From contig NC_084845.1 of assembly GCF_033115175.1 (NCBI RefSeq), positions 2,668,501-2,732,500 of the forward strand: 64,000 bases of DNA, read 5' to 3'. Source of the DNA: Lepus europaeus (taxonomy: Eukaryota; Chordata; Mammalia; Lagomorpha; Leporidae). The notes under the pieces were generated by a model. That model searched no databases. It saw only the letters and a list, made by a program, of their open reading frames with translations, and had not been told where the DNA came from. Both the position numbers and the translations under genes were made by a program. Positions 1 to 64,000 of this stretch are shown here, piece after piece (the first letter of the stretch is position 1; every line of letters starts with the position of its first letter).

Positions 1-576
1 TTCCCTGTAGCTCCACCTCATTGCTGGAGTAAGCTATGTTCTTTGGTGCACCCAAGTGTCTTAGTACACATCTTTGTGAGTGTGTTCATGGGGGAGAAGT
101 GGAGAGACTCCAGACAGAAATAAGGAAATGGAAATGCTAATGACCTGACCTGAGCAGCTGAGCTGTCTACGTGTGGTGAAAGATTACACTGTGTTCCGTC
201 AGAACCCACAAAGAGTCCATGTCAGGGAAAAACCAAAGCAAAACCCTCACGTGAGTGTGAAAATCACCTATCTGGTTTCAAATTTATCTTACCATTGGTG
301 TCTATTTTCATAATCACCACGTCACCTGTTCAAAGAGGACTGACCCATAGACAGAAGAGGTGCTTGGCCCAGGCCATAGAGCCAAACATGAAAAAGCTAG
401 AAATCCACACAGATCTGCAAGACTCCGGGAGGAACGTTTTGAGCTGTGAGCGCAAGTAAGAGAGAGACAGCACCAGCCCCGGAGATTACAAAGATGGGCT
501 TCCAGCAAGTGAACCTTTCTGCAGGGAAGAGAAGTGACTGTGTTTCAGCGCCGCAGTTGCAATGGTTCTTTATAGT
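1..576. other. Unassigned left edge
   Basis: No exon, RNA gene or repeat recognised. The terminal NLRP4 exon was sought here on the minus strand and not found. Confidence 0.5.
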
Positions 577-872
577 TTTTCATTTATTTTTGAGGGGGGG
601 GGAGAGAATATCCATCCACTGGTTCACTCCCCAGACACCCACGTGTGCAGTGGCCTGGCTGGGCAGTGCTGAAGCCAGGAGCTTGGGACTCTGTCTAGGT
701 CTAACACACAGGTCGGCAGGAACCCAATACTTGAGCCGTCACCTGCTTTCCCCTAGCAGCACATTAACAGGACGTTGGAATCAGGAGAGGGGCCGGGACT
801 TGAACCCAGGCCCTCCAACGTGGAATGTGGACATGCCAACCCCACCCTCTGGAGTTTCAGCAGTTTTAACCT
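577..872 (-). mobile_element. CSINE (old copy)
   Basis: ATTTATTTTTGAGG head, CATCCACTGGTTCACTCCCC and ACTTGAACCCAGG mark a diverged C repeat in minus orientation. Confidence 0.7.
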
Positions 873-1087
873 GACATCTTACACATCCATTTTCCAGAAA
901 GGAAATGCTTAGGATTGTCTTGACCACATATTTCTTGGCAAAGGGTAAAGGAAAATGAATAGAAAGAGAAATGCTAAGGATTTATGTGTAGTTAGCTAAT
1001 AAATAATAATTATACAAATAATTTGTATATCTATGCAAGTTAAAATTATATAAACTCTACATTTACATACTGTCAATTATAATACTT

Positions 1088-1165
1088 ATGTACAAGAATA
1101 GATGCTCCCTGACTTACGGTGTGATATGTCTTGATTAATTGCAGATACCCTAAGTCAAGAAGGGT
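1088..1165. mobile_element. Possible Tigger5/MER44-like fragment
   Basis: ATGCTCCCTGACTTACGGTG and a further TAAGTCAAGAAGG recall the ends of a Tigger5-type element. Short and uncertain. Confidence 0.3.
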
Positions 1166-1735
1166 ACCCTAACATATGGTTGCTGGAAATGCTAATTATG
1201 GAAAACACTATGGAGATTCTTCAAAAGCTACATACAGATCTTCCATACGGCCATATGAGAGAGCTACGTACAATTCCATGTTTATAGCAGCTCAATTCAC
1301 AACAGCAAAGATATGAACCAACCAGATGTCCATCAGCTGATGACTGGATGAAGAAAACGTGGTGCACACACACAATGTAATACTGCCCAGCCGTAAACAA
1401 GAACAAAATCCTGCCGTCTGCAACCAACTGGGTGGAACAGGGGTTGTTGCTAAATGACAATTCAGACCAAGACAAACGCCACATGCTCTCTCGTATGTGG
1501 AAGTCAATAGATGCAGAGTATAGACCCGTGATGGCATGTTGGCATACAGATAATCAGCACTGTCTTCACTGAATTCTATCATCTGCACGACAAAATACCC
1601 GTCTTTCCTCACTCTGTAATCATTGGCATGACCCTACATTTTGTATTAATGTCCCTGTTTCTGAGAAAAACGGTATTTATGCATACGTGTTCAACACCTA
1701 CACATGAAGTAAATATAGAAAAATGTTAAAAATTG
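1165..1735 (+). mobile_element. LINE-1 relic, 3' end of ORF2
   Basis: TGTTTATAGCAGCTCAATTC, ACCAACCAGATGTCCATCAG and ATACTGCCCAGCCGTAAAC are the familiar 3' ORF2 stretch of old L1 elements, in plus orientation. Both strands are full of stops. It lies beyond the last visible NLRP4 exon. Confidence 0.75.
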
Positions 1736-1745
1736 TTCACTCTGA

Positions 1746-2070
1746 GGCCGGCACTGTGGCAGAGTGGGCAGAGTGGGTTTAGCTGCCCACCTGCAACACT
1801 GGCGTCCCATTAAGCACTGACTGGAGTCCTGGCCGCTCCACTCTGATGCAGCTCCCAGCTAATGCACTTGGGAAAGCAGAGGAAGAGGACTTGGGTGCTT
1901 AGGTCCCTGCACCCATGTGGGAGACCTGGATGAAGTTCCAGTCTCCTGGCTTCAGCCTGGCCCAGTCTCAGCCATTACCACCACTTGAGGATTGAACCAG
2001 TGAATGAAATCTCTCTCTTGCTCTCTCCAACTCAGCCTTTTAAGTAAATAAATGTCTTAACACACAAAAA
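1746..2070 (+). mobile_element. CSINE
   Basis: GGCCGGCACTGTGGC start, CTCCCAGCTAATGCAC middle and AAGTAAATAAATG tail. Confidence 0.9.
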
Positions 2071-2405
2071 AATAAAGTGCAAACCAACACTTTTGTAAAG
2101 TCAAAATATCCTAACTCCGGGCCTTCTGTGTCAGCAGAGGCTATGTTCACCGATATAGAGACCTACAGACGGACGGCTGCCTTTGTCAGTGTGCTGCTAG
2201 TGCTGTGATCCTTTGCACGACGCTAGTACCAAGGACCGTCATTCAGGGAGCATCACTGGTGGCCAGGACTTTGCTCTCACTGCCTCTCAAAGGGGGCACG
2301 GTATTTGCATTTGAAATGCAAAGGGTCAGAGTGCATTTCAGGTCCCAGCACATCCCTTCCGAGCCCAAGGATGCCTCCCACCAAGCAGGACCCACGGCAG
2401 CTCAC

Positions 2406-2576
2406 CTCAGCACCCTCAGGGCACACCCTGGGTGGCTCACAGCTGCCAGCAGCACAGCCAGCCCATGGTGGTCCAGGGCGTTCCAGGACAGGTCCAAATC
2501 CTGCAGAGTCTTGCTGCTGATGAGAGCATAGGCCAGATCCTCACAGCAGGCACCGCTTAGCCCACACATCTGCAGC
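2406..2576 (-). CDS. NLRP4: NLRP4 coding exon 7: last LRR exon in the window
   Basis: A 171-nt LRR exon encoding [38 protein letters not shown] and GCALRVL. The acceptor GTGTCTTTATTGCAG precedes GCTGCAG; the donor is GCTGAG before GTGAGC. The strong donor shows that one more exon must follow. In human NLRP4 this is a short terminal exon of about 38 codons. I find no match to it in 1-2400. Confidence 0.88.
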
Positions 2577-5500
2577 CTGCAATAAAGACACCGGGTGAGA
2601 AGCAGGCGAGCCCGGAGAAGCAGCGCATGGTGGGGATGGGAGCCTGGCATCCAGCAGGGGCTCCCTGAGCCGAACGCGGCCACACCGCCCTCCCTAGCGC
2701 CTGACACAGGGACGCAGACCACAGAGCCAGGGCTTGCAGTGGTCAGCCCGAGTCTTGGGTGGGTCATCCCCAGGCCGGGGAGGCTCTGCTTCCTCTGCAC
2801 AGCCGTGACCTTGGCAGGACCTACCCAAGGGTCTCCAGGTGGCAGCTGGGCTGCACCAGCGCCTCACACAGCAGCTTCACGCCGGCGTCCTCTATAGAGT
2901 TGCTCCCAACCTGCAGACACCTGAGGTCCTGGCTGCCGACCAGAGCCTGGGCCAGGTTTCCACAGCCGGAGGTGGTGATCAAACATCTGCACACACTGCA
3001 AAGGAAGAATGGTCTCACGTTCCCCCACCTGTCTCTTTGCGTGGGGGAGACCCACAGCACGGGAAGTTAACCGCTGAACAGCTCAGCGGTGTTTGCCACA
3101 CTCCCGAGGCCGTGCCGAACCCGTGCAGGTTAGCTCGACGTTTAAAAAAATTCAGAAACACTCGTTCTTAGTATTCAATACAACGACTAGAAGGACGCAA
3201 GTCCTAATCTGGTCCTTTTTCGCCTCTGTTTGGGGTCAGGTCCGTCTGTCCTCCCGTGCCCCCCCATCTGCAGAGCTGAGAGCTGGCACGTCCAGGGTGC
3301 AGCGTCCGGGCTAGAGACCTCTATGCCCACACTCACTCTGTCCTCACGTCAACCTGGCTCCCTGGTGGGCCCACACTCACTCTGTCCTCACGTCAACCTG
3401 GCTCCCTGGCGGGCCCACACTCACTCTGTCCTCACGTCAACTTGGCTCCCTGGCGGGCCCACACTCACTCTGTCCTCACGTCAACCTGGCTCCCTGGCGG
3501 GCCCACACTCACTCTGTCCTCACGTCAACTTGGCTCCCTGGCGGGCCCACACTCACTCTGTCCTCACGTCAACTTGGCTCCCTGGCGGGCCCACACTCAC
3601 TCTGTCCTCACGTCAACTTGGCTCCCTGGCGGGCCCACACTCACTCTGTCCTCACGTCAACTTGGCTCCCTGGTGGGTTTTGCTCTTGCTGTCACGCGTC
3701 GGAAGTCCTGAGCACAGGGCTGGTTTTGGACGCGGCCCACACGTTGCCCAGACTCACCGCTCTCTCTGCCCTGCGCACATTTGTCTCCTTGATGGGTTCT
3801 GCTGGCCACCGGCACCAGCCTAACTCCTTCACCCCGGGGATTCCCATTAAGTGAGTTGGAACTATCTTCCAAGTTCCATTTTCTCTTTTATAGTTCGCAT
3901 GTTTTTCTCTTCCATGTTGCCTGCTAGATCTATCTTCTGTGTCCCTAATCTTTTACTTTTGTCTGATCCCCTGCCTCACCCTTCTCTTACAGTCTTAATT
4001 ATATTGATAATTTTTTTTTTAATTTTTGACAGGCAGAGTGGACAGTAGAGGGAGACAGAGAGAAAGGTCTTCCTTTTTGCCGTTGGTTCACCCTCCAATG
4101 GCCGCTGCGGCCGGCGCACCGTGCTGATCCGATGGCAGGAGCCAGGTGCTTCTCCTGGTCTCCCATGGGGTGCGGGGCCCAAGGACCTGGGCCATCCTCC
4201 ACTGCACTCCCTGGCCACAGCAGAGAGCTGGCCTGGAAGAGGGGCAACCGGGACAGAATCCGGTGCCCCGACTGGGACTAGAACCCGGGGTGCCGGCGCC
4301 GCAAGGCGGAGGATTAGCCTAGTGAGCCGCGGCGCCGGCTTATATTGACAATTTCCACATGTTCGCTGTCGCCCTTTCTGCTGGAACGTGGTGGTCTCGT
4401 CACGCCCTCCTCCCCAGTTCCTCTCTAAAGCATCCTTTGTTCGATCCGCGCTAATTCCCACGCGTGGTTTTGGGACCCTGCCTCCACGGTTTACCCTTGT
4501 ACCTGGGATTTGGGATCTCTCCCCCCCCCCCCCCCGTGGCATTTATCCCTCTCGGAGAACACCAGCAGACATGGTTCTAGCTGTAAAACCACCCTCTGTG
4601 CCTAGTCAGACCACCACCACCCCCCCCCCAAGCCTTTCTGCACACTGCATAGTGCGGCCGCTCACAACGAGCCAAGCCTGCAGCACGGGAGTCAGGCCGC
4701 GCAACTGTCCCCGCGGACAACGCCACAGAACCCAGCCAGGGGCTCTCGAGCCGCCCCCCATCCCCCATCCCGCATCCTCGGCACAGACCCGCGGTCTCCC
4801 CAGCACCAAGCGCCTCCCAGCTCTGGAAGACATCCTGGCCCCAGGGGAACCCACCACAGAGACCGCAGGCGGCAGCCGGGGTATCTCAGGGCGTCACAGA
4901 ACTGCTTCAGCCCCACGTCTCCCAGGCTGTTGATGCTAATGTCCAGGTGCAGCAGCCTGCAGTTGCAAATGAGGACTTGAGCCAGGGGTTTCCAGGCGTC
5001 CTCACTGAGGTGGCAGCTGGTCAACCTGCAGGACGGAAGCACGGGCAAACTGAGAGCAGGGAAAAGACACCCGGGACGGTGTGGCACACACTCTCATTCC
5101 AGCTGATGGCTCTGTGGCCTCACATACAGAACCCCCCCCCCTCCAGAAACCCGGTCTTTTCCTTGCTCTTGAACCTTTTAAGCCTCGCTTTGAAGAATTT
5201 TTTTTTTTTTGAAAAAAAAAAAAAAAAGAATAGTGCTGAGTTTAAAGCTAATTCCGTCTCCTTCCCTGGGTGGGTCCATTCTGGGTCCTCCACCTGGCAC
5301 CTCTGGATCGCAGAGGGTTTGGGCCGATAGCACAGGACTGTGCCCCGAAGCCCCAGGCACAGAGCCCTCTAACCCTGCAGAAGGCTCCTCCCAGGCCCCT
5401 GTGCTATGCACATGGATCAGAACCTGGCCCAGGAAGCCTTACAAAGACCCCTAAGCCCTAACAAGATTCTACTTCACACCTGTCAGGATGGCTATAATAA

Positions 5501-8500
5501 TGTGAAAAAGGAAAATAAATATTGGCAAGGATTGGAGAAATTAGAACCCTTATACATTGCTGGAGGGAACATAAAATTGTGCAGCCGCTAAGTAATTTGA
5601 TGGTTTCTCCGAAAGTTAAATGTGACCCAGCAATTACATTCCTAGACACTAGCCCAAGAGAACTGAAACCAAAATGTTCATGACACACTGTTCAGAAGAG
5701 TCCGAAACAACGCAAATATTCTCAGTAGATGAACAAAACCACGTCTACTGATGCAAAGGAAGACTACTTAGTGCCGAAAAGGAGTGGAGCACCGATACGT
5801 GGTAAAACCGATGAATTCTGGAAGCATGGCGCCGAGTGAAAGCAAACCACTCCCTAAAACGCACACGTTGTGTAGGTCGATTTCTATGAGATGTCCAGAA
5901 GAGGAAAACCCATCGAGAGTGGAGTGGTTTCCACAGGCCAGGGTTTCTTATCCAAGTGATGACAATGTTCCAGAGCTAGATGACCAGGACGGTTGCACGT
6001 CACTGTGACCAAACACTAAGATCACTATATTGCATATTTTAAAAGCACAAGCTGTTTGGTAAGAGAATTGTATCATTAATTCTCTTTGAATCTTTGTGTG
6101 TTTGACTGATGGGAGTTTAGAGAAAGAGCAAAGCATCAAAAGGAGAAGTATCTGAACCCGTTGATGCCAACGCACCTAAGTAGAGACTAAGTATGTGTGC
6201 GGATTCTGAGGCTGGCACTGTGGCATAGAGCGTTAAGCTCCTGCCTGCAGTGCCCACATCCCATATGGGCGCCAGTTCGAGTCCTGGCTGCTCCACTTCC
6301 AATCCAGCTCTCTGCTAGTGTTCCTGGGAAAGCAGTGGAGGATGGCCCAAGTGCTTGGGTCCCTGCATCCACATGGGAGACCCAGAATAAGTTCCTGGCT
6401 TCAGATCATTCCAGCCCCAGCTGTTGCGGCCATTTGGGGAGTGAACTCGTGGATGGAAGATCTGTCTCTGTCTCTCTGCCTTTCAAATAAATAAAAATAA
6501 GTCTTAAAGAAAAGGGGGGGAGATTCTTACTTGATTTTAAAAAACGCTTGGCGTGTATATACCACGTGCACAGCAGGGAGAAGCTGCACCAGTTGTAAGT
6601 GCGTTCAGGAGATCATGCACTTGTGCTACCAGCGCCCAGGTCTAGACACATCCCAGGTGGGCATATCCCTGACGTCCTGTGCTCCCCACCTGTCGGCAAC
6701 CTAACCAAGGTTTCCACTGTTCTTTGAGTGTCAATAAAACCACACTGTCTGCCCTAAGTCCGACACAGTCCCGTCACTGACGTGCGAGTTTCCTCTACGT
6801 TTTTTCCTACACTGCAGACCGTTCACCCTCGCGGAAGATGAGCATACAACCACAGCTCTCTCGTGGAACTCGCTGCTAGGGTACATCTACATTTTTTCAG
6901 TGTTGTGAATATCGGACATGAACGTTTCATGTCCGTCTTTCAGCAAACAGAACCGGGCAACTGCCAAACATGCGTCGAACAGTGGAATTTCTGGGTCACA
7001 CAATACACCAAACTGTGCTTCCCAAGAACTCGCGTCGGTTTATAAGCTGGCTTCCGTATTCTGCCCTCGGTTTCCCAGCAGGTTCAGTTTGCATACGACA
7101 GGCAGGAAGGAGACAGGTGGACAGAAGTGGGCAGTGAGAACAGCGCGCAGTCCCCTCTGGCCTCCAGCCAGGGACCTGGGGACCAGGGAGACTTACAGGA
7201 GCTCCTGTATGCCACACATTGGGTGGTTCAGAGCCTCACACAGCAACTTCATGTCACCCGACGAGAGATTCACGCAGTTGAGGTTCAGGTATTTCAAGCC
7301 TGGGTTATAAGTGAACACTTCAAAGAAAACCAGCTTCTCACACGTCATGGTAACTGTATTCATCCTGCAAAAACCAACGTTTTTAAGGTTTTCCTGCTCT
7401 CCAGCCCTGGAGCCCAGCCTGAGCGCCCGTCTTTGATGGCTTCCTACGACGAACTTCATAATTAGCTCAGACTGTTCACCACCCAGCCAGCTAGCCCGGT
7501 GGTTCTCAACCCCAGCCAATTTTGCCAGTCACCCCCACAGAACAGTTGCCAACTGGGCTGTGACCCCAACCAGGAGCGACCGCCACTCGGTGGAGGGCAG
7601 AGGCCAGGACCCCGTTTCTCAGCGTCCATGCCCTGGGCTGCAACTCTCCATCTACGCAGCTGGTTCGGACGAGAGCTACAGGTCCGGTCCGCCTTCCACT
7701 CACACAAGCTTCTGCAAGTGGCACCCCGGCTGCCTCAGTTGATGACAGAAGATCACCAAGGTAGGTTCCGTGAAGCTGCTGTCCACCACCTGGAGTTCCT
7801 GGAGGTGCTCGTGGGAGGTGAGCACAGAGCAGATCCGAGACCAGTACAAGAAGTTCTGCCTCGTCCTGCCACGGAGAAGGAAGAACACACTTTCCATGAG
7901 TGAGCCGACAGCCGAAGCCGCCCCCACCCCTGCACGGACAGCAGAAGCCGCCCCCACCCCTGCACGGACAGTAGAAGCCGCCCCCACCCCTGCACGGACA
8001 GCAGAAGCCGCCCCCACCCCTCCACGGACACAGCGGCAGGAGGCACCTGACCCAGCCCCTCTTGCAGTCAGCGAGAAGCCGGGTCAGCTCAGGTCATCTT
8101 GCAACGCCGCAGATGTGCTTGGTGGTTCCCTGCAGGGAGCAGTGTTTCCAGCACACAACAGAGGCCAGGGATGCTTGCATGCACCCCACAATGCACAGAA
8201 CAGTCTCCTTCAAACCCCAGGAAGGCCGCTCCAAAGTCACCTCTGGTGCCAAGGTCCAGGAGCCCTGCCTGTGTCCAGTGCCCGTAGTTCCACAGTGAAA
8301 GGTGGGTCCGGACACCACAGCCGAGCCCAACCTTAGCACCCCTGCCTCAGCCTGAAGAGCCTGTGTCGCGTCCTCCCCGTGGGAACCGGCCAGCTCCCTT
8401 GAATTTGGGGTGCGCTACCTCACCTGTCCCATGGCTGTAACACACTCTACCTCTTAGCCATCTTGCCTAGTATCAAATAGGAATTTACAAGATTTTTTTA

Positions 8501-11500
8501 TAAAGATCTATTGATTTGAAAGGCAGAGTTACAGAGAGGCAGAGGCAGAGGCGGGGGGGGGGGGGTCCTTCCATCTGCTGGCTCACTCCCTAGATTGCCT
8601 CCAACAGCCAGGGCAGAGCCAGGCAGAAGCCAAGATATTCATCCAGGTCTCCCATGCAGGTGTAGGGGCCCCAGGACTTGGGCCATCTTCTACTGTTTTC
8701 CCAGGTCACAGCAGAGAGCTGGATGGGAAGTGGAGCAGCTTGGACTTGAACCGGCACCCCTATGGGATGCTGGCACTGCAGGCGGTCACTTTACCCACTA
8801 AGCCCTAGTGCTGACCCCTGTAAGATCCTTAGAGTAACTTTCAAAGTGGATTTTGCAGCTGGGATGTGAAGAAAGAGTCCGGTTATGGTCCAGTGGGAGG
8901 GATGTAAGTATTGATTCTGAGCGCTTTCCTGACTGATGGGCAGGTATATGTGAGACACAGTGCGGTGTTCTCAGTGACCCACTCAGGGTGAAAAGCATGA
9001 CCATGACCTCAAAATCCCATCACATCTCTATGGGGAGCCCCAACGCTAACCCCACGGCCAGTTTCCTCATGGGACAACAGCAGCTAGGAAAGCAGGTGTC
9101 TCAGAACAAGGTCACTGAGCGTCAGTTACATTGTCTGAACACAGGAAGAATGAAACTCTGATTCGCAGCAAAATGTACAGGACTGGGGGACACACGTTCA
9201 GTGACAGGAGTCAGACACCAGGCCAGTGCTGTAGTACAGAGTTAAGCTACCGCCTGCCACACCGGCAGCCCAATCCTAGTAGGGGTTTGGGTCCCGGCTG
9301 CTCCACTTTCAGTCCAGCTCCCTGCTAATGCACCTGGCAAAGCAGTGGGAGACGGCCCAAGTGCTTGGGACCCTGACATCCACTCGGGAGACCCCGATGG
9401 AGCATCTAGCTCCTGGCTTTGGCCTGGCCCAGCCCTGGCGGTTGTGTCCATTTGGGGAGTGAACCAGTGGCTGGAAGAGCTCTCTCTCCCCCTCTCTCTT
9501 TTTTCCCCTACCTCCATCACTCTGCCTTTCAAATAAATAAATACATCCTTAAAAATGTTCTTCAGAGAGCCAACTGGGGGCTGACACTGACGCCTGTCCG
9601 ACAGAAAAGGCGAGAGTCTAACCATGACCCTATACAAGTAGGCGCTATTGCATCAACAGAACCGTCTGAGCACATGGGTGGACTCGGAAATGGAGGGGCT
9701 CACCCGTACGCCCCTGTGTTTTCTCCCTTAAACAGGGTTACGACAGAAAGGCAAAGCTTCCTCAGGTTGTAACAGTGTTTTAAGTAGGAGGCAGCAATCC
9801 GCAGGTCAGAGCTGGAAAAGAAGGTCAAGTTCAGTTCTTGGAAGCAGGCCATCACCCGCCCTGCAAAGACGTCGTCCTGAATCTCCGAGAGATAGTAAAA
9901 CAAGACCAAGAAATCCACCTGCGAATGAGAAGCCGCACACCCACTCATGCCCTGCAGCAACTGCTCGAGTTCCTCTTTTCTCTGTCGGGACAGGTTGGAG
10001 CCAAAGAACGCGTCCAGCTTCTGTCGCTCCCTTTCGCTTAAAAGGCCGAACAGGAACAACCCCAACAAGGTCGAAGACCTGCGTTTGTTCAGAACGGTCA
10101 GCAGGAGCGTCCGCGTGCACTGGACGGCAGGGCTGGGGTGAGCGCTGGGGTGCTGCAGCAGGTAGAAGAGGGCGGTGCACAACTGCAGCAGAGTCTCGTG
10201 GAGGAAGCCGTACACATTCTTGGGCGCCTGGTACCGCAGCACCTTGGTGTCCAGCAGTGTGGGGACGGCCGCGTCCCCGATCCCATTTCTCCTGAGCGCC
10301 TCCTGGTTGAACAGCTGTATGTGTGTCCACGTGCCCTCCGCAGCCAGGGAACACAGGCTCTTCAGCTGCTCCCGGCTCTGCTGAGTTGGATACATAGCAT
10401 CCTTGGGTGTGAATGAGTTAAAGAGGAAGGAGATGAACATAGAGGTGACGCTCCGGCAGGTCAGCGCCGGATCTTTGCCCCTGTCCATATCCTGCTTCAT
10501 GGACATGCCCATGACCCAGCAAAGGATGGGGTTTTTGCACATGGAGAAGAGGCAGCCATTTCTGCTCACCAGCTGGAAGGCTTCCGTGGCCCTACGCTTG
10601 TTTGGAAACAAGCCGCTGAAATAGAGCTTCTTGCTGTTCCTGTTGAACCCCAGGATCGTTTTAATGCTCGGATTCCGCAGCCCGCTCAGCAGCTCCCCTT
10701 GGCACTGGGGTGTGACCGCGAGGAGCAGGAAGGCGTCCGGGAGCAGGGTCTTCGCCAGCAGGCTGCGCAGAAGCACCTGCCCCGGCCGCGGCTCCATCCA
10801 GTGGCTGCACAGATCGTACGGGGGCCCGGCCATATCACGGCTCATCTCTTCCACGTTGTCGACGAGGAACAGCAGTCTCTCCGGCTGGGACACGACATCT
10901 GCCAAGGGAGTGGAGTGGTGAGGCCAGTCTCTGGAGATGAGCGACACCAGGCTCGTGCTGGCCAGCTGCCTCACCTCGCGGCAGCAGAGGTAGAAAACGT
11001 ACGAGAACCTGTCCTGGTAGAGGATGCTGTCCGACCAGGCCAACATCAGCTTCCTCAGCAGCGCCGTCTTCCCGATCCCCCCGGATCCCTGTAAGACCAC
11101 GGTCCGGGACTGTCTTCCGGCGTCCGTCGGAGCCAAGAGGTATTCTAGAGACTCCTGTTCCTCCTCGGTCAGCCTCCACTCGAACTCGTGACTTGTAAAC
11201 ACGGAGTCTCTGGACCACACGTGGGGAAATGTGTTCCTGATGTGGTCTCGATACATCTTTGTCGGCCCTGTGTCGGAGGGCGAGAGACAGACAGCACCAC
11301 GTGTTAGAGGTGGACACTCGTTTCTACAGGGTTTCCTTTGATCCAGCAGCTTTTCTCCTCGGGGATCTGCAGACTGTAGCCCTCAGGCCGAGGGGGAGAG
11401 GAGAGAGGGAGAGGAGGGGGAGAGGGGAGAGGGAGGTTGCCCTGGTAGTGAAATTCAGAGCTGTATTTCAGGAGCGCCAGACTGGAACTTGATCCTTCAG

Positions 11501-14500
11501 CCATCCCAAAAGTGTTGGAAACAAACTCCCTTATAAAAATGACTTTTCTTGGCCGGCGCTGTGGCTCACTAGGCTAATCTTCTGCCTTGCGGCGCTGGCA
11601 CACCGGGTTCTAGTCCCGGTCGGGGCACCGGATTCTGTCCCGGTTGCCCCTCTTCCAGGCCAGCTCTCTGCTGTGGCCAGGGAGTGCAGTGGAGGATGGC
11701 CCAAGTGCTTGGGCCCTGCACCCCATGGGAGACCAGGATAAGCCCCTGGCTCCTGCCATCGGATCAGCGCGGTGTGCTGGCCGCAGTGCGCCAACCGCGG
11801 CGGCCATTGGAGGGTGAACCAACGGCAAAAGGAAGACCTTTCTCTCTGTCTCTCTCTCTCTCTCACTGTCCACTCTGCCTGTCAAAAAATTTAAAGAAAA
11901 TTTTTTTAAAAATGACTTTTCTTTCCGTAAGTAGGGTGATCTTTGCTTTCTGTGAGTGAATGGTGGCTGATGGACCAAGTATGTGGGGGGCTGCTGTAGA
12001 AATTTTCGCTATGTCCCCGCATGACTGTGAATGGGTTTGCCTGGATGTAGGTGACGGATCTGATCTAGCGCCCCTGGGAAGGCAGGTGATCCCGCACTAA
12101 CCCACCGGGCAGGCAGGTCAATGGGTTCTCCCAATCTTTCCACCCCCGGAAGCTCCTAGCTGCTCAAAGTGGCAGCCTGGTGTCAGCGAGGATCCACCAG
12201 CGTCCCAGGCTTCTTGGGCATTTTGCTCGGCCCTTAGTGCCTTTCTACGTTCCTGGCTCTGTCGACCACTCTGGAGATTTTAGCTCCGTGTTTCGTAACT
12301 CACCCAGGACGAACTACACGGGCACGCCCTCGGCCCGGCTGTGGAAGGAGGTCAAGGCTCAGCCGCCCACAGGAAGGTCTCTCTTCAGACCTCTCTGAGG
12401 TACACTTCACCAACGCCCTTTTGTTGTATTGAAGTTGCAGGTTCAGAGTGTTCTTCGTATAAATCCCTTTTCACAAGTCAAACACGGTGACGGGGCGGCT
12501 GTTGGGCCTGGTGGCTCGGACGCCTACACACCTCTTGGAATGCCTGGCAGAGGGTGATGCCACAATAGTTGAATCCCTGCCGCCCCTGTGGGAGAGACCT
12601 ACACCGATTTCCCAGCTCCCAGCTCTGACCTGGGCCAGCCCTGGCTACGGAAGGTATCTGGGGAGCATGTCACTGTGAGGACAAAGAACAAAGTCTAGCA
12701 GAGAGCTACCTCCTGCCAGGGAAGCTTGAAATATGCAAAGAATGCGGCCTGAGATGTGCCAGTTCTAGTCCTGGCTGCTCCACTTCCCATCCTGCTCTCT
12801 GCTGTGGCCTGGGAAAGCAGTAGATGGCGGCCCAAGTGCTTGGGCCCCTGTATCCACATGGAAGACTCAAAAGAAGCTCCTGGCTCCTGGCCTCAGATAG
12901 GCGCAGCTCAGGCTGCTGCAGCCATTTGGGATGGAAGACCTCTGTGTCTGTAGAGGACATACAGAGACAGAGGAAGAAGTCAGGTGCCCCCCCCACACAC
13001 ACACTCACCTTGAAAAGCGGCTGTGGCCGGCGCCGCAGCTCAATAGGCTAATCCTCCACCTTGCGGCGCCGGCACACCGGGTTCTAGTCCCGGTCGGGGC
13101 ACCGATCCTGTCCCGGTTGCCCCTCTTCCAGGCCAGCTCTCTGCTGTGGCCCGGGAAGGCAGTGGAGGATGGCCAAGTCCTTGGGCCCTGCATCTGCATG
13201 GGAGACCAGGAGAAGCACCTGGCTCCTGGCTTTGGATCAGCGCGATGCGCCGGCCGCAGCGGCCATTGGAGGGTGAACCAACGGCAAAAAGGAAGACCTT
13301 TCTCTCTGTCTCTCTCTCTACTGTCCACTCTGCCTGTCAAAAAAAAAAAAAAAAAAAAAAGAAAAGCGGCTGCCCCCAGTTAACTAGGGAAGCAGCTGCC
13401 CCTGGGATCTTGTCTAGGGAAGGAAGACGTCCTAAGTTCTGCTTCTGTGAACTCCAGTCATCAATCTGTCCTAATGAAGCTGCCCCTGGTCGCTCTTTTA
13501 CAAAGATACTGGCCCCACCGACCACTGCAGTGTGGTCCTAGGTCACGTAGGCTGCAGTTTAGACCCAGCAAAGCTGTGACGGCTAAGGTGTGATGCCGAT
13601 GCTGCATGTTGTAGAAGACGCGGGACCGCTGCCGAGTTCTCACAGGATTCCAGCTGAGCCCGCTGGCGTAGTCAACCGCTTGACCCGCCACTGTCTCTGG
13701 TGCCTTTTTGAACCAAGGGAGCTTTCTTACCCCAGGTTTCTATGACATACCTGTAACTCTGCCTTTCAAATAAGCAAATCTTTAAAAAAACGCAAAGATG
13801 GGGCCAGTGCCGTGGCTCACTTGGTTAATCCTCCGCCTGTGGCACTGGCATCCCATATGGGCGCCGGGTTCTAGTCCCGGTTGCTCCTCTTCCAGTCCAG
13901 CTCTCTGCTGTGGCCTGGGAGGGCAGTGGAGGATGGCCCAAGTGCTTAGGCCCCTGCACCCGCATGGGAGACCAGGAGGAAGCACCTGGCTCCTGGCTGC
14001 GGATCGGCATAGCTCCGGCTGTAGCAGCCATTTGGGGGGTGAACCAATGGAAAGACGACCTTTCTCTCTGTCTCTCTCCCTCACTGCCTAACTCTGTCAA
14101 ATAAAAAAAAAATGCAAAGAAACAGTAACAATTTATGCCAGGATAGATATAAACCTGATCCTTAAACAGAAAATTAGCCATCCCGACTTGATCAGTATGA
14201 ACTATAGACATGTACTGAAGTATCACACTGCATTGCAGAATGGGGTGTAACTATTATACATGAGTGAAAAACAAACAAAAAAAAGGAACCAGAAACGCTA
14301 ACCACCCCAATTTGATTACACACATGTATTGTAGTCTCGTGTTACACCCCATAAAAATGAACAATTTAAAAAGGACTGCCCTGCGTGGGCCTGGAGATCA
14401 TTATGTGTGACATAGCTGGACTAGAAAGGCAAACACCACGTTTTCTCTTATTTGCAGAAGTTAACGCATAGAAAGTGTAGAAGCTGTGCCCCTGTCTTCA

Positions 14501-15512
14501 CTGGGTTTCCCTGAAGCACACAGCCACGGCCACGGCCCCGCCCTCCCCACACGCCCGGCCCCGCCCTCCCCACACCACCACTGTCACGAATCCCCAGCTG
14601 TGATGTTAGCAGCCCTGCTGTCAGGAAAAGCAGCACTCATGTGTCCGTGGACACTGTCTGCATACGAAGCGAATGCGGTGGAATGTTAAAGACTGTGCAA
14701 TGCTAAAGCTAAATAATAAACATGAAAAGAAGACATCCTTCATGTATCACAGCTTCTCGAACAAGAGCTTCTCTCTACAACACATGCATTCGAAACAACT
14801 CAGAAATCCCATGGAGCGCTGCGCTTGATGGCCGAGTAAGCACACGTGACGATCAGTGAGCCTCAGTGCATTATACACGTTGTACAGGTCTATGTCATAT
14901 ATACATGATACACACATAGACATCACGTATGATGTATGGCAGCTGCCGACTGCTGCTCTTGGTGGGCCAGACCCACAGTTCCCGCACCACAGAGTCTTCT
15001 TGGAGAGCTCCCGGCCTGGATGCAAGTTCTCCAGTTAGGGTGAAATCACGGGAGAGCCAGAGAGGGGTACAATCCAGGCTCAGGCGCACGCTGATGTCCC
15101 ACCACACAGGACCACCAAGGTCACGTGTTCTGTGTCCTCCCTACCAGAAAAGCATTTTCCCACCACACAGTCTGGCTCTACTGGGAGAAGCCACCCCAAC
15201 TGTGGCCCGAGCCTCATCCCCACGGGCCCACTCACCTGTGCTCTCTCTTCTGGCCCTCTCGCAGAGGTCCTCCCTGCCCATCGCGCCAAATATCCTGAAG
15301 GTTGTGTTCCATGCCTGCTGCTCCCCACAGTGCTGGATCAGCAGGTCCGCGAGAACTTCCCGGGACGCCGTCTTTACCTCCGTCCAGGGGATTTGCTGGA
15401 GTCCAAGTTGCGAAGTCTCCAGCTTGAGGAGCTCCTTAAATTTGGCCAACTCCTCCCTTCTGAGCTCCCCCAGGTACCACGTAAGGCCGGAGTCAGAGAA
15501 GAAGGATGCCAT
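2406..15512 (-). CDS. NLRP4: NLRP4 orthologue, spliced gene (last exon outside window)
   Basis: A cytosolic NLR-family protein (PYD, NACHT, LRRs). NLRP4 is known for germline and early-embryo expression and for dampening inflammatory and interferon signalling. Seven coding exons are joined by GT-AG introns whose phases agree (phase 1 after the PYD, phase 2 afterwards): 15236-15512, 9704-11267, 7704-7865, 7197-7364, 4855-5025, 2825-2995, 2406-2576. Together they give 2684 nt, about 894 codons, with no stop or frameshift. The PYD begins [14 protein letters not shown] and contains [17 protein letters not shown], closely matching NLRP4 as I recall it. Walker A is GSGGIGKT at residues 153-160 and the Walker B region is [10 protein letters not shown] at about 224-233. 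Human NLRP4 is about 994 residues; the shortfall equals one missing LRR exon plus the absent last exon. NLRP11 lies head to head upstream, as in human. The ortholog call is strong from the PYD, exon order and synteny; the 5' UTR exon and 3' end are inferred. Confidence 0.9.
2825..2995 (-). CDS. NLRP4: NLRP4 coding exon 6: LRR exon
   Basis: A 171-nt LRR exon encoding [36 protein letters not shown] and SCHLETLG. The acceptor TTCCTTTGCAG precedes TGTGTGC; the donor is CTTGG before GTAGGT. Phase 2 at both ends, in frame with its neighbours. Confidence 0.9.
3326..3677. repeat. 44-bp minisatellite, 8 copies
   Basis: Copies start at 3326, 3370, 3414, 3458, 3502, 3546, 3590 and 3634, each beginning CCCACACTCACTCTGTCC and differing only at CCTGG/CTTGG and GGTGGG/GGCGGG. 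It lies in the NLRP4 intron between the 2825-2995 and 4855-5025 exons. Very low divergence suggests it is young or polymorphic. Confidence 0.95.
4012..4340 (-). mobile_element. CSINE
   Basis: GACAGGCAGAGTGGACAG to CCGCGGCGCCGGC; flanked by TATTGATAATT and TATTGACAATT, a likely target duplication. Confidence 0.92.
4855..5025 (-). CDS. NLRP4: NLRP4 coding exon 5: LRR exon
   Basis: A 171-nt exon (57 codons), the standard NLRP LRR module. It encodes [18 protein letters not shown] and [20 protein letters not shown]. The acceptor CGTCCTGCAG precedes GTTGACC; the donor is CTCTGTG before GTGGGT. By sequence it matches the fourth LRR exon of human NLRP4 (CHLSE...), not the third, so one unit appears to be skipped between this exon and the previous one. 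Confidence 0.87.
5458..6190 (+). mobile_element. LINE-1 relic, 3' end of ORF2 and UTR
   Basis: CTTCACACCTGTCAGGATGG, TGGCAAGGATTGGAGAAATT and TTGCTGGAGGGAACATAAAA are diagnostic of L1 ORF2 3' sequence in plus orientation. It occupies the place where an NLRP4 LRR exon would be expected. Confidence 0.8.
6208..6515 (+). mobile_element. CSINE
   Basis: GAGGCTGGCACTGTGGC start and CAAATAAATAAAAATAAG tail. Confidence 0.9.
7197..7364 (-). CDS. NLRP4: NLRP4 coding exon 4: LRR exon
   Basis: A 168-nt exon, phase 2 at both ends, encoding [17 protein letters not shown] and [19 protein letters not shown]. The acceptor GGTTTTTGCAG precedes GATGAATAC; the donor is CTCCT before GTAAGT. It is the ribonuclease-inhibitor-like LRR unit matching the second LRR exon of human NLRP4. 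Confidence 0.88.
7704..7865 (-). CDS. NLRP4: NLRP4 coding exon 3: first LRR-region exon
   Basis: A 162-nt exon encoding [16 protein letters not shown], then [20 protein letters not shown] and GCHLQKL. It corresponds to the short exon that follows the NACHT exon in NLRP4 and NLRP11. The acceptor TCTCCGTGGCAG precedes GACGAGG; the donor is CTTGT before GTGAGT. A 30-bp minisatellite begins 43 bases upstream in the intron. Confidence 0.9.
7908..8031. repeat. 30-bp GC-rich minisatellite, 4 copies
   Basis: Units contain GAAGCCGCCCCCACCCC then GCACGGACAG. The array ends 43 bases from the acceptor of the NLRP4 exon 7704-7865, so on the transcript it sits immediately upstream of the branch-point and polypyrimidine region. 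Confidence 0.92.
8491..8818 (-). mobile_element. CSINE with poly-G run
   Basis: GATTTGAAAGGCAGAGTTAC to AGCCCTAGTGCTGACCCC; includes a poly-G tract near 8558. Confidence 0.9.
9221..9552 (+). mobile_element. CSINE
   Basis: GGCCAGTGCTGTAGTAC start, CAAATAAATAAATAC tail; it sits about 150 bases past the NLRP4 NACHT-exon donor. Confidence 0.9.
9704..11267 (-). CDS. NLRP4: NLRP4 coding exon 2: NACHT and associated domains
   Basis: A 1564-nt exon of 520 full codons. It encodes the fish-specific-NACHT-associated linker, the NTPase NACHT core and the winged-helix region. The acceptor is CCGACACAG before GGCCGACAAAG; the donor is CGTACGG before GTGAGC. The P-loop GSGGIGKT should bind nucleotide phosphate (K159, T160). 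The sensor-like [16 protein letters not shown] and SLAAEGTW motifs are typical of NLRPs. The usual QEFCAA segment reads [11 protein letters not shown] here, so two otherwise conserved positions differ. The reading frame is open throughout. Confidence 0.93.
11551..11907 (+). mobile_element. CSINE, young
   Basis: GGCCGGCGCTGTGGCTCAC start. The 16-base duplication AAAAATGACTTTTCTT flanks it exactly. Confidence 0.95.
11913..12486. other. Unassigned intron of NLRP4
   Basis: Moderately GC-rich, no recognisable element. A lone (GA)n-rich tract lies just downstream of the NACHT exon at 11390-11430. Confidence 0.5.
12487..12665 (+). mobile_element. CSINE-related fragment (internal deletion)
   Basis: GCGGCTGTTGGGCCTGGTGG, GGAATGCCTGGCAGAG and GGGCCAGCCCTGGC resemble another lagomorph C-repeat subfamily. 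Confidence 0.55.
12740..12970 (+). mobile_element. CSINE, 5'-truncated
   Basis: It begins near AGTTCTAGTCCTGGCTGCTC (B box) and ends at the CTCTGTGTCTGTAG region. Confidence 0.75.
13024..13360 (+). mobile_element. CSINE, young
   Basis: TGGCCGGCGCCGCAGCTC start and poly-A tail; flanked by the exact duplication GAAAAGCGGCTG. Confidence 0.95.
13801..14110 (+). mobile_element. CSINE
   Basis: GGGCCAGTGCCGTGGCTC start, CAAATAAAAAAAAA tail; an older CSINE 3' end (CTGCCTTTCAAATAAGC) lies just before it at 13753-13793. Confidence 0.93.
14145..14460 (+). mobile_element. LINE-1 3' UTR relic with internal duplication
   Basis: Two related blocks (ATCCCGACTTGATCAGTATG at 14181 and CACCCCAATTTGATTACACA at 14304), each followed by ACATGTA and ATCACACTGC or GTTACACCCCATAAA, resemble the repeated 3' UTR of L1M elements. 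Confidence 0.6.
14461..15235. other. Unassigned intron of NLRP4
   Basis: It holds a short duplication of CCACGCCCGGCCCCGCCCTC-like text near 14535-14570. Otherwise no feature was recognised. Confidence 0.45.
15236..15512 (-). CDS. NLRP4: NLRP4 coding exon 1: pyrin domain
   Basis: It encodes residues 1-92, a six-helix death-fold pyrin domain used for homotypic protein contacts. The start ATG at 15512-15510 follows GACAAG (A at -3, G at +4), a good Kozak context, and gives MASFFSDSG, the expected NLRP4 N terminus. The ORF continues upstream to another ATG (MVATSLTS...), which I do not prefer. The exon ends ...AGCACAG before GTGAGT, leaving one base of a glycine codon. A polypyrimidine-AG acceptor (CATTTTCTACAG) ends just above 15568, so this exon probably starts there with about 56 nt of 5' UTR. 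Confidence 0.92.
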
Positions 15513-15623
15513 CTTGTCTGGGACAGAGGTCAACGAGGTGGCGACCAAAAATAAGACAGAAGTGGAACCTGTAGAAAATGTAAGGCAGTCCCAGGCTCTT
15601 TCAAGTGGTCACCAACTTCTTGT

Positions 15624-15929
15624 TTTCATTTTTATTTATTTGAAAGGCAGAATTACAGAGGGCGGGAGGGAAAGAGAGCGCGAGAGAACAAGAGAGATCT
15701 TCCATCCACTGGTTCATTCCCCAAACAGCCGGGGCTGGGCCAAGCCAAAACCAGGTTTCCCACATGGGTGCAGGGGTCCAAGCACTTGGGCCATCTTCTC
15801 CTGCTTTCTCAGGTGCATTAGCAGGGAGCTGGATCAGAAGTGGAGCAGCCAGGACTCGAACCGGAGCCCATATGGGATGCTGGTGTTGCAGGTGTGCTCA
15901 ACCTGCTATGGTACAACACCGGCCCCAAA
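15624..15929 (-). mobile_element. CSINE beside the NLRP4 PYD exon
   Basis: TTTATTTGAAAGGCAGAATT start; flanked by the exact 14-base duplication CACCAACTTCTTGT. It lies about 55 bases upstream of the inferred 5' boundary of the PYD exon. Confidence 0.95.
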
Positions 15930-16626
15930 CACCAACTTCTTGTCCAGTCCCTTGCTAGTTCCAGGGCATGGGGGTGAGGAATCCTTCAGACAAGACTGAT
16001 CCTACCTCACCTTCTCATTGAAAGGGTCATGGACACAATGATGCCTGGCAAACTCCACCTAAGGAAGACCACTCAAAAGGAGGGCCGCTGATCCCAGCTC
16101 TGATGACGCCTGACGAGAGACAGCATACAACGTGCTCAGTGCGAGTATCCAGGAAGACCTTCCTGATAAAACGTTACAGATAAATGCCAGTATTAACTAG
16201 CTGGAAAAATCAACCATGGAAGCCCAGACTGCAGATGAAGGCTTCCATAGTCACAGTGTGTAACAAGTAGGCAAAAGTGTGCTGATCGACAAGGAGGACC
16301 TCCCAGGGGGACCACGGATGGAGGAATGCACAGGATACACTCAGCCTGTTCTCACAGGGCCCCTCTTCAACATAGAACCAAATGTAGACCAAGCCGTAAG
16401 GCGTGGGAGACTACATGCTCTCTCAGTAGTCAGAGATGGCGTGGTTCCCCCCAAACACACCACTGGTGTGTGACACAAGCATGAAGGAGGAGGAGCTCTT
16501 CCACAAAGCATGCAGTAAAAACGAAGTCCAGATTAGAAAAAAATATCCTAGATGCAGACTTCACATCTTACCCAAAAGTCAGTCCCATGATCGCATCCAT
16601 GTGGGATGTAACACATCTGAGCTCAG
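15930..16626. other. Unassigned sequence upstream of NLRP4 PYD exon
   Basis: No element or ORF of note. It could hold the non-coding first exon or promoter of NLRP4, but nothing points to it. Confidence 0.4.
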
Positions 16627-16912
16627 GGCCGGCGTCGTGGCACAGCTGGTTAGGTCACTATCTGACACCAGCACCCCACATGGACCCTGGTTCAAGTCCC
16701 AGCTGCTCCACTTCTGATGCAGCTCCCTGCTAATGTGCCTGGGAAAGCAGTGGAAGATGGCCCTAGTGCTTGGGCCCCTGCCAATCCACCTGGGAGACCT
16801 GGACGGAGCTCCCCCTGGCCATTGCAGCCATTTGGGCAGTGAACAGCAATGGAAGACCTCTCTCCCTCTACCTCTGCATCTATATAACTCTGCCTTCCAA
16901 ATAAATAAACCT
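16627..16912 (+). mobile_element. CSINE
   Basis: GGGCCGGCGTCGTGGCAC start; its tail has expanded into the AT-rich array that follows. Confidence 0.93.
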
Positions 16913-17045
16913 TTAAAAATTAAACCTTTAAAAAATTAAACCTTTAAAAAATTAAACCTTTTAAAAAATAAACCTTTAAAAAAATAAACCCTTAAAAAAT
17001 AAACCCTTAAAAATAAACCCTTAAAAATAAACCCTTAAAAAATAC
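16913..17045. repeat. AT-rich tandem tail (AAATAAACCTTTAAAA)n
   Basis: About nine imperfect 15-17-base repeats continue directly from the A-rich tail of the CSINE at 16627-16912, so the array probably grew from that tail. Confidence 0.85.
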
Positions 17046-17084
17046 ATGGCTTAGATCACTTCTTGGCCTTAAAAAAAAAAAAAG

Positions 17085-17360
17085 AGAATGAATCTGCTTG
17101 ATTCCTTCCCACATCCCAGGGGAAAATGCCTTTGAAATTATCAATCTGATTATTTGTATCCAGAATATACAAAGAACTCTTAGAACTCAACAAGACAATC
17201 ATCAACCGAATAAAAGATAGGCAAAAGATCTCAACTACTTCAAAGAAGATCCTCGGTGGCAAGAAAGAATACGAAAAGATGCGTGACAAAGTCTTCAGCA
17301 CAATGAAGCCTCGGAGTGGTGCGATACCGCTACACACCATTGAAAGGACTGGCCGTGCTT
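17085..17360 (+). mobile_element. LINE-1 ORF2 relic
   Basis: GTATCCAGAATATACAAAGA, ACTCTTAGAACTCAACAAG and GATACCGCTACACACCATTG follow L1 ORF2 order in plus orientation; decayed. Confidence 0.7.
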
Positions 17361-17562
17361 CCGGTGAGATGAGAAGCAATGGCTGGAGGGGCTTTGCCTC
17401 ATTGCCACTGGGAAAGCCAAAGATCAGAGCTCCTCGGGAAGCTCGTTTGACTCCCAGGCTCAGGAGCTGCGAGAAGACAGATTTCTGCTGTTTTGGGTGC
17501 TGGCAGCCCAGGCACACCTGGAACACAGGGCCCGGAAGCCTTCAGAAGACTTCAGAAGACTC

Positions 17563-17888
17563 GCGGCTCAACAGGCTAATCCTCCGCCTTGCGGCGCCGG
17601 CACACCGGGTTCTAGTCCCTGTCAGGGCACCGGATTCTGTCCCAGTTGCCCCTCTTCCAGGCCAGCTCTCTGCTGTGGCCTGGGAGTGCAGTGGAGGATG
17701 GCCCAAGTCCCTGGGCCCTGCACCCCATGGGAGACCAGGAGAAGCACCTGGCTCCTGCCATCGGATCAGCGCGGTGCGCTGGTCGCGGCGGCCATTGGAG
17801 GGTGAACCAACAGCAAAGGAAGACCTTTCTCTCTGTATCTCTCTCTCACTGTCCACTCTGCCTGCCTGCCAAAAAAAAAAAAAAAAAA
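17563..17888 (+). mobile_element. CSINE, 5'-truncated, young
   Basis: Starts GCGGCTCAACAGGC inside the A box; poly-A tail; flanked by the exact 15-base duplication GACTTCAGAAGACTC. Confidence 0.95.
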
Positions 17889-17903
17889 GACTTCAGAAGA
17901 CTC

Positions 17904-19379
17904 ACGAGGAAATGGAGCCACCAGGTAAATCTATCTTGGCGCCAAAGTATTGGAAATTCACGCACACGAGGCATCAGCACCCAGGATGATGGGATAACGC
18001 GTATTCCGTGCTCCAGTTTCTGCTTCCTGATTGTCTCGAGAGGCGTCAGGAATCCTAGAAAGAGGTGGCCACCTCCTGCACTCCAGGCTCTCACCCCGTG
18101 ATCCACTCCCTGGGCTGCGTTTCGGAGAGCCCTCGCTGGCCGGCCTCAGCTCACCTGGCGGTCAGGGAGGCTTGCCGCACCTGTAGCTCCTCTGCGCCAC
18201 TAACTTTAGAGTTGGAAAAAGCCAGGCCAACAGAGCGGAGCCACCTGGCCCTGGATCCAGCGGGACCAGCCTTGGAAGGCTCGGAAGTCGAGTACTCCTG
18301 AACCCAGGAGGTTAAGCATCGCCAACACGAGCCACCTTTTAACGTGCTAGAGAAGTGAAAATGTAGAGAGCGCCTCGAGGGGAGGACCTGACGGACCCTC
18401 TCTGGCCGGGTGAGAAAGGAGGCAGGAAGAGGGGAGAATGAAGACGGGCAGTAACCACGGAAATCAACAGACGGGAGAGACGCCCGGCCACAGGGGCCCT
18501 GACTCACCCTCCAGGTCTCCCCGGCTGGTCCTTGATGGGCGGCAGCTGGAGCCCAGAGGAAAAACTCTGTGGGGCCATTTCATTGGCCAACAAGTTCCTC
18601 CCTCCCCATTGGCTCAGGACGACTTGCTGCTAATTGGCCCTGGGAACAGGTGAACCAGAGCTTTCTCCACCCCCACTTTGGGTGTTAGTCTAGCTTTTGC
18701 CCCGGCACCCAAGAGAATGGTAGATATTTCGGAGTGAGCTTCTGATTTGGGGTCCCCAGGGCTTCTGACCGCACGGAGGTTCTGCCAACCCCTCCAGGAA
18801 GGCTGGTTTGGGAGCGGTGACTGCCCATGCTCTACAGCGTGTGATTCCTTCCCACAACCCAGACTCCTGAGAAATATTTCTGCATCCTGATCATCTATCT
18901 GCGGCCGCCACATCTGGTGAGTGCTGGCTACCGTTGTTGGGAGTATGGAGAAGGGCATTGCGGTCCTCAGGGGTGAGGTCAACACTTGGGTGGTGAGCAC
19001 ACTTTCCCCTGTGTCCCAGCATCCTTAGCGCCATCACACTAAGTGACGTTCATTGGAGATGGTCAGGTGCCAGGTACTGTCCTTCCAGAACCCCCGTGTG
19101 GCTTCCTCCATGCGAGATTTGGCTTTCTTAGTAGGTTGGTTGTGAACACATGGTGTGTATAAGGAGAGTGGAGAGCATGATGGGAAATTTGAGGAGCGGC
19201 CACTGTCTTAGCTGCACCAGCTCCCGTCCACGGCCCCGATGGAGAACGAGGCTCTGTTGGGGCCGTCACAGACCCTGCCTGCCAGCTGCACGTCTCTTCC
19301 ATCCTCGGTAGTTTCCACTGAAGTGAAGGGTCTGCCCCTGGACCGCCCTCTATTTGCACTGACACAGGTTCCCCCAGGA
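17904..19379. other. Transposon-poor intergenic stretch
   Basis: The longest repeat-free piece between the two genes. Its centre is GC-rich and carries the CCAAT/E-box cluster. Confidence 0.5.
18543..18652. promoter_or_regulatory. CCAAT/TAATTG/E-box cluster between the divergent genes
   Basis: Within 110 bases there are ATTGG (inverted CCAAT) at 18582-18586, 18608-18612 and 18633-18637, TAATTG at 18631-18636, CAGCTG at 18543-18548 and CAGGTG at 18647-18652. The surrounding 18.06-18.66 kb is GC-rich and free of recognised transposons. TAATTG is the core bound by the oocyte factor NOBOX, and CANNTG is the E-box class bound by FIGLA. The site lies about 3 kb upstream of the NLRP4 PYD exon. That it is a promoter is inference; short motifs also occur by chance. 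Confidence 0.35.
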
Positions 19380-20055
19380 GGCAGGCTTAGTTTCTGCTGG
19401 TTTTGAATGATAGCGTATAATCCTGTGTCTTGATTCTCTGGCTTATCCTCACGCCTCTGAGATCTCGCACTGCAGTCAATCTCTAGTCACGGCCTTACAT
19501 ATTTAAGTGTATCTGTTCTTGGTGACAGACAGCTGGCTTGTTCCTCGGTGTTCGCTAACGTGAAGGATGCTGTTTTGAACACTCGTGTACGTAGTCCCTG
19601 GTCCACAGCCCTCTGGAACTGCTGGTCACACAGGCACAGGTCACCCACTGACTGCCTGCCCATAATAGTTCTACCAACTCACACGAGCACCAGGTTTTCA
19701 TGGATATCCCCATCACGGCCCACTCTTGCTACTGTCAAAATTTTACAATAGGGCCACACGTTGATTGGAAAAAGTAGTTTGTTGTCGATTTCACGCACCT
19801 TTACCTGATTATTTAAAAGGTGAGCGTTTTGCACACGTTCACGGCCACTTGTTGCCTCTTTTAGGAAAGGCCTTTGCATTGTTAGGTTTCTAGTGGTGTT
19901 TTCTGTCTGAATTGGTGTGTAGAGTTCTGTATTCTGGTATAACAGGTTGGCAGTTATGTGTACTCCATATATCTTCTCCCCATTGGTGGCTTATTTTTTT
20001 TTTTTATAAGAGTTGTTTGCTAGACAGTATTTATTTTTAATGAAATGAAGATTTA

Positions 20056-20345
20056 ACAGCCAGCACCACGGCTCACTAGGCTAATCCTCCACCTGCGGCA
20101 CCAGCACCCTGGGTTCTAGTCCCAGTTGGAGCACCAGATTCTGTCCCAGTTGCTCCTCTTCCAGTCCAGCTCTCTGCTGTCGCCTGGGAGTGCAGTGGAG
20201 GATGGCCCAGGTCCTTGGGCCCTGCACCCGCATGGGAGACCAGGAGGAAGCACCTGGCTCCTGGCTTCGGATCGGCACAGTGCGCCGGCTGCAACACACC
20301 AGCCGTAGCGGCCACTTGGGGGGTGAATCAACGGAAAAAGGAAGA

Positions 20346-20390
<45 letters not shown>

Positions 20391-20416
20391 AACTCTGCCT
20401 GTCTTTTAAAAAAAAA
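20056..20416 (+). mobile_element. CSINE, young
   Basis: CAGCCAGCACCACGGCTC start; exact 14-base duplication GAAATGAAGATTTA on both sides. Confidence 0.95.
20350..20390 (+). repeat. (CT)n microsatellite inside a CSINE
   Basis: About 18 uninterrupted CT pairs form the pyrimidine segment of the CSINE at 20056-20416. Confidence 0.9.
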
Positions 20417-21029
20417 GAAATGAAGATTTACCTTCTCTTTTATAAATTAAGTCTTGTTTAAAAAATCAGTCCCTACTCCAAGTCATAGGGGTATCCTACA
20501 TTAACTTTCAAAACACAACAGAGTTTTGCTTTTTGCCTTGAAGGATTAATGCACTGGAATTTTTATCCTCTAGGATAGAGAGAAGGGATCTAATATTTTT
20601 CATTTTGAATAAAAATAGCACTAGCTTCATTGAATGAAGAGTTCACCTGGTGCCGTGTCCTGCAATCTGGTATAAATAAATTTTTCATACTTGTCTGCCT
20701 TTGTATGGGGCTCTCTGTCTTATTCCATTGATTCGTTTGTATATCCACGTATAAAAACAGGTCTTGCGTACCGTAGCATTTTAATGAAGTCTTTGTAATT
20801 TAGGTCCAATTCAAGCAACAGCTCCACCCCTCCCCCAACACACCTGTTGTGCTTCACACGTCTCTTGGCTTTTCCTAGCTGCCCTGTTTGCCACGTGGCT
20901 TTTATCTTGACATGAAGATTCCTATTGATATTTTATTGGTGTTTGGCAGAATAGAGATTTGGGGGAATATTGATAGACTTACAATAATGAACATTCCTTT
21001 ATAGGAATTTGGTGTCATTCTTCATTTTA

Positions 21030-21376
21030 TTTTTTAATTTTTTAAATTCTATGGGGGGGATTTATTTATTTTTATTTGAAAGAGTTACACAGAGAGAGGA
21101 GAGGCAGAGAGGGGGAGAGATCTTCCATCCGCTGGTTCACTCCCCAATTGGCCACAATGACCAGAGCTGTGCCGATCTGAAGCCAGGAGCCAGGAGCTTC
21201 TTCCAGGTCTCCCATGCAGGTGCAGGAGCCCAAGGACATGGGCCATCTTCTGCTTTCACAGGTCATAGCAGAGAGCTGGATGGGAAGTGGAGCAGCCGGG
21301 TCTCGAACTGGCGCCCATACAGGATGCCGGCGCTTCAGGCCAGGGCTTTAACCTGTTGTGCCACAGCGCCGGCCCC
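21030..21376 (-). mobile_element. CSINE
   Basis: TTTATTTGAAAGAGTTACAC to GCGCCGGCCCC; exact duplication CATTCTTCATTTTA. Confidence 0.95.
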
Positions 21377-21527
21377 CATTCTTCATTTTAAACATCTTTT
21401 GTATGGCTATTAAAGTTTAATATTTTATTCAACAGACTTGTAATATTCTGTTAGAATCACTCCAAGGGATTTTACATTTTTCTTATCACTGAACATGGAG
21501 TCTTTTTAAATTTCAAATTCTAACTAT

Positions 21528-21790
21528 GGTAGTCTTCTGTATCTGAGGCTCATCTTCTGCAGTCTAAACGTATTAAATGGAAAATTCCCAGAAAAAACAA
21601 TTCCCAAGTTCTAGATAAACTATTACAATGTGGTGTGATGTGTTCTCTACGTTATTATTGGTTGCTCTTGTTAATCGCTTCCTCTGCTTAGTTGTAAATT
21701 AAACTTTATCATCGCTGTGTAAGCTAAGGACAAGCCCAGTGCTGTCTACAGCTTTAGTCACTGAACAGGTCCCCTGTGGACAGTTTTATA
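21528..21790 (+). mobile_element. Tigger-like DNA transposon relic
   Basis: It contains the recognisable stretch TATTAAATGGAAAATTCC followed by CAATTCCCAAGTT, typical of Tigger-family elements, with a decayed GTATCTGAGG start. It is embedded in the LINE-1 relic at 19.4-22.2 kb. Confidence 0.5.
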
Positions 21791-22245
21791 GAAATTAATC
21801 AGATTTTTATATGATACTTGTCAAAGCCCAGTTTTTCTATAGACTTGGGGGGAGGAAGTTTACATAGAGATTCAAATTATCTCTGTGGTCATTTTGCCTT
21901 TCTTTCAAATCGCTTTCTTGTCCCCCTGCAATGGCTGTACTTCTAGCACTATGTTGAAATGAGAGGCGACAGAAGGCACGTTTGTCCTGCACCTTGCTTT
22001 AAAAGCCACCCTTGCATGACTTTTCCGCTCCTTGTGAGGTTTTTGGTTGCCTTTTCGGAGCCCTTTATTGTGTTAAGGAAATTTGGTTCCTAACTTACAA
22101 ACTCCGCCCAAGAGCATGAAAAGATGTTGAGTCTTCTGTTTCCCTTTCTGCATCTGTAAAGATGATTCTTTTTCTCCTTGAATCTGTTTAGTAGGGGGAG
22201 TTGAATTTGTCAATCCCAGCCCTAACGAGAGTGCCTCCAGGTGGG

Positions 22246-22754
22246 GACAGGTCACCAGCAAGCCTCAAAGATTCTCAGGGGCTCCAGTCTGCGGCCCGGG
22301 CAGGGCCGAGCTAGGAAGTGCTTCTGCAGATTCTGCCACCGGTTAAAGCAGTCATTCCACACGTATTTATTGCATCCGTCAGGCCTGCACGGCTCCTTCG
22401 TCAAGTGCGCTCCTCACTATGCGTGTGGCACAGGTGGTAGTCGGGGTGGAGATTACCGGCAGAGTTCTTCCCTGCTGGTATGGCCCGAATCAGTCATTTG
22501 GATCCAGGTGGGTCTGGGCCCTCTTCCAATCAGCAGAGCCTGTGAAACCCAGCGGGTGTAGACAGGGCGGCGACCAGGTGCAGCAGTGTTTTGTGCCCAT
22601 CGAGAGCCTGCGGGAGCCGGTAAACAGAGGAGACGCTTCAGGAAATCGCTGAGTGGGTCGAGCGCTTTCTGTTCTACTTCCTGGCTGGGTCACTTGGGGA
22701 CCCCGCCGGGGAGTCCTGGTGCCAGGTTTGGTGAGTTACTTTTGCCAGTTCACC
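22246..22754. other. Unassigned intergenic stretch
   Basis: No coding pattern or repeat family recognised. Confidence 0.4.
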
Positions 22755-23430
22755 TCCTTGGATTTTTTATTTATTTTTCATTGACACATACTATTTGTGC
22801 CTCCTTATGGGTACGTGACTCTAACTGGAGTCCACGTGTAGTGATGAAATCAAGATAATTAGCATTTTTATCTCAAACATGAGTTCTCTGTGTTGGGAAA
22901 CTGCAAACTCGTCTGTGGTTACTTAGAACTGTAATTAATTGCTGTAGACTGTAATTACCCTACTGTGCCTCAGAAAGGTTTCGGGAAATGCAGCTAAAGG
23001 ATGCTTTGGGTGCAGACCGTTTGGAAACGTAGGCATCGATGTTCGTAACACTGACGTCCATGAACTCTAGACTCCTCACATAGCAGTACAATGACTTCCC
23101 TCCCTCCGACTGCCGGGTTACCCGGTTTCCACCTCCTCACTCCCCCTCGTCTCCTCCTCCTCCGTGTGACTTTTGCTGCCACAACCCGGGAGAACACGCT
23201 GCGCCTACTTCGCTGTGTCTGGCTTCGGTATCTTCACGTCCTGCAGTTCCTTCGTCTTGCCGCAAGCGACAGGATTTCGCCATTGTCACAGCTGCGTAGT
23301 ACTCCATCGTGTGTGTGTATCGCTTGGCGGACGCTTGGGTGGCTTCCGTATTCTGACCATTGCAATCCATGTACTTCTGTGGATTTCCAATGTCCCTGAG
23401 TCCGGTCATCACTCCCATTCTCTGCTGTTC
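22755..23430 (-). mobile_element. LINE-1 3' UTR relic
   Basis: Plus-strand GATGAAATCAAGATAATTAG, TTCTCTGTGTTGGGAA, ACCCTACTGTGCC and later AGTACTCCATCGTGTGTGTG with GGCTTCCGTATTCTG are antisense L1M 3' sequence. The middle (23090-23200) is a CT-rich GC patch. Confidence 0.6.
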
Positions 23431-24165
23431 TTCATTTAGGCTGTTTCTCTTAACCAGAGACCGATCCCCCGTCTAGTTGGCACGTGGAAGGTTGGAGCCA
23501 GAAGGGGTGTTTGAAAGTCACAGCTTTGCTGCTGGTGGAAAGGCCCAGATGAGCCTTTGTGCCTTTTTGCTCCACTTTGGCTGCCCGAGGAAGTGATGGC
23601 TGGGGACTGGCAGCCATTCCCCGATTCCTGGGTCCTGATTCATAGCCGGATTGGGGTGTGTATTTCTGGGCTCTGGGGTGTTTCAGAGCGCCCCCAGCAG
23701 CGTGGGTGTGTAGCAATCAATCCTTCAGAAGGTCTGGTTTGTGGCGCTTGGAGCTTCCAGCATTGGTTATCCCGACGCGGTGCTCATTCAGTCCGTGAGC
23801 CTCGGCTTCCACCTATAACACCGGGGTCGGAGCTCCTATCCCGAGTCGCAGGGATGGAGCTGGAATGAAATGGGTGCTGGCAAGAGGATGACGGGGGCGC
23901 TGGAGGCCTCGTGAGGCCTCGTTCACCGCCATGCACCTGAGGAACACATTTCTCTGCAGCGGCAGAGGTGCCAGCCAGGCTGCAGGCGGCTCCCAGCCTC
24001 CATTCCCTCCACACTATGGGCTGAGCACTTCTTGGGTTCCTTTGTGACTTTTTAAGTGGATTAAAAACACATGCTGCTGAGATACCAGGGGTATTCAACC
24101 GTGCCCTTGTCAGTCTTCATCTGTTTCTGATTTCTACATTTATGGGATAATTTAAAGAATGTAGT
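23431..24165. other. Unassigned intergenic stretch
   Basis: No feature recognised. The 103-codon ORF here has no family resemblance. Confidence 0.4.
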
Positions 24166-24482
24166 ACAGAGGCCGGTGCTGTGGTGTAGCAGGTAAAGCC
24201 ACCGCCTGCATTGCCGGCATCCCATATGGGCGCCAGTTCGAGTCCCGGCTGCTCCACTTCCCATCCAGCTCTCTGCTATGGCCCGGGGAAGCAGTAGGAG
24301 ATGGCCCAAGTGCTTGGGCCCCTGCACCCATGTGGGAGACCTGGGAGAAGCTCCTGGCTCCGGATTGGTGCAGCTCCAGCCATGCAGCCAACTGGAGAGT
24401 GAACCAGCAAATGGAAGACCCCACCTCACCCCACCTCTGCCTCTCTGTAATTCTTTCATATAAATAAAATAAATTTTTTAAA
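24166..24482 (+). mobile_element. CSINE
   Basis: GGCCGGTGCTGTGGTGTAG start; duplication AAAGAATGTAGT flanks it. Confidence 0.94.
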
Positions 24483-24703
24483 AAAGAATGTAGTCCAAAG
24501 AGGAGGACACGTTACGGAAGCGCAGTGCCTAGCGATTCTGCTTCATGGGCACTACAGCATGAAGCGTGAGCCCAGAGTGTCTAAGCTCACAAAGGCCGTG
24601 CTTAGCTTTGCCAAGTGCGATGCTGCCTCACACCAGCATTCACTTTTTAAACTGATTTCTTTAACTGACCTGTCTCTGAGTTGTGTATAAGATGACTGTT
24701 CTG

Positions 24704-25051
24704 GGGCCGGCGCCATGGCTCACTAGGCTAATCCTCCACCTGTGATGCCGGTACCCCAGGTTCTAGTCCCAGTTGGGGAGCCGGATTCTGTCCCGGTTGC
24801 TCCTCTTCCAGTCCAGCTCTCTGCTGTGGCCCGGGAGTGCAGTGGAGGATGGCCCAAGTCCTTGGGCCCTACACCCACATGGGAGACCAGGAGGGGGCAC
24901 TTGGTTCCTGGCTTCGGATCGGCGCAGCACACCGGCCATAGCAGACACTTGGGGGGTGAACCAATGGAAAAAGGAAGACCTTTCTCTCTGTCTCTCTCTC
25001 TCTCTCTCACTCTCTTTCTCTCTCTGTCTAACTCTGCCTGTCAAAAAAAAA
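24704..25051 (+). mobile_element. CSINE
   Basis: GGGCCGGCGCCATGGCTC start, poly-A tail; short duplication TGTTCTG. Confidence 0.93.
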
Positions 25052-25253
25052 ATGTTCTGTGTTGCTGTGGATTCAGAAAGGGGCATAGGAGGGGGTTCTG
25101 TGCTCACCCTCACAGAACCGGACAGCACACGAAACACGGAGGGGCCTACTTGCCGAAATCCAGGGGGCCTTGCTGAGTCTGACACACTGTCTTTCTCTCA
25201 GTCACATTGGCGTGCCAGATGTTGCTGTGGATTCGTTTCTGAGAGGAGGAGCA

Positions 25254-26093
25254 TGGTGGGGGCAAGACGCGCGGAGTCACCACACAGACCCCGGGAGTCG
25301 GGTGAAAGCAGGCCTGAGACGAGCAGCCCACAGACTCATTTATTTCATTTGGTATAACAGCTTATATAGCCAAGACCAGCCAATCCGGTCAAGGGGCAGT
25401 CTATGCCCCAACCAATCACAGCCTGTTGTCAGGCTCTGTTGTCATGTGGTTTCCGAAGCCATCCAGTCACGGCCTGTTGCCAGGCAGTTTCTGTTGTCAT
25501 GTGGTTTCCGAAGCCATCCAATCACGGCCTGTTGTCAGTCAGGCTCTGTTGTCATGTGGTTTCTGAAGCCATCCAATCATGGCCTGTTGCCAGGCAGTTT
25601 CTGTTGTCATGTGGTTTCCGAAGCCATCCAATCACGGCCTGTTGTCAGTCAGGCTCTGTTGTCATGTGGTTTCCGAAGCCATCCAATCACGGCCTGTTGC
25701 CAGGCAGTTTCTGTTGTCATGTGGTTTCTGAAGCCATCCAATCACAGCCTGTTGTCAGTCAGGCTCTGTTGTCACGTGGTTTCCGAAGCCATCCAATCAC
25801 GGCCTGTTGTCAGTCAGGCTCTGTTGTCACGTGGTTTCCGAAGCCATCCAATCACGGCCTGTTGTCAGTCAGGCTCTGTTGTCACGTGGTTTCCGAAGCC
25901 ATCCAATCACGGCCTGTTGTCAGTCAGGCTCTGTTGTCACGTGGTTTCCGAAGCCATCCAATCACGGCCTGTTGTCAGTCAGGCTCTGTTGTCATGTGGT
26001 TTCTGAAGCCATCCAATCATGGCCTGTTGCCAGGAAGTTTCTGTTGTCAGCGGCCATCTTGGCATGACCTTCTCACTTTCTCATTCCACCACA
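25254..26093 (-). mobile_element. Solo LTR (endogenous-retrovirus type), minus orientation
   Basis: Read on the minus strand it starts TGTGGTGGAATG and ends ...TTGCCCCCACCA, so TG...CA termini with short inverted ends. In order it has a CCAAT-rich tandem array in U3, further CCAAT boxes, TATATAAG (25361-25368), AATAAA (25339-25344), and a GC-rich R/U5 ending in TCTTGCCCCC. This order is that of a gammaretrovirus-like ERV1 LTR. No internal retroviral genes flank it, and no clear target duplication is visible. It points toward NLRP4. Family name unknown to me; a plain minisatellite is less likely because TATA and poly-A signals sit in the right order. Confidence 0.72.
25432..26040 (-). repeat. 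55-bp enhancer-like tandem array in the LTR
   Basis: There are eleven units with spacing of 55 bases. Each holds GTGGTTTC(C/T)GAAGCC followed by ATCCAATCAC (one unit has ATCCAGTCAC). The units alternate in their joins (GTCAGTCAGG or GCCAGGCAG), suggesting two sub-types spread by unequal exchange. Nearly every unit offers a CCAATCA motif of the NF-Y type. Long ORFs across it are produced by the repeat and are not genes. Confidence 0.85.
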
Positions 26094-26213
26094 GTTCTGA
26101 GCGTGGATGTCTTAGCCACCCACAACTTCCTGTCTGATTGTAAATTCTGTATCTAATGGGTTGTTGGCATTTCTTCAATGATTATAAACAGAACTCTCAA
26201 GAGTTCTTGTCTT

Positions 26214-26517
26214 GTAGATTTTATTTAAGAGAAGAGTTACAGACAAGGAGGCAGAGAGACAGAGAGCAAGGTCTTCTACCCACTGGTTCACTCCCCAAGT
26301 GGCAGCAACGGCCAGAGCTGTGCTGATCCGAAGCCAGGAGCTTCTTCCAGGTCTCCCACACACATTCTGGGGCCAAAGGGCTTGGGCCATCTTCTACTGC
26401 TTTGCCAGGCCATATAAGAGAGCTGGATTGGAAGTGGAGCAGCCAAGATGTGCATCAGTGCCCACAAGGATGCCAGCACCACAGCCGGAAGCTTAGCTTA
26501 CCATGCCAGAGCTCGAG
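26214..26517 (-). mobile_element. CSINE
   Basis: TTTTATTTAAGAGAAGAG start, GGTTCACTCCCCAAG and GGTCTCCCACACAC inside. It abuts the LTR flank. Confidence 0.88.
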
Positions 26518-26552
26518 CCCTGGGTAAGACAGATTTTTAAAAACCTGCTTCT

Positions 26553-26889
26553 TGGCCGGTGCCATGGCTCAATAGGCTAATCCTCCGCCTGTGGTGCCAG
26601 CACCCCGGGTTCTAGTCCCAGTCTGGGTGCTGGATTCTGTCCCGGTTGCCCCTCTTCCAGGCCAGCTCTCTGTGTGGCCCAGGAGTGCAGTGGAGGATGG
26701 CCCAAGTGCTTGGGCCCTGCACTCGCATGGGAGACCAGGAGAAGCACCTGGCTCCTGGCTTTGGATCAGTATGGTGCACCGACCACAGTGGCCATTGAGG
26801 GGTGAACCAACAGAAAAAGGAAGACCTTTCTCTCTGTCTCTCTCTCTCTCATTGTCTAACTCTGCCTATAAAAAAACAAACAAACAAAC
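26553..26889 (+). mobile_element. CSINE, young
   Basis: GGCCGGTGCCATGGCTC start, (AAAC)n tail; duplication AAACCTGCTTCT. Confidence 0.95.
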
Positions 26890-26932
26890 AAACCTGCTTC
26901 TCACTCCATTTTCTTCATCTGTGGTTTCTTTC

Positions 26933-27243
26933 TTTTTTTAAAAAAAGTTTTATTTATTTGAAAGGTAGAGTTACATAGAGGCAGAGAGATAGAGAGGTCT
27001 TCCATCCGCTCGTTCATTCCTCAAATGGCCACAGTGGCTGAAGCTGTGTCAATCTGAAGCCAGGAGCTTCAGGTCTCCCACACAGGTGCAGAGGCCCAAG
27101 CACTTGGACCATCTTCCATTGCTTTCCCAGGCCATAGCAGAGAGCTGGATCAGAATTGGAGCAGCCAGGACTAGAACAAACACACATATGGGATGCTGGC
27201 ACTGCAGGTGGCAGCTTTACCCACTACACCACAACCCCGGCCC
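26933..27243 (-). mobile_element. CSINE
   Basis: TTTATTTATTTGAAAGGTAG to CCACAACCCCGGCCCC. Confidence 0.93.
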
Positions 27244-27256
27244 CAAAAATTATCTT

Positions 27257-27582
27257 TTTTTTAAAAGATTTATTTATTTATTTATTTGAAAGAGCCACAC
27301 AGAGAGAGGAGGGGCAGAGAAAGAGAGAGATCTTCCATCCAATAGTTCATTCCCCAATTGGCCACAACGGCTGGAGCTGTGCTGATCTGAAGCCAGGAGC
27401 TTCTTCAGGGTCTCCCACGTGGGTGCAGGGTCCCAAGGACTTGGGCTGTCTTCTACTGCTTTCCCAGGCCATAGCAGAGAGCTGGATGGAAGTGGGGCAG
27501 CCGGGTCTCGAACTGGCACCCATATAGGACCCGGGCACCTCAGGCCAGGGTGTTAACCCACTGCGCCATAGCAATAGCCCCT
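27257..27582 (-). mobile_element. CSINE
   Basis: TTTATTTGAAAGAGCCACAC start; duplication AAAATTATCTT on both sides. Confidence 0.95.
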
Positions 27583-27784
27583 AAAATTATCTTAATTCCA
27601 TTTCTCATGTAATTTTTGAATTCCCTTCATCTGTGGGAAACGTAATTCAGGTCACGAGATACTTCATGGTCACCTGCCTCTCAGGGGTCACAAAGCACCT
27701 TCTGGTCTGGTGATTGCTGGGAGGATGCACGGGACGCACTCGTGGCTTCTGCTCGTCTTGAGCATTTGATTTTGGTGTCTTCAT

Positions 27785-28082
27785 TTTTTAATAAATTTAT
27801 TTATTTGAAAGAGTTACGGAGATAGAGATCTTCCGTCTACTAGTTTGTTCCCCAGATGGCTGCAATGGTCAGGGATGAACCAAATTGAAACCAGGAGCTG
27901 CATCTAGGTCTCCCACATGGGTGCCAGGGGCCCACGTATGTGGGCTGTCCTCCGCTGCTTTCCCAGGCCCATTAGCAAGGAGCTGGATCAGAAGTGGAGC
28001 CGCTGGGACATGAACCGGTGCCCATATTGGATTTCAGTGTCACAGGTGGCACCGTTACCTGCCATGCCACAGTGCCAGCCCC
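27785..28082 (-). mobile_element. CSINE
   Basis: TTTATTTATTTGAAAGAG start, GCCACAGTGCCAGCCCC end. Confidence 0.93.
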
Positions 28083-28149
28083 AGTTTTCATTATTTTTGA
28101 GTTTTAAATTAATGCATGATGCTCGTGCATTGTAAAAGGACACAAAGCA

Positions 28150-28478
28150 GCCGGCGCTGTGGCTCACTAGGCTAATCCTCTGCCTGCAGCGCCGGCACCC
28201 CGGGTTCTAGTCCCGGTCGGGGCGCTGGATTCTGTCCCGCATGCTCCTCTTCCAGTCCAGCTCTCTGCTGTGGCCCATGAAGGCAGTGGAGGATGGCCCA
28301 AGTGCTTGGGCCCTGCACCCGCATGGGAGACCAGGAAGAAGCACCTGGCTGCTGGCTTCGGATCAGCGCAGCGCGCCAGCTGTGGCAGCCATTTGTGGGG
28401 TGAACCAATGGATGGAAGACCTTTCTCTCTCTCTCTGTCTCTGTCTAACTCTGCCTGTCAAAAAAAAAAAAAAAAAAA
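28150..28478 (+). mobile_element. CSINE, young
   Basis: GCCGGCGCTGTGGCTCAC start, poly-A tail; exact duplication GACACAAAGCA. Confidence 0.95.
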
Positions 28479-28683
28479 GACACAAAGCAACATTGCCCAA
28501 AGGGAAGAAACAAAGGTCAAAGGGATCAGGCTCCCAAGAGCCCTCTCCCTGTGTGGTCACACAGGGCACACCTGAACCACAGCGTGGAAACGTGCAATAC
28601 TACCCGTGCAGAAGCCCGTAACACGCTCGTGTGCTCACCTTAGGGAGCGCTGTCCCATCTGTCCTGGGCGGGGGAGGAGCGTC

Positions 28684-29145
28684 CAGCCCATGGGCCACGC
28701 AAAGCCTGTGAAATCATTTGGTCTGGCCCTGCCCAGGCAACCTCAGGCAGGACTCGAAATTCCATGAACCCACAGCAGAGAAGGAGAGACAGAGTGAGAT
28801 ATCTTCCCTCTGCTGGTTCGTTCCTCACATGGCCACAGCAGCCTGGGATGGGCCAGGTCGAAGCCAGGAGCCTCTGCCAGGTCTCTCACGTGGGCGCAGG
28901 GGCCCAGCACTTGGGTCATCTTCTGTTGCTTTCCCAGGTGCATTAGCCGGCAGCTGGATCAGAGGTGGAGCAGCCAGGGCTGGAACTGGCGCCCGTACGG
29001 GATGTGGGTATCACAGCTGGAGGCTTGACCTGCTGCACCACAGTGGCAGCCCCCAGACTAAGTCTGAAGTTGATAATTTTGTGTAGCCCACAAGTGATGG
29101 TGTAAATATTTAAATGTCCCTTGGTAGAGAAAAGGTTCCCTAGCC
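28684..29145. mobile_element. hAT-like relic split by a CSINE
   Basis: CCAGCCCATGGGCCAC...GTCTGGCCC (28684-28745) and TTGTGTAGCCCAC... CCTTGGTAGAGAAAAGGTTCC (29065-29145) look like two halves of one element. The CSINE relic at 28756-29053 sits between. Confidence 0.4.
28756..29053 (-). mobile_element. CSINE (old copy)
   Basis: GGAGAGACAGAGTG, TGCTGGTTCGTTCCTCAC and CACCACAGTGGCAGCCCC mark it. Confidence 0.85.
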
Positions 29146-30474
29146 CTGACGGCCTGTGTCAGACTCCAGACTCCTGGAGGGTAAGCAGGAGTCGGCAGGA
29201 CACAACCTGTCCGGGCCCCGTGAGCCGCCCTTCCCAGCCCTGGGCGAGGTAGGACCCTGCCACACCCGAGTTCCCAGATGCCCTCCAGGGGCCAGGCTCA
29301 CGTGCACGCTTCTTCAGGGTGGCACCTGCCAGTTCCCTGTGTTCACCCTCTTGTGTACCCCTGACAGCGCTGACCTGAGCTGAGATGACGCCTGTGTGGA
29401 TCTGTGAAGATGCTGCTTCCGCTCATTGCTCTTTACCTAATAGTGTGTCATAAATATCTTTCTGGGACACCAATTACACATCCACCACCAGTGTTTTGTG
29501 GCTTGGTGGTCTAGTTTATTCATGTAAAAATTAATTTTTTAGCTGATACTGGGAAGAAAGATGATGAAGATAGGCTGTTTTTTCACACATGTGTGTGCAT
29601 TTGGGTCCAGGATACAAGTACATGCACATGATAAATGTGGCTCAAGTTCACAAACTCCAAACCGATACCACTTTTTTTTTTCTTCTCAGACCCAAAACTG
29701 AGCCAGTAAGAATTTCACTTTTTAAATCTATAGTTAAAAGGGCTTAATTGATACACAGTAACTGTATTACAAGGGCACTTCATGGAACAGGGAGTTTAAG
29801 AATAAGTTTAGGGTTGGCGTTGTGGCATAGTGGGTGAAGCCGCTGCTTGCGTGCTAACATCCCATATGGGCACCAGTTTGAGTCCTGGCTGCTCCACTTC
29901 TGATCCAGCTCCCTGCTAATGTACCTGGGAAAGCAGAGGATGGCTCCAGTACTTGGGCCCTGCTACCCACATGGGAGACCCAGAAGGAGCTCTTGGCTTC
30001 AGACTGACCCAACTCCAGCATTACCCAAACTCCAGCTGTTTGGGGAGTGAACCTGTGGATGTAAGACCTCCCTCTCTCTCTCTCTTTAACTCTGCCTTCA
30101 AAATAAGTTAACAAATAAATCTTATATAAGTTCAGATGCAAAAACTCTTAACATTCATGCATAGTTTCCTCACTACAAGCCTTGTTCTACAAGGCTTTGT
30201 ATTTACGGGGTTCGCTGTGGCATTCGACACGTGTACTATGTGCCATGAGCACAGCAGGCTAATCAGCATATTCCCCCCTCAAACGTTTATCATTTCTTTG
30301 AGTTGGAAGCAGATTCCTCTCCACAGCTGTTTGCACACACACAGTTCACCGTTGTCAATCGTAGTTGTCCTGCCGGGCTCTAGAACCCTGGAAGCTGTGC
30401 CTTCTACCCAACCGTGCTGAGTGTGGAACACAGAAGCCACGCTCGTCAGCCATCCCGTTCCGGTCCTACCGCAC
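29146..30474. other. Intergenic stretch, mostly unassigned
   Basis: Only the CSINE at 29810-30124 is clear. The rest is AT-rich and may contain worn LINE-1 text around 29400-29560. Confidence 0.4.
29810..30124 (+). mobile_element. CSINE
   Basis: GGGTTGGCGTTGTGGCATAG start and AAATAAGTTAACAAATAAAT tail. Confidence 0.92.
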
Positions 30475-30718
30475 GTAGCCATGAAGGGAGCGTGCCGCAC
30501 CACGGCACATGGCCACAAACGGAGCACGCCACGGCACGTGGCCACAAAGGGAGTGCGCCACCCCACGGCACGTGGCCACAAACGGAGCACGCCACGCCAC
30601 GGCACATGGCCACAAAGAGAGCGCGCCACCCCACGGCACGTGGCCACAGAGGGAGCACGCCACCCCACGGCACATGGCCACAAAGAGAGCGCGCCACCCC
30701 ACGGCACATGGCCACAAA
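30475..30718. repeat. 32-37-bp minisatellite with CACGTG boxes, about 7 copies
   Basis: Repeats of GGCAC(A/G)TGGCCACAAA followed by a purine-rich GAGCACGCCAC spacer. Several units contain CACGTG. It lies about 2.3 kb upstream of the NLRP11 PYD exon. ORFs over it are repeat artefacts. Confidence 0.9.
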
Positions 30719-30879
30719 GGCTACTTAGGCTCAGGGATGAGAGGGCGTGGGCCTTGGAGCCCACCTACCCTGACTGTAGGACGTGGGCACCATGGAGACG
30801 GGGCCGTGTGCCTGTGTTTTGCCCCTTGTTGGGTACTCGTGAGCCCTGTGCCATCTGGATCACACATACGGTAGTTCTT

Positions 30880-31175
30880 TTTTCTAAATTTTATTTGAAA
30901 GTCAGAGTTATACACAGAAGGAGAAGCCAGGGTGGGGGGTCTTCCGTCTGCTGGTTCACTCCCCAGATGGCTCCAATGGCCACCGTTGTGCCCATCCAAA
31001 GCCAGTTCTTCTAGGTGCAGGGGCCCAAGGACTGGGGCCATCTTCTACTGCTTTCCCAGGCCACAACAGAGAGTTGGATGGGAAGTGGAGCAGCCGGGAC
31101 TTGAACTGGCACCCATATGGGATGCCGGTACTTCAGGCGGCATCTTTACCTACTACACCACAGTTCTGGCCCCCT
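30880..31175 (-). mobile_element. CSINE
   Basis: TTTTATTTGAAAGTCAGAG start, ACACCACAGTTCTGGCCCC end. Confidence 0.93.
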
Positions 31176-32064
31176 GGCAAGAGTCCTTGTTTAGGCATCT
31201 TTCTGTGATGCCTGTCCTCACCATGACAACATGAAACAGTAACAGTCAGATGGGCATGGAAACGCACAGGTGCCGGGGGCCCAAGCCGTGTGGGTGCCTC
31301 TTAAGGAATAAGGGGACCACACCTGAGCTGTCGGGTGTCGTTTTGACAGGCGTGCACGTGGGGGCCATCGCTCAGAGCAGGAGGCTGGCTGGAGGCTCCA
31401 AGCAGGACTCCCTGCTGAGAGGCGGAGGAAGGCGGGGGAGCTTGGCAGGACACAACGAGGAGGCACAGCCGTGTCTGGAGGCTTCGATGGCCTGGGTTGT
31501 ATCTGTTGCTGGCAGATGTTGAACAAAGTTCAGTATGAAACCCAGACAGGACCTAAAGGACCAAAGCAGTCTGTTTATCTGGGCTTTATGTAAAGCGATT
31601 GCACGTACAGAAGCAAGCGTGGGGCCAGTGGATTTCGTGAGTCATTAGGGAGCTAACAGGCCTCAGACCAAGGTGAAGCCATAAAGTAGGAGCCGTCTCT
31701 GACTGGCTGAGCCACCGGGACGGCACAGAGCACCTCCTGACACTTGGGTTTTCAGAGGCTGGCAAGACCGCCTGGAATGCGTCTGACAGCACCGGCGGTC
31801 CCCTCGCGGGAGGGCTTGCAGATGCCCACGTGCGAGGACGCACACCCCAGGTGGGCAGTCATCGAGTAGGCTGTAGCCAGGTGTCGTGCAGGTCACCCCA
31901 GCACAGGGCCGACTCTGGCAAGACGAGGAGCACAGCCCTCCAGCCTGCACGAGGCTGACCGTCGGCCGCCAAAGACCCTCTCCCACCGGTTCACTCAGTT
32001 CTCAGAAACCCAAACACTGCTCACTGCTCAAGTGTTGCTTTCTACAGTATGTGCATTGCCTTTT
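31176..32064. other. Unassigned upstream region of NLRP11
   Basis: GC-moderate, no repeats recognised, 1-1.9 kb upstream of the PYD exon. A non-coding first exon of NLRP11 could lie here but cannot be placed. Confidence 0.4.
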
Positions 32065-32395
32065 TCTTTTATTTGAAAGTCAGAGTTACACAAAGAGAGA
32101 AGGAGAGGCAGAGAGAGAGAGAGAGGTCTTCCATCTGGTGGTTCACTCCTCAGTTGGCTGCAGCAGCTGGAACTGCGCCAATCCAAAGCCAGGAGCCAGG
32201 AGCCAGGAGCTTCTTCTGGGTCCCCCACGCAGGTGCAGGGGCCCAAGGACTCAGGCCATCTTCTACTGCTTTCCCAGGCATATTAGCAGGGAGCTAATTG
32301 GAAGAGGAGCAGCCAGGACTAGAACCGGTGCCCATATGGGATGCCAGTGTTTCAGGCCAGGGTGTTAACCCGCTGTGCCACAGCTCCGGCCCCAG
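32065..32395 (-). mobile_element. CSINE, first of a same-site pair
   Basis: TTTTATTTGAAAGTCAGAG to CCACAGCTCCGGCCCC; flanked by GCATTGCCTTTT at 32053 and 32396. Confidence 0.95.
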
Positions 32396-32407
32396 GCATT
32401 GCCTTTT

Positions 32408-32764
32408 TTTTTTTTTTAATTTATTTTTGAGAGGCAGAGTGGATAGTGAGAGAGAGAGAGAGACAGAGAGAAAGGTCTTCCTTTGCCGTTGGTTCACCCT
32501 CCAATGGCCGCTGTGGGCCGCACGCTGCAGCCAGCGCACCGCGCTGATCCGATGGCAGGAGCCAGGTGCTTCTCCTGGTCTCCCATAGGGTGCAGGGCCC
32601 AAGGAATTGGGCCATCCTCCACTGCACTCCCGGGCCACAGCAGAGAGCTGGCCTGGAAGAGGGGCAACCGGGACAGAATCCGGCGCCCCGACCGGGACCA
32701 GAACCCGGTGTGCCAGCGCCACAAGGCAGAGGATTAGCCTGTTGAGCCACGGCGCCGGCCATGG
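32408..32764 (-). mobile_element. CSINE, second of a same-site pair
   Basis: GAGAGGCAGAGTGGATAG to CACGGCGCCGGCC; flanked by GCATTGCCTTTT (32396) and GCGTTGCCTTTT (32765). Confidence 0.95.
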
Positions 32765-32914
32765 GCGTTGCCTTTTAATAAAACAGATATTCTACATTTA
32801 TCTCACCTTAGAAGTTAACCAAATTCCATGGAAAAACCCATTTTCCCAGAGAAAGTTCAGACCTCCTTTACTGGGTTATCCAAAGAGGTGGTTTGTTTTG
32901 TTTGTTTTAACCAG

Positions 32915-33060
32915 ACCACCGGAGTTCTCCACTAGTCAGCTTCGAGTGAACCGAGGCCGCCGCGCGGTTTGAGTCTCTGATGGCATCTCCGTCTTCCAGA
33001 CCCTGTCTTCCTGGCTCCTCCGGAGCCGGCCTCTCTGAAACGAACACCCTGGAGAAGCAG
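32915..33060 (+). other. NLRP11: Probable 5' UTR part of NLRP11 PYD exon
   Basis: It starts after a T-rich tract and AG (TTTGTTTTAACCAG) and runs to the ATG at 33061. It contains an in-frame upstream ATG at 32980. NLRP genes normally have a separate non-coding first exon, which I could not place. Confidence 0.5.
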
Positions 33061-33340
33061 ATGGCGGCGCTGGATCTCACCGACCTGGACCTGCTGTGGT
33101 TCCTCCAGACTCTCAGTGACAAGCAGTTCCAGAGCTTTAAGGACTGTCTGGAACAAGAGCCCCTGGTGCTGGGCCTCACGCAGCTCCCGCTGCTTCCGCT
33201 CAGGAGGGCCGGGCGGGAAGAGCTGGTCGACCTCCTGACAGCCACTTACGAGGTCCAGTACACCTGGATGATGGCCAGCAACGCGTTTGACGAGATCGAC
33301 CGCAAAGACCTCTGTGAGAGGATCAGAAGCAGGCAGAGCC
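33061..33340 (+). CDS. NLRP11: NLRP11 coding exon 1: pyrin domain
   Basis: It encodes residues 1-93 plus one base: MAALDLTDLDLLWFLQTLSD onward through DRKDLCERIRSRQS. The ATG at 33061 gives the N terminus expected for NLRP11. An in-frame ATG at 32980 would add 27 residues and is preceded by an in-frame TGA. The donor is CAGAGCC before GTGAGT. A T-rich acceptor (TTTGTTTTAACCAG) ends at 32914, so the exon probably begins at 32915 with 146 nt of 5' UTR. Confidence 0.9.
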
Positions 33341-36077
33341 GTGAGTGAGGCCCTGAGCAGGGTGGGGGGCGGCAGCGGGGTTTCAGGAAGCTCGTTTCTT
33401 TTCTTCTTTCATGATTGACAGGCGGTTGTAGAGACATGATTGACGTACGATGGTGACTATCCACAATTCAGAGCTGGAGGTCAGGAAGAGCGGGCTTGGA
33501 TTGGGGTGGGCTGTGGCCGGCTGGTGACTCGCCCGCTCTGCCCCTGTTGTCAACTAACGGCCTTTGAGAAAGCAGCCAGAGGCTGAGACCCCGGGAAAGT
33601 GCCGGCCAGAGGAGGTCCCAGCGTGGCGCTTTGCCCCGGCACAGCAGGGTCCACGCGGTGTTTCAAACGACCTGCAGAGACCGTGAGGATTCGCATCCCA
33701 GGGCCTCTGTGGAACAGGTCGGGTCCGGAGGCCCCTTCAGTCCCTGGCATGCCCAGTAGAAAGAAGCAGAGAAGCCAAGCCGTTGGGAGAGATCGCTAAG
33801 GTCCCGAGTTCAGTCCCTAGGGGGCAGAGGTGTAGCTGACTATGCATCCCAGGGTTTTTTCTTGTTGTTTCTCCGTCCTCCACCTGGGAAGACTCGGATT
33901 CCTACAGGGACCATCCAGGCAGGCGACACCAAGGTCCACTCGCAGCTGCCTGGAGGTAAAACAAGTCTTCAGGCTCACAGCAGGCTGAGGCTCCCTTAGC
34001 TGAACGGCTGGGTCCAGAGCATCTTAGCGTTTGCATTTAGGAAAACTGGCGTCGGCATCGCGATGTGTTTGGGGGAGGGGACCCAAGCCGAAACACAAGT
34101 CACTGATGCGTCACGTACGCCGTAGCTACCCCGAAGGCAGTGTTAGGGGACATTTCTGGCGCACCTGGGTTTGAACATCTCCAGTCCCACGAGGTCAGGA
34201 GGAATTTACTGCTGGGTGTATCGCAGCTCAGCTTTCGGCTCTCAGAGGCTCAGCCTGTACCAGCCCTTCGGCTCTTGTCCTCCTGACTGGTCTGAGCGAC
34301 AAGAAGACTCCAGGCGGTCCTCAGCCGTAGCCCAAGAGAAGTCGCGTTAGACGGCTGCACACGCTGCGTGATGGCCGTAGGCTCTAAGAGCAGCCAGGTT
34401 CTCTGATGTGACGAGAAACCCTGGAGGTGGGGACCGTTCTGGGCCTCTTGGGACAGTCACTTGCTGACAACTATTTTTCAAAAAGGTGATGACTTGTGGC
34501 GGAAGCAGCACCCCCTCGCGGGCCTGGGCCTGGTGGGGTAGTGGCACAGAATGAGGGGTGTGGCCAGGGGTGTGGCCGGGAGCCATGGCATGTATCTCAC
34601 TCGCCCACCTTATTTGAAAACTGAAAATGCTTTGACCTTTATCTTTTCACGTCTTCTCTCATAGGACGCGTTTATAATCAGACAAGATAAATTCAGTGTA
34701 TAGCTGAATATTGAAAGAGTACAAAAAAATGAATATAGAAAAATAGAAACAACCCTGCTCTTATCACTAAGTGTTAAGATATTTTAAAGTAAAAAAATCT
34801 GAAACTGAGGCTGGTGCTATGATTGGCAGGTTGGGCTGCCTCCTCCAGTGCCAGCATCCCATATGGGCACCAGTTCAGGTCCCAGCTGCTCCACTTGTGA
34901 TCCAGCTCTCTGCTATGGCCTGGGAAAGCAGCAGAGGACGGCCCAAGTGCTTGGGCCCCTCCACCACTTGGGAGACCAGGATGAGGCTCCTGGCTCCTGG
35001 CTTTGGCTTAGCCTGGCCCAACCCTGGCAGTTGTGGCCATCTGGGGAGTGAACCAGAGGATGGAAGACCTCTCTCTCTCTGTGTGTCTCTCCCTGTATCT
35101 CTCTGTAACCTTGCCTCTCAAATCAATAAATCTTTAAAAAAAAATCTGAAACTGTCCCCATGCTGTCCCTCCCAAGAGGTAATGACTTAGCAGGCTTCGT
35201 GTGTATCTTTCAATAAACTTATGTCACTCAGTGTATCAGATCGACTTTAGTGGGCACAGGGGTTATAATACATAAAAAGCTTCAGATAAAAAAAAATCCC
35301 ATTAGCGAATCTGCCTGTTGGATGCAGGGGGTTAGGGGAGATGATTGTGTCACTGGCTAGTGAGAGACAGACGCTTCCCACATGGAGGGCCCACGGGCCA
35401 GCCCTGCAGAAGGCCTAGGGTGATCTGCGCTGGCCAGTGAGGTCCCAGACACACCACAGTATCACGGTGACGACCCCTGATGCAGATGACACTTCTTAAA
35501 AATGGGTACCTTGGGACCAGCACCATGGCTCACTTGGCTAATCCTCCGCCTGCGGCGCTGGCATCCCATATGGGCACTGGGTTCTAGTCCCAGTTGTTCT
35601 TCTTCCAGTCCAGCTCTCTGCTGTGGCCCAGGAGGGCAGTGGAGGATGGCCCAGGTGCTTGGGCCCTGCACCCACATGGGAGACCAGGAGGAAGCGCCTG
35701 GCTCCTGGCTTCGGATCAGTGCAGCACCAGCCATGGTGGCCATTTGGGGGCTGAACCAATGGGAGGAAGACACCTCTCTCTCTCTCTCTCTAACTCTAAG
35801 TCTAACTCTGTCAAATAAATTAAAAACTTTAAAAAAATAAAAATTGGTACCTTATTTCTATGTTAATGTAATATTAACACAGAGAATTCAGACTCTGTAT
35901 AGCTCATAGATGTAATTCTAAGAATATAAAGATGATCTCCCACTCTCCCTCTCTGTTTTTCTTCATCCTCCTCCTCTTTTCTTTCTTCCCCCTACCCATT
36001 TCTTCATGTTCTAGTTTTAGAGGTTACATTTTTAAAAATCTACTTATTTATTTGAAAGGCAGAGTTAGAGAGGCAGA

Positions 36078-36112
<35 letters not shown>

Positions 36113-39100
36113 CTTCCATCCACTGGTTCACTTCCCAGATGGCTGCAAGGGCTGGTGCTGCACCAATCTGAAGCCAGGAGCCAGGAGCTTCCTCCCAGTC
36201 TCCTGCACAGGTGCAGCGGCCCAAGGACACGGGCCATCTTCTACTGCTTTCCCAGGCCATAGCAGAGAGCTGTATCAGAAGTGGAGCAGCTGGGACTCGA
36301 ACCTGCAGCCACATGGGATGCCAGCACTGCAGGTGGAAGCTTTACTCACTGCACCACAGCACTGGCCCCGAGGGCGTCTGTTGAAGGATCAAGAAGAAAT
36401 GATAAGACAACTTCAGATTCTATTGGATGGCAGAGTTGGGTCAACTCAACCTCTTTGTGTTTAAGCAGCATGCGACAATATCCTAGTTTCTGTGTTTATG
36501 CTGGACAGCAGTGAGTAGAAATACTGGGTGAAACTGCTTTTACATTTTGAGCTTTTACACGTGTTCTGCATTTCTCCTGTGCTCGCTGGTTCAGGTCACA
36601 AAGAGATAGACAAAGTTCTCGTAGGAAGGAAAGTCCTATACCAGTGGGAACAATGCCCTTTTGCGGAGGTGCACAACTACTTCTACGGTGAAATTGCCAT
36701 CAACACGTTACACGTACTGCAGAATTCGTATACGACTAACAGCATCTACTCAGCTAAGAACCTTAACGTGTTCCTGTTCGGAGAAGGAGCAATCGGGAAA
36801 ACCATGGTGATAAGGATGGCGGTGCTAGGGTGGATCAAGGAGGAGATTTGGAAGGACACAATCTCCTACGTTGTTTACCTCACTTCTCACGAAATCAACC
36901 AGATCACCTGTTGCAGCTTGGTCGAGCTCATCTCCAAAGACTGGCCGGGTGGCCACGCTCCAGTGGCAGACATCCTGGCTTGCTCCAAGAATCTCCTGTT
37001 CATCCTTGAAGACTTGGACAACATAAACTGCAGCTTAAACGTGGACGAGCTTGCCTTATGCAGCGACAGCAGACAGCAGGTGCCAATGTCGGTTCTGCTG
37101 GCCAGTCTGCTGCAGAGAAAAATGGCTCCGGGTTCCTGGTTCCTCATCTCGTCCAGGTTCGGCGGCGAAACCACCATGAGGACGCTGATGAAGCACTCGG
37201 ATTACTGCCTCACCCTACAGTTCTCGGACGAAAGGAGGAAGCTGTATTTCACCTTATTCTTTCGCAACGAGCAGAAGGTGATGACAGCTTGCAGGCTTGT
37301 ACACGACAATGAGATGCTCATCAGCTTGTGTCAGGTCCCCGTGTTATGCTGGGTCACTTGTACCGCTCTGAACCAGCACATAGGCAAGGGCGATGACCTA
37401 AAACTCTCCTACCAAACACACACTGACGTCTTCACCCGCTTTCTTGCCGATACACTGACATCTGAGGCTGGAGCGGCAGGCGGTCAGCATCGACTGGTCC
37501 TCCTGGAACGTCTTTGCACGCTGGCCGTGGAAGGGCTGCTCCACGACACCCAGAATTTTAGTGACGAGGACCTCAGGAGTGTTGGTTTGACCGAGGATGA
37601 TGTCTCCGTGTTGCAGGCCCTCAAGATCCTCGTGCGGTGCAGCAATATTAAAGACCGTCACACGTTCATACACTTGAAGGTCCAAGAGTTCTGTGCGGCC
37701 ATTGCGTATATGATGGTACTGAACAGTTGCCAAATCCCCTCGGCCAGTAAAAAGCTCAAAGAGAAAAGGGAAACATACCCTGATTTCAGTCCAGTAACTG
37801 TATCCATCTTTGGACTTCTTAATGAGAAGAGGAGAAAAATTCTCGAGACGTCCCTTGGCTGTCAACTACTGGTGGAGCCGCTCAGACAGTACTTTCGGCA
37901 ACAGGTGGCGTGTCTGAGTCACAATTCAAGAGCGACGGAATACCACATGCCCGTGTTCTACTGCCTCTTTGAGAACCAGGAGGAAGAATTTGTGAAACAG
38001 ATCATCGGCTTTTTCTTGGAGGCTACTGTGAGTATTCGAACGAGCAGAGACCTGGTGGTTTCGTCGTATTGCCTGAAGCACAGCCAGACCTTGCGAAGAC
38101 TGAAGCTGAGTGTGCTGTTTGTCTTTAAACACAAGGATCCCAACGTGAAGCTGACGGCTCGGTGAGTCTTGTGAAAAGCACAACTTCATTCTCTGTGTTC
38201 CTAAGACCTCCCCCCCCCCCCCCCCCCCCGGTGCCTGCTGACCGTGACGACGCTGGTACTGGAGAGACTGTAGAACTTAGAGTCCTCACTGATGTCTCGA
38301 ATCAAAGCACCGGTTTGGACATCTCTATGCTGCAGTTTAAACCGGGTTTCTGGGTTAAACCTCAGCAGGACTGGTACTTGGGGCCACGGAATGCTTCGTG
38401 GTCAGGGGCTGAGCTGGCCGCGGGAGGCTGTTTAACGGCACCCCTGGCCTTGCCAAGTGTCTCTGTGAGGCTAGCTTGCCTCATGGTGAGAATCAGTATT
38501 TTAATCTCGGTTCTTCTTTATGTTGCGTGGCTCAGCTGAGGTTATCCTCACGGAATCGTGACAGGACACAACAGCAGTTCCTGTCGACTGTACTTCCTAG
38601 TAGTTGGCATTTTCACGTCCAAAGGCACTTGGCATTTTCACGTCCAAAGGCACTGTACTCGATCGGTTGTATCTTGTCTGACCTCAAAATTACTTTCTTC
38701 ATGGGTCTGGATGTTATTGTTCCTACCTGGCCATATTTTATTTCTTCCCACCTGGTACTCGGGCTGAATCGGTGAACAGCTACTCTGAAAAGAGCCGTTA
38801 ACGTGTGGGCTGGATTGAACGGATTCTACTGTGCGGTGACGTTTGTGTTCTGTGTAGTCAGGTGAGAAACCTCGCCTACTGGAGAGATATCTGCTCGCTG
38901 CTCCACACCAGCGAAAACCTCCGGGAGCTGGAGCTCTGTAACAGTGAACTTCACAGCACCTCGGAAAGAATTCTGTGTAAATCGCTGACACATGCCAGCT
39001 GTCGGCTCCAGACTCTCAAGTAGGTGCCTCCAATCCCAACCTCCAATTTCCCCGAGGAATAACAGGACCCTCCTTTTCATTTTCTGGTCTGGGATCATTC

Positions 39101-42100
39101 CAAGTGATAAAAGCAGTACTGGAAACAAACTAAACCAGGTGAACAGAGCATACGCAGTGGGGCTGCGGTGGGGTGGGGAATTCCTGAAATTCCTGGCCGT
39201 GTTTCAGAAATTAGAAGATGGAGATGCTGTGTCACACGTTGTCCGGGTGAACAAAGATGCTGTATCACTTCATTTTTGTTTTTTGTTTTTTAAGATTTAT
39301 TTATTTGAAAGAGTTACAGAGAGAGGTATAGACAGAGAGAGGTCTTCCATCCACTGGTTCACTCCCCAGATGGCTGCAACAGCCAGAGCTGAGCCGATCT
39401 GAAGCCAGGAGCCAGGAGCTTCTTCCAGGTGCAGGGGCCCAAGGACCTGGACCATCTTCTACTGCTTTCCCAGGCCACAGCAGAGAGCTGGATCGGAAGA
39501 GAAGCAGCCAGGACTAGAACCGGCACCCATATGGGATGCCAGCACTTCAGGCCAGGGCTATACCCACTACGCCACAGCGCTGGCCCCATACTGTATCACT
39601 TTGGATTGTATTCAAGCACTTGTAACAGAGTAGCCTTCTCTTCCCCAAGGGCAGCTCTTGTGCACAGGGCTTGATTTTCCAACCCACACAGAGGCCTTGT
39701 GGGAAGCCTATGGTAGATAATCCAGCAGGTCCAGTCTGTCTCGGTCTAGGGCCCCATACACCTCTCTTAGCTATCTGCAGTGGACCTCCTAGGATCAAGA
39801 TGCCCTTGGCCATGAGATTGGTGAAGCCCCAGGCACTGGGCCTGCCCTGAAGGCAGGAAGCAGCAGGAGGAAGGGAGGGGCAGGTGCGCCTGGAGCGGGG
39901 CAGGTGCACCTGGAGCCGGGCAGCTTCCCTGCTGGAACTCTTGCTCGGATCACTTTGGTTCGCATCTCATTGACCTGCTCCTCCTGTCATCACTTAACCT
40001 TGCAGAATGCAAAGAGGGGCTGAGAAAGAAGTCTTTATTCTTGGTTGCAGTTGGAAATAGTAAAAAACTGGAGTTGTCCTAAAGAAGAAAGCAAACAGAC
40101 CATCATTGCATTGGGAACAATGCCTCTGCCTGTGAAGTGGGGGCCATTTTGAGATCAGATTGCTCTACTTCCAGTCCAGCTCCCTGCTAATGCTCCCGAG
40201 AAGGCAGCAGGAGATGGCCTTGGGCCCCTGCCACCATGTGGGAGACCTGGAAGCAGCTCCTAGCTTCAGCCTGGCCCAGCTCTAAGCCAGTATGGCCATT
40301 TGGGGAGTGAACTAGGAAATGGAAGAGCTCTCTGTAACTTGGCCTTTCAAATAACCAAAAAAAAAAATAATAATAAAGAAAGAAAAAGGTTTTTTTAAAG
40401 AAGCAAAAGTATGTCGGGGTGGGAGTCCACCAGCTTCTTCCCCAGATGTCCGTCAGAATAAGGTGAAATCTTGTCAAACGTCGCTGAGCAGCCAGCACTG
40501 GCCTGAGTTTGTTAGCAGCTCTGCAGGAAATGGTGCTGAATGACTCAGTATGGCCAAACACAAGGGGGTGTGATGGTCTCGGAGCCTGGCAGCCCAGAGG
40601 CCAGCTTTATTTGGGTAGAAGACCTGCTTGGCTGCAGGTCTAGTCTAGGTACCTGGGTTCTCTCAATGAATGGGAAATAGATGCCCCTGCTGCTCATCCA
40701 GTGAGATTGAACACGGACACACATGCGTTTTAAGACAGATAACAGGTTATGGGGAGAGGGGAAGAATACCAATGAATGTTTCTTACGAGTATACTTACGT
40801 GGTGGGGGGAGGGGTTCATGTACTAAGCTCCAGAGAGGTGAGATTGGCCACAAAGGAAGAGATGAATTAGGTGGATGGTCGGTCACAGAGCGCCCCTGGG
40901 AGAGTGGTCCACGGAAGAAGGCTTGGTGTGCTCAGAGGAGCCCAGAGCCCCCCGTGCGCAGACCGCTGTGTGGGGGGTGGTCTCGGGGACATAGCGCATA
41001 GGTGTGTTTGGCATCAGCAGTATCAACGATGGATTTTTCTGGCATGGGGGTGGGGCTTGGAGCAGACATACCACAATATGAGTTGCATTTTAATAGCTCA
41101 TGATGGAATCCGGAATCTGCTCTACAGTGCAGCAGGCTATGAGAAAACCTGCCAAGAAGGTCCTTCTCTGGGTGATCCTCTCTTCACTGGAAGTCTCCTC
41201 TTTATCTTCCACAGGTTGTCAAATCTCACAGTGGGTTCTGAATATGACGACTTGTTCAAGGCTATTGCCCAGATCGAGAGCCTGACTTTCCTGAGCCTGA
41301 GTCGCATGGACATGTCCCCAAAGATGTTTTCACTTCTGCATGAGATGCTGGATAGTCCAGCGTGCAACCTTCAGCACTTGTGGTGAGCAGCGCTCAGCCT
41401 GTGTGCCAGCGGCACGACCGGGCAGTGCCGCAGATGCCCCTGAGATGGTTCTACCGCTGCCTCCTTGGTACCACTCACTCCTTGATGGCCTTTTCGCAGA
41501 TGGTTCTCTCCTGCCAACATGACTCCTATCATTTTGGTTGATTTCAGTTTCTACATAGGTGATCTTTTCTGTAATTGGCTTGACGCCTATTTCTTTAATG
41601 GTCTAGTTCCTCTGACCACTCAGAGCCCTGCCGGGGTCTGCAACCTTACCCAAGTATGAACTAGTGTAGGATGAGATTAGAAGCAGAGGTCTCTACTGAC
41701 TTCCCAGTGTAAGTGTAGGTATCCTAGCACTTGGTGGGGACTGATTGCACTTGACAGAGAAACGGCGTAGAAAAGAGCCCCACTTACTCCACTCGAATTG
41801 TTCTTGCAGCTTGATGAAATGTGACCTGAAAGCTAGTGTGTGTGGACACGTCGCCTCGCTCCTTGTCGACAGCAAGAAGCTGAAGAAGCTGACCTTATCC
41901 AACAACCCACTGAAGAACGATGGGGTGAAGATACTGTGCGACGCCTTGCTCCACCCGAATTGTACTCTGGAGTCGCTGGTGTAAGCTGGCTTGGGCAAGC
42001 CCACCACTTAGGAACTGGGACTCGGGTTTGAAAGTCCGTGTGTACAGCCAAGCACCGGAGGGGAAAGCGCAGGGAAGCCTGTTAGCTGAAGAACCATTGA

Positions 42101-45100
42101 GTGTCTGAGCTTGGGCAGGTCTGGGTTTGTAGTCAGCATTGCCGATGAATATACAGCAGCAGGCTGGCATGAGGTTTTCTCAACTTGCTCTTCACCACCT
42201 GGAGCACAAGGTCACCATACAACTGACCTTACCACCTTGGAGAGGGAGTTCAGTGTGGTGCCAACACGATTCCACATGTAGACCCTGGGCTACAGCAGCG
42301 ACGTGATGAGAGAAGGAACCTGCGTCATTGCCTTGACAGGAGCACAGAGGCCAGGTGTGGTGTGGGACGTGCTGTATCCAGGAGCACAGGAGGGAAGCCG
42401 AGGAGTGGGGCTTGGTGCTAGACCGCCTTGAAGTTGAGGTCTATTTTCCTAGCTTTTCTTTCAAGGTGGCCGGTGATGGGATCCTCCTGTGCCTGTGCCT
42501 GTCCCTGTCAATTGTTTCTATCATGGAAGGCAATCTCTTTCTCTGCTCTGGGGAAGTTTCTAGAAAAGTAGATGTTTCAGGTGGTCAGGGCACAGAAAAT
42601 AGAGCAAAGGCAGAAAAAATAGGACAGAAGTAAGGCATAGATGCACAGATGAAAAGGTGGGAGCTTGCACTAGTGCTCAGAAAGACAAAATGGAATAAGT
42701 AACTAGATGGGTTAAAGGACATGCCACCTAAATTCAGTTTAAATTAAATTCAGTTCTAAATTACCAAAGGTTAAAGAATGCAGTAGGGCTTATTGTTTTC
42801 AGACTACATGGAGTTCCCAAACATGACAGTCTAAACTGAAATGGTATTCCTTGCGTTCTCTATTCATATATGTTTCTATGGAAACATGTATGTGTGTGAT
42901 CACAGGATAACATCGTGAACCCTAGTAGGATCGCATAATATTGCTTTATAATTGTTTCCAAAATCCCAGATTGTTGGAGGATATTTCTGACCCCCACAGG
43001 GATTCCGTAAAAAGTGATTGCCAACTTGACTGAATACATGCTACGAGAGAAGGAAACGTGGAAAAAGGGCGCCGGATCACTGGCTCGGCACTGATCCAAA
43101 CAGGGCCACCCTCATCTCATCTTCACAGCTCACAGCTTTGAGATACAAATCATGTCCCAGAAAACTCACCTATTTAAGTGCGTAGTCAGTGAATTTTTAG
43201 CACACGGTTAACGATCACCACAGTCTGATTTTAGAACACTTGCCCTCGTCCTGTGAAGTTGCTGGCACGCACTCCTTCATAATTCCCATCTATATTTCAA
43301 ATATTGCAGATATAGTCAAGCTCAAAACATTTTTTTCTCTTAATTTTTTTTAATTTGACAGGCAGAGTTGGACAGTGAGAGACAGAGAGAAAGGTCTTCC
43401 TTCCGTTGGTTCACCCCCCAAATGGCCACCACAGCTGGCGCCAATCCGAAGCCAGGAGCCAGGTGCCTCCTCCCGGTCTCCCATGTGAGTGCAGGGCCCA
43501 AGCACTTGGGCCATCCTCCACTGCACTCCCGGGCCACAGCAGAGAGCTGGACTGGAAGAGGAGCAACCAGGACCAGAACCAGTGCCCATATAGGATGCTG
43601 GCGCCGCAGGCAGAGGATTAACCTAGTGAGCCATGGCGCCGGCCCTTTTCTCTTAATTTTTAAGTAGGCAAGGAATTTCCAAATCCAAAAGCAGGGAAAG
43701 AAATTGTAGTAATCTAAGGAAAATGTCTAAAAATTCACATTAGATTTTGACCAAATCTTAGTGATGGAAAATATTAGCTTCCCAGTCAGCTGATAGCATT
43801 GGCTTTGGAAAAACTTTGACAAAAACAACAGAGGGGGTTTCTTTAGTTTTTCTTATTTTTTGACTTTACAAAAAAAGGTGTAATTTCTAAAAATTGAACA
43901 CAGTTTTCTACACAAAGAGAATACAGCCAGTGTCACTGGTGTTCTGATGGCCAAGACAGCATACGCAGAGCCCCCGTGATGCACAGCCCCATTCCTCGGC
44001 TTCCCTCCTGTGCTCCAGGATACAGCATGTTCCACACCACACCTGGCCTCTGTGCTCCTGTCAAGGCAATGACGCAGGTTCCCCTCTCTCATCACGTCGC
44101 TGCTATAGCCCAGGGTCTACGTGTGGAATTGCATTGGCTCCACACTGAACTCCCTCTCCACAGTGGTAAGGGGTTGTGTTGGGATCTCATGCTCCAAGCT
44201 GAGAACTCTGATTAGTAAGCATAATAATACTTAAAAACGTTGTCTAGAATCTAGTAGGAGTCGGTAAAAGCTGATATTTGACTTCTAACACAAGTTCGAC
44301 ATTCAACAAAGCTTAAATAGCCAAACCTGTATTAAACGTTATTTTCAGTATGATAAATGTAGCATATTAAAATAGACCTTACCATTTAGAGGTAACTGTG
44401 GAACTATTCACAGTGAGAAACTGGGGTGCCCAGTGTTTGCTTCAAAATGTGGCTGAGAAGTGGGTAAGGTTCAGAGAGCAAACAAGACTGACCATGGACA
44501 GAATGTTGCTAGGGATGGTGCAGGACCCAATCTAGCGTTGTCTGATGTTTGAAATACCATTTTAAGAATGATGTAAAACCACCCAGGTACTCTAGGAAAA
44601 TATCCTAATGAAGTAGATTGAAGATATAGATGGCAAATACATATTAAGATATTAATAAGTATTACATGTTGTTGATGTAATCTTAGCTATAGGGTCACGG
44701 TTTGTTAAATAGTTTTATAAAATGTTATAAAATGATATTGCTAAGCTTAAAATCCTAGAGGCACAGAAATCCAGATCTTGTCATAGATGTGATCATTTCT
44801 TGCCCATGCATAGAACAAAAGAAATCCAGAAAAGCCATGACAATACTGCTTCATGAGTACAGTTGGACCTGAGGGTTGGGTGCCAGGACCCCAGGCACAT
44901 ACCAAAATCTCCAGTGCTCAGGTCCCTGAGCCATAACCTACATGCATCCTACCCCACACAGTGCTTTAAATTCCCTTGAGGTTACTGCTGTGACGATGCC
45001 AAGGCTGTGAGGTAGCCACGCTGTGTTGTTACGAGAACAAGGGCAAGAAAGAAGCCTGTGTGCCTTCAGTACAGACTCAAGACTGCCTAGTGTTTTTGAT

Positions 45101-48100
45101 CCATGGTTAGTTGACTTCGTGAGCTGAGGATATGGAGGGCTGTGTGTATTAAAATCTGAATTTCATATCAGTTCCATATGCCACAGTTTTCTCTATTTCC
45201 CAATCATTCACAAGGTGAAGACCATTTCTAGCCCATGGGAGCTAGATCTGCCCACTGGCTGCACTTCGCCAATCCCTGCTCGGGCTTGTCTAATCCCCAC
45301 ATAGGAACAAAGACCCAGGGTGGTGATGTCCACGTTTTTTAAAGAAAACAGCTAGAGATAAAGATTGGAAACGAGTGAAGCTTTCAAACATTGGCGATAG
45401 ATTAAAACCACGAAAACGGCAATGGTGGGCGCCACAAGGTGGGTTTGCCAACCCACAGCCAGAGGGTTCCAATGCACTGCCCATCTTCGCTGTCTTAAGA
45501 CTTTTCAATAGTTCCCTTATTCACTTGGAAGCAGCAAAATAACTCTGCTAGAATCATAGAATTTTTAAACCAAAAGCAATCTTAGGATTAAGTCAAATCA
45601 AAAGCCGAGTTACTGAAGTCCTCCGACTCTCCAGTCGGTGGAAGTGGGAATGTGACTGTTCCCATGCCCTGCTTGTGGCGTGCATCCTGTATTTGAGCCT
45701 CTGCACCACGTTAGGTACTTTCTAACCCTTCTTGTCAATGGGAAAGTGACGGGTGGCCACGCGGGGCTGGGGCAGCAGAAGGCAAAGCGACCTCCGAGGG
45801 CCTGGGGTGGGCGGCCACACGCAGCCTTCCCTGAGCCGATTCTGCTGTCGCTGACGCGCGGCTCTCTGCTGGTGTTCCCACGCAGGTTGCTCTTCTGCTG
45901 CCTCACCGAAGCGTGCTGCAGCTCCATCGGGAGAGTTCTTCTGCTCAGCAAAACCCTGAAGCATCTAGACCTGAGTGTGAATTTCCTACAAAACCACGGA
46001 GTGTTGGTCTTGACCCTGCCTCTGATGTTTCCCACCTGCAAATTACAGGAGCTGGAGTAAGTTCCCCTGGCTCCCTTGGAGGTCCGCATCCCTGCCGGGT
46101 AAGGGGTGAGTGCTGGAGCAGCCAACAGAAGCAAGGAGACTTGAGCAACGCTCCCCGTGACAGGCAGCATAAAAGCAGGGCAAGATCTGATTGTGAAACT
46201 AAAAGGGCAGAGAGTAAAAATCCCCGAAGCTCAGTGTCACAGAGACCCAGCTAGCAACGCTGGGGTGGTGGGAGGTAGTGACGCAGGAGGAGGGCCCCGG
46301 GGAGTCAGCCCTGCCCTGGCCCCCGTGTTGGTGGAGGAGGGGAAACGTGGGGGTAGACAACAATGAGGGCATCTGTGTTTGGCAATAGCTTTTTTGGAAA
46401 AAGGGGGTGTTGGGAGCGTAGCTAGTGGGGAGACAGCGGAGCTGAGCCCACTGGTGTGGAAGCATCGAAGGGTGCTTCAGAAAGTTCATGGAAAATGCAG
46501 TTAAAATGTTTATTTTGGTGAAAAAATCTGAAGTCCATGAATGGTCTTCTCATGTGTATTCTCATGAATGTTTTACAGATCCTCGACACACACACACATG
46601 TACACACTAACACACACATGCACACACGTACAGTCACACGTGCACACACACACACTGTGCTCCACCAGAGGGCGGCCTTGGTCACGAGGCAATGGCCTTG
46701 GACTAAGCTCTCGGGGGAGGCAGGTACAGACACACACATACACACACATACACATGGACATGCACATTCACACATGCACACACACATTCCCACATGTACA
46801 TAGACACTCACATATGTGTGCACACACACACTGTGCTCCACCAGAAGGCTTTGGTCACGAGGCAATGGCCTTGGACTAAGCTCTCGGGGGAGGCAGGTAC
46901 AGACACACATGTACACACGTACACACTCACATGTGTTCACATACACACTGTGCTCCCTTGGTCACGAGCCAATGGCCTTGGACTAAACTCTTGGGGGATG
47001 CAGGTACAGACTGGGCAGGGCCTCGCCTCCATGCCAAACAACAAACATTCTCAACTTCTGAGTGGATGAGAGACATCATCTCTCTGAAAAACAGTTACTG
47101 TGGTTTTTATCCGTTGGAGATACTTACGTTGAAGTCGTATTTTGAAAATGTAGCTCCAGTGTCCTCCTTCGGCTCAGAAATATGAAAAATGTAAATAATA
47201 AACACGTGTACTTCTCATAGGCCAGCAGCACCGTGGTTCATGAGCTCCTGAACAGAAATGCCCAATGCACTGTGATAATTTAATCAGCGTTAGGGTGTCC
47301 TCTTATTTGAAATGTGTTTTTGACGTGTAGTTACAACCTAAATCCACGTCTCACTTTAATTTGGGAATAGGCGGGTCGGTGGGAAGGTAGAAACTCTGGG
47401 GGCCTCCTTTCTTCTACAGTCTTGGCTCTTCCGGCCTCTCCTAGGAACCTGTCTTAGGGAGCGTGGCATAACCCTTGTTTCTCTCCTTTGGTTTCCATGG
47501 GTGCTCAGTAGGTTGAGGTACATTCCCTCAGTGCCGTGGAGTAGGAGCCAACATGCGTTGTCTCTGAAAGATAAATACTGTTTGCAGCTTGGTGGGCCAC
47601 ATGGCCTCTGTTACAACCGCTCAACTCTGCCAAGCCGATGAGCAGCCGTGAACAAATCGATCACTGAACGGATGTGCCAGGTCCCAGTGAAACTCGCCCT
47701 GCAGACCCAGGAGTTGTCAGGATTCGGCTCACAGCTGCGTTTCACCTGTAGACCCCAAATGCGATGCTGCGCTTAGTCTTCAAGTCTACCCACCCACTCG
47801 GTCTGGGCTGGGGCCTCTCCTGAGAGCTCCCATAGTCATCTCAACCTCAGCATCGTTGGTGGCACTTCCTTTGCCTCTCAACTTGAAGATGTGGCTGTGC
47901 TCTGTCACTGCAGGTGTGGTTGGCACGTCGTTACTGCTTCACGATTGTTTTTTTAAATGGGCTTGTACATTTTTTAAAATTTGACAGGTAGAGCTTACAG
48001 ACAGTGAGATAGAGAGACAGAGAGAAGGATCTTCCTTCTATTGGTTCACCCCCCAAATGGCTGCTATGGCCGAAGCTACGCCGATCCAGAGCCAGGAGCC

Positions 48101-51100
48101 AGGTGCTTCCTCCTGGTCTCCCATGCGGGTGCAGGGCCCAAGCACTTGGGCCATCCTCCACTGCCCTCCTGTGCCACAGCAGAGAGCTGGACTGGAAGAG
48201 GAGCTACAGGGACCAGAACCGGCGCCCATGTGGGATGCCGGCGCTGCAGGCAAAGGATTAACCTAGTGTGCCATAGCACCAGCCCCTTCGTGATTATTAA
48301 ATAGAGAATACGCTTAGGGTTTTCTAGAAACTACTTCCAAAGTTACTCAGCAAATAATTACGAAGTGTGTACTAGTCAGCAGACGCTCCTCTAGGTGGCT
48401 TGGATACATCAGTGAACACACAAATCCAATGTCTTAAAGGATCTTGCTTTGGCACTGTGGAAGACAGAAGATAAATAAGACATGAGCACATTATGTATCG
48501 TTAGGCTAGGGACCAGCAAATTAGGTCATCTGGGGGCCCGGTCTAGTCCTTAGCCTGTTTCTGAAAATAAAAGTTCTGAAACAGTCATTCTTGTATATGG
48601 TGTCTGCAGGTGCTTCTGACCTATTATGGCAAAGGTGAGCGGCTGTGGCAGATACCATGGGGTCCATGACGCCTAAAATGTTTATCATATGGCCCTTTAT
48701 AGGAAAAGGCTGTTCCCTCCATCGGACATGAAAGGTGCTATGGGAACTCGGAACATAGTGGCCATTTCTTTTTGTTTGTTTGTTTTTCAAAGATTTCCTT
48801 TATTTTTTTTTTAAACGTCAGAGTTACACAGAGAGAAGGAGAGGCAGAGAGAGAGAGAGGTCTTCCATCTGCTGGTTCACTCCCCAGTTGGCCACAATGG
48901 CTGGAGCTGTGCTGATCCGAAGTCAGGAGCCAGAAGCTTCCCCTGGGTCTCCCACGTGGGTGCAGGGGCCCAGGGACTCGGGCCATCTTCTACTGCTTTC
49001 CCAGGCCATAGTATAGAGCTGGGTGGGAAATGGAGCAGCCAGGACTCGAACCGGCACCCATATGGGATGCTGGCACTGCAGGCAGCAGCTTTACCCACTG
49101 CACCACAGAGCCAGCCCCCATAGTGGGCATTTCTAAGCAGGATCCATCAGTGTAAGCCTCATTGACAAGGGGACACTGGAGCAGCACCTTGGTGCTGATC
49201 TCGGTGGTGCAGTCCACTAGGGTTGGGCTTTTAGGGGAGGACACTGGCCAGGGGGCCAGGGCAGAGGGCTGGCACATAAGCATCCCACAGTGCTGGGTGA
49301 ACAGTGAGAAGGGCAGGAGGATGGGCAGTGAGTGCAACTGTGGCAGTAGAAGATGTGGGCAACACGGGCAGGGAAAACAATGGCAGAGCGGGCGAAAACA
49401 CGCACAAGTGTGAGGACTTGGGGAGGAAGAACCATGGGGCGCATTTTTGGTTATAAACGCAGTGCGTTTAGCTCTGTCAGTACTGTCGGTTGTTGACATG
49501 AACACTGGACGGTAGAAGAGTGGATCTCAGTAGAGTTTGTCCAAAGTGATCGTTTGGAGCTCAGGTTCAGCATCGTGGAAACCTGGGTTGGAACTGTGAC
49601 ATCCCGCTGTCTGTGTCCTTAGATGAGAGAGGCTTAGCGTGCCCTGGTTCCAGCTTCCTTGTTTGTCAAATCTGGATAACAGAGACCGCAGGCCCAGTCA
49701 GCAAGTCACGAGCTTCAGATGGTGCCGATACGTTTTATGCCATCTGTCGACATTGACACTGCTTGTGTCCCATCGAGCCCCTTCTTCACGAATGTCGTAG
49801 ACGGGACCAGGAACTTGGCCCTCCGTGACATGAAACCTTTGAAACCGTGGCCACGACTCAAACTCTCGCTCGCCTTTTGCAGGCTGTCTGGCTGCTTTTT
49901 CAACAGTGACGTCTGTCGGGATATCGCCTCCGCCATCGTTAACAACCAAAACCTGAGGAGCCTGGAGCTTGGGAGCAATCACCTGGGAGACGCGGGCGTG
50001 ACGCTGCTGTGCGAGGCCTTGCGACATCCCAGCTGCAAGCTGGAGAACATCGGGTGGGTACCTGGCGGAGACGTCGCACTCTGTGTTCAGAAAACCTCAG
50101 GCAGGGGTGAGGACAGGACCAGGCTGGCTGGGAGGGGAAAGCTCAAGCATGGTGACACCCTGCTGTGTGATACGCTCTTTGTCCAGCGCCTCACAAACAT
50201 CAAGTTCACACCTGTCGACTCTGCGTGTCTCTCTGCGAGGACTGGGTCCTGTCTTACCTGGGCGTCTCCTCGTTGCAGGCTGGAAGAGTGCATGCTAACC
50301 AGTGCCTGCTGCGAGTCTCTCGCATCCGTTCTTAGGAGCAGCAAAACGCTGAAAAGACTGAATCTGCTTGGGAACAAGTTGGATGACAAAGGAATTGTGC
50401 AGCTTCTTCAGGGCTTGGGCCAGCCAAGCTGTGTGCTTCAGACCCTGGGGTAAGCGGATGCTGTTTTCCTGGCGTAGCGGGCAAGTCTGTGTTGGGATGG
50501 TCGCGAGTATATGAGGTGGTAGTAAGCCCTGTTGCCAGCTTCAGATACCTTAAAATGAGAATGCTTTTCCCTTGTTGCTATGTCGAGAATGCGTGTCAGA
50601 CCTTTAGAGCGTAGTATGTTGTTAATGTTGAGTAAAGTGTAACAGTTGGTACTTCCTGTTACGTGTGATCTAGGGAGGAAAACGCCCTATACGTCAGTGT
50701 TCTCTGTGTTCTTTGCTTGGGTCCTTTATTTTAGAGAACTTACATAGCCAGCTCTCAGCCCAGCGTTCTACAGCTCGAAAACAAAGGTCGCCTTCCTTTC
50801 TGTGTGAACTGCTGTGCAGCACGTTTCTGTCAACGTGGGGTTTGACACACTTCTTACCTCGTGGTATGGGAGCCAGGAGTCCCGTCGTAGCTTTGTCGGT
50901 CCCAAGGATCTCTGATGAGGCTGCCATCCACGTATCATCCACACTGCTGGTGTGGCGTGATCCAGTTTCTGTCGGGCTGTTGGATGGAGGCCCTTGGTGC
51001 GTGGATGGCTACTGGTGGAAGTGGTATCTTATTTTTACCTGTTAGATGCAAACTACAGATCCCACCTACACTCAAGGGGGTTTTGCAAGGGTGTGGCTGC

Positions 51101-54072
51101 CACAGGAGAGGATCAGTGGAAGCCATCTTGTTTTATCTTTTTACAGATTTACTTACTTGAAAGGCAGAGTTACAGAGAGAAGGGGAACAACAGAGCCCTT
51201 TGATCTGCTGGTTCCTTCCCTAAATGGCTGGCCACAACAGCCAGGGCTGGGCCAGACTGAAGCCAGGAGCCTGGAACTCCATCCGGGTCCCCTACACGGA
51301 TGATGGGAGCCCAAGCATCCAGACCATCTTCCACGCTTTCCCAGGCACGTTAGTAGGGAGCTGGATCCGAGTGTGGCAGCTGGCACTGAAGTCAGTGCTG
51401 ATGTGGGCACGGTGCCGGCACTGTGGGCGACAGTTTAACCCGCTGCACCAGAACACCGGCTGCCGGAAGGTATCTAAAAAACTGCCCACCATGAGTTTCT
51501 TCCATACTTTGTCCACATATCTAGAAAGTTGCGGGGAAACCTAGGATTCGGTTCCTAGTCTATTATGTTCTTCAGTCTTTAAACATTTACGTTTTCTGAT
51601 TAACATTGAACAATTGCTTAAATGTCAAGGCTACAGGTGATATCCTTAAGAATGTCCACAGTGTGTACCGACCGGATTGAAGCAGTCACCCGTTCGCTCT
51701 CCCCGTTTTTACTCTGTCCAGAGTCGTCAGTGTTCAGGTTGCTGTGCCTTGGATTAGAGACCCCGGAGTCAGTGTTTGGGTTGCTGTACCTCGGGTTAGA
51801 GACCCCGGAGTCAGTGTTCGGGTTGCTGTGCCTCGGGTTAGAGACCCCGGAGCCGTCAGTGTTTGGGCTGCTGTGCCTCGGGTTAGAGACCCCGGAGCCG
51901 TCAGTGTTTGGGCTGCTGTGCCTCAGGTTAGAGACCCCGGAGCCGTCAGTGTTTGGGCTGCTGTGCCTCGGGTTAGAGACCCCGGAGTCGTCAGTGTTCG
52001 GGTTGCTGTGCCTCGGGTTAGAGACCCAGTACAAGTATCCTGGACTCACCATGCTCAGGCACAGGCAGGGCGTTGCATTTCCCACTTGGCTTTTCTCAGA
52101 TGGAGAACCAGGATATTTATCTCAGGACGCTTATGGTTAGGTCTGACTCAGTCTGCGTGAGACTTGGCTCTGAACTGTTTTCCTGTATCCTCCCCGAGTG
52201 ACACTTTTCCATAGGCACAAATATTGAGTCACAAAGATGCATAGAAAAACTCAATTCAAACACCACAACCTTTCCAAATCCTTGACTCCCTTTACCCAAA
52301 GCTCACCTCATCTTCCAAATTGCAAAACAGCACAATAAATGCAGCCTCTGTTGGCCACGCGAGAAGTTCCATGATGGGAGGGATTTCTTCCTATTCAGTG
52401 TTACGTCCCAGCACCTACGTGCTCAACAACGCTAAAGAGAAGGAATGAGTGGAATTGGGGTAAGAACGGTATTTCGCGCAGTGTTCACAGATGGAGGGGT
52501 GCAGAGTACGTGAAGGTGACCATGAATCCCTCCCTAGGCTTGAAGAGAGGACTTCAGTGTGAAGGAGCAGGTGTGCTGTGTCTCCAGCTGTGCTAGTGCA
52601 TTGTCGTGGAAGGCTTTGACCCTCGGTGCTGGATTCTGTGAACCACGAGTGGTGCCACGTGTGATGAGGCTGCAGTGAGCTAAGTTTGCCAAGACTGAGT
52701 GCACAGCGATACGGAGGCCACGAATCCCAACTCCACCCTCTTCGCCCTGGCTCGTACTCCAAACCTCATGGAGAGACCTCCTAACTCAGTGTTTCTAGTC
52801 CGCAGGCAGCATGGGATCCACCCCCCCAGTGCCCAAAGGGTGATACATGGGAGATTAGTAATTAAGGTAGCAAGATTGAAACAATGTAGTTCAAAAAGTT
52901 CACATAAAATGGAGTCAGAGGGGCCGGTGCTGTGGTGTAGCAGGTAAAGCTGCCACCTACAGAGCCAGCATCCCATTAGGGCGCAAGTTCTAGTCCTGGC
53001 TACTCCACTTCTGATCCAGCTCTCTGCTGTGGCCTGGGAAAGCAGTAGAAGATGGCTCAAGTGCTTGGGCCCCTGCACCCATGTGGGAGACCTGGAAGAA
53101 GCTCCTGGCTTTGGATTGGCTCAGCTCAGGCTGTTGTGGCCATTTGAGGGGTGAACCAGCAGATGGAAGACCTCTCTCTTTCTCTCTCTCTTTTTGCCTT
53201 TCAAAAAAAAATAATTTTTTTTTAAAAAATGGAGTTGAGGGCTGGCGCCGTGGCTCAATAGGCTAATCCTCCACTTGCGGTGCTAGCACCCCGGGTTCTA
53301 GTCCCGGTCAGGGCACCGGATTCTGTCCTGGTCGCTCCTCTTCCTGTCCAGCTCTCTGCTCTGGCCCGCGAGTGCAGTGGAGAATGGCCCAAGCCTTGGG
53401 CTCTGCACCCGCATGGGAGACCAGGAGAAACACCTGGCTCTGAGCTTCGGATCAGCGCGGTGCGCCAGCCGCAGCGGCCATTGGGGGGTGAACCAACGGT
53501 AAAGGAAGACCTTCCTCTTTGTCTCTATCTCTCCCTGTCCACTCTGCCTGTCAAAATAAATAAACATTTTTTAAAAATGGAGTTGAAAGGCAATTTTGGT
53601 GCCAAAAACTTTTGAAATCTGTGTATATGTGGGATCTTCAAAAAGTTCATGGGAAATGCATAATATGAAAAAATATGGATTTTAAGCTTTTTTGCATCAA
53701 AAGAAAGTTGCCTTTTAAGTAAATTTTTCCATGAACTCTTTGAAATGCGCCTCAGTAACTTTTTGAAATAATGGGATTCTCCCTCTGTATTTCCTCAGGC
53801 TGGAAGTGAGCAACGTGGGTGCAGAAACCCAGAAGCTGCTGCAGGCCGTGAAAGAGCGAAATCGCAGCCTGGAGTTTGTGAGTCAGTCCTGGGCCAGGCG
53901 AGAAGGCAGAGGGGCCGGTGGCTGCGCTGACTGTCCGAGTCCTTCAGAGCCGAGCTCTGCGAGGCAAAAGGAAGCCTGGCACTTAATCACCTCCAGAATG
54001 CCCAGGCAGTTCAGACCCTTAGAAGGGTCTGCCGCAGGCAGTGGGCAGCCCCCTCAGACGCACTGTGCATGA
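33061..54072 (+). CDS. NLRP11: NLRP11 orthologue, complete spliced gene
   Basis: A cytosolic NLR-family receptor. Human NLRP11 has been linked to cytosolic LPS sensing, inflammasome assembly and type I interferon control. Nine coding exons: 33061-33340, 36595-38161, 38858-39019, 41215-41382, 41810-41980, 45886-46056, 49883-50053, 50279-50449, 53799-54072. They total 3135 nt with the stop, predicting 1044 residues (human about 1033). All introns are GT-AG with matching phases and there are no internal stops. Diagnostic NLRP11 stretches include DLDLLWFLQTLSDKQFQSFK, KNLNVFL, HEINQIT, LLFILEDLDNI, SLMFPTC-like LRR ends and LMKCDLKAS. Walker A is GEGAIGKT at residues 156-163. The divergent neighbour is NLRP4, as in human. 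NLRP13 or NLRP8 are poorer fits because the PYD and NACHT wording follow NLRP11. The start could instead be the in-frame ATG at 32980. Confidence 0.92.
33341..34790. other. NLRP11: NLRP11 first coding intron, 5' half
   Basis: No transposon recognised; no coding pattern. Confidence 0.5.
34808..35137 (+). mobile_element. CSINE
   Basis: AGGCTGGTGCTATGATTGG start; 17-base duplication AAAAAAATCTGAAACTG at both ends. Confidence 0.95.
35513..35838 (+). mobile_element. CSINE
   Basis: GGGACCAGCACCATGGCTC start; duplication AAAAATGGGTACCTT, one mismatch. Confidence 0.95.
36030..36368 (-). mobile_element. CSINE
   Basis: TTATTTATTTGAAAGGCAG start with (GA)n, ACCACAGCACTGGCCCC end; about 225 bases before the NLRP11 NACHT exon. 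Confidence 0.94.
36595..38161 (+). CDS. NLRP11: NLRP11 coding exon 2: NACHT and associated domains
   Basis: A 1567-nt exon, open throughout. The acceptor CTGGTTCAG precedes GTCACAAAGAG; the donor is GCTCG before GTGAGT. It encodes KVLYQWE, the P-loop GEGAIGKT (36780-36803), SYVVYLTSHEINQ, the Walker B region LLFILEDLD (residues 227-235), SWFLISSR and QEFCAAIAYMM. The Walker B acidic pattern (ED-L-DN) is not the usual D-G-x-D-E, but human NLRP11 as I recall it has the same unusual pattern, so this looks ancestral rather than decayed. Confidence 0.94.
38210..38229 (+). repeat. Poly-C run of 20 near an NLRP11 donor
   Basis: An uninterrupted C tract begins 49 bases after the NACHT-exon donor of NLRP11. 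Its exact length is likely unreliable in sequencing. Confidence 0.9.
38858..39019 (+). CDS. NLRP11: NLRP11 coding exon 3: first LRR-region exon
   Basis: A 162-nt exon encoding QVRNLAYWRDICSLLHTSEN, LRELELCNSELHS and SCRLQTLK. The acceptor is TTCTGTGTAG before TCAGGTGAG. The alternative AG three bases on (TCAG) would break the phase with the previous exon. The donor is CTCTCAA before GTAGGT. Confidence 0.9.
39271..39590 (-). mobile_element. CSINE
   Basis: TTTATTTATTTGAAAGAG start; duplication CTGTATCACTT. Confidence 0.95.
40125..40372 (+). mobile_element. CSINE (old, 5'-truncated)
   Basis: CAGTCCAGCTCCCTGCTAAT, TGGGAGACCTGGAAGC and CCTTTCAAATAACC mark it. Confidence 0.8.
41215..41382 (+). 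CDS. NLRP11: NLRP11 coding exon 4: LRR exon
   Basis: A 168-nt exon encoding LSNLTVGSEYDDLFKAIAQI and MFSLLHEMLDSPACNLQHL. The acceptor TATCTTCCACAG precedes GTTGTC; the donor is CTTGTG before GTGAGC. It matches the NLRP11 unit with MFSLLH. Confidence 0.9.
41810..41980 (+). CDS. NLRP11: NLRP11 coding exon 5: LRR exon
   Basis: A 171-nt LRR module encoding LMKCDLKASVCGHVASLLV, LKKLTLSNNPLKNDGVKIL and CDALLHPNCTLESL. The acceptor TTGTTCTTGCAG precedes CTTGATG; the donor is CTGGT before GTAAGC. This is among the best-conserved NLRP11 exons here. Confidence 0.92.
43349..43645 (-). mobile_element. CSINE
   Basis: AATTTGACAGGCAGAGTTG to CATGGCGCCGGCCC; duplication TTTTCTCTTAATTTTT. Confidence 0.95.
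44860..45142 (+). mobile_element. Tigger/MER2-like non-autonomous DNA transposon
   Basis: It begins CAGTTGGACCTGAGG and ends GGATATGGAGGGCTG, imperfect inverted ends. The interior has ACCAAAATCTCCAGTGCTCA, ATAACCTACATGCATCC and GATCCATGGTTAG, matching the MER2/Tigger2 pattern I know. A TA precedes it. It is in an NLRP11 intron. Confidence 0.65.
45886..46056 (+). CDS. NLRP11: NLRP11 coding exon 6: LRR exon
   Basis: A 171-nt LRR module encoding LLFCCLTEACCSSIGRVLLL, LKHLDLSVNFLQNHGVLVL and LMFPTCKLQELE. The acceptor GTTCCCACGCAG precedes GTTGCTC; the donor is CTGGA before GTAAGT. The NHGVLVLTLPLMFPTC segment is characteristic of this NLRP11 repeat. Confidence 0.92.
46474..46565. mobile_element. 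Truncated copy of the palindromic mini-element
   Basis: GGTGCTTCAGAAAGTTCATGG and AAAATGCAGTTAAAATG resemble the left half of the element at 53629. The right half is lost at the CA-rich array. Confidence 0.5.
46590..47015. repeat. Compound CA-rich higher-order repeat
   Basis: CA/CACACATG-type microsatellite alternates with a unique-looking segment (TGTGCTCCACCAGA... AATGGCCTTGGACTAA...) that appears three times, near 46655, 46830 and 46950, progressively shortened. It is in the NLRP11 intron between exons 6 and 7. Confidence 0.88.
47950..48285 (-). mobile_element. CSINE
   Basis: AATTTGACAGGTAGAG start, CATAGCACCAGCCC end; imperfect duplication CTTCACGATTGTT. Confidence 0.92.
48508..48720. 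mobile_element. DNA-transposon relic (hAT-type, GGCAAACTACGGCCC family)
   Basis: It reads CTAGGGACCAGCAAATTAGG at one end and CCCTTTATAGGAAAAGGCTG at the other, with CCTGTTTCTGAAAATAAAAG and CCTAAAATGTTTATCATATG between. This order matches a common mammalian hAT-like short element. Family name uncertain. Confidence 0.55.
48770..49118 (-). mobile_element. CSINE
   Basis: CGTCAGAGTTACACAGAG start; 16-base duplication CATAGTGGCCATTTCT with one mismatch. Confidence 0.95.
49883..50053 (+). CDS. NLRP11: NLRP11 coding exon 7: LRR exon
   Basis: A 171-nt LRR module encoding LSGCFFNSDVCRDIASAIV, LRSLELGSNHLGDAGVTLLC and SCKLENIG. The acceptor CGCCTTTTGCAG precedes GCTGTCT; the donor is ATCGG before GTGGGT. 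Confidence 0.92.
50279..50449 (+). CDS. NLRP11: NLRP11 coding exon 8: LRR exon
   Basis: A 171-nt LRR module encoding LEECMLTSACCESLASVL, LKRLNLLGNKLDDKGIVQLL and SCVLQTLG. The acceptor CCTCGTTGCAG precedes GCTGGAAG; the donor is CTGGG before GTAAGC. The intron before it is only 225 bases. Confidence 0.92.
51138..51466 (-). mobile_element. CSINE (diverged)
   Basis: TTACTTACTTGAAAGGCAG start, GATCTGCTGGTTCC inside, ACCAGAACACCGGCTGCC end. Confidence 0.85.
51720..52027. repeat. 42/45-bp minisatellite, about 7 copies
   Basis: GAGACCCCGG recurs at 51757, 51799, 51841, 51886, 51931, 51976 and (as GAGACCCAG) 52021, so two units of 42 and four of 45 bases. Periods divisible by three keep both strands open, producing spurious ORFs. 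It lies in the last NLRP11 intron. Confidence 0.93.
52080..52275. repeat. Unclassified dispersed repeat, copy A
   Basis: Shares CAAATATTGAGTCACA and the preceding CTCAGATGGA with the right edge of the window, in the same orientation and order. I do not recognise the family. Confidence 0.6.
52916..53225 (+). mobile_element. CSINE, first of a same-site pair
   Basis: GGGGCCGGTGCTGTGGTG start; target AAAATGGAGT at 52906 and 53226. Confidence 0.95.
53240..53573 (+). mobile_element. CSINE, second of a same-site pair
   Basis: GGCTGGCGCCGTGGCTC start; AAAATGGAGTTGA at 53226 and 53574. About 225 bases upstream of the last NLRP11 exon. Confidence 0.95.
53629..53758. mobile_element. Palindromic mini-element (TTCAAAAAGTTCATGG family)
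   Basis: Ends TCTTCAAAAAGTTCATGGG and CCATGAACTCTTTGAAATGCG form an inverted repeat of about 20 bases around an AT-rich centre, a MITE-like structure. It sits just before the last NLRP11 exon. Confidence 0.6.
53799..54072 (+). CDS. NLRP11: NLRP11 coding exon 9: C-terminal tail and stop
   Basis: The final exon starts after CTGTATTTCCTCAG with GCTGGAAGTGAGC. It encodes VGAETQKLLQAVKERNRSLE, matching the NLRP11 pattern of TQ-LL-VKER. A non-repeat, basic and serine-rich tail of about 60 residues follows (RRMPRQ-like ITSRMPRQFRPL...), ending HCA-stop at 54070-54072. The tail is present in human NLRP11 too but is poorly conserved. Confidence 0.88.
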
Positions 54073-54222
54073 CGTGTGTGATGGAGACATTGGCCACAGC
54101 TGGGCTGCAGGGACGTCGTGGGTTTGCTGTCCATCCTGCTCGTCCTGGGCCCCTGCTGACGTGAGCCGCTCGCTGGTGCAGTTCCTACGTGTTTTCACAG
54201 TTCTGAGAGGATTGTATGAATC

Positions 54223-54228
54223 AATAAA
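54223..54228 (+). terminator. NLRP11: NLRP11 polyadenylation signal AATAAA
   Basis: A canonical AATAAA lies 151 bases past the NLRP11 stop, followed by GGTTAAAATG. This would give a short 3' UTR of about 170-180 nt. Confidence 0.75.
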
Positions 54229-54829
54229 GGTTAAAATGCAGCGGGGAACGCCTGACACATCGTTGCTTCGTCACAGGTCTTTGCGGGGTGACACGGGAGG
54301 AGCGGGGTCGTTTTGTGGTCCTGTCGGGGGAGTGTCATCGGAAGTCTCTCCAAGAATCCCGTAAAAGGAAATGGCTCCTTCCTTCCTTTCCATGCCGCCT
54401 CCCCGCTCCGATGGCTGCTGGCGTGGCTTCTTGCCCGCTCCGTCTGCTCACAAGCCCGCGAGCGTGTCCCGTGAGGTGAGCGCTGGCCCCCATGAGCTGC
54501 CGATTCTCAGAGCCTCTGCTTTGTCCGCCCCATTCCAGGGGAGGGGGCACGCGCTGAGCCTCCTCCCATTCCCGTGGTCCCTCCTGCTGTAGTGCCCTAT
54601 TTACCTCCTTCCCGAGATAATGGCACAGGGAAGTCAGGAGATCAAGTTTCCCAGAGGGAAAGGGAGAAATTCTGTGCCAAAGAATTGAAATAGAGCTTCT
54701 AGGACCCAGAGATGCTGTCTCCTCTCATGGTGCGCACCCCCCCCCCCCAAGAGGAGCAGGTGGATCGATGGTCCTAACGCGACCATCCCACCTCTGCAGT
54801 CCCACAAGTGGGTGGCTCGGTAGGTTAAT

Positions 54830-56050
54830 GCCATGTGGTTTGTTTGTTGCTGAGTTTGCGCTCCTTACATACTGATATGGATCCTCTATCTGAGGCATGG
54901 TTTTCAAATGTTTTCTCCCCTTCCATCAGTCGTCCTCTTTGCTTTGCTAATTGTTCCCTTTGCCGTAGAGAAGCTGCTTGACTTGCTAGAATCCCATTAG
55001 GCTTTGAAGTCTAGGCCAATGTCTTCTGGTATTTCCCCCGTGTTTTCCTCTGATAGTTTCAGTCCTCAAGTTCTTATTTGTGATCCATTTTGTTAGTTTT
55101 TTACCGGGTGTAAGGGATCTTGTTTCAAACATCAGCATGAGTAAATTCAATTTTCCCAGCACCATTTGTTGAAGAGACCATCCTTTCTTCAGGGAATGTT
55201 TTTAGTGTGTTTGTCAAAGATGAGTTGGTTGCAGGGTGGATGTATTTCTGGGGGTTCTATAATGTTCCATTGGTCTATATGGTTTTTTTTTTTTTTTAAG
55301 ATTGATTTATTTATTTGAAAGTCAGAGTTAGAGAGAGAAGGAGAGGCAGAGAGAGAGAGAGAGAGAGAGGTTCTCCATCCTCTGGTTCATTTCCCAATTG
55401 GCCACAACAGCCGGAGCTGAGCTGATCCAAAGCCAGGAGCTTCTTCCGGGTCTCCCCACATGTGCAGGGGCCCAAGGACTTGGGCCATCTCCTACTGCTT
55501 TCCCAGGCCATAGCAGAGAACTGGATCAGAAGTGGAGCAGCCGGGACCCAAACTGACACCCATATGGGATTGTAGCATTGCAGGCAGCAGCTTTACCCAC
55601 TACACCACAGTGCCGGACCCCTATATTTTTGTTTGTTTGGTTTTGGTTTTGTTTGTCTTTGCAGGTGCCAAGCTGTTTTGGTTGTAACAGCCCTGTAGTG
55701 TATCTTGAAATCTGGTATTGTAATTCCTCCACTTTTTTTTTTTTTTTTTTTTGCAGCTGTTTAAAATTACTTTGGCTACTTGGAGTCTTTTTTGTGACCA
55801 TAAGATTTTTAGGATTGCTTTTTCTAGATCTGTGAAAAATGTCCTTGGAATTTTGATGAGGACCCATAAATTGTTTTGGGCAGTGCAGTCGTTTTGATAA
55901 TAATTCTTCCAATCCATGAACATGGAAGATTTCCCCATTTTTATGTGTTGTCTTCTATTTCTTTGAGTAATGTTTTACAGTTTTTATTGTAGGGATCTTG
56001 CACACCTTTGGCTACTTTCATCGAGATATTTAAGCAAATGGGATTGTTCT
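54830..56050 (-). mobile_element. LINE-1 ORF2 C-terminal relic
   Basis: Minus-strand reading gives FFTDLEKAILKILWSQKR and KSSMFMDWKN, recognisable ORF2 pieces. Plus-strand CCAGCACCATTTGTTGAAGA and TGTTCCATTGGTCTATATGG are the standard antisense text. A CSINE is inserted at 55282-55618. It lies past NLRP11. Confidence 0.8.
55282..55618 (-). mobile_element. CSINE inside LINE-1
   Basis: TTTATTTATTTGAAAGTCAG start, ACCACAGTGCCGGACCCC end; splits the LINE-1 relic. Confidence 0.95.
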
Positions 56051-56066
56051 TAAAAGTTCCTTCTCA

Positions 56067-56309
56067 CCGGCGCCACGGCTCACTAGGCTAATCCTCCACC
56101 TGCAGCACCGGCACACCGGGTTCTAGTCCCGGTTGCCCCTCTCCTGGCCAGCTCTCTGCTATGGCCCGGGAAGGCAGTGGAGGATGGCCCAAGTGCTTGG
56201 GCCCTGCACCCCATGGGAGACCAGGAGAAGCACCTGGCTCCTGGCTTCGGATCAGCTCGGTGTGCCAGCCGCGGCAGCCATTGGAGGGCGAACCAACGGT
56301 AAAGGAAGA

Positions 56310-56357
<48 letters not shown>

Positions 56358-56393
56358 CACTCTATCTGTCAAAAAAAAAATAAATTAAAAAAA
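56067..56393 (+). mobile_element. CSINE, young
   Basis: CCGGCGCCACGGCTCAC start with a long (CT)n; duplication AGTTCCTTCTCA. Confidence 0.95.
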
Positions 56394-56724
56394 AAGAGTT
56401 CCTTCTCAGAACATTGTGTAGAAGACCGCTGTGATCCGGTGTTGATTTTGCGTCCTGCAGCTTTGCTGCCCTCCCTGAGCAGCGCTGAGTCTCTCGGTGG
56501 AGTCTTCTGGCTCCACTAAAGAATGGCAGCAGTAGGATTAGAGAGGACCTCTTCATTACCCCAGAAGCCCTTCCTCCGGTCAGAGGGGAACATCACCCCA
56601 AATCAGCAGTCCCTCTCCCCCACCTCGCACCACTGCAGAGGTGCCTCTCAAGCCTGAAGCCAGGGGTGGGTTGTGGACTGACCAGGCCTCACAGGGTGAG
56701 CATTGCATCTCCTGCTCCGCGGAG

Positions 56725-56930
56725 CGCCGGGGACCCCGTGTGGCCCAGCATACTCCCTCTCACTCCCTCTCTGCCAGCCAGGGACCCCGTGTGGCCCGGT
56801 ACACTCCCTCTCGCTACCTCTCTGCCAGCCGGGGACCCCGTGTGGCCCGGCACACTCCTTCTCTGCCAGCCGGGGACCCCGTGTGGCTTGGCACACTCCC
56901 TCTCGCTACCTCTCTGCCAGCCCACGTCCT
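56725..56930. repeat. 51/41-bp minisatellite, 4 copies
   Basis: GGACCCCGTGTGG recurs at 56731, 56782, 56833 and 56874, with CTCCCTCTC(GCTACCTCT)CTGCCAGCC between. The third unit lacks 10 bases. It is downstream of NLRP11. Confidence 0.9.
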
Positions 56931-57266
56931 CCGGGGTCCGGCTTTTCATCTTTCCAACCACTTGCACCCAAAAGAAAGCCCAAGACCCCATGAGAGAGCC
57001 CCGGGGGTGTCTGAAGGCTTCCACCCAGATTCCCTCCCTAGACGCTTCCGTGAACAGCAGCTTCAAGTTTGATGACTGCATGTTTTTTGCTTACGGTGAT
57101 TTCTCTGAGAACCCAGCAGTCCCTTGCTCAGCCCTAGCTCATGATGTCCTAGGGTTGTCTTAGTCTTTGTGCCAGGTCTGTGATCCAGCTCAGATCCACC
57201 CCACCTGTGATAGGAGGCAGGCTCTGTTCTGTGTTCTCTTTGCATTGCTTATTTAACACAGAGGTT

Positions 57267-57572
57267 ACTTCTTTTTATTTGACAGAGTTATAGACAGTAA
57301 GAAAGAGAGAGAAAGGTCTTCCTTCCGTTGGTTCACTCCCAAAATGGCCACTATGGCCGGTGCTGCGCCAATCCGAAGCCAGGAGCCAGGTGCTTCCTCC
57401 TGGTCTCCCATGCGGGTGCGGGACCCAAGCACTTGGGCCATCCTCCACTGCCTTCCTGGGCCATAGCAGAGAGCTGGACTGGAAGAGGGGCAACTGGGAC
57501 AGAATCTGGTGCCCATACGGGATGCTGGCACCACAGGCAGAGGATTAACCAAGTGAGCCACAGTGCCGGCCC
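57267..57572 (-). mobile_element. CSINE
   Basis: TTATTTGACAGAGTTATAG start, CACAGTGCCGGCCCC end. Confidence 0.94.
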
Positions 57573-58203
57573 CGACACGGGTTCTTTTTCAGATTCGATG
57601 GCTCTGGTGCCTTTGTATGAATAGGAATTAACCTATAACAAAAGTATGATTTTCCCAAAGGCATAGCTCAAAATCTGATCAATAGCAAACAGTCATTCAC
57701 TGTGTTGCAAAGAAAGACTTCAGAGTCAAGTCGTGCACTCCGTGGGAAGGCAGTCGTGCAGAGACGTGTGTAAGGGGGCGCTTGGGTCTAAGCAGGAGGT
57801 GTTGGTGCAAGGGAGGAAGGCTGAGGACTGTGGGCATGGTTGGCAGGGCATCCGGGTACTGCAGTTGCACCTCAGAATCTGGGGGAGGAGATGAATGGAA
57901 ATGCGACCTGGTGTGCGTTGCACCTGCCGAGGCCAGCGTCCCATGATGGGCTGGGGAGAGCAACACCTTTTCCATCACATGTGAAGGATTCTGATAACAT
58001 TTGTGGAATCTGCGTGCTGTGGAACTCTTCCTTAAAGGGCGTTTTTCCATGAACTTCCTGAAGTCCCCTTATGTGCCCTTCGTCCACTTTCCCAGGAGCT
58101 GGAAACCTGCAACTCGCCGTCCCCTCCGTCTCCTGGCTGTTTCTGGCTGTTTCTGACCCTGCGGTTTTCCTAGAATGCAGCCTGTGTTGCCTGCGGCTGC
58201 TGA

Positions 58204-58539
58204 TGTTTGTGTTGTTGTTGATTTTTTGTTTTTGACAGAGTGGACAGTGAGAGAGACAAAGAGAAAGGTCTTCCTTTTGCCGTTGGTTCACCCTCCAATG
58301 GCCGCTGCGGCTGGCACATCGTGCTGATCCAAAGCCAGGAGCCAGGTGCTTCTCCTGGTCTCCCATGGGGTGCAGGGCCCAAGCACTTGGGCCATCCTCC
58401 ACTGCACTCCTGGGCCATAGCAGAGAGCTGGACTGGAAGAGGGGCAACCGGGACAGAATCCGGCGCCCCGACCGGGACTAGAACCCAGAGTGCCGGCGCC
58501 ACAAGGCGGAGGATTAGCCTGTTGAGCCGCGGCGCCGGC
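58204..58539 (-). mobile_element. CSINE, young
   Basis: TTTTGACAGAGTGGACAG to CGCGGCGCCGGC; exact 14-base duplication CCTGCGGCTGCTGA. Confidence 0.95.
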
Positions 58540-58553
58540 CCTGCGGCTGCTGA

Positions 58554-60221
58554 CATTACAACAGCAGAGCTGAGTTGTCTCTGCTAGCACCGTAGCTCAC
58601 AAGGTCTGAGGTGTTCCCCACCAGGCCATTTGCAGGGAAATACCAGGAATAATACGGCAAACCGCAGGGAGGCAATGCGGCAGAGAAAAGGGTGCGGCGT
58701 GCTACGGTTAGGGAGCTGCCTTCGAGGACGTGGAGGACGTGGGGCTCGTCGCTCTGGAACTGCGTCCGTGTTAACGTCTGGGTTAGAAGTTCTCCCAGTA
58801 AAAAGGGAAGAGAAAATTCGCTGACTTTGCGTGTAGGCTGCTCCGAGCATTTCCCCAGCTGGAACTCGGGGGAGGACCCGCCTGCTGTCCGCAGGTAAGA
58901 CCCTGCCTGAACGTCCTCACCACCTGGCCCCTGCCTGACGTGTCTCCTGGTTTCCACTGAGCAGGGGCCACGTCCTCCGAGCCCACTCCCCGCAGGTGTG
59001 GGCCCTGCCCCTCGCCTGGGACCCTATCGCCTTGGTTTCATCTGAGAACAGCTCTCAGCTGGGGGTCCCGGGCCTGGGTGCTGGAAACCAGCTGCCCTGC
59101 TGCCAGGTGGGCCTGGGTGGAGCCCGGGAGCCCTCCCTGCGCCCCCTCCCGCCTGAGCCGCTGAGCACGGAGAGGACCGTCCACTCTTCAGGGACGTGGC
59201 TTCTCGGTGGGCCGGGCGGAGGGGCGCTGCTGGCTCCTTGCCCCAGAGCGGCCCTGTTCCACGTCGGGGGGAGTGAGCTCTGTGGAGCGGAACCACGGCG
59301 GTGCCCACAGAGACAGCTCTGCAGGCGTGGAGCCCCCGTGTCCCAGCTGCTGCCTTCCCTGGGGCGGGAACTGACAATGAACTGCAAATGCTTGGTCCCT
59401 ACCTTCAGGGACTTGGGTTCTAGTCCAGAGAGTCTCTGATTATTAGTGTCTGTGTATTTGAGGTCACTGAAGGGCCCATGTTCCTGGGGACCCTTGGAGC
59501 AGAGCAGCCTGGCCCATTGCCGCCTCAAACCCCTCAGCTCTGCGCTGACCTCGAAGTCGGGAGGACACAGCTGACCCGCAGGTTCCGAGGAGTCTGAAGC
59601 CAAACCCCGATACGGCTCCCCCTCCAGTGCATCTCAAACCCCTTGACGTCTGGACCCTGTCCATTTGTGTGTCCTACACGTGGAATGGCCAGCAAACAGA
59701 GCTCACTGGCTCGCTGCACACTGAAGAGTAAAGGCATTCAGGAAAGTACCGTTTTCAAATCCCTGTCACTTGTCCCAGTCCTTGGCCCACCCCAGGCAGC
59801 AACCATGGCCGAACAATTTGGAAGAATGAGCAGATGTGAGACCAGGGTGTCCCATCGTTTTTTATTTTTAAGCATTTGATCCCTAATAACTATGCATGTT
59901 TAACTGGTACAGTCTGCAGCTCGAAAGCACTGAGTGTCCTCCCTCAAGGGGTCCATGGTTGAAGTGTACACATACCCACAGCCTCTGTACCATTATCTCG
60001 GGGAGATGGCTCACGGTCTCTCAGAACAGCATCAAGCACCACGGGCAGCCGGGGTTGCTGGTTTTGAATACCAAGGTCCTGGAGCCCCAGCTGAGAGCCA
60101 CACAGCAGGTGCACCCACCGTTGGCAAAGTTCTAATGTAAGGACCCCGTCCTCCCTGCCCCTCCCCCTGGAGAAGGCGGGGTCACTGCCCGTGTAATGAG
60201 CTTTGTAAAAGGCTGGGAGGT
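58554..60221. other. GC-rich unassigned stretch downstream of NLRP11
   Basis: CpG- and C-rich with overlapping open frames on both strands (for example 58556-58957 and 59055-59603, minus; 58996-59439, plus). No domain, splice pattern or repeat family was recognised, so none is called a gene. Confidence 0.4.
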
Positions 60222-60546
60222 AGCTGGTGCTGCGGCTCAATAGGCTAATCCTCCACCTGCGGCGCCAGCACACCGGGTTCTAGTCCCGGTCGGGGTGCCG
60301 GATCCTGTCCTGGTTGCTCCTCTTCCAGTCCAGCTTTCTGCTGTGGCCCAGGAGTGCAGTGGAGGATGGCCCAAGTGCTTGGGCCCTGCACCTGCATGGG
60401 AGACCAGCAGAAACACCTGGCTCCTGGCTTTAGATCAGTGCAGTGCACCGGCCACAGTGGCCATTGTGGGGTGAACCAATGATAAAGGGAGAGTTTTCTC
60501 TCTCTCTCTCTCTCTCTCGCTGTCCAATCTGCCTGTCCAAAAAAAA
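60222..60546 (+). mobile_element. CSINE
   Basis: AGCTGGTGCTGCGGCTC start, poly-A tail; duplication AAAAGGCTGGGAGGT, one mismatch. Confidence 0.95.
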
Positions 60547-61199
60547 AAAAGGCTGTGAGGTCCCTGGATGTCTGTCCCTCTCCTGTATCTGTGTCTGGGA
60601 ACACTAAGCAGGCAGAGTCGCCTTGTGGTTGATGAGGAAGGCAGTGTTTGCCTCCTGTGAGCCAGCCGTTAGCTGAACAGCGGTCAACTCCCATGGGAAG
60701 CAATCTTGGTGGACCTGGGCTACTGATGGAGTCCTAGGTAGGAATTCAGAGAATGTTTTTGTGGGGAGGTGGAAAGAAATGAAGTGCCATGCCGTGGAAT
60801 CTGGGTTGCTGCGACTGCCAGGGCGTGTGTGGCATCCCGTTGTCCTTCCCGCTCCCTCCTTGGTGTTGGGGAGTGTTGCACCCAGGAAGGAACGGGTGTC
60901 AGCCAAGGGCGAGCCTGCCATAGCTCACACGCAGCTGTGTGCTCTGTGTCCTGGCTGCTCCCTGTGCACGGCTCACCATCACCACCACCACCAGGCAGCT
61001 CTGGGAATCAGCAAAGAGTGAGTGGTGTCGGGGGGTTGCAGAGCATCAGTTTTCCCACAGGGGAGGTCACCTGTTGTCACACTGGATCCTGGATGGGGAA
61101 ATCTGCGAAAGGGAGGCGTTTCTGTGCCAGCCGTGGGCTTGGAACCTCCCTCTGCATGGAACCCAATGCTGGCTTCCTGCATATGGGCATTGGAATTCT

Positions 61200-63810
61200 T
61201 CCTTTTAAGATTCAGTTGTTTAAAAATGTTTTTGGTTAATGTGGGTACATGTACATATTTATGTGGTATAGTGCAATGTTTCAATGCGTATGCACACACA
61301 CAAAACTGACAAGGCGCAGACCATTCCATTTTCTTAGTATGGACCCTACCAGGTCCTGTCTTCCATGTCCTTGTGCAGCATATAACACCTTATTGCCTTA
61401 TTATGAACCTATAGCCACCCCACTGTGCTGTGGAGTGCTGACTTTGGCACCCAATATCCAACACCCCTGTGTATCCCCACACTTCCCAGTCTCAAACGAT
61501 CTCTATTCTGATTTCAGATAGACTTTGAATTTTTAATTTGCCTATAAGAGAGAGAACATGTGGTATTTTTCTTTCATGCCATGATCTCCAGGTCCTTCCA
61601 CTTTGCTGCAGCTTCAGGATCTATTTGTTTTATGGTGAATTGTGTTCTGTTTTGGACATATACCACGTTTTCTCCGTCCATTCAGGAATGTGTAGGTTGA
61701 CTCCACGTCTGAGCTGTTGTGAGTAGTGCTGTGGTGAATGTAGGAGTAAGGTGATCTCGTTTCATCGGCATATATTCCAGGAAGTGGGATGGCAGGATGG
61801 TGGAGAGTCGTCGTCAGTCTTTGAGGACCCTCAATACTATTTTCTATCACAGGCGTATCTGTTTGCGTTCCCACGAGCTGAGCAGAGGGCTTGCCTCTTC
61901 TCTACAACATCAGCAGTGTTTGTTAAGCTTTGTCTTTCTGGGAAGAGCCACTGGGACTGGAGTGAGATGATGGGGCATTGGGGCTTGATTGGCACTTCCC
62001 AGGTGGCTGCTAATGCTGAGCATTTGTGTGTGTGTGTATTTTGGTGATGTTGCTTCTTCTTTTGGGAAATATCTATTCAGATCCTTTACTCATTTCTGAG
62101 CTATGTTGTTTAGTGTGTTGAGATTTTTTAGTTTATTATATATTCTAATTGTTGAGTTTTTTTCTTAAGGGGAAGGGGTGTTAAATCTCATCAAGTGCCT
62201 TTTCTGCGTCTATTGAAAGGATCCTTTGGTTTTTGTTCCTCATTATGTTGTTGTGATTTATGACATTTGTCGATTCACAAGTGTCAAACCATCCTTGCAT
62301 TCCTGGCAAATCCACTTGATCATGGTGTAGCATCTTTTTGATGTAGCATTGAATTTGATTTGCTAATATTTTGTTGAGAATTTCTGCATCTATGTTCATT
62401 AAGAGTAATGATCTATAGTTTTGTTTTTCTACTCTTTATGCTTAATTTTGGTATCAAAGCAATGCTGGCCCCAGGAAGAGAGTTTGGAAGAATTCCATTC
62501 TTTTTAATATGTATTTTGGAATAGTTTGAGAAGTACCAGAGTTAGTTTCTCTTTCAATGTTCTGTTGAATTCAGTTGTAAAGCCCCTAAGTCCTGCACTT
62601 TTCTTTGATGGGAGACTTTTTAAAAAATCATTTATTTGTTTGAAATACAGAGTAAGTGAATGGATGAGGGTGGGGCAGGTCTTGATCTGCTGATTTGCTC
62701 CTCAGAGGGTTGCAAGAGCTGGGGACAGGCCAGATGGAAGTCAGTAGTCTGGAACTCCACCAGGTCTCTGTGGCAGACTTCTAGTTAGGCTTCAGTCTTC
62801 TTACCTGTTTTTAATCTGTGTAGAGCTTCCATAGATTCTTTTTTTATATTGTATACACTCAAGAATTTGTCTAATTATTCAATGTTTTCCAATTTTCTGG
62901 CAAATGCTTGTTCATGGTACTTTCTCATTATCTTTTATTTTCTGTGGTATAATTTGTAGTGTCTTCTCCATCTCTCATTTCATTTACTTGAGTTTTTTTG
63001 TCTTTTTTTCTTTCATGGAAAGGCTAAAGGTTTATATATTTTGTTTCTGTTTTCAAAACAAAGAGCTTTTCATTTTGTTGATCTTTTGCAATGTTTTTGT
63101 TTAGTTAAAATTTTATTTATGTGTGTTGTAACATTTGTTGTTTCTTCTGGGAATTTGGAGTTTGGTTTGTTCTTGCTTTTACAAGTGTTAAGATGCATGG
63201 TTAGACTTTATTTGAAATCTTTCCATTGTTTTAATGTACTCCCTTATTGACATAAATTTCCCTGTTAATACTTCCTTGCTGTATCACACAGAATTTGATA
63301 GGTTTTAATTTCACTTTCATTGATGTGAAGAAATTTTTGATTTCCATTTTAATTTCTTCAATTATTCATTGGTCATTCAGGAGCATGTTGTTCATTCTCT
63401 ATTTATTTGAAGATTTTCTCTTATTGTTGTTGGTTTCTAGTTTTATTCTGTTGTGGCCTGAGAAAATACATAGCATGATTTCAACTTTGAAAAATTTAGT
63501 GAGACTTCATTGGTGCCCCAAAATGTGGTCTATCCTAGAAAACATCCCATGTTTGGTTGAGTAGAAAGTGCATTGTGCACCTGTTGGATGAAGTGTTCTG
63601 TAAAAGTCCACTAGGTCCCTTTGCTCTACAGGATGGTACAACTCTGATGTGTTTTGTTGATTCTCTGTTTGAGTGATGTGTGTATTGATGGTGGGGGTGT
63701 GGAAGTCCCTCACTATTATTGCATTGGAATCTCTCTGTATGTCTAATAATATTTATGTTATATATTTGGGTAGTCTCGTGTTGGTTGCATATTTGTGATT
63801 GTTATATACT
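61200..63810 (-). mobile_element. Large LINE-1 relic: ORF2 endonuclease, RT and 3' UTR
   Basis: In minus orientation the high-coordinate end encodes DFYRTLHP and SRIDHILGH (endonuclease). Further on come [11 protein letters not shown] and DAEKALDEI (reverse transcriptase), then 3' UTR text down to 61200. Stops and shifts break it, so it is inactive. A CSINE fragment interrupts it near 62624. Confidence 0.85.
62624..62782 (-). mobile_element. CSINE fragment inside LINE-1
   Basis: CATTTATTTGTTTGAAATAC start and TGCTGATTTGCTCCTCAG; broken off at CACCAGGTCTCTG. Confidence 0.8.
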
Positions 63811-63814
63811 GAAC

Positions 63815-64000
63815 TTTTTTCAGATGGAAAACAGAGACATTTAACTCAACTCCTGAAGATCAGAGGAGGTGAGACTCAATGAGCATTAGTCACTATGAGC
63901 TACCTTTAACTTTTCTTCTCCCAGATAACACCTAACCATAGGTGCAAATATTGAGTCACACAGATGCACAGAAAAGCCCTTTAAAACACCACAAACTTTC
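63815..64000. repeat. Unclassified dispersed repeat, copy B (runs off window)
   Basis: TTTCAGATGGAAAAC, then CAAATATTGAGTCACACAGA and CACCACAAAC follow the order of copy A at 52080. It begins where the LINE-1 relic ends. Confidence 0.55.

Follow-up and report, generated by a model that had tools for sequence, protein, structure and literature searches.

In human cells, NLRP11 is reported to associate with NLRP3, ASC and caspase-4, to bind LPS and to limit TRAF6 (excerpts of PMC12077127 and PMC11742652, among other sources). The gene has been described as absent from mouse and rat (PMC2735741; an excerpt of PMC11742652), and papers up to 2025 still state that it occurs only in primates (e.g. 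PMC12077127, in excerpt). Its supposed restriction has shaped both the questions asked and the systems used, as one 2025 study argues from it to the recognition of a human-adapted bacterium (PMC12077127, in the part of the text available), while a 2024 review describes NLRP11 work as confined to human cell culture because mice do not carry the gene (PMC11742652, likewise in part). Two unusual features of human NLRP11 have also been described: its Walker B motif departs from the usual sequence at two positions (reported in the available part of PMC6301626), and NLRP11 has been called an exception that does not carry the PhhCW proline (an excerpt of PMC7583971).

The current analysis concerns a NLRP11 gene in the European hare, Lepus europaeus. 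The window analysed is a 64,000-nucleotide stretch of contig NC_084845.1, in which script-based exon finding yielded nine NLRP11 coding exons on the + strand at 33061..54072, next to NLRP4 on the opposite strand. The features are as follows.

2405..15512, - strand: NLRP4, arranged head to head with NLRP11; seven of its exons match the Lepus europaeus NLRP4 protein P0054, last coding exon unmapped
33061..33340, + strand: NLRP11 coding exon 1, PYD with the ATG start; Pfam PYRIN; within NLRP11 at 100/100 in the PYD tree
36595..38161, + strand: NLRP11 coding exon 2, NACHT-WHD-HD2, with Walker A GEGAIGKT and Walker B LLFILEDLDNI; covered by Pfam, the NACHT tree and AlphaFold
38858..39019, + strand: NLRP11 coding exon 3, LRR; in the LRR tree of exons 3-8
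41215..41382, + strand: NLRP11 coding exon 4, LRR; in the LRR tree of exons 3-8
41810..41980, + strand: NLRP11 coding exon 5, LRR; in the LRR tree of exons 3-8
45886..46056, + strand: NLRP11 coding exon 6, LRR; in the LRR tree of exons 3-8
49883..50053, + strand: NLRP11 coding exon 7, LRR; in the LRR tree of exons 3-8
50279..50449, + strand: NLRP11 coding exon 8, LRR; in the LRR tree of exons 3-8
53799..54072, + strand: NLRP11 coding exon 9, C-terminal tail with the TGA stop; weakly conserved
54223..54228, + strand: AATAAA polyadenylation signal, ~150 bases 3' of the NLRP11 stop

The exons measure 280, 1567, 162, 168, 171, 171, 171, 171 and 274 nt and are separated by eight GT-AG introns, the first in phase 1 and all the rest in phase 2. 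Joined together, they form a coding sequence of 3,135 nt that encodes 1,044 amino acids and is interrupted by nothing other than its terminal stop. The original prediction of nine exons with matching phases and no stops is borne out in full, including its exact coordinates from the ATG at 33061 to the TGA ending at 54072, and the poly-A signal it had listed is the AATAAA at 54223. Within this single reading frame, Pfam finds PYRIN, NACHT, NOD2_WH, NLRC4_HD2 and LRR_6, all above their own cut-offs, and a complete PYD-NACHT-WHD-HD2-LRR architecture is present. The start codon is slightly uncertain: the ATG at 33061 aligns with the starts of other NLRP11s, and an alternative in-frame ATG lies 27 codons 5' of it at 32980. 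It had also been claimed that every exon carries NLRP11-specific sequence. This is true of exons 1-8, which share 45-70% identity per exon with a human NLRP11 sequence, but exon 9 is weakly conserved, with 27 of 81 aligned residues matching that same sequence. The window also contains three minisatellites (3325-3677, 25428-26049 and 51721-52027, with units of 44, 55 and 45 bp), the last of which sits inside the final NLRP11 intron.

The closest described counterpart is the NLRP11 of the plateau pika, Ochotona curzoniae (P0004), a fellow lagomorph with the same architecture and Walker B signature, which is the tree partner of the hare gene. It differs from the hare protein in sharing 58% identity over 98% of the query and in its rate of change, as its NACHT end branch is ~3x that of the hare (0.49 vs 0.16). 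The lagomorph order is already represented by the pika record, and the hare gene is a new intact copy of a known gene. Primate NLRP11s, such as those of bonobo (P0023) and macaque (P0011), have the same domains and the same Glu and Asn in Walker B, and the human gene order is shared as well; their identities to hare are 52% and 55%, respectively.

A comparison of the motifs encoded by the NACHT exon gives a clearer view of what sets NLRP11 apart. Walker A is intact in the hare. The first Asp of Walker B is replaced by Glu in all 27 NLRP11 rows and in none of the 37 paralogue rows, while the distal acid is replaced by Asn in 26 of 27 NLRP11 rows (Asp in Myotis myotis) and again in 0/37 paralogues. 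By this distribution, the altered Walker B of NLRP11 would date to the placental ancestor. The PhhCW proline presents a different picture, as it is retained by 22 of the 27 NLRP11 rows, including the hare, and is missing from bonobo, macaque, orangutan and two rhinos. Because most NLRP11s keep the proline, its loss is recent rather than a family trait, and catarrhines and rhinos lost it separately. The hare NACHT exon also gave an AlphaFold model with a mean pLDDT of 85.8. Among the matches listed, the solved structures it most resembles are human NLRP14, bovine NLRP9 and one chain from the mouse egg cytoplasmic lattice; the last (12dl_MA, named NLRP4F in a PDB search) has the top query TM-score of the 50 matches listed, at 0.82. 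A PDB sequence search named no NLRP11, NLRP8 or NLRP13 chain among the best 60 of its 76 matches, some of which bear incomplete names.

Based upon these features, several suggestions can be made regarding function, although for the hare gene its expression, biochemistry and function are all inferred, and the role data are human-cell results. Firstly, NLRP11 may act as a cytosolic PYD-NACHT-LRR scaffold, in which the PYD would recruit partners, the NACHT core would bind nucleotide through its intact Walker A, and the LRR would sense a ligand or partner. Because Walker B is altered family-wide (Asp to Glu, distal acid to Asn), the protein is probably more of a regulated scaffold than a fast ATPase. 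Secondly, its main site of action might be the oocyte and early embryo, as for its relatives NLRP4, 5, 9 and 14, while a second role in macrophages, alongside NLRP3 and caspase-4, would follow what has been reported for human cells. The genomic and structural neighbours of the hare gene include oocyte scaffold NLRPs, and by analogy with these we lean slightly towards a function that is oocyte-first. A rather less probable alternative would be that NLRP11 works mainly in macrophages as an innate sensor or adaptor, engaged with cytosolic LPS, NLRP3 and caspase-4, and that its oocyte expression is incidental. Deletion data from human macrophages indicate that the NLRP11 NACHT-LRR is needed for NLRP3 and caspase-4 activation (an excerpt of PMC12077127), and LPS binding and ASC recruitment have been reviewed as well (PMC11742652, in part). 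However, the same review, as far as its available text goes, reports NLRP11 expression in maturing human and macaque oocytes, with less in THP-1, Daudi and B cells, and notes that studies conflict on the NLRP3 role (PMC11742652). Furthermore, the relatives NLRP4, 5, 9 and 14 are germ-cell genes (PMC2735741).

The hare coding sequence appears to be under constraint. Of 127 columns showing no variation among 25 other NLRP11s, the hare keeps 125, and it matches the consensus at 673/955 columns overall; the corresponding values for pika are 110/121 and 513/928. Of the 16 columns diagnostic of NLRP11, 14 are retained in hare and 12 in pika. A random substitution in the hare coding sequence would create a stop in ~3.2% of cases, and under drift the probability of an uninterrupted frame drops to 5% by 0.6-1.1% neutral divergence, a range calculated by assuming a transition bias and 0.05-0.15 indels per substitution. 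Lengthy neutral drift is unlikely for this reason, and the gene is presumably maintained by purifying selection, the strength of which is inferred. Two protein database searches found no Lepus or Oryctolagus NLRP11 protein, while the NLRP4 of Lepus europaeus was found. Since NLRP4 is recorded as a protein and NLRP11 is not, public annotation may not treat the hare NLRP11 locus as coding. This raises the prospect that the gene is a true orthologue that has recently died or fallen silent in hares, having lost its promoter or splicing before any decay of the frame. Wholesale loss of reproduction NLRPs does occur, as in pangolins (PMC8560141). Yet 3,135 nt and eight introns contain no disabling change, which would be unlikely after ~1% neutral divergence at the assumed indel rates, and the conserved NLRP11 columns are retained, so we regard such a recent death as improbable and continue to view the hare gene as intact and probably maintained by selection.

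The orthology of the hare gene was addressed with a search of about 5.8 billion proteins, in which 7,992 candidates, selected by words and within length limits, were scored and 53 hits obtained. The best match shares 65% identity over 100% of the 954-residue query (E = 0), and chance is thereby excluded. By identity (44-65%), 41 of the 53 hits are NLRP11-like, comprising 18 primate rows, 22 from other mammals and 1 unnamed; of the 22 non-primate rows, 18 bear the name NLRP11 in their source. Identities are highest with colugo (65%), white rhinoceros (63%), manatee (61%) and plateau pika (58%), compared to 37% for a NLRP4 row. For the trees, the hare target was aligned with 26 of the 41 NLRP11-like rows, three of which (P0014, P0027, P0036) do not bear the name NLRP11 in their source, and with 37 paralogue rows: 15 NLRP4, 7 NLRP9, 2 NLRP13, 2 NLRP14, NLRP5, three NLRP12/6 and seven hare NACHT exons, with no NLRP8 reference among them. 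The other 15 NLRP11-like rows were excluded by hand as isoforms, fragments or near-duplicate species. Trees were built for NACHT (64 rows, 513 columns, IQ-TREE LG+G4), PYD (56 rows, 93 columns) and the LRRs of exons 3-8 (50 rows, 338 columns).

In each of the three trees, the hare gene falls inside the NLRP11 clade at 100/100, and it pairs with pika NLRP11 at 100/100 (NACHT), 99/95 (PYD) and 100/98 (LRR). It groups with neither NLRP4 nor NLRP9; in the PYD tree, NLRP4 itself is not recovered as one side of a branch. A tree placing the gene with NLRP4, 9, 13 or 8 had been named in the original prediction as counting against it; the outcome favours NLRP11 in all three domains, with NLRP8 lacking a reference row. 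Identification of the locus as NLRP11 is thus supported, and we hold with high confidence that it is an intact NLRP11 orthologue, one that would have been inherited vertically from the placental ancestor. The notion that the locus is a duplicated NLRP4, NLRP9 or other cluster NLRP, diverged and merely resembling NLRP11, has a negligible probability, for although the locus sits among NLRP4/NLRP9 cluster genes, the family grew through tandem duplication (PMC2735741) and paralogue identities are 25-34% over NACHT, it is opposed by the 100/100 NLRP11 clade in the PYD, NACHT and LRR trees, the separate presence of NLRP4 and NLRP9 nearby and the NLRP11-only Walker B residues of the hare.

Several more specific candidates were likewise rejected. 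The same three trees rule out a paralogue of NLRP4, NLRP9, NLRP13, NLRP14 or NLRP5. A chimera of two NLRPs is also ruled out: the hare gene is not a mosaic, because its PYD and LRR exons on their own also give NLRP11 at 100/100 with the pika partner. Colugo, favored as closest kin by raw identity (65% vs 58% for pika), is ruled out as well, as the trees pair the hare with the fast-evolving pika. Among the candidates scored in the hare genome, the NLRP11 NACHT exon occurs once, and the next best match has 34% identity. Elsewhere, an NLRP NACHT stretch at C3:148752604-148753881 (-) is broken by 7 stop codons and has 32% identity to the NLRP11 NACHT exon.

When examining the distribution of NLRP11, it is evident that the gene extends well beyond primates. 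Non-primate records already exist in the databases for colugo, rhinos, pig, bats, elephant, manatee, aardvark, tenrecs, anteater and pika. Within NLRP11, the NACHT tree places Afrotheria first (tenrec, aardvark, elephant, manatee and dugong), followed by anteater, then bats with rhinos and pigs, and finally lagomorphs beside colugo and primates. The weaker forks are those of aardvark (95/65), anteater (93/70) and the join of lagomorphs with primatomorphs (92/87). The inspected part of the LRR tree puts anteater close to the lagomorphs, and the PYD tree comes from a short alignment; the species order rests on the NACHT tree, while the PYD and LRR trees support the family only. As the NACHT branching follows the species tree, NLRP11 dates back at least to the placental ancestor, and the species that carry it represent all four placental superorders. 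The original prediction of an origin at least as early as the primate-glires ancestor is correct, but too shallow, since afrotherian, xenarthran and laurasiatherian NLRP11s belong to the same clade.

Rodent, carnivore and ruminant NLRP11s are absent from the 41 NLRP11-like rows, a result that applies to the 7,992 candidates scored and depends on their word-based selection, length limits and annotation. Rodents and carnivores did contribute NLRP4 rows to the database results, which makes losses of NLRP11 in rodents, carnivores and ruminants likely. Thus, NLRP11 was apparently lost in several lineages, including mouse, although this is likely rather than proven. The usual comparison species (mouse, rat, dog and cattle) are those reported without NLRP11, and for this reason the primate-specific label could be a sampling artefact. 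We would give about an even chance to the whole of the following, taken jointly: that the label is such an artefact, that NLRP11 arose in stem placentals and has had a fixed Walker B ever since, the mark of a scaffold-type NLR, and that its oocyte and cytosolic-LPS roles predate primates.

Non-primate NLRP11 has even appeared in print, albeit incidentally. On pig chromosome 6, NLRP11 is listed beside NLRP4, NLRP13, NLRP8, NLRP5 and ZNF787 (an excerpt of PMC12674266), and a survey of bats includes bat NLRP11 in its analyses (PMC12730308, in excerpt). In that survey, as far as the available text goes, NLRP11 co-clusters with NLRP4 in two families and falls in a mixed clade in a third, with misidentification as one possible cause (PMC12730308). 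The three bat NLRP11s in our NACHT tree (Molossus, Myotis and Saccopteryx), none of which comes from the first two families of the survey, all fall inside NLRP11. A NLRP11 outside primates had been put forward as new, but in view of these records its novelty is lower than implied. We found no open-access paper stating that NLRP11 predates primates or correcting the primate-only claim. Public records that we found assembled in no open-access paper indicate that a supposedly primate-only NLRP11 is an ancestral placental gene. The intact hare gene, together with the records from all four placental superorders, shows that the primate-only premise does not hold, shifts the question from why primates gained NLRP11 to why rodents, dogs and cattle lost it, and opens NLRP11 function to testing in non-primate animals. 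Under the joint reading given even odds above, hares, rabbits and perhaps pigs would be natural NLRP11 carriers for experiments currently considered to require human cells or humanised mice.

The gene order around the hare locus is a close match to that of human. With the contig reversed, the hare order is an EPN1-like ENTH, NLRP9, NLRP9, a PRY exon, NLRP11, NLRP4, an unassigned NLRP and NLRP5. The minus-strand neighbour of NLRP11 is indeed NLRP4, as originally predicted, and the two genes lie head to head, an arrangement that we take to hold for human as well; on its other side, NLRP11 sits beside an RFPL4-like PRY exon and NLRP9. The human order runs EPN1, NLRP9, RFPL4A, RFPL4AL1, NLRP11, NLRP4, NLRP13, NLRP8, NLRP5, ZNF787 (from part of a wolverine paper, PMC9339297). 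The EPN1-like ENTH pair is located at 2925-2932 kb of the hare contig. The two NLRP9 genes (2836 and 2782 kb) share 54-62% identity with colugo, dog and monkey NLRP9. For NLRP5, which lies at 2617 kb, the identity with monkey NLRP5 is 60%. The PRY exon at 2735.7 kb is one of two on the stretch, the other being at 2896 kb, and is taken as RFPL4-like from its place. Likewise, the hare gene at 2651 kb is called NLRP8-like from its position, and it has 25% identity to NLRP11 over NACHT. Two camelid NLRP13 queries picked up no remnant of that gene in the 13.5-kb gap at the human NLRP13 slot (best E 0.23), which does not prove loss of NLRP13.

Some further observations can be made for these neighbours. 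The hare NLRP9s (L029, C23:2781-2783 kb, +, and L030, C23:2835-2837 kb, -) have opposite orientations, are 57% identical over NACHT and form a pair in the tree. The NLRP at the NLRP8 place (C23:2641-2657 kb, L025 and L026) is open and highly diverged, with a long branch in the NACHT tree (support 82/45). The exon bodies of NLRP4 in the window are identical to Lepus europaeus NLRP4 (P0054), the sole 2 mismatches occurring in three residues past one exon end, whereas its NACHT exon and that of rabbit NLRP4 share 82% identity; rabbit is thus rejected as the source, in favour of the European brown hare or a very near relative among hares. As a tandem neighbour of NLRP11 in the same family, P0054 shares the PYD-NACHT-LRR organization, but it has ~28% identity to NLRP11 over NACHT, belongs to a separate clade, retains the canonical Walker B Asp and has one LRR exon fewer. 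Leporid NLRP4 (hare 924 aa, rabbit 927 aa) does not have one LRR exon that 12 of the 15 NLRP4 rows in the alignment possess, and besides hare and rabbit it is lacking in a human X1 isoform; its site lies between two NLRP4 LRR exons, at 5024-7187 (-) of the window. Papers place the origin of NLRP4 in Euarchontoglires (PMC8560141, PMC2735741), but the NLRP4 rows in the database also include sloth, anteater, manatee, golden mole, cats, bats and mole, with the 15 aligned rows forming one NACHT clade.
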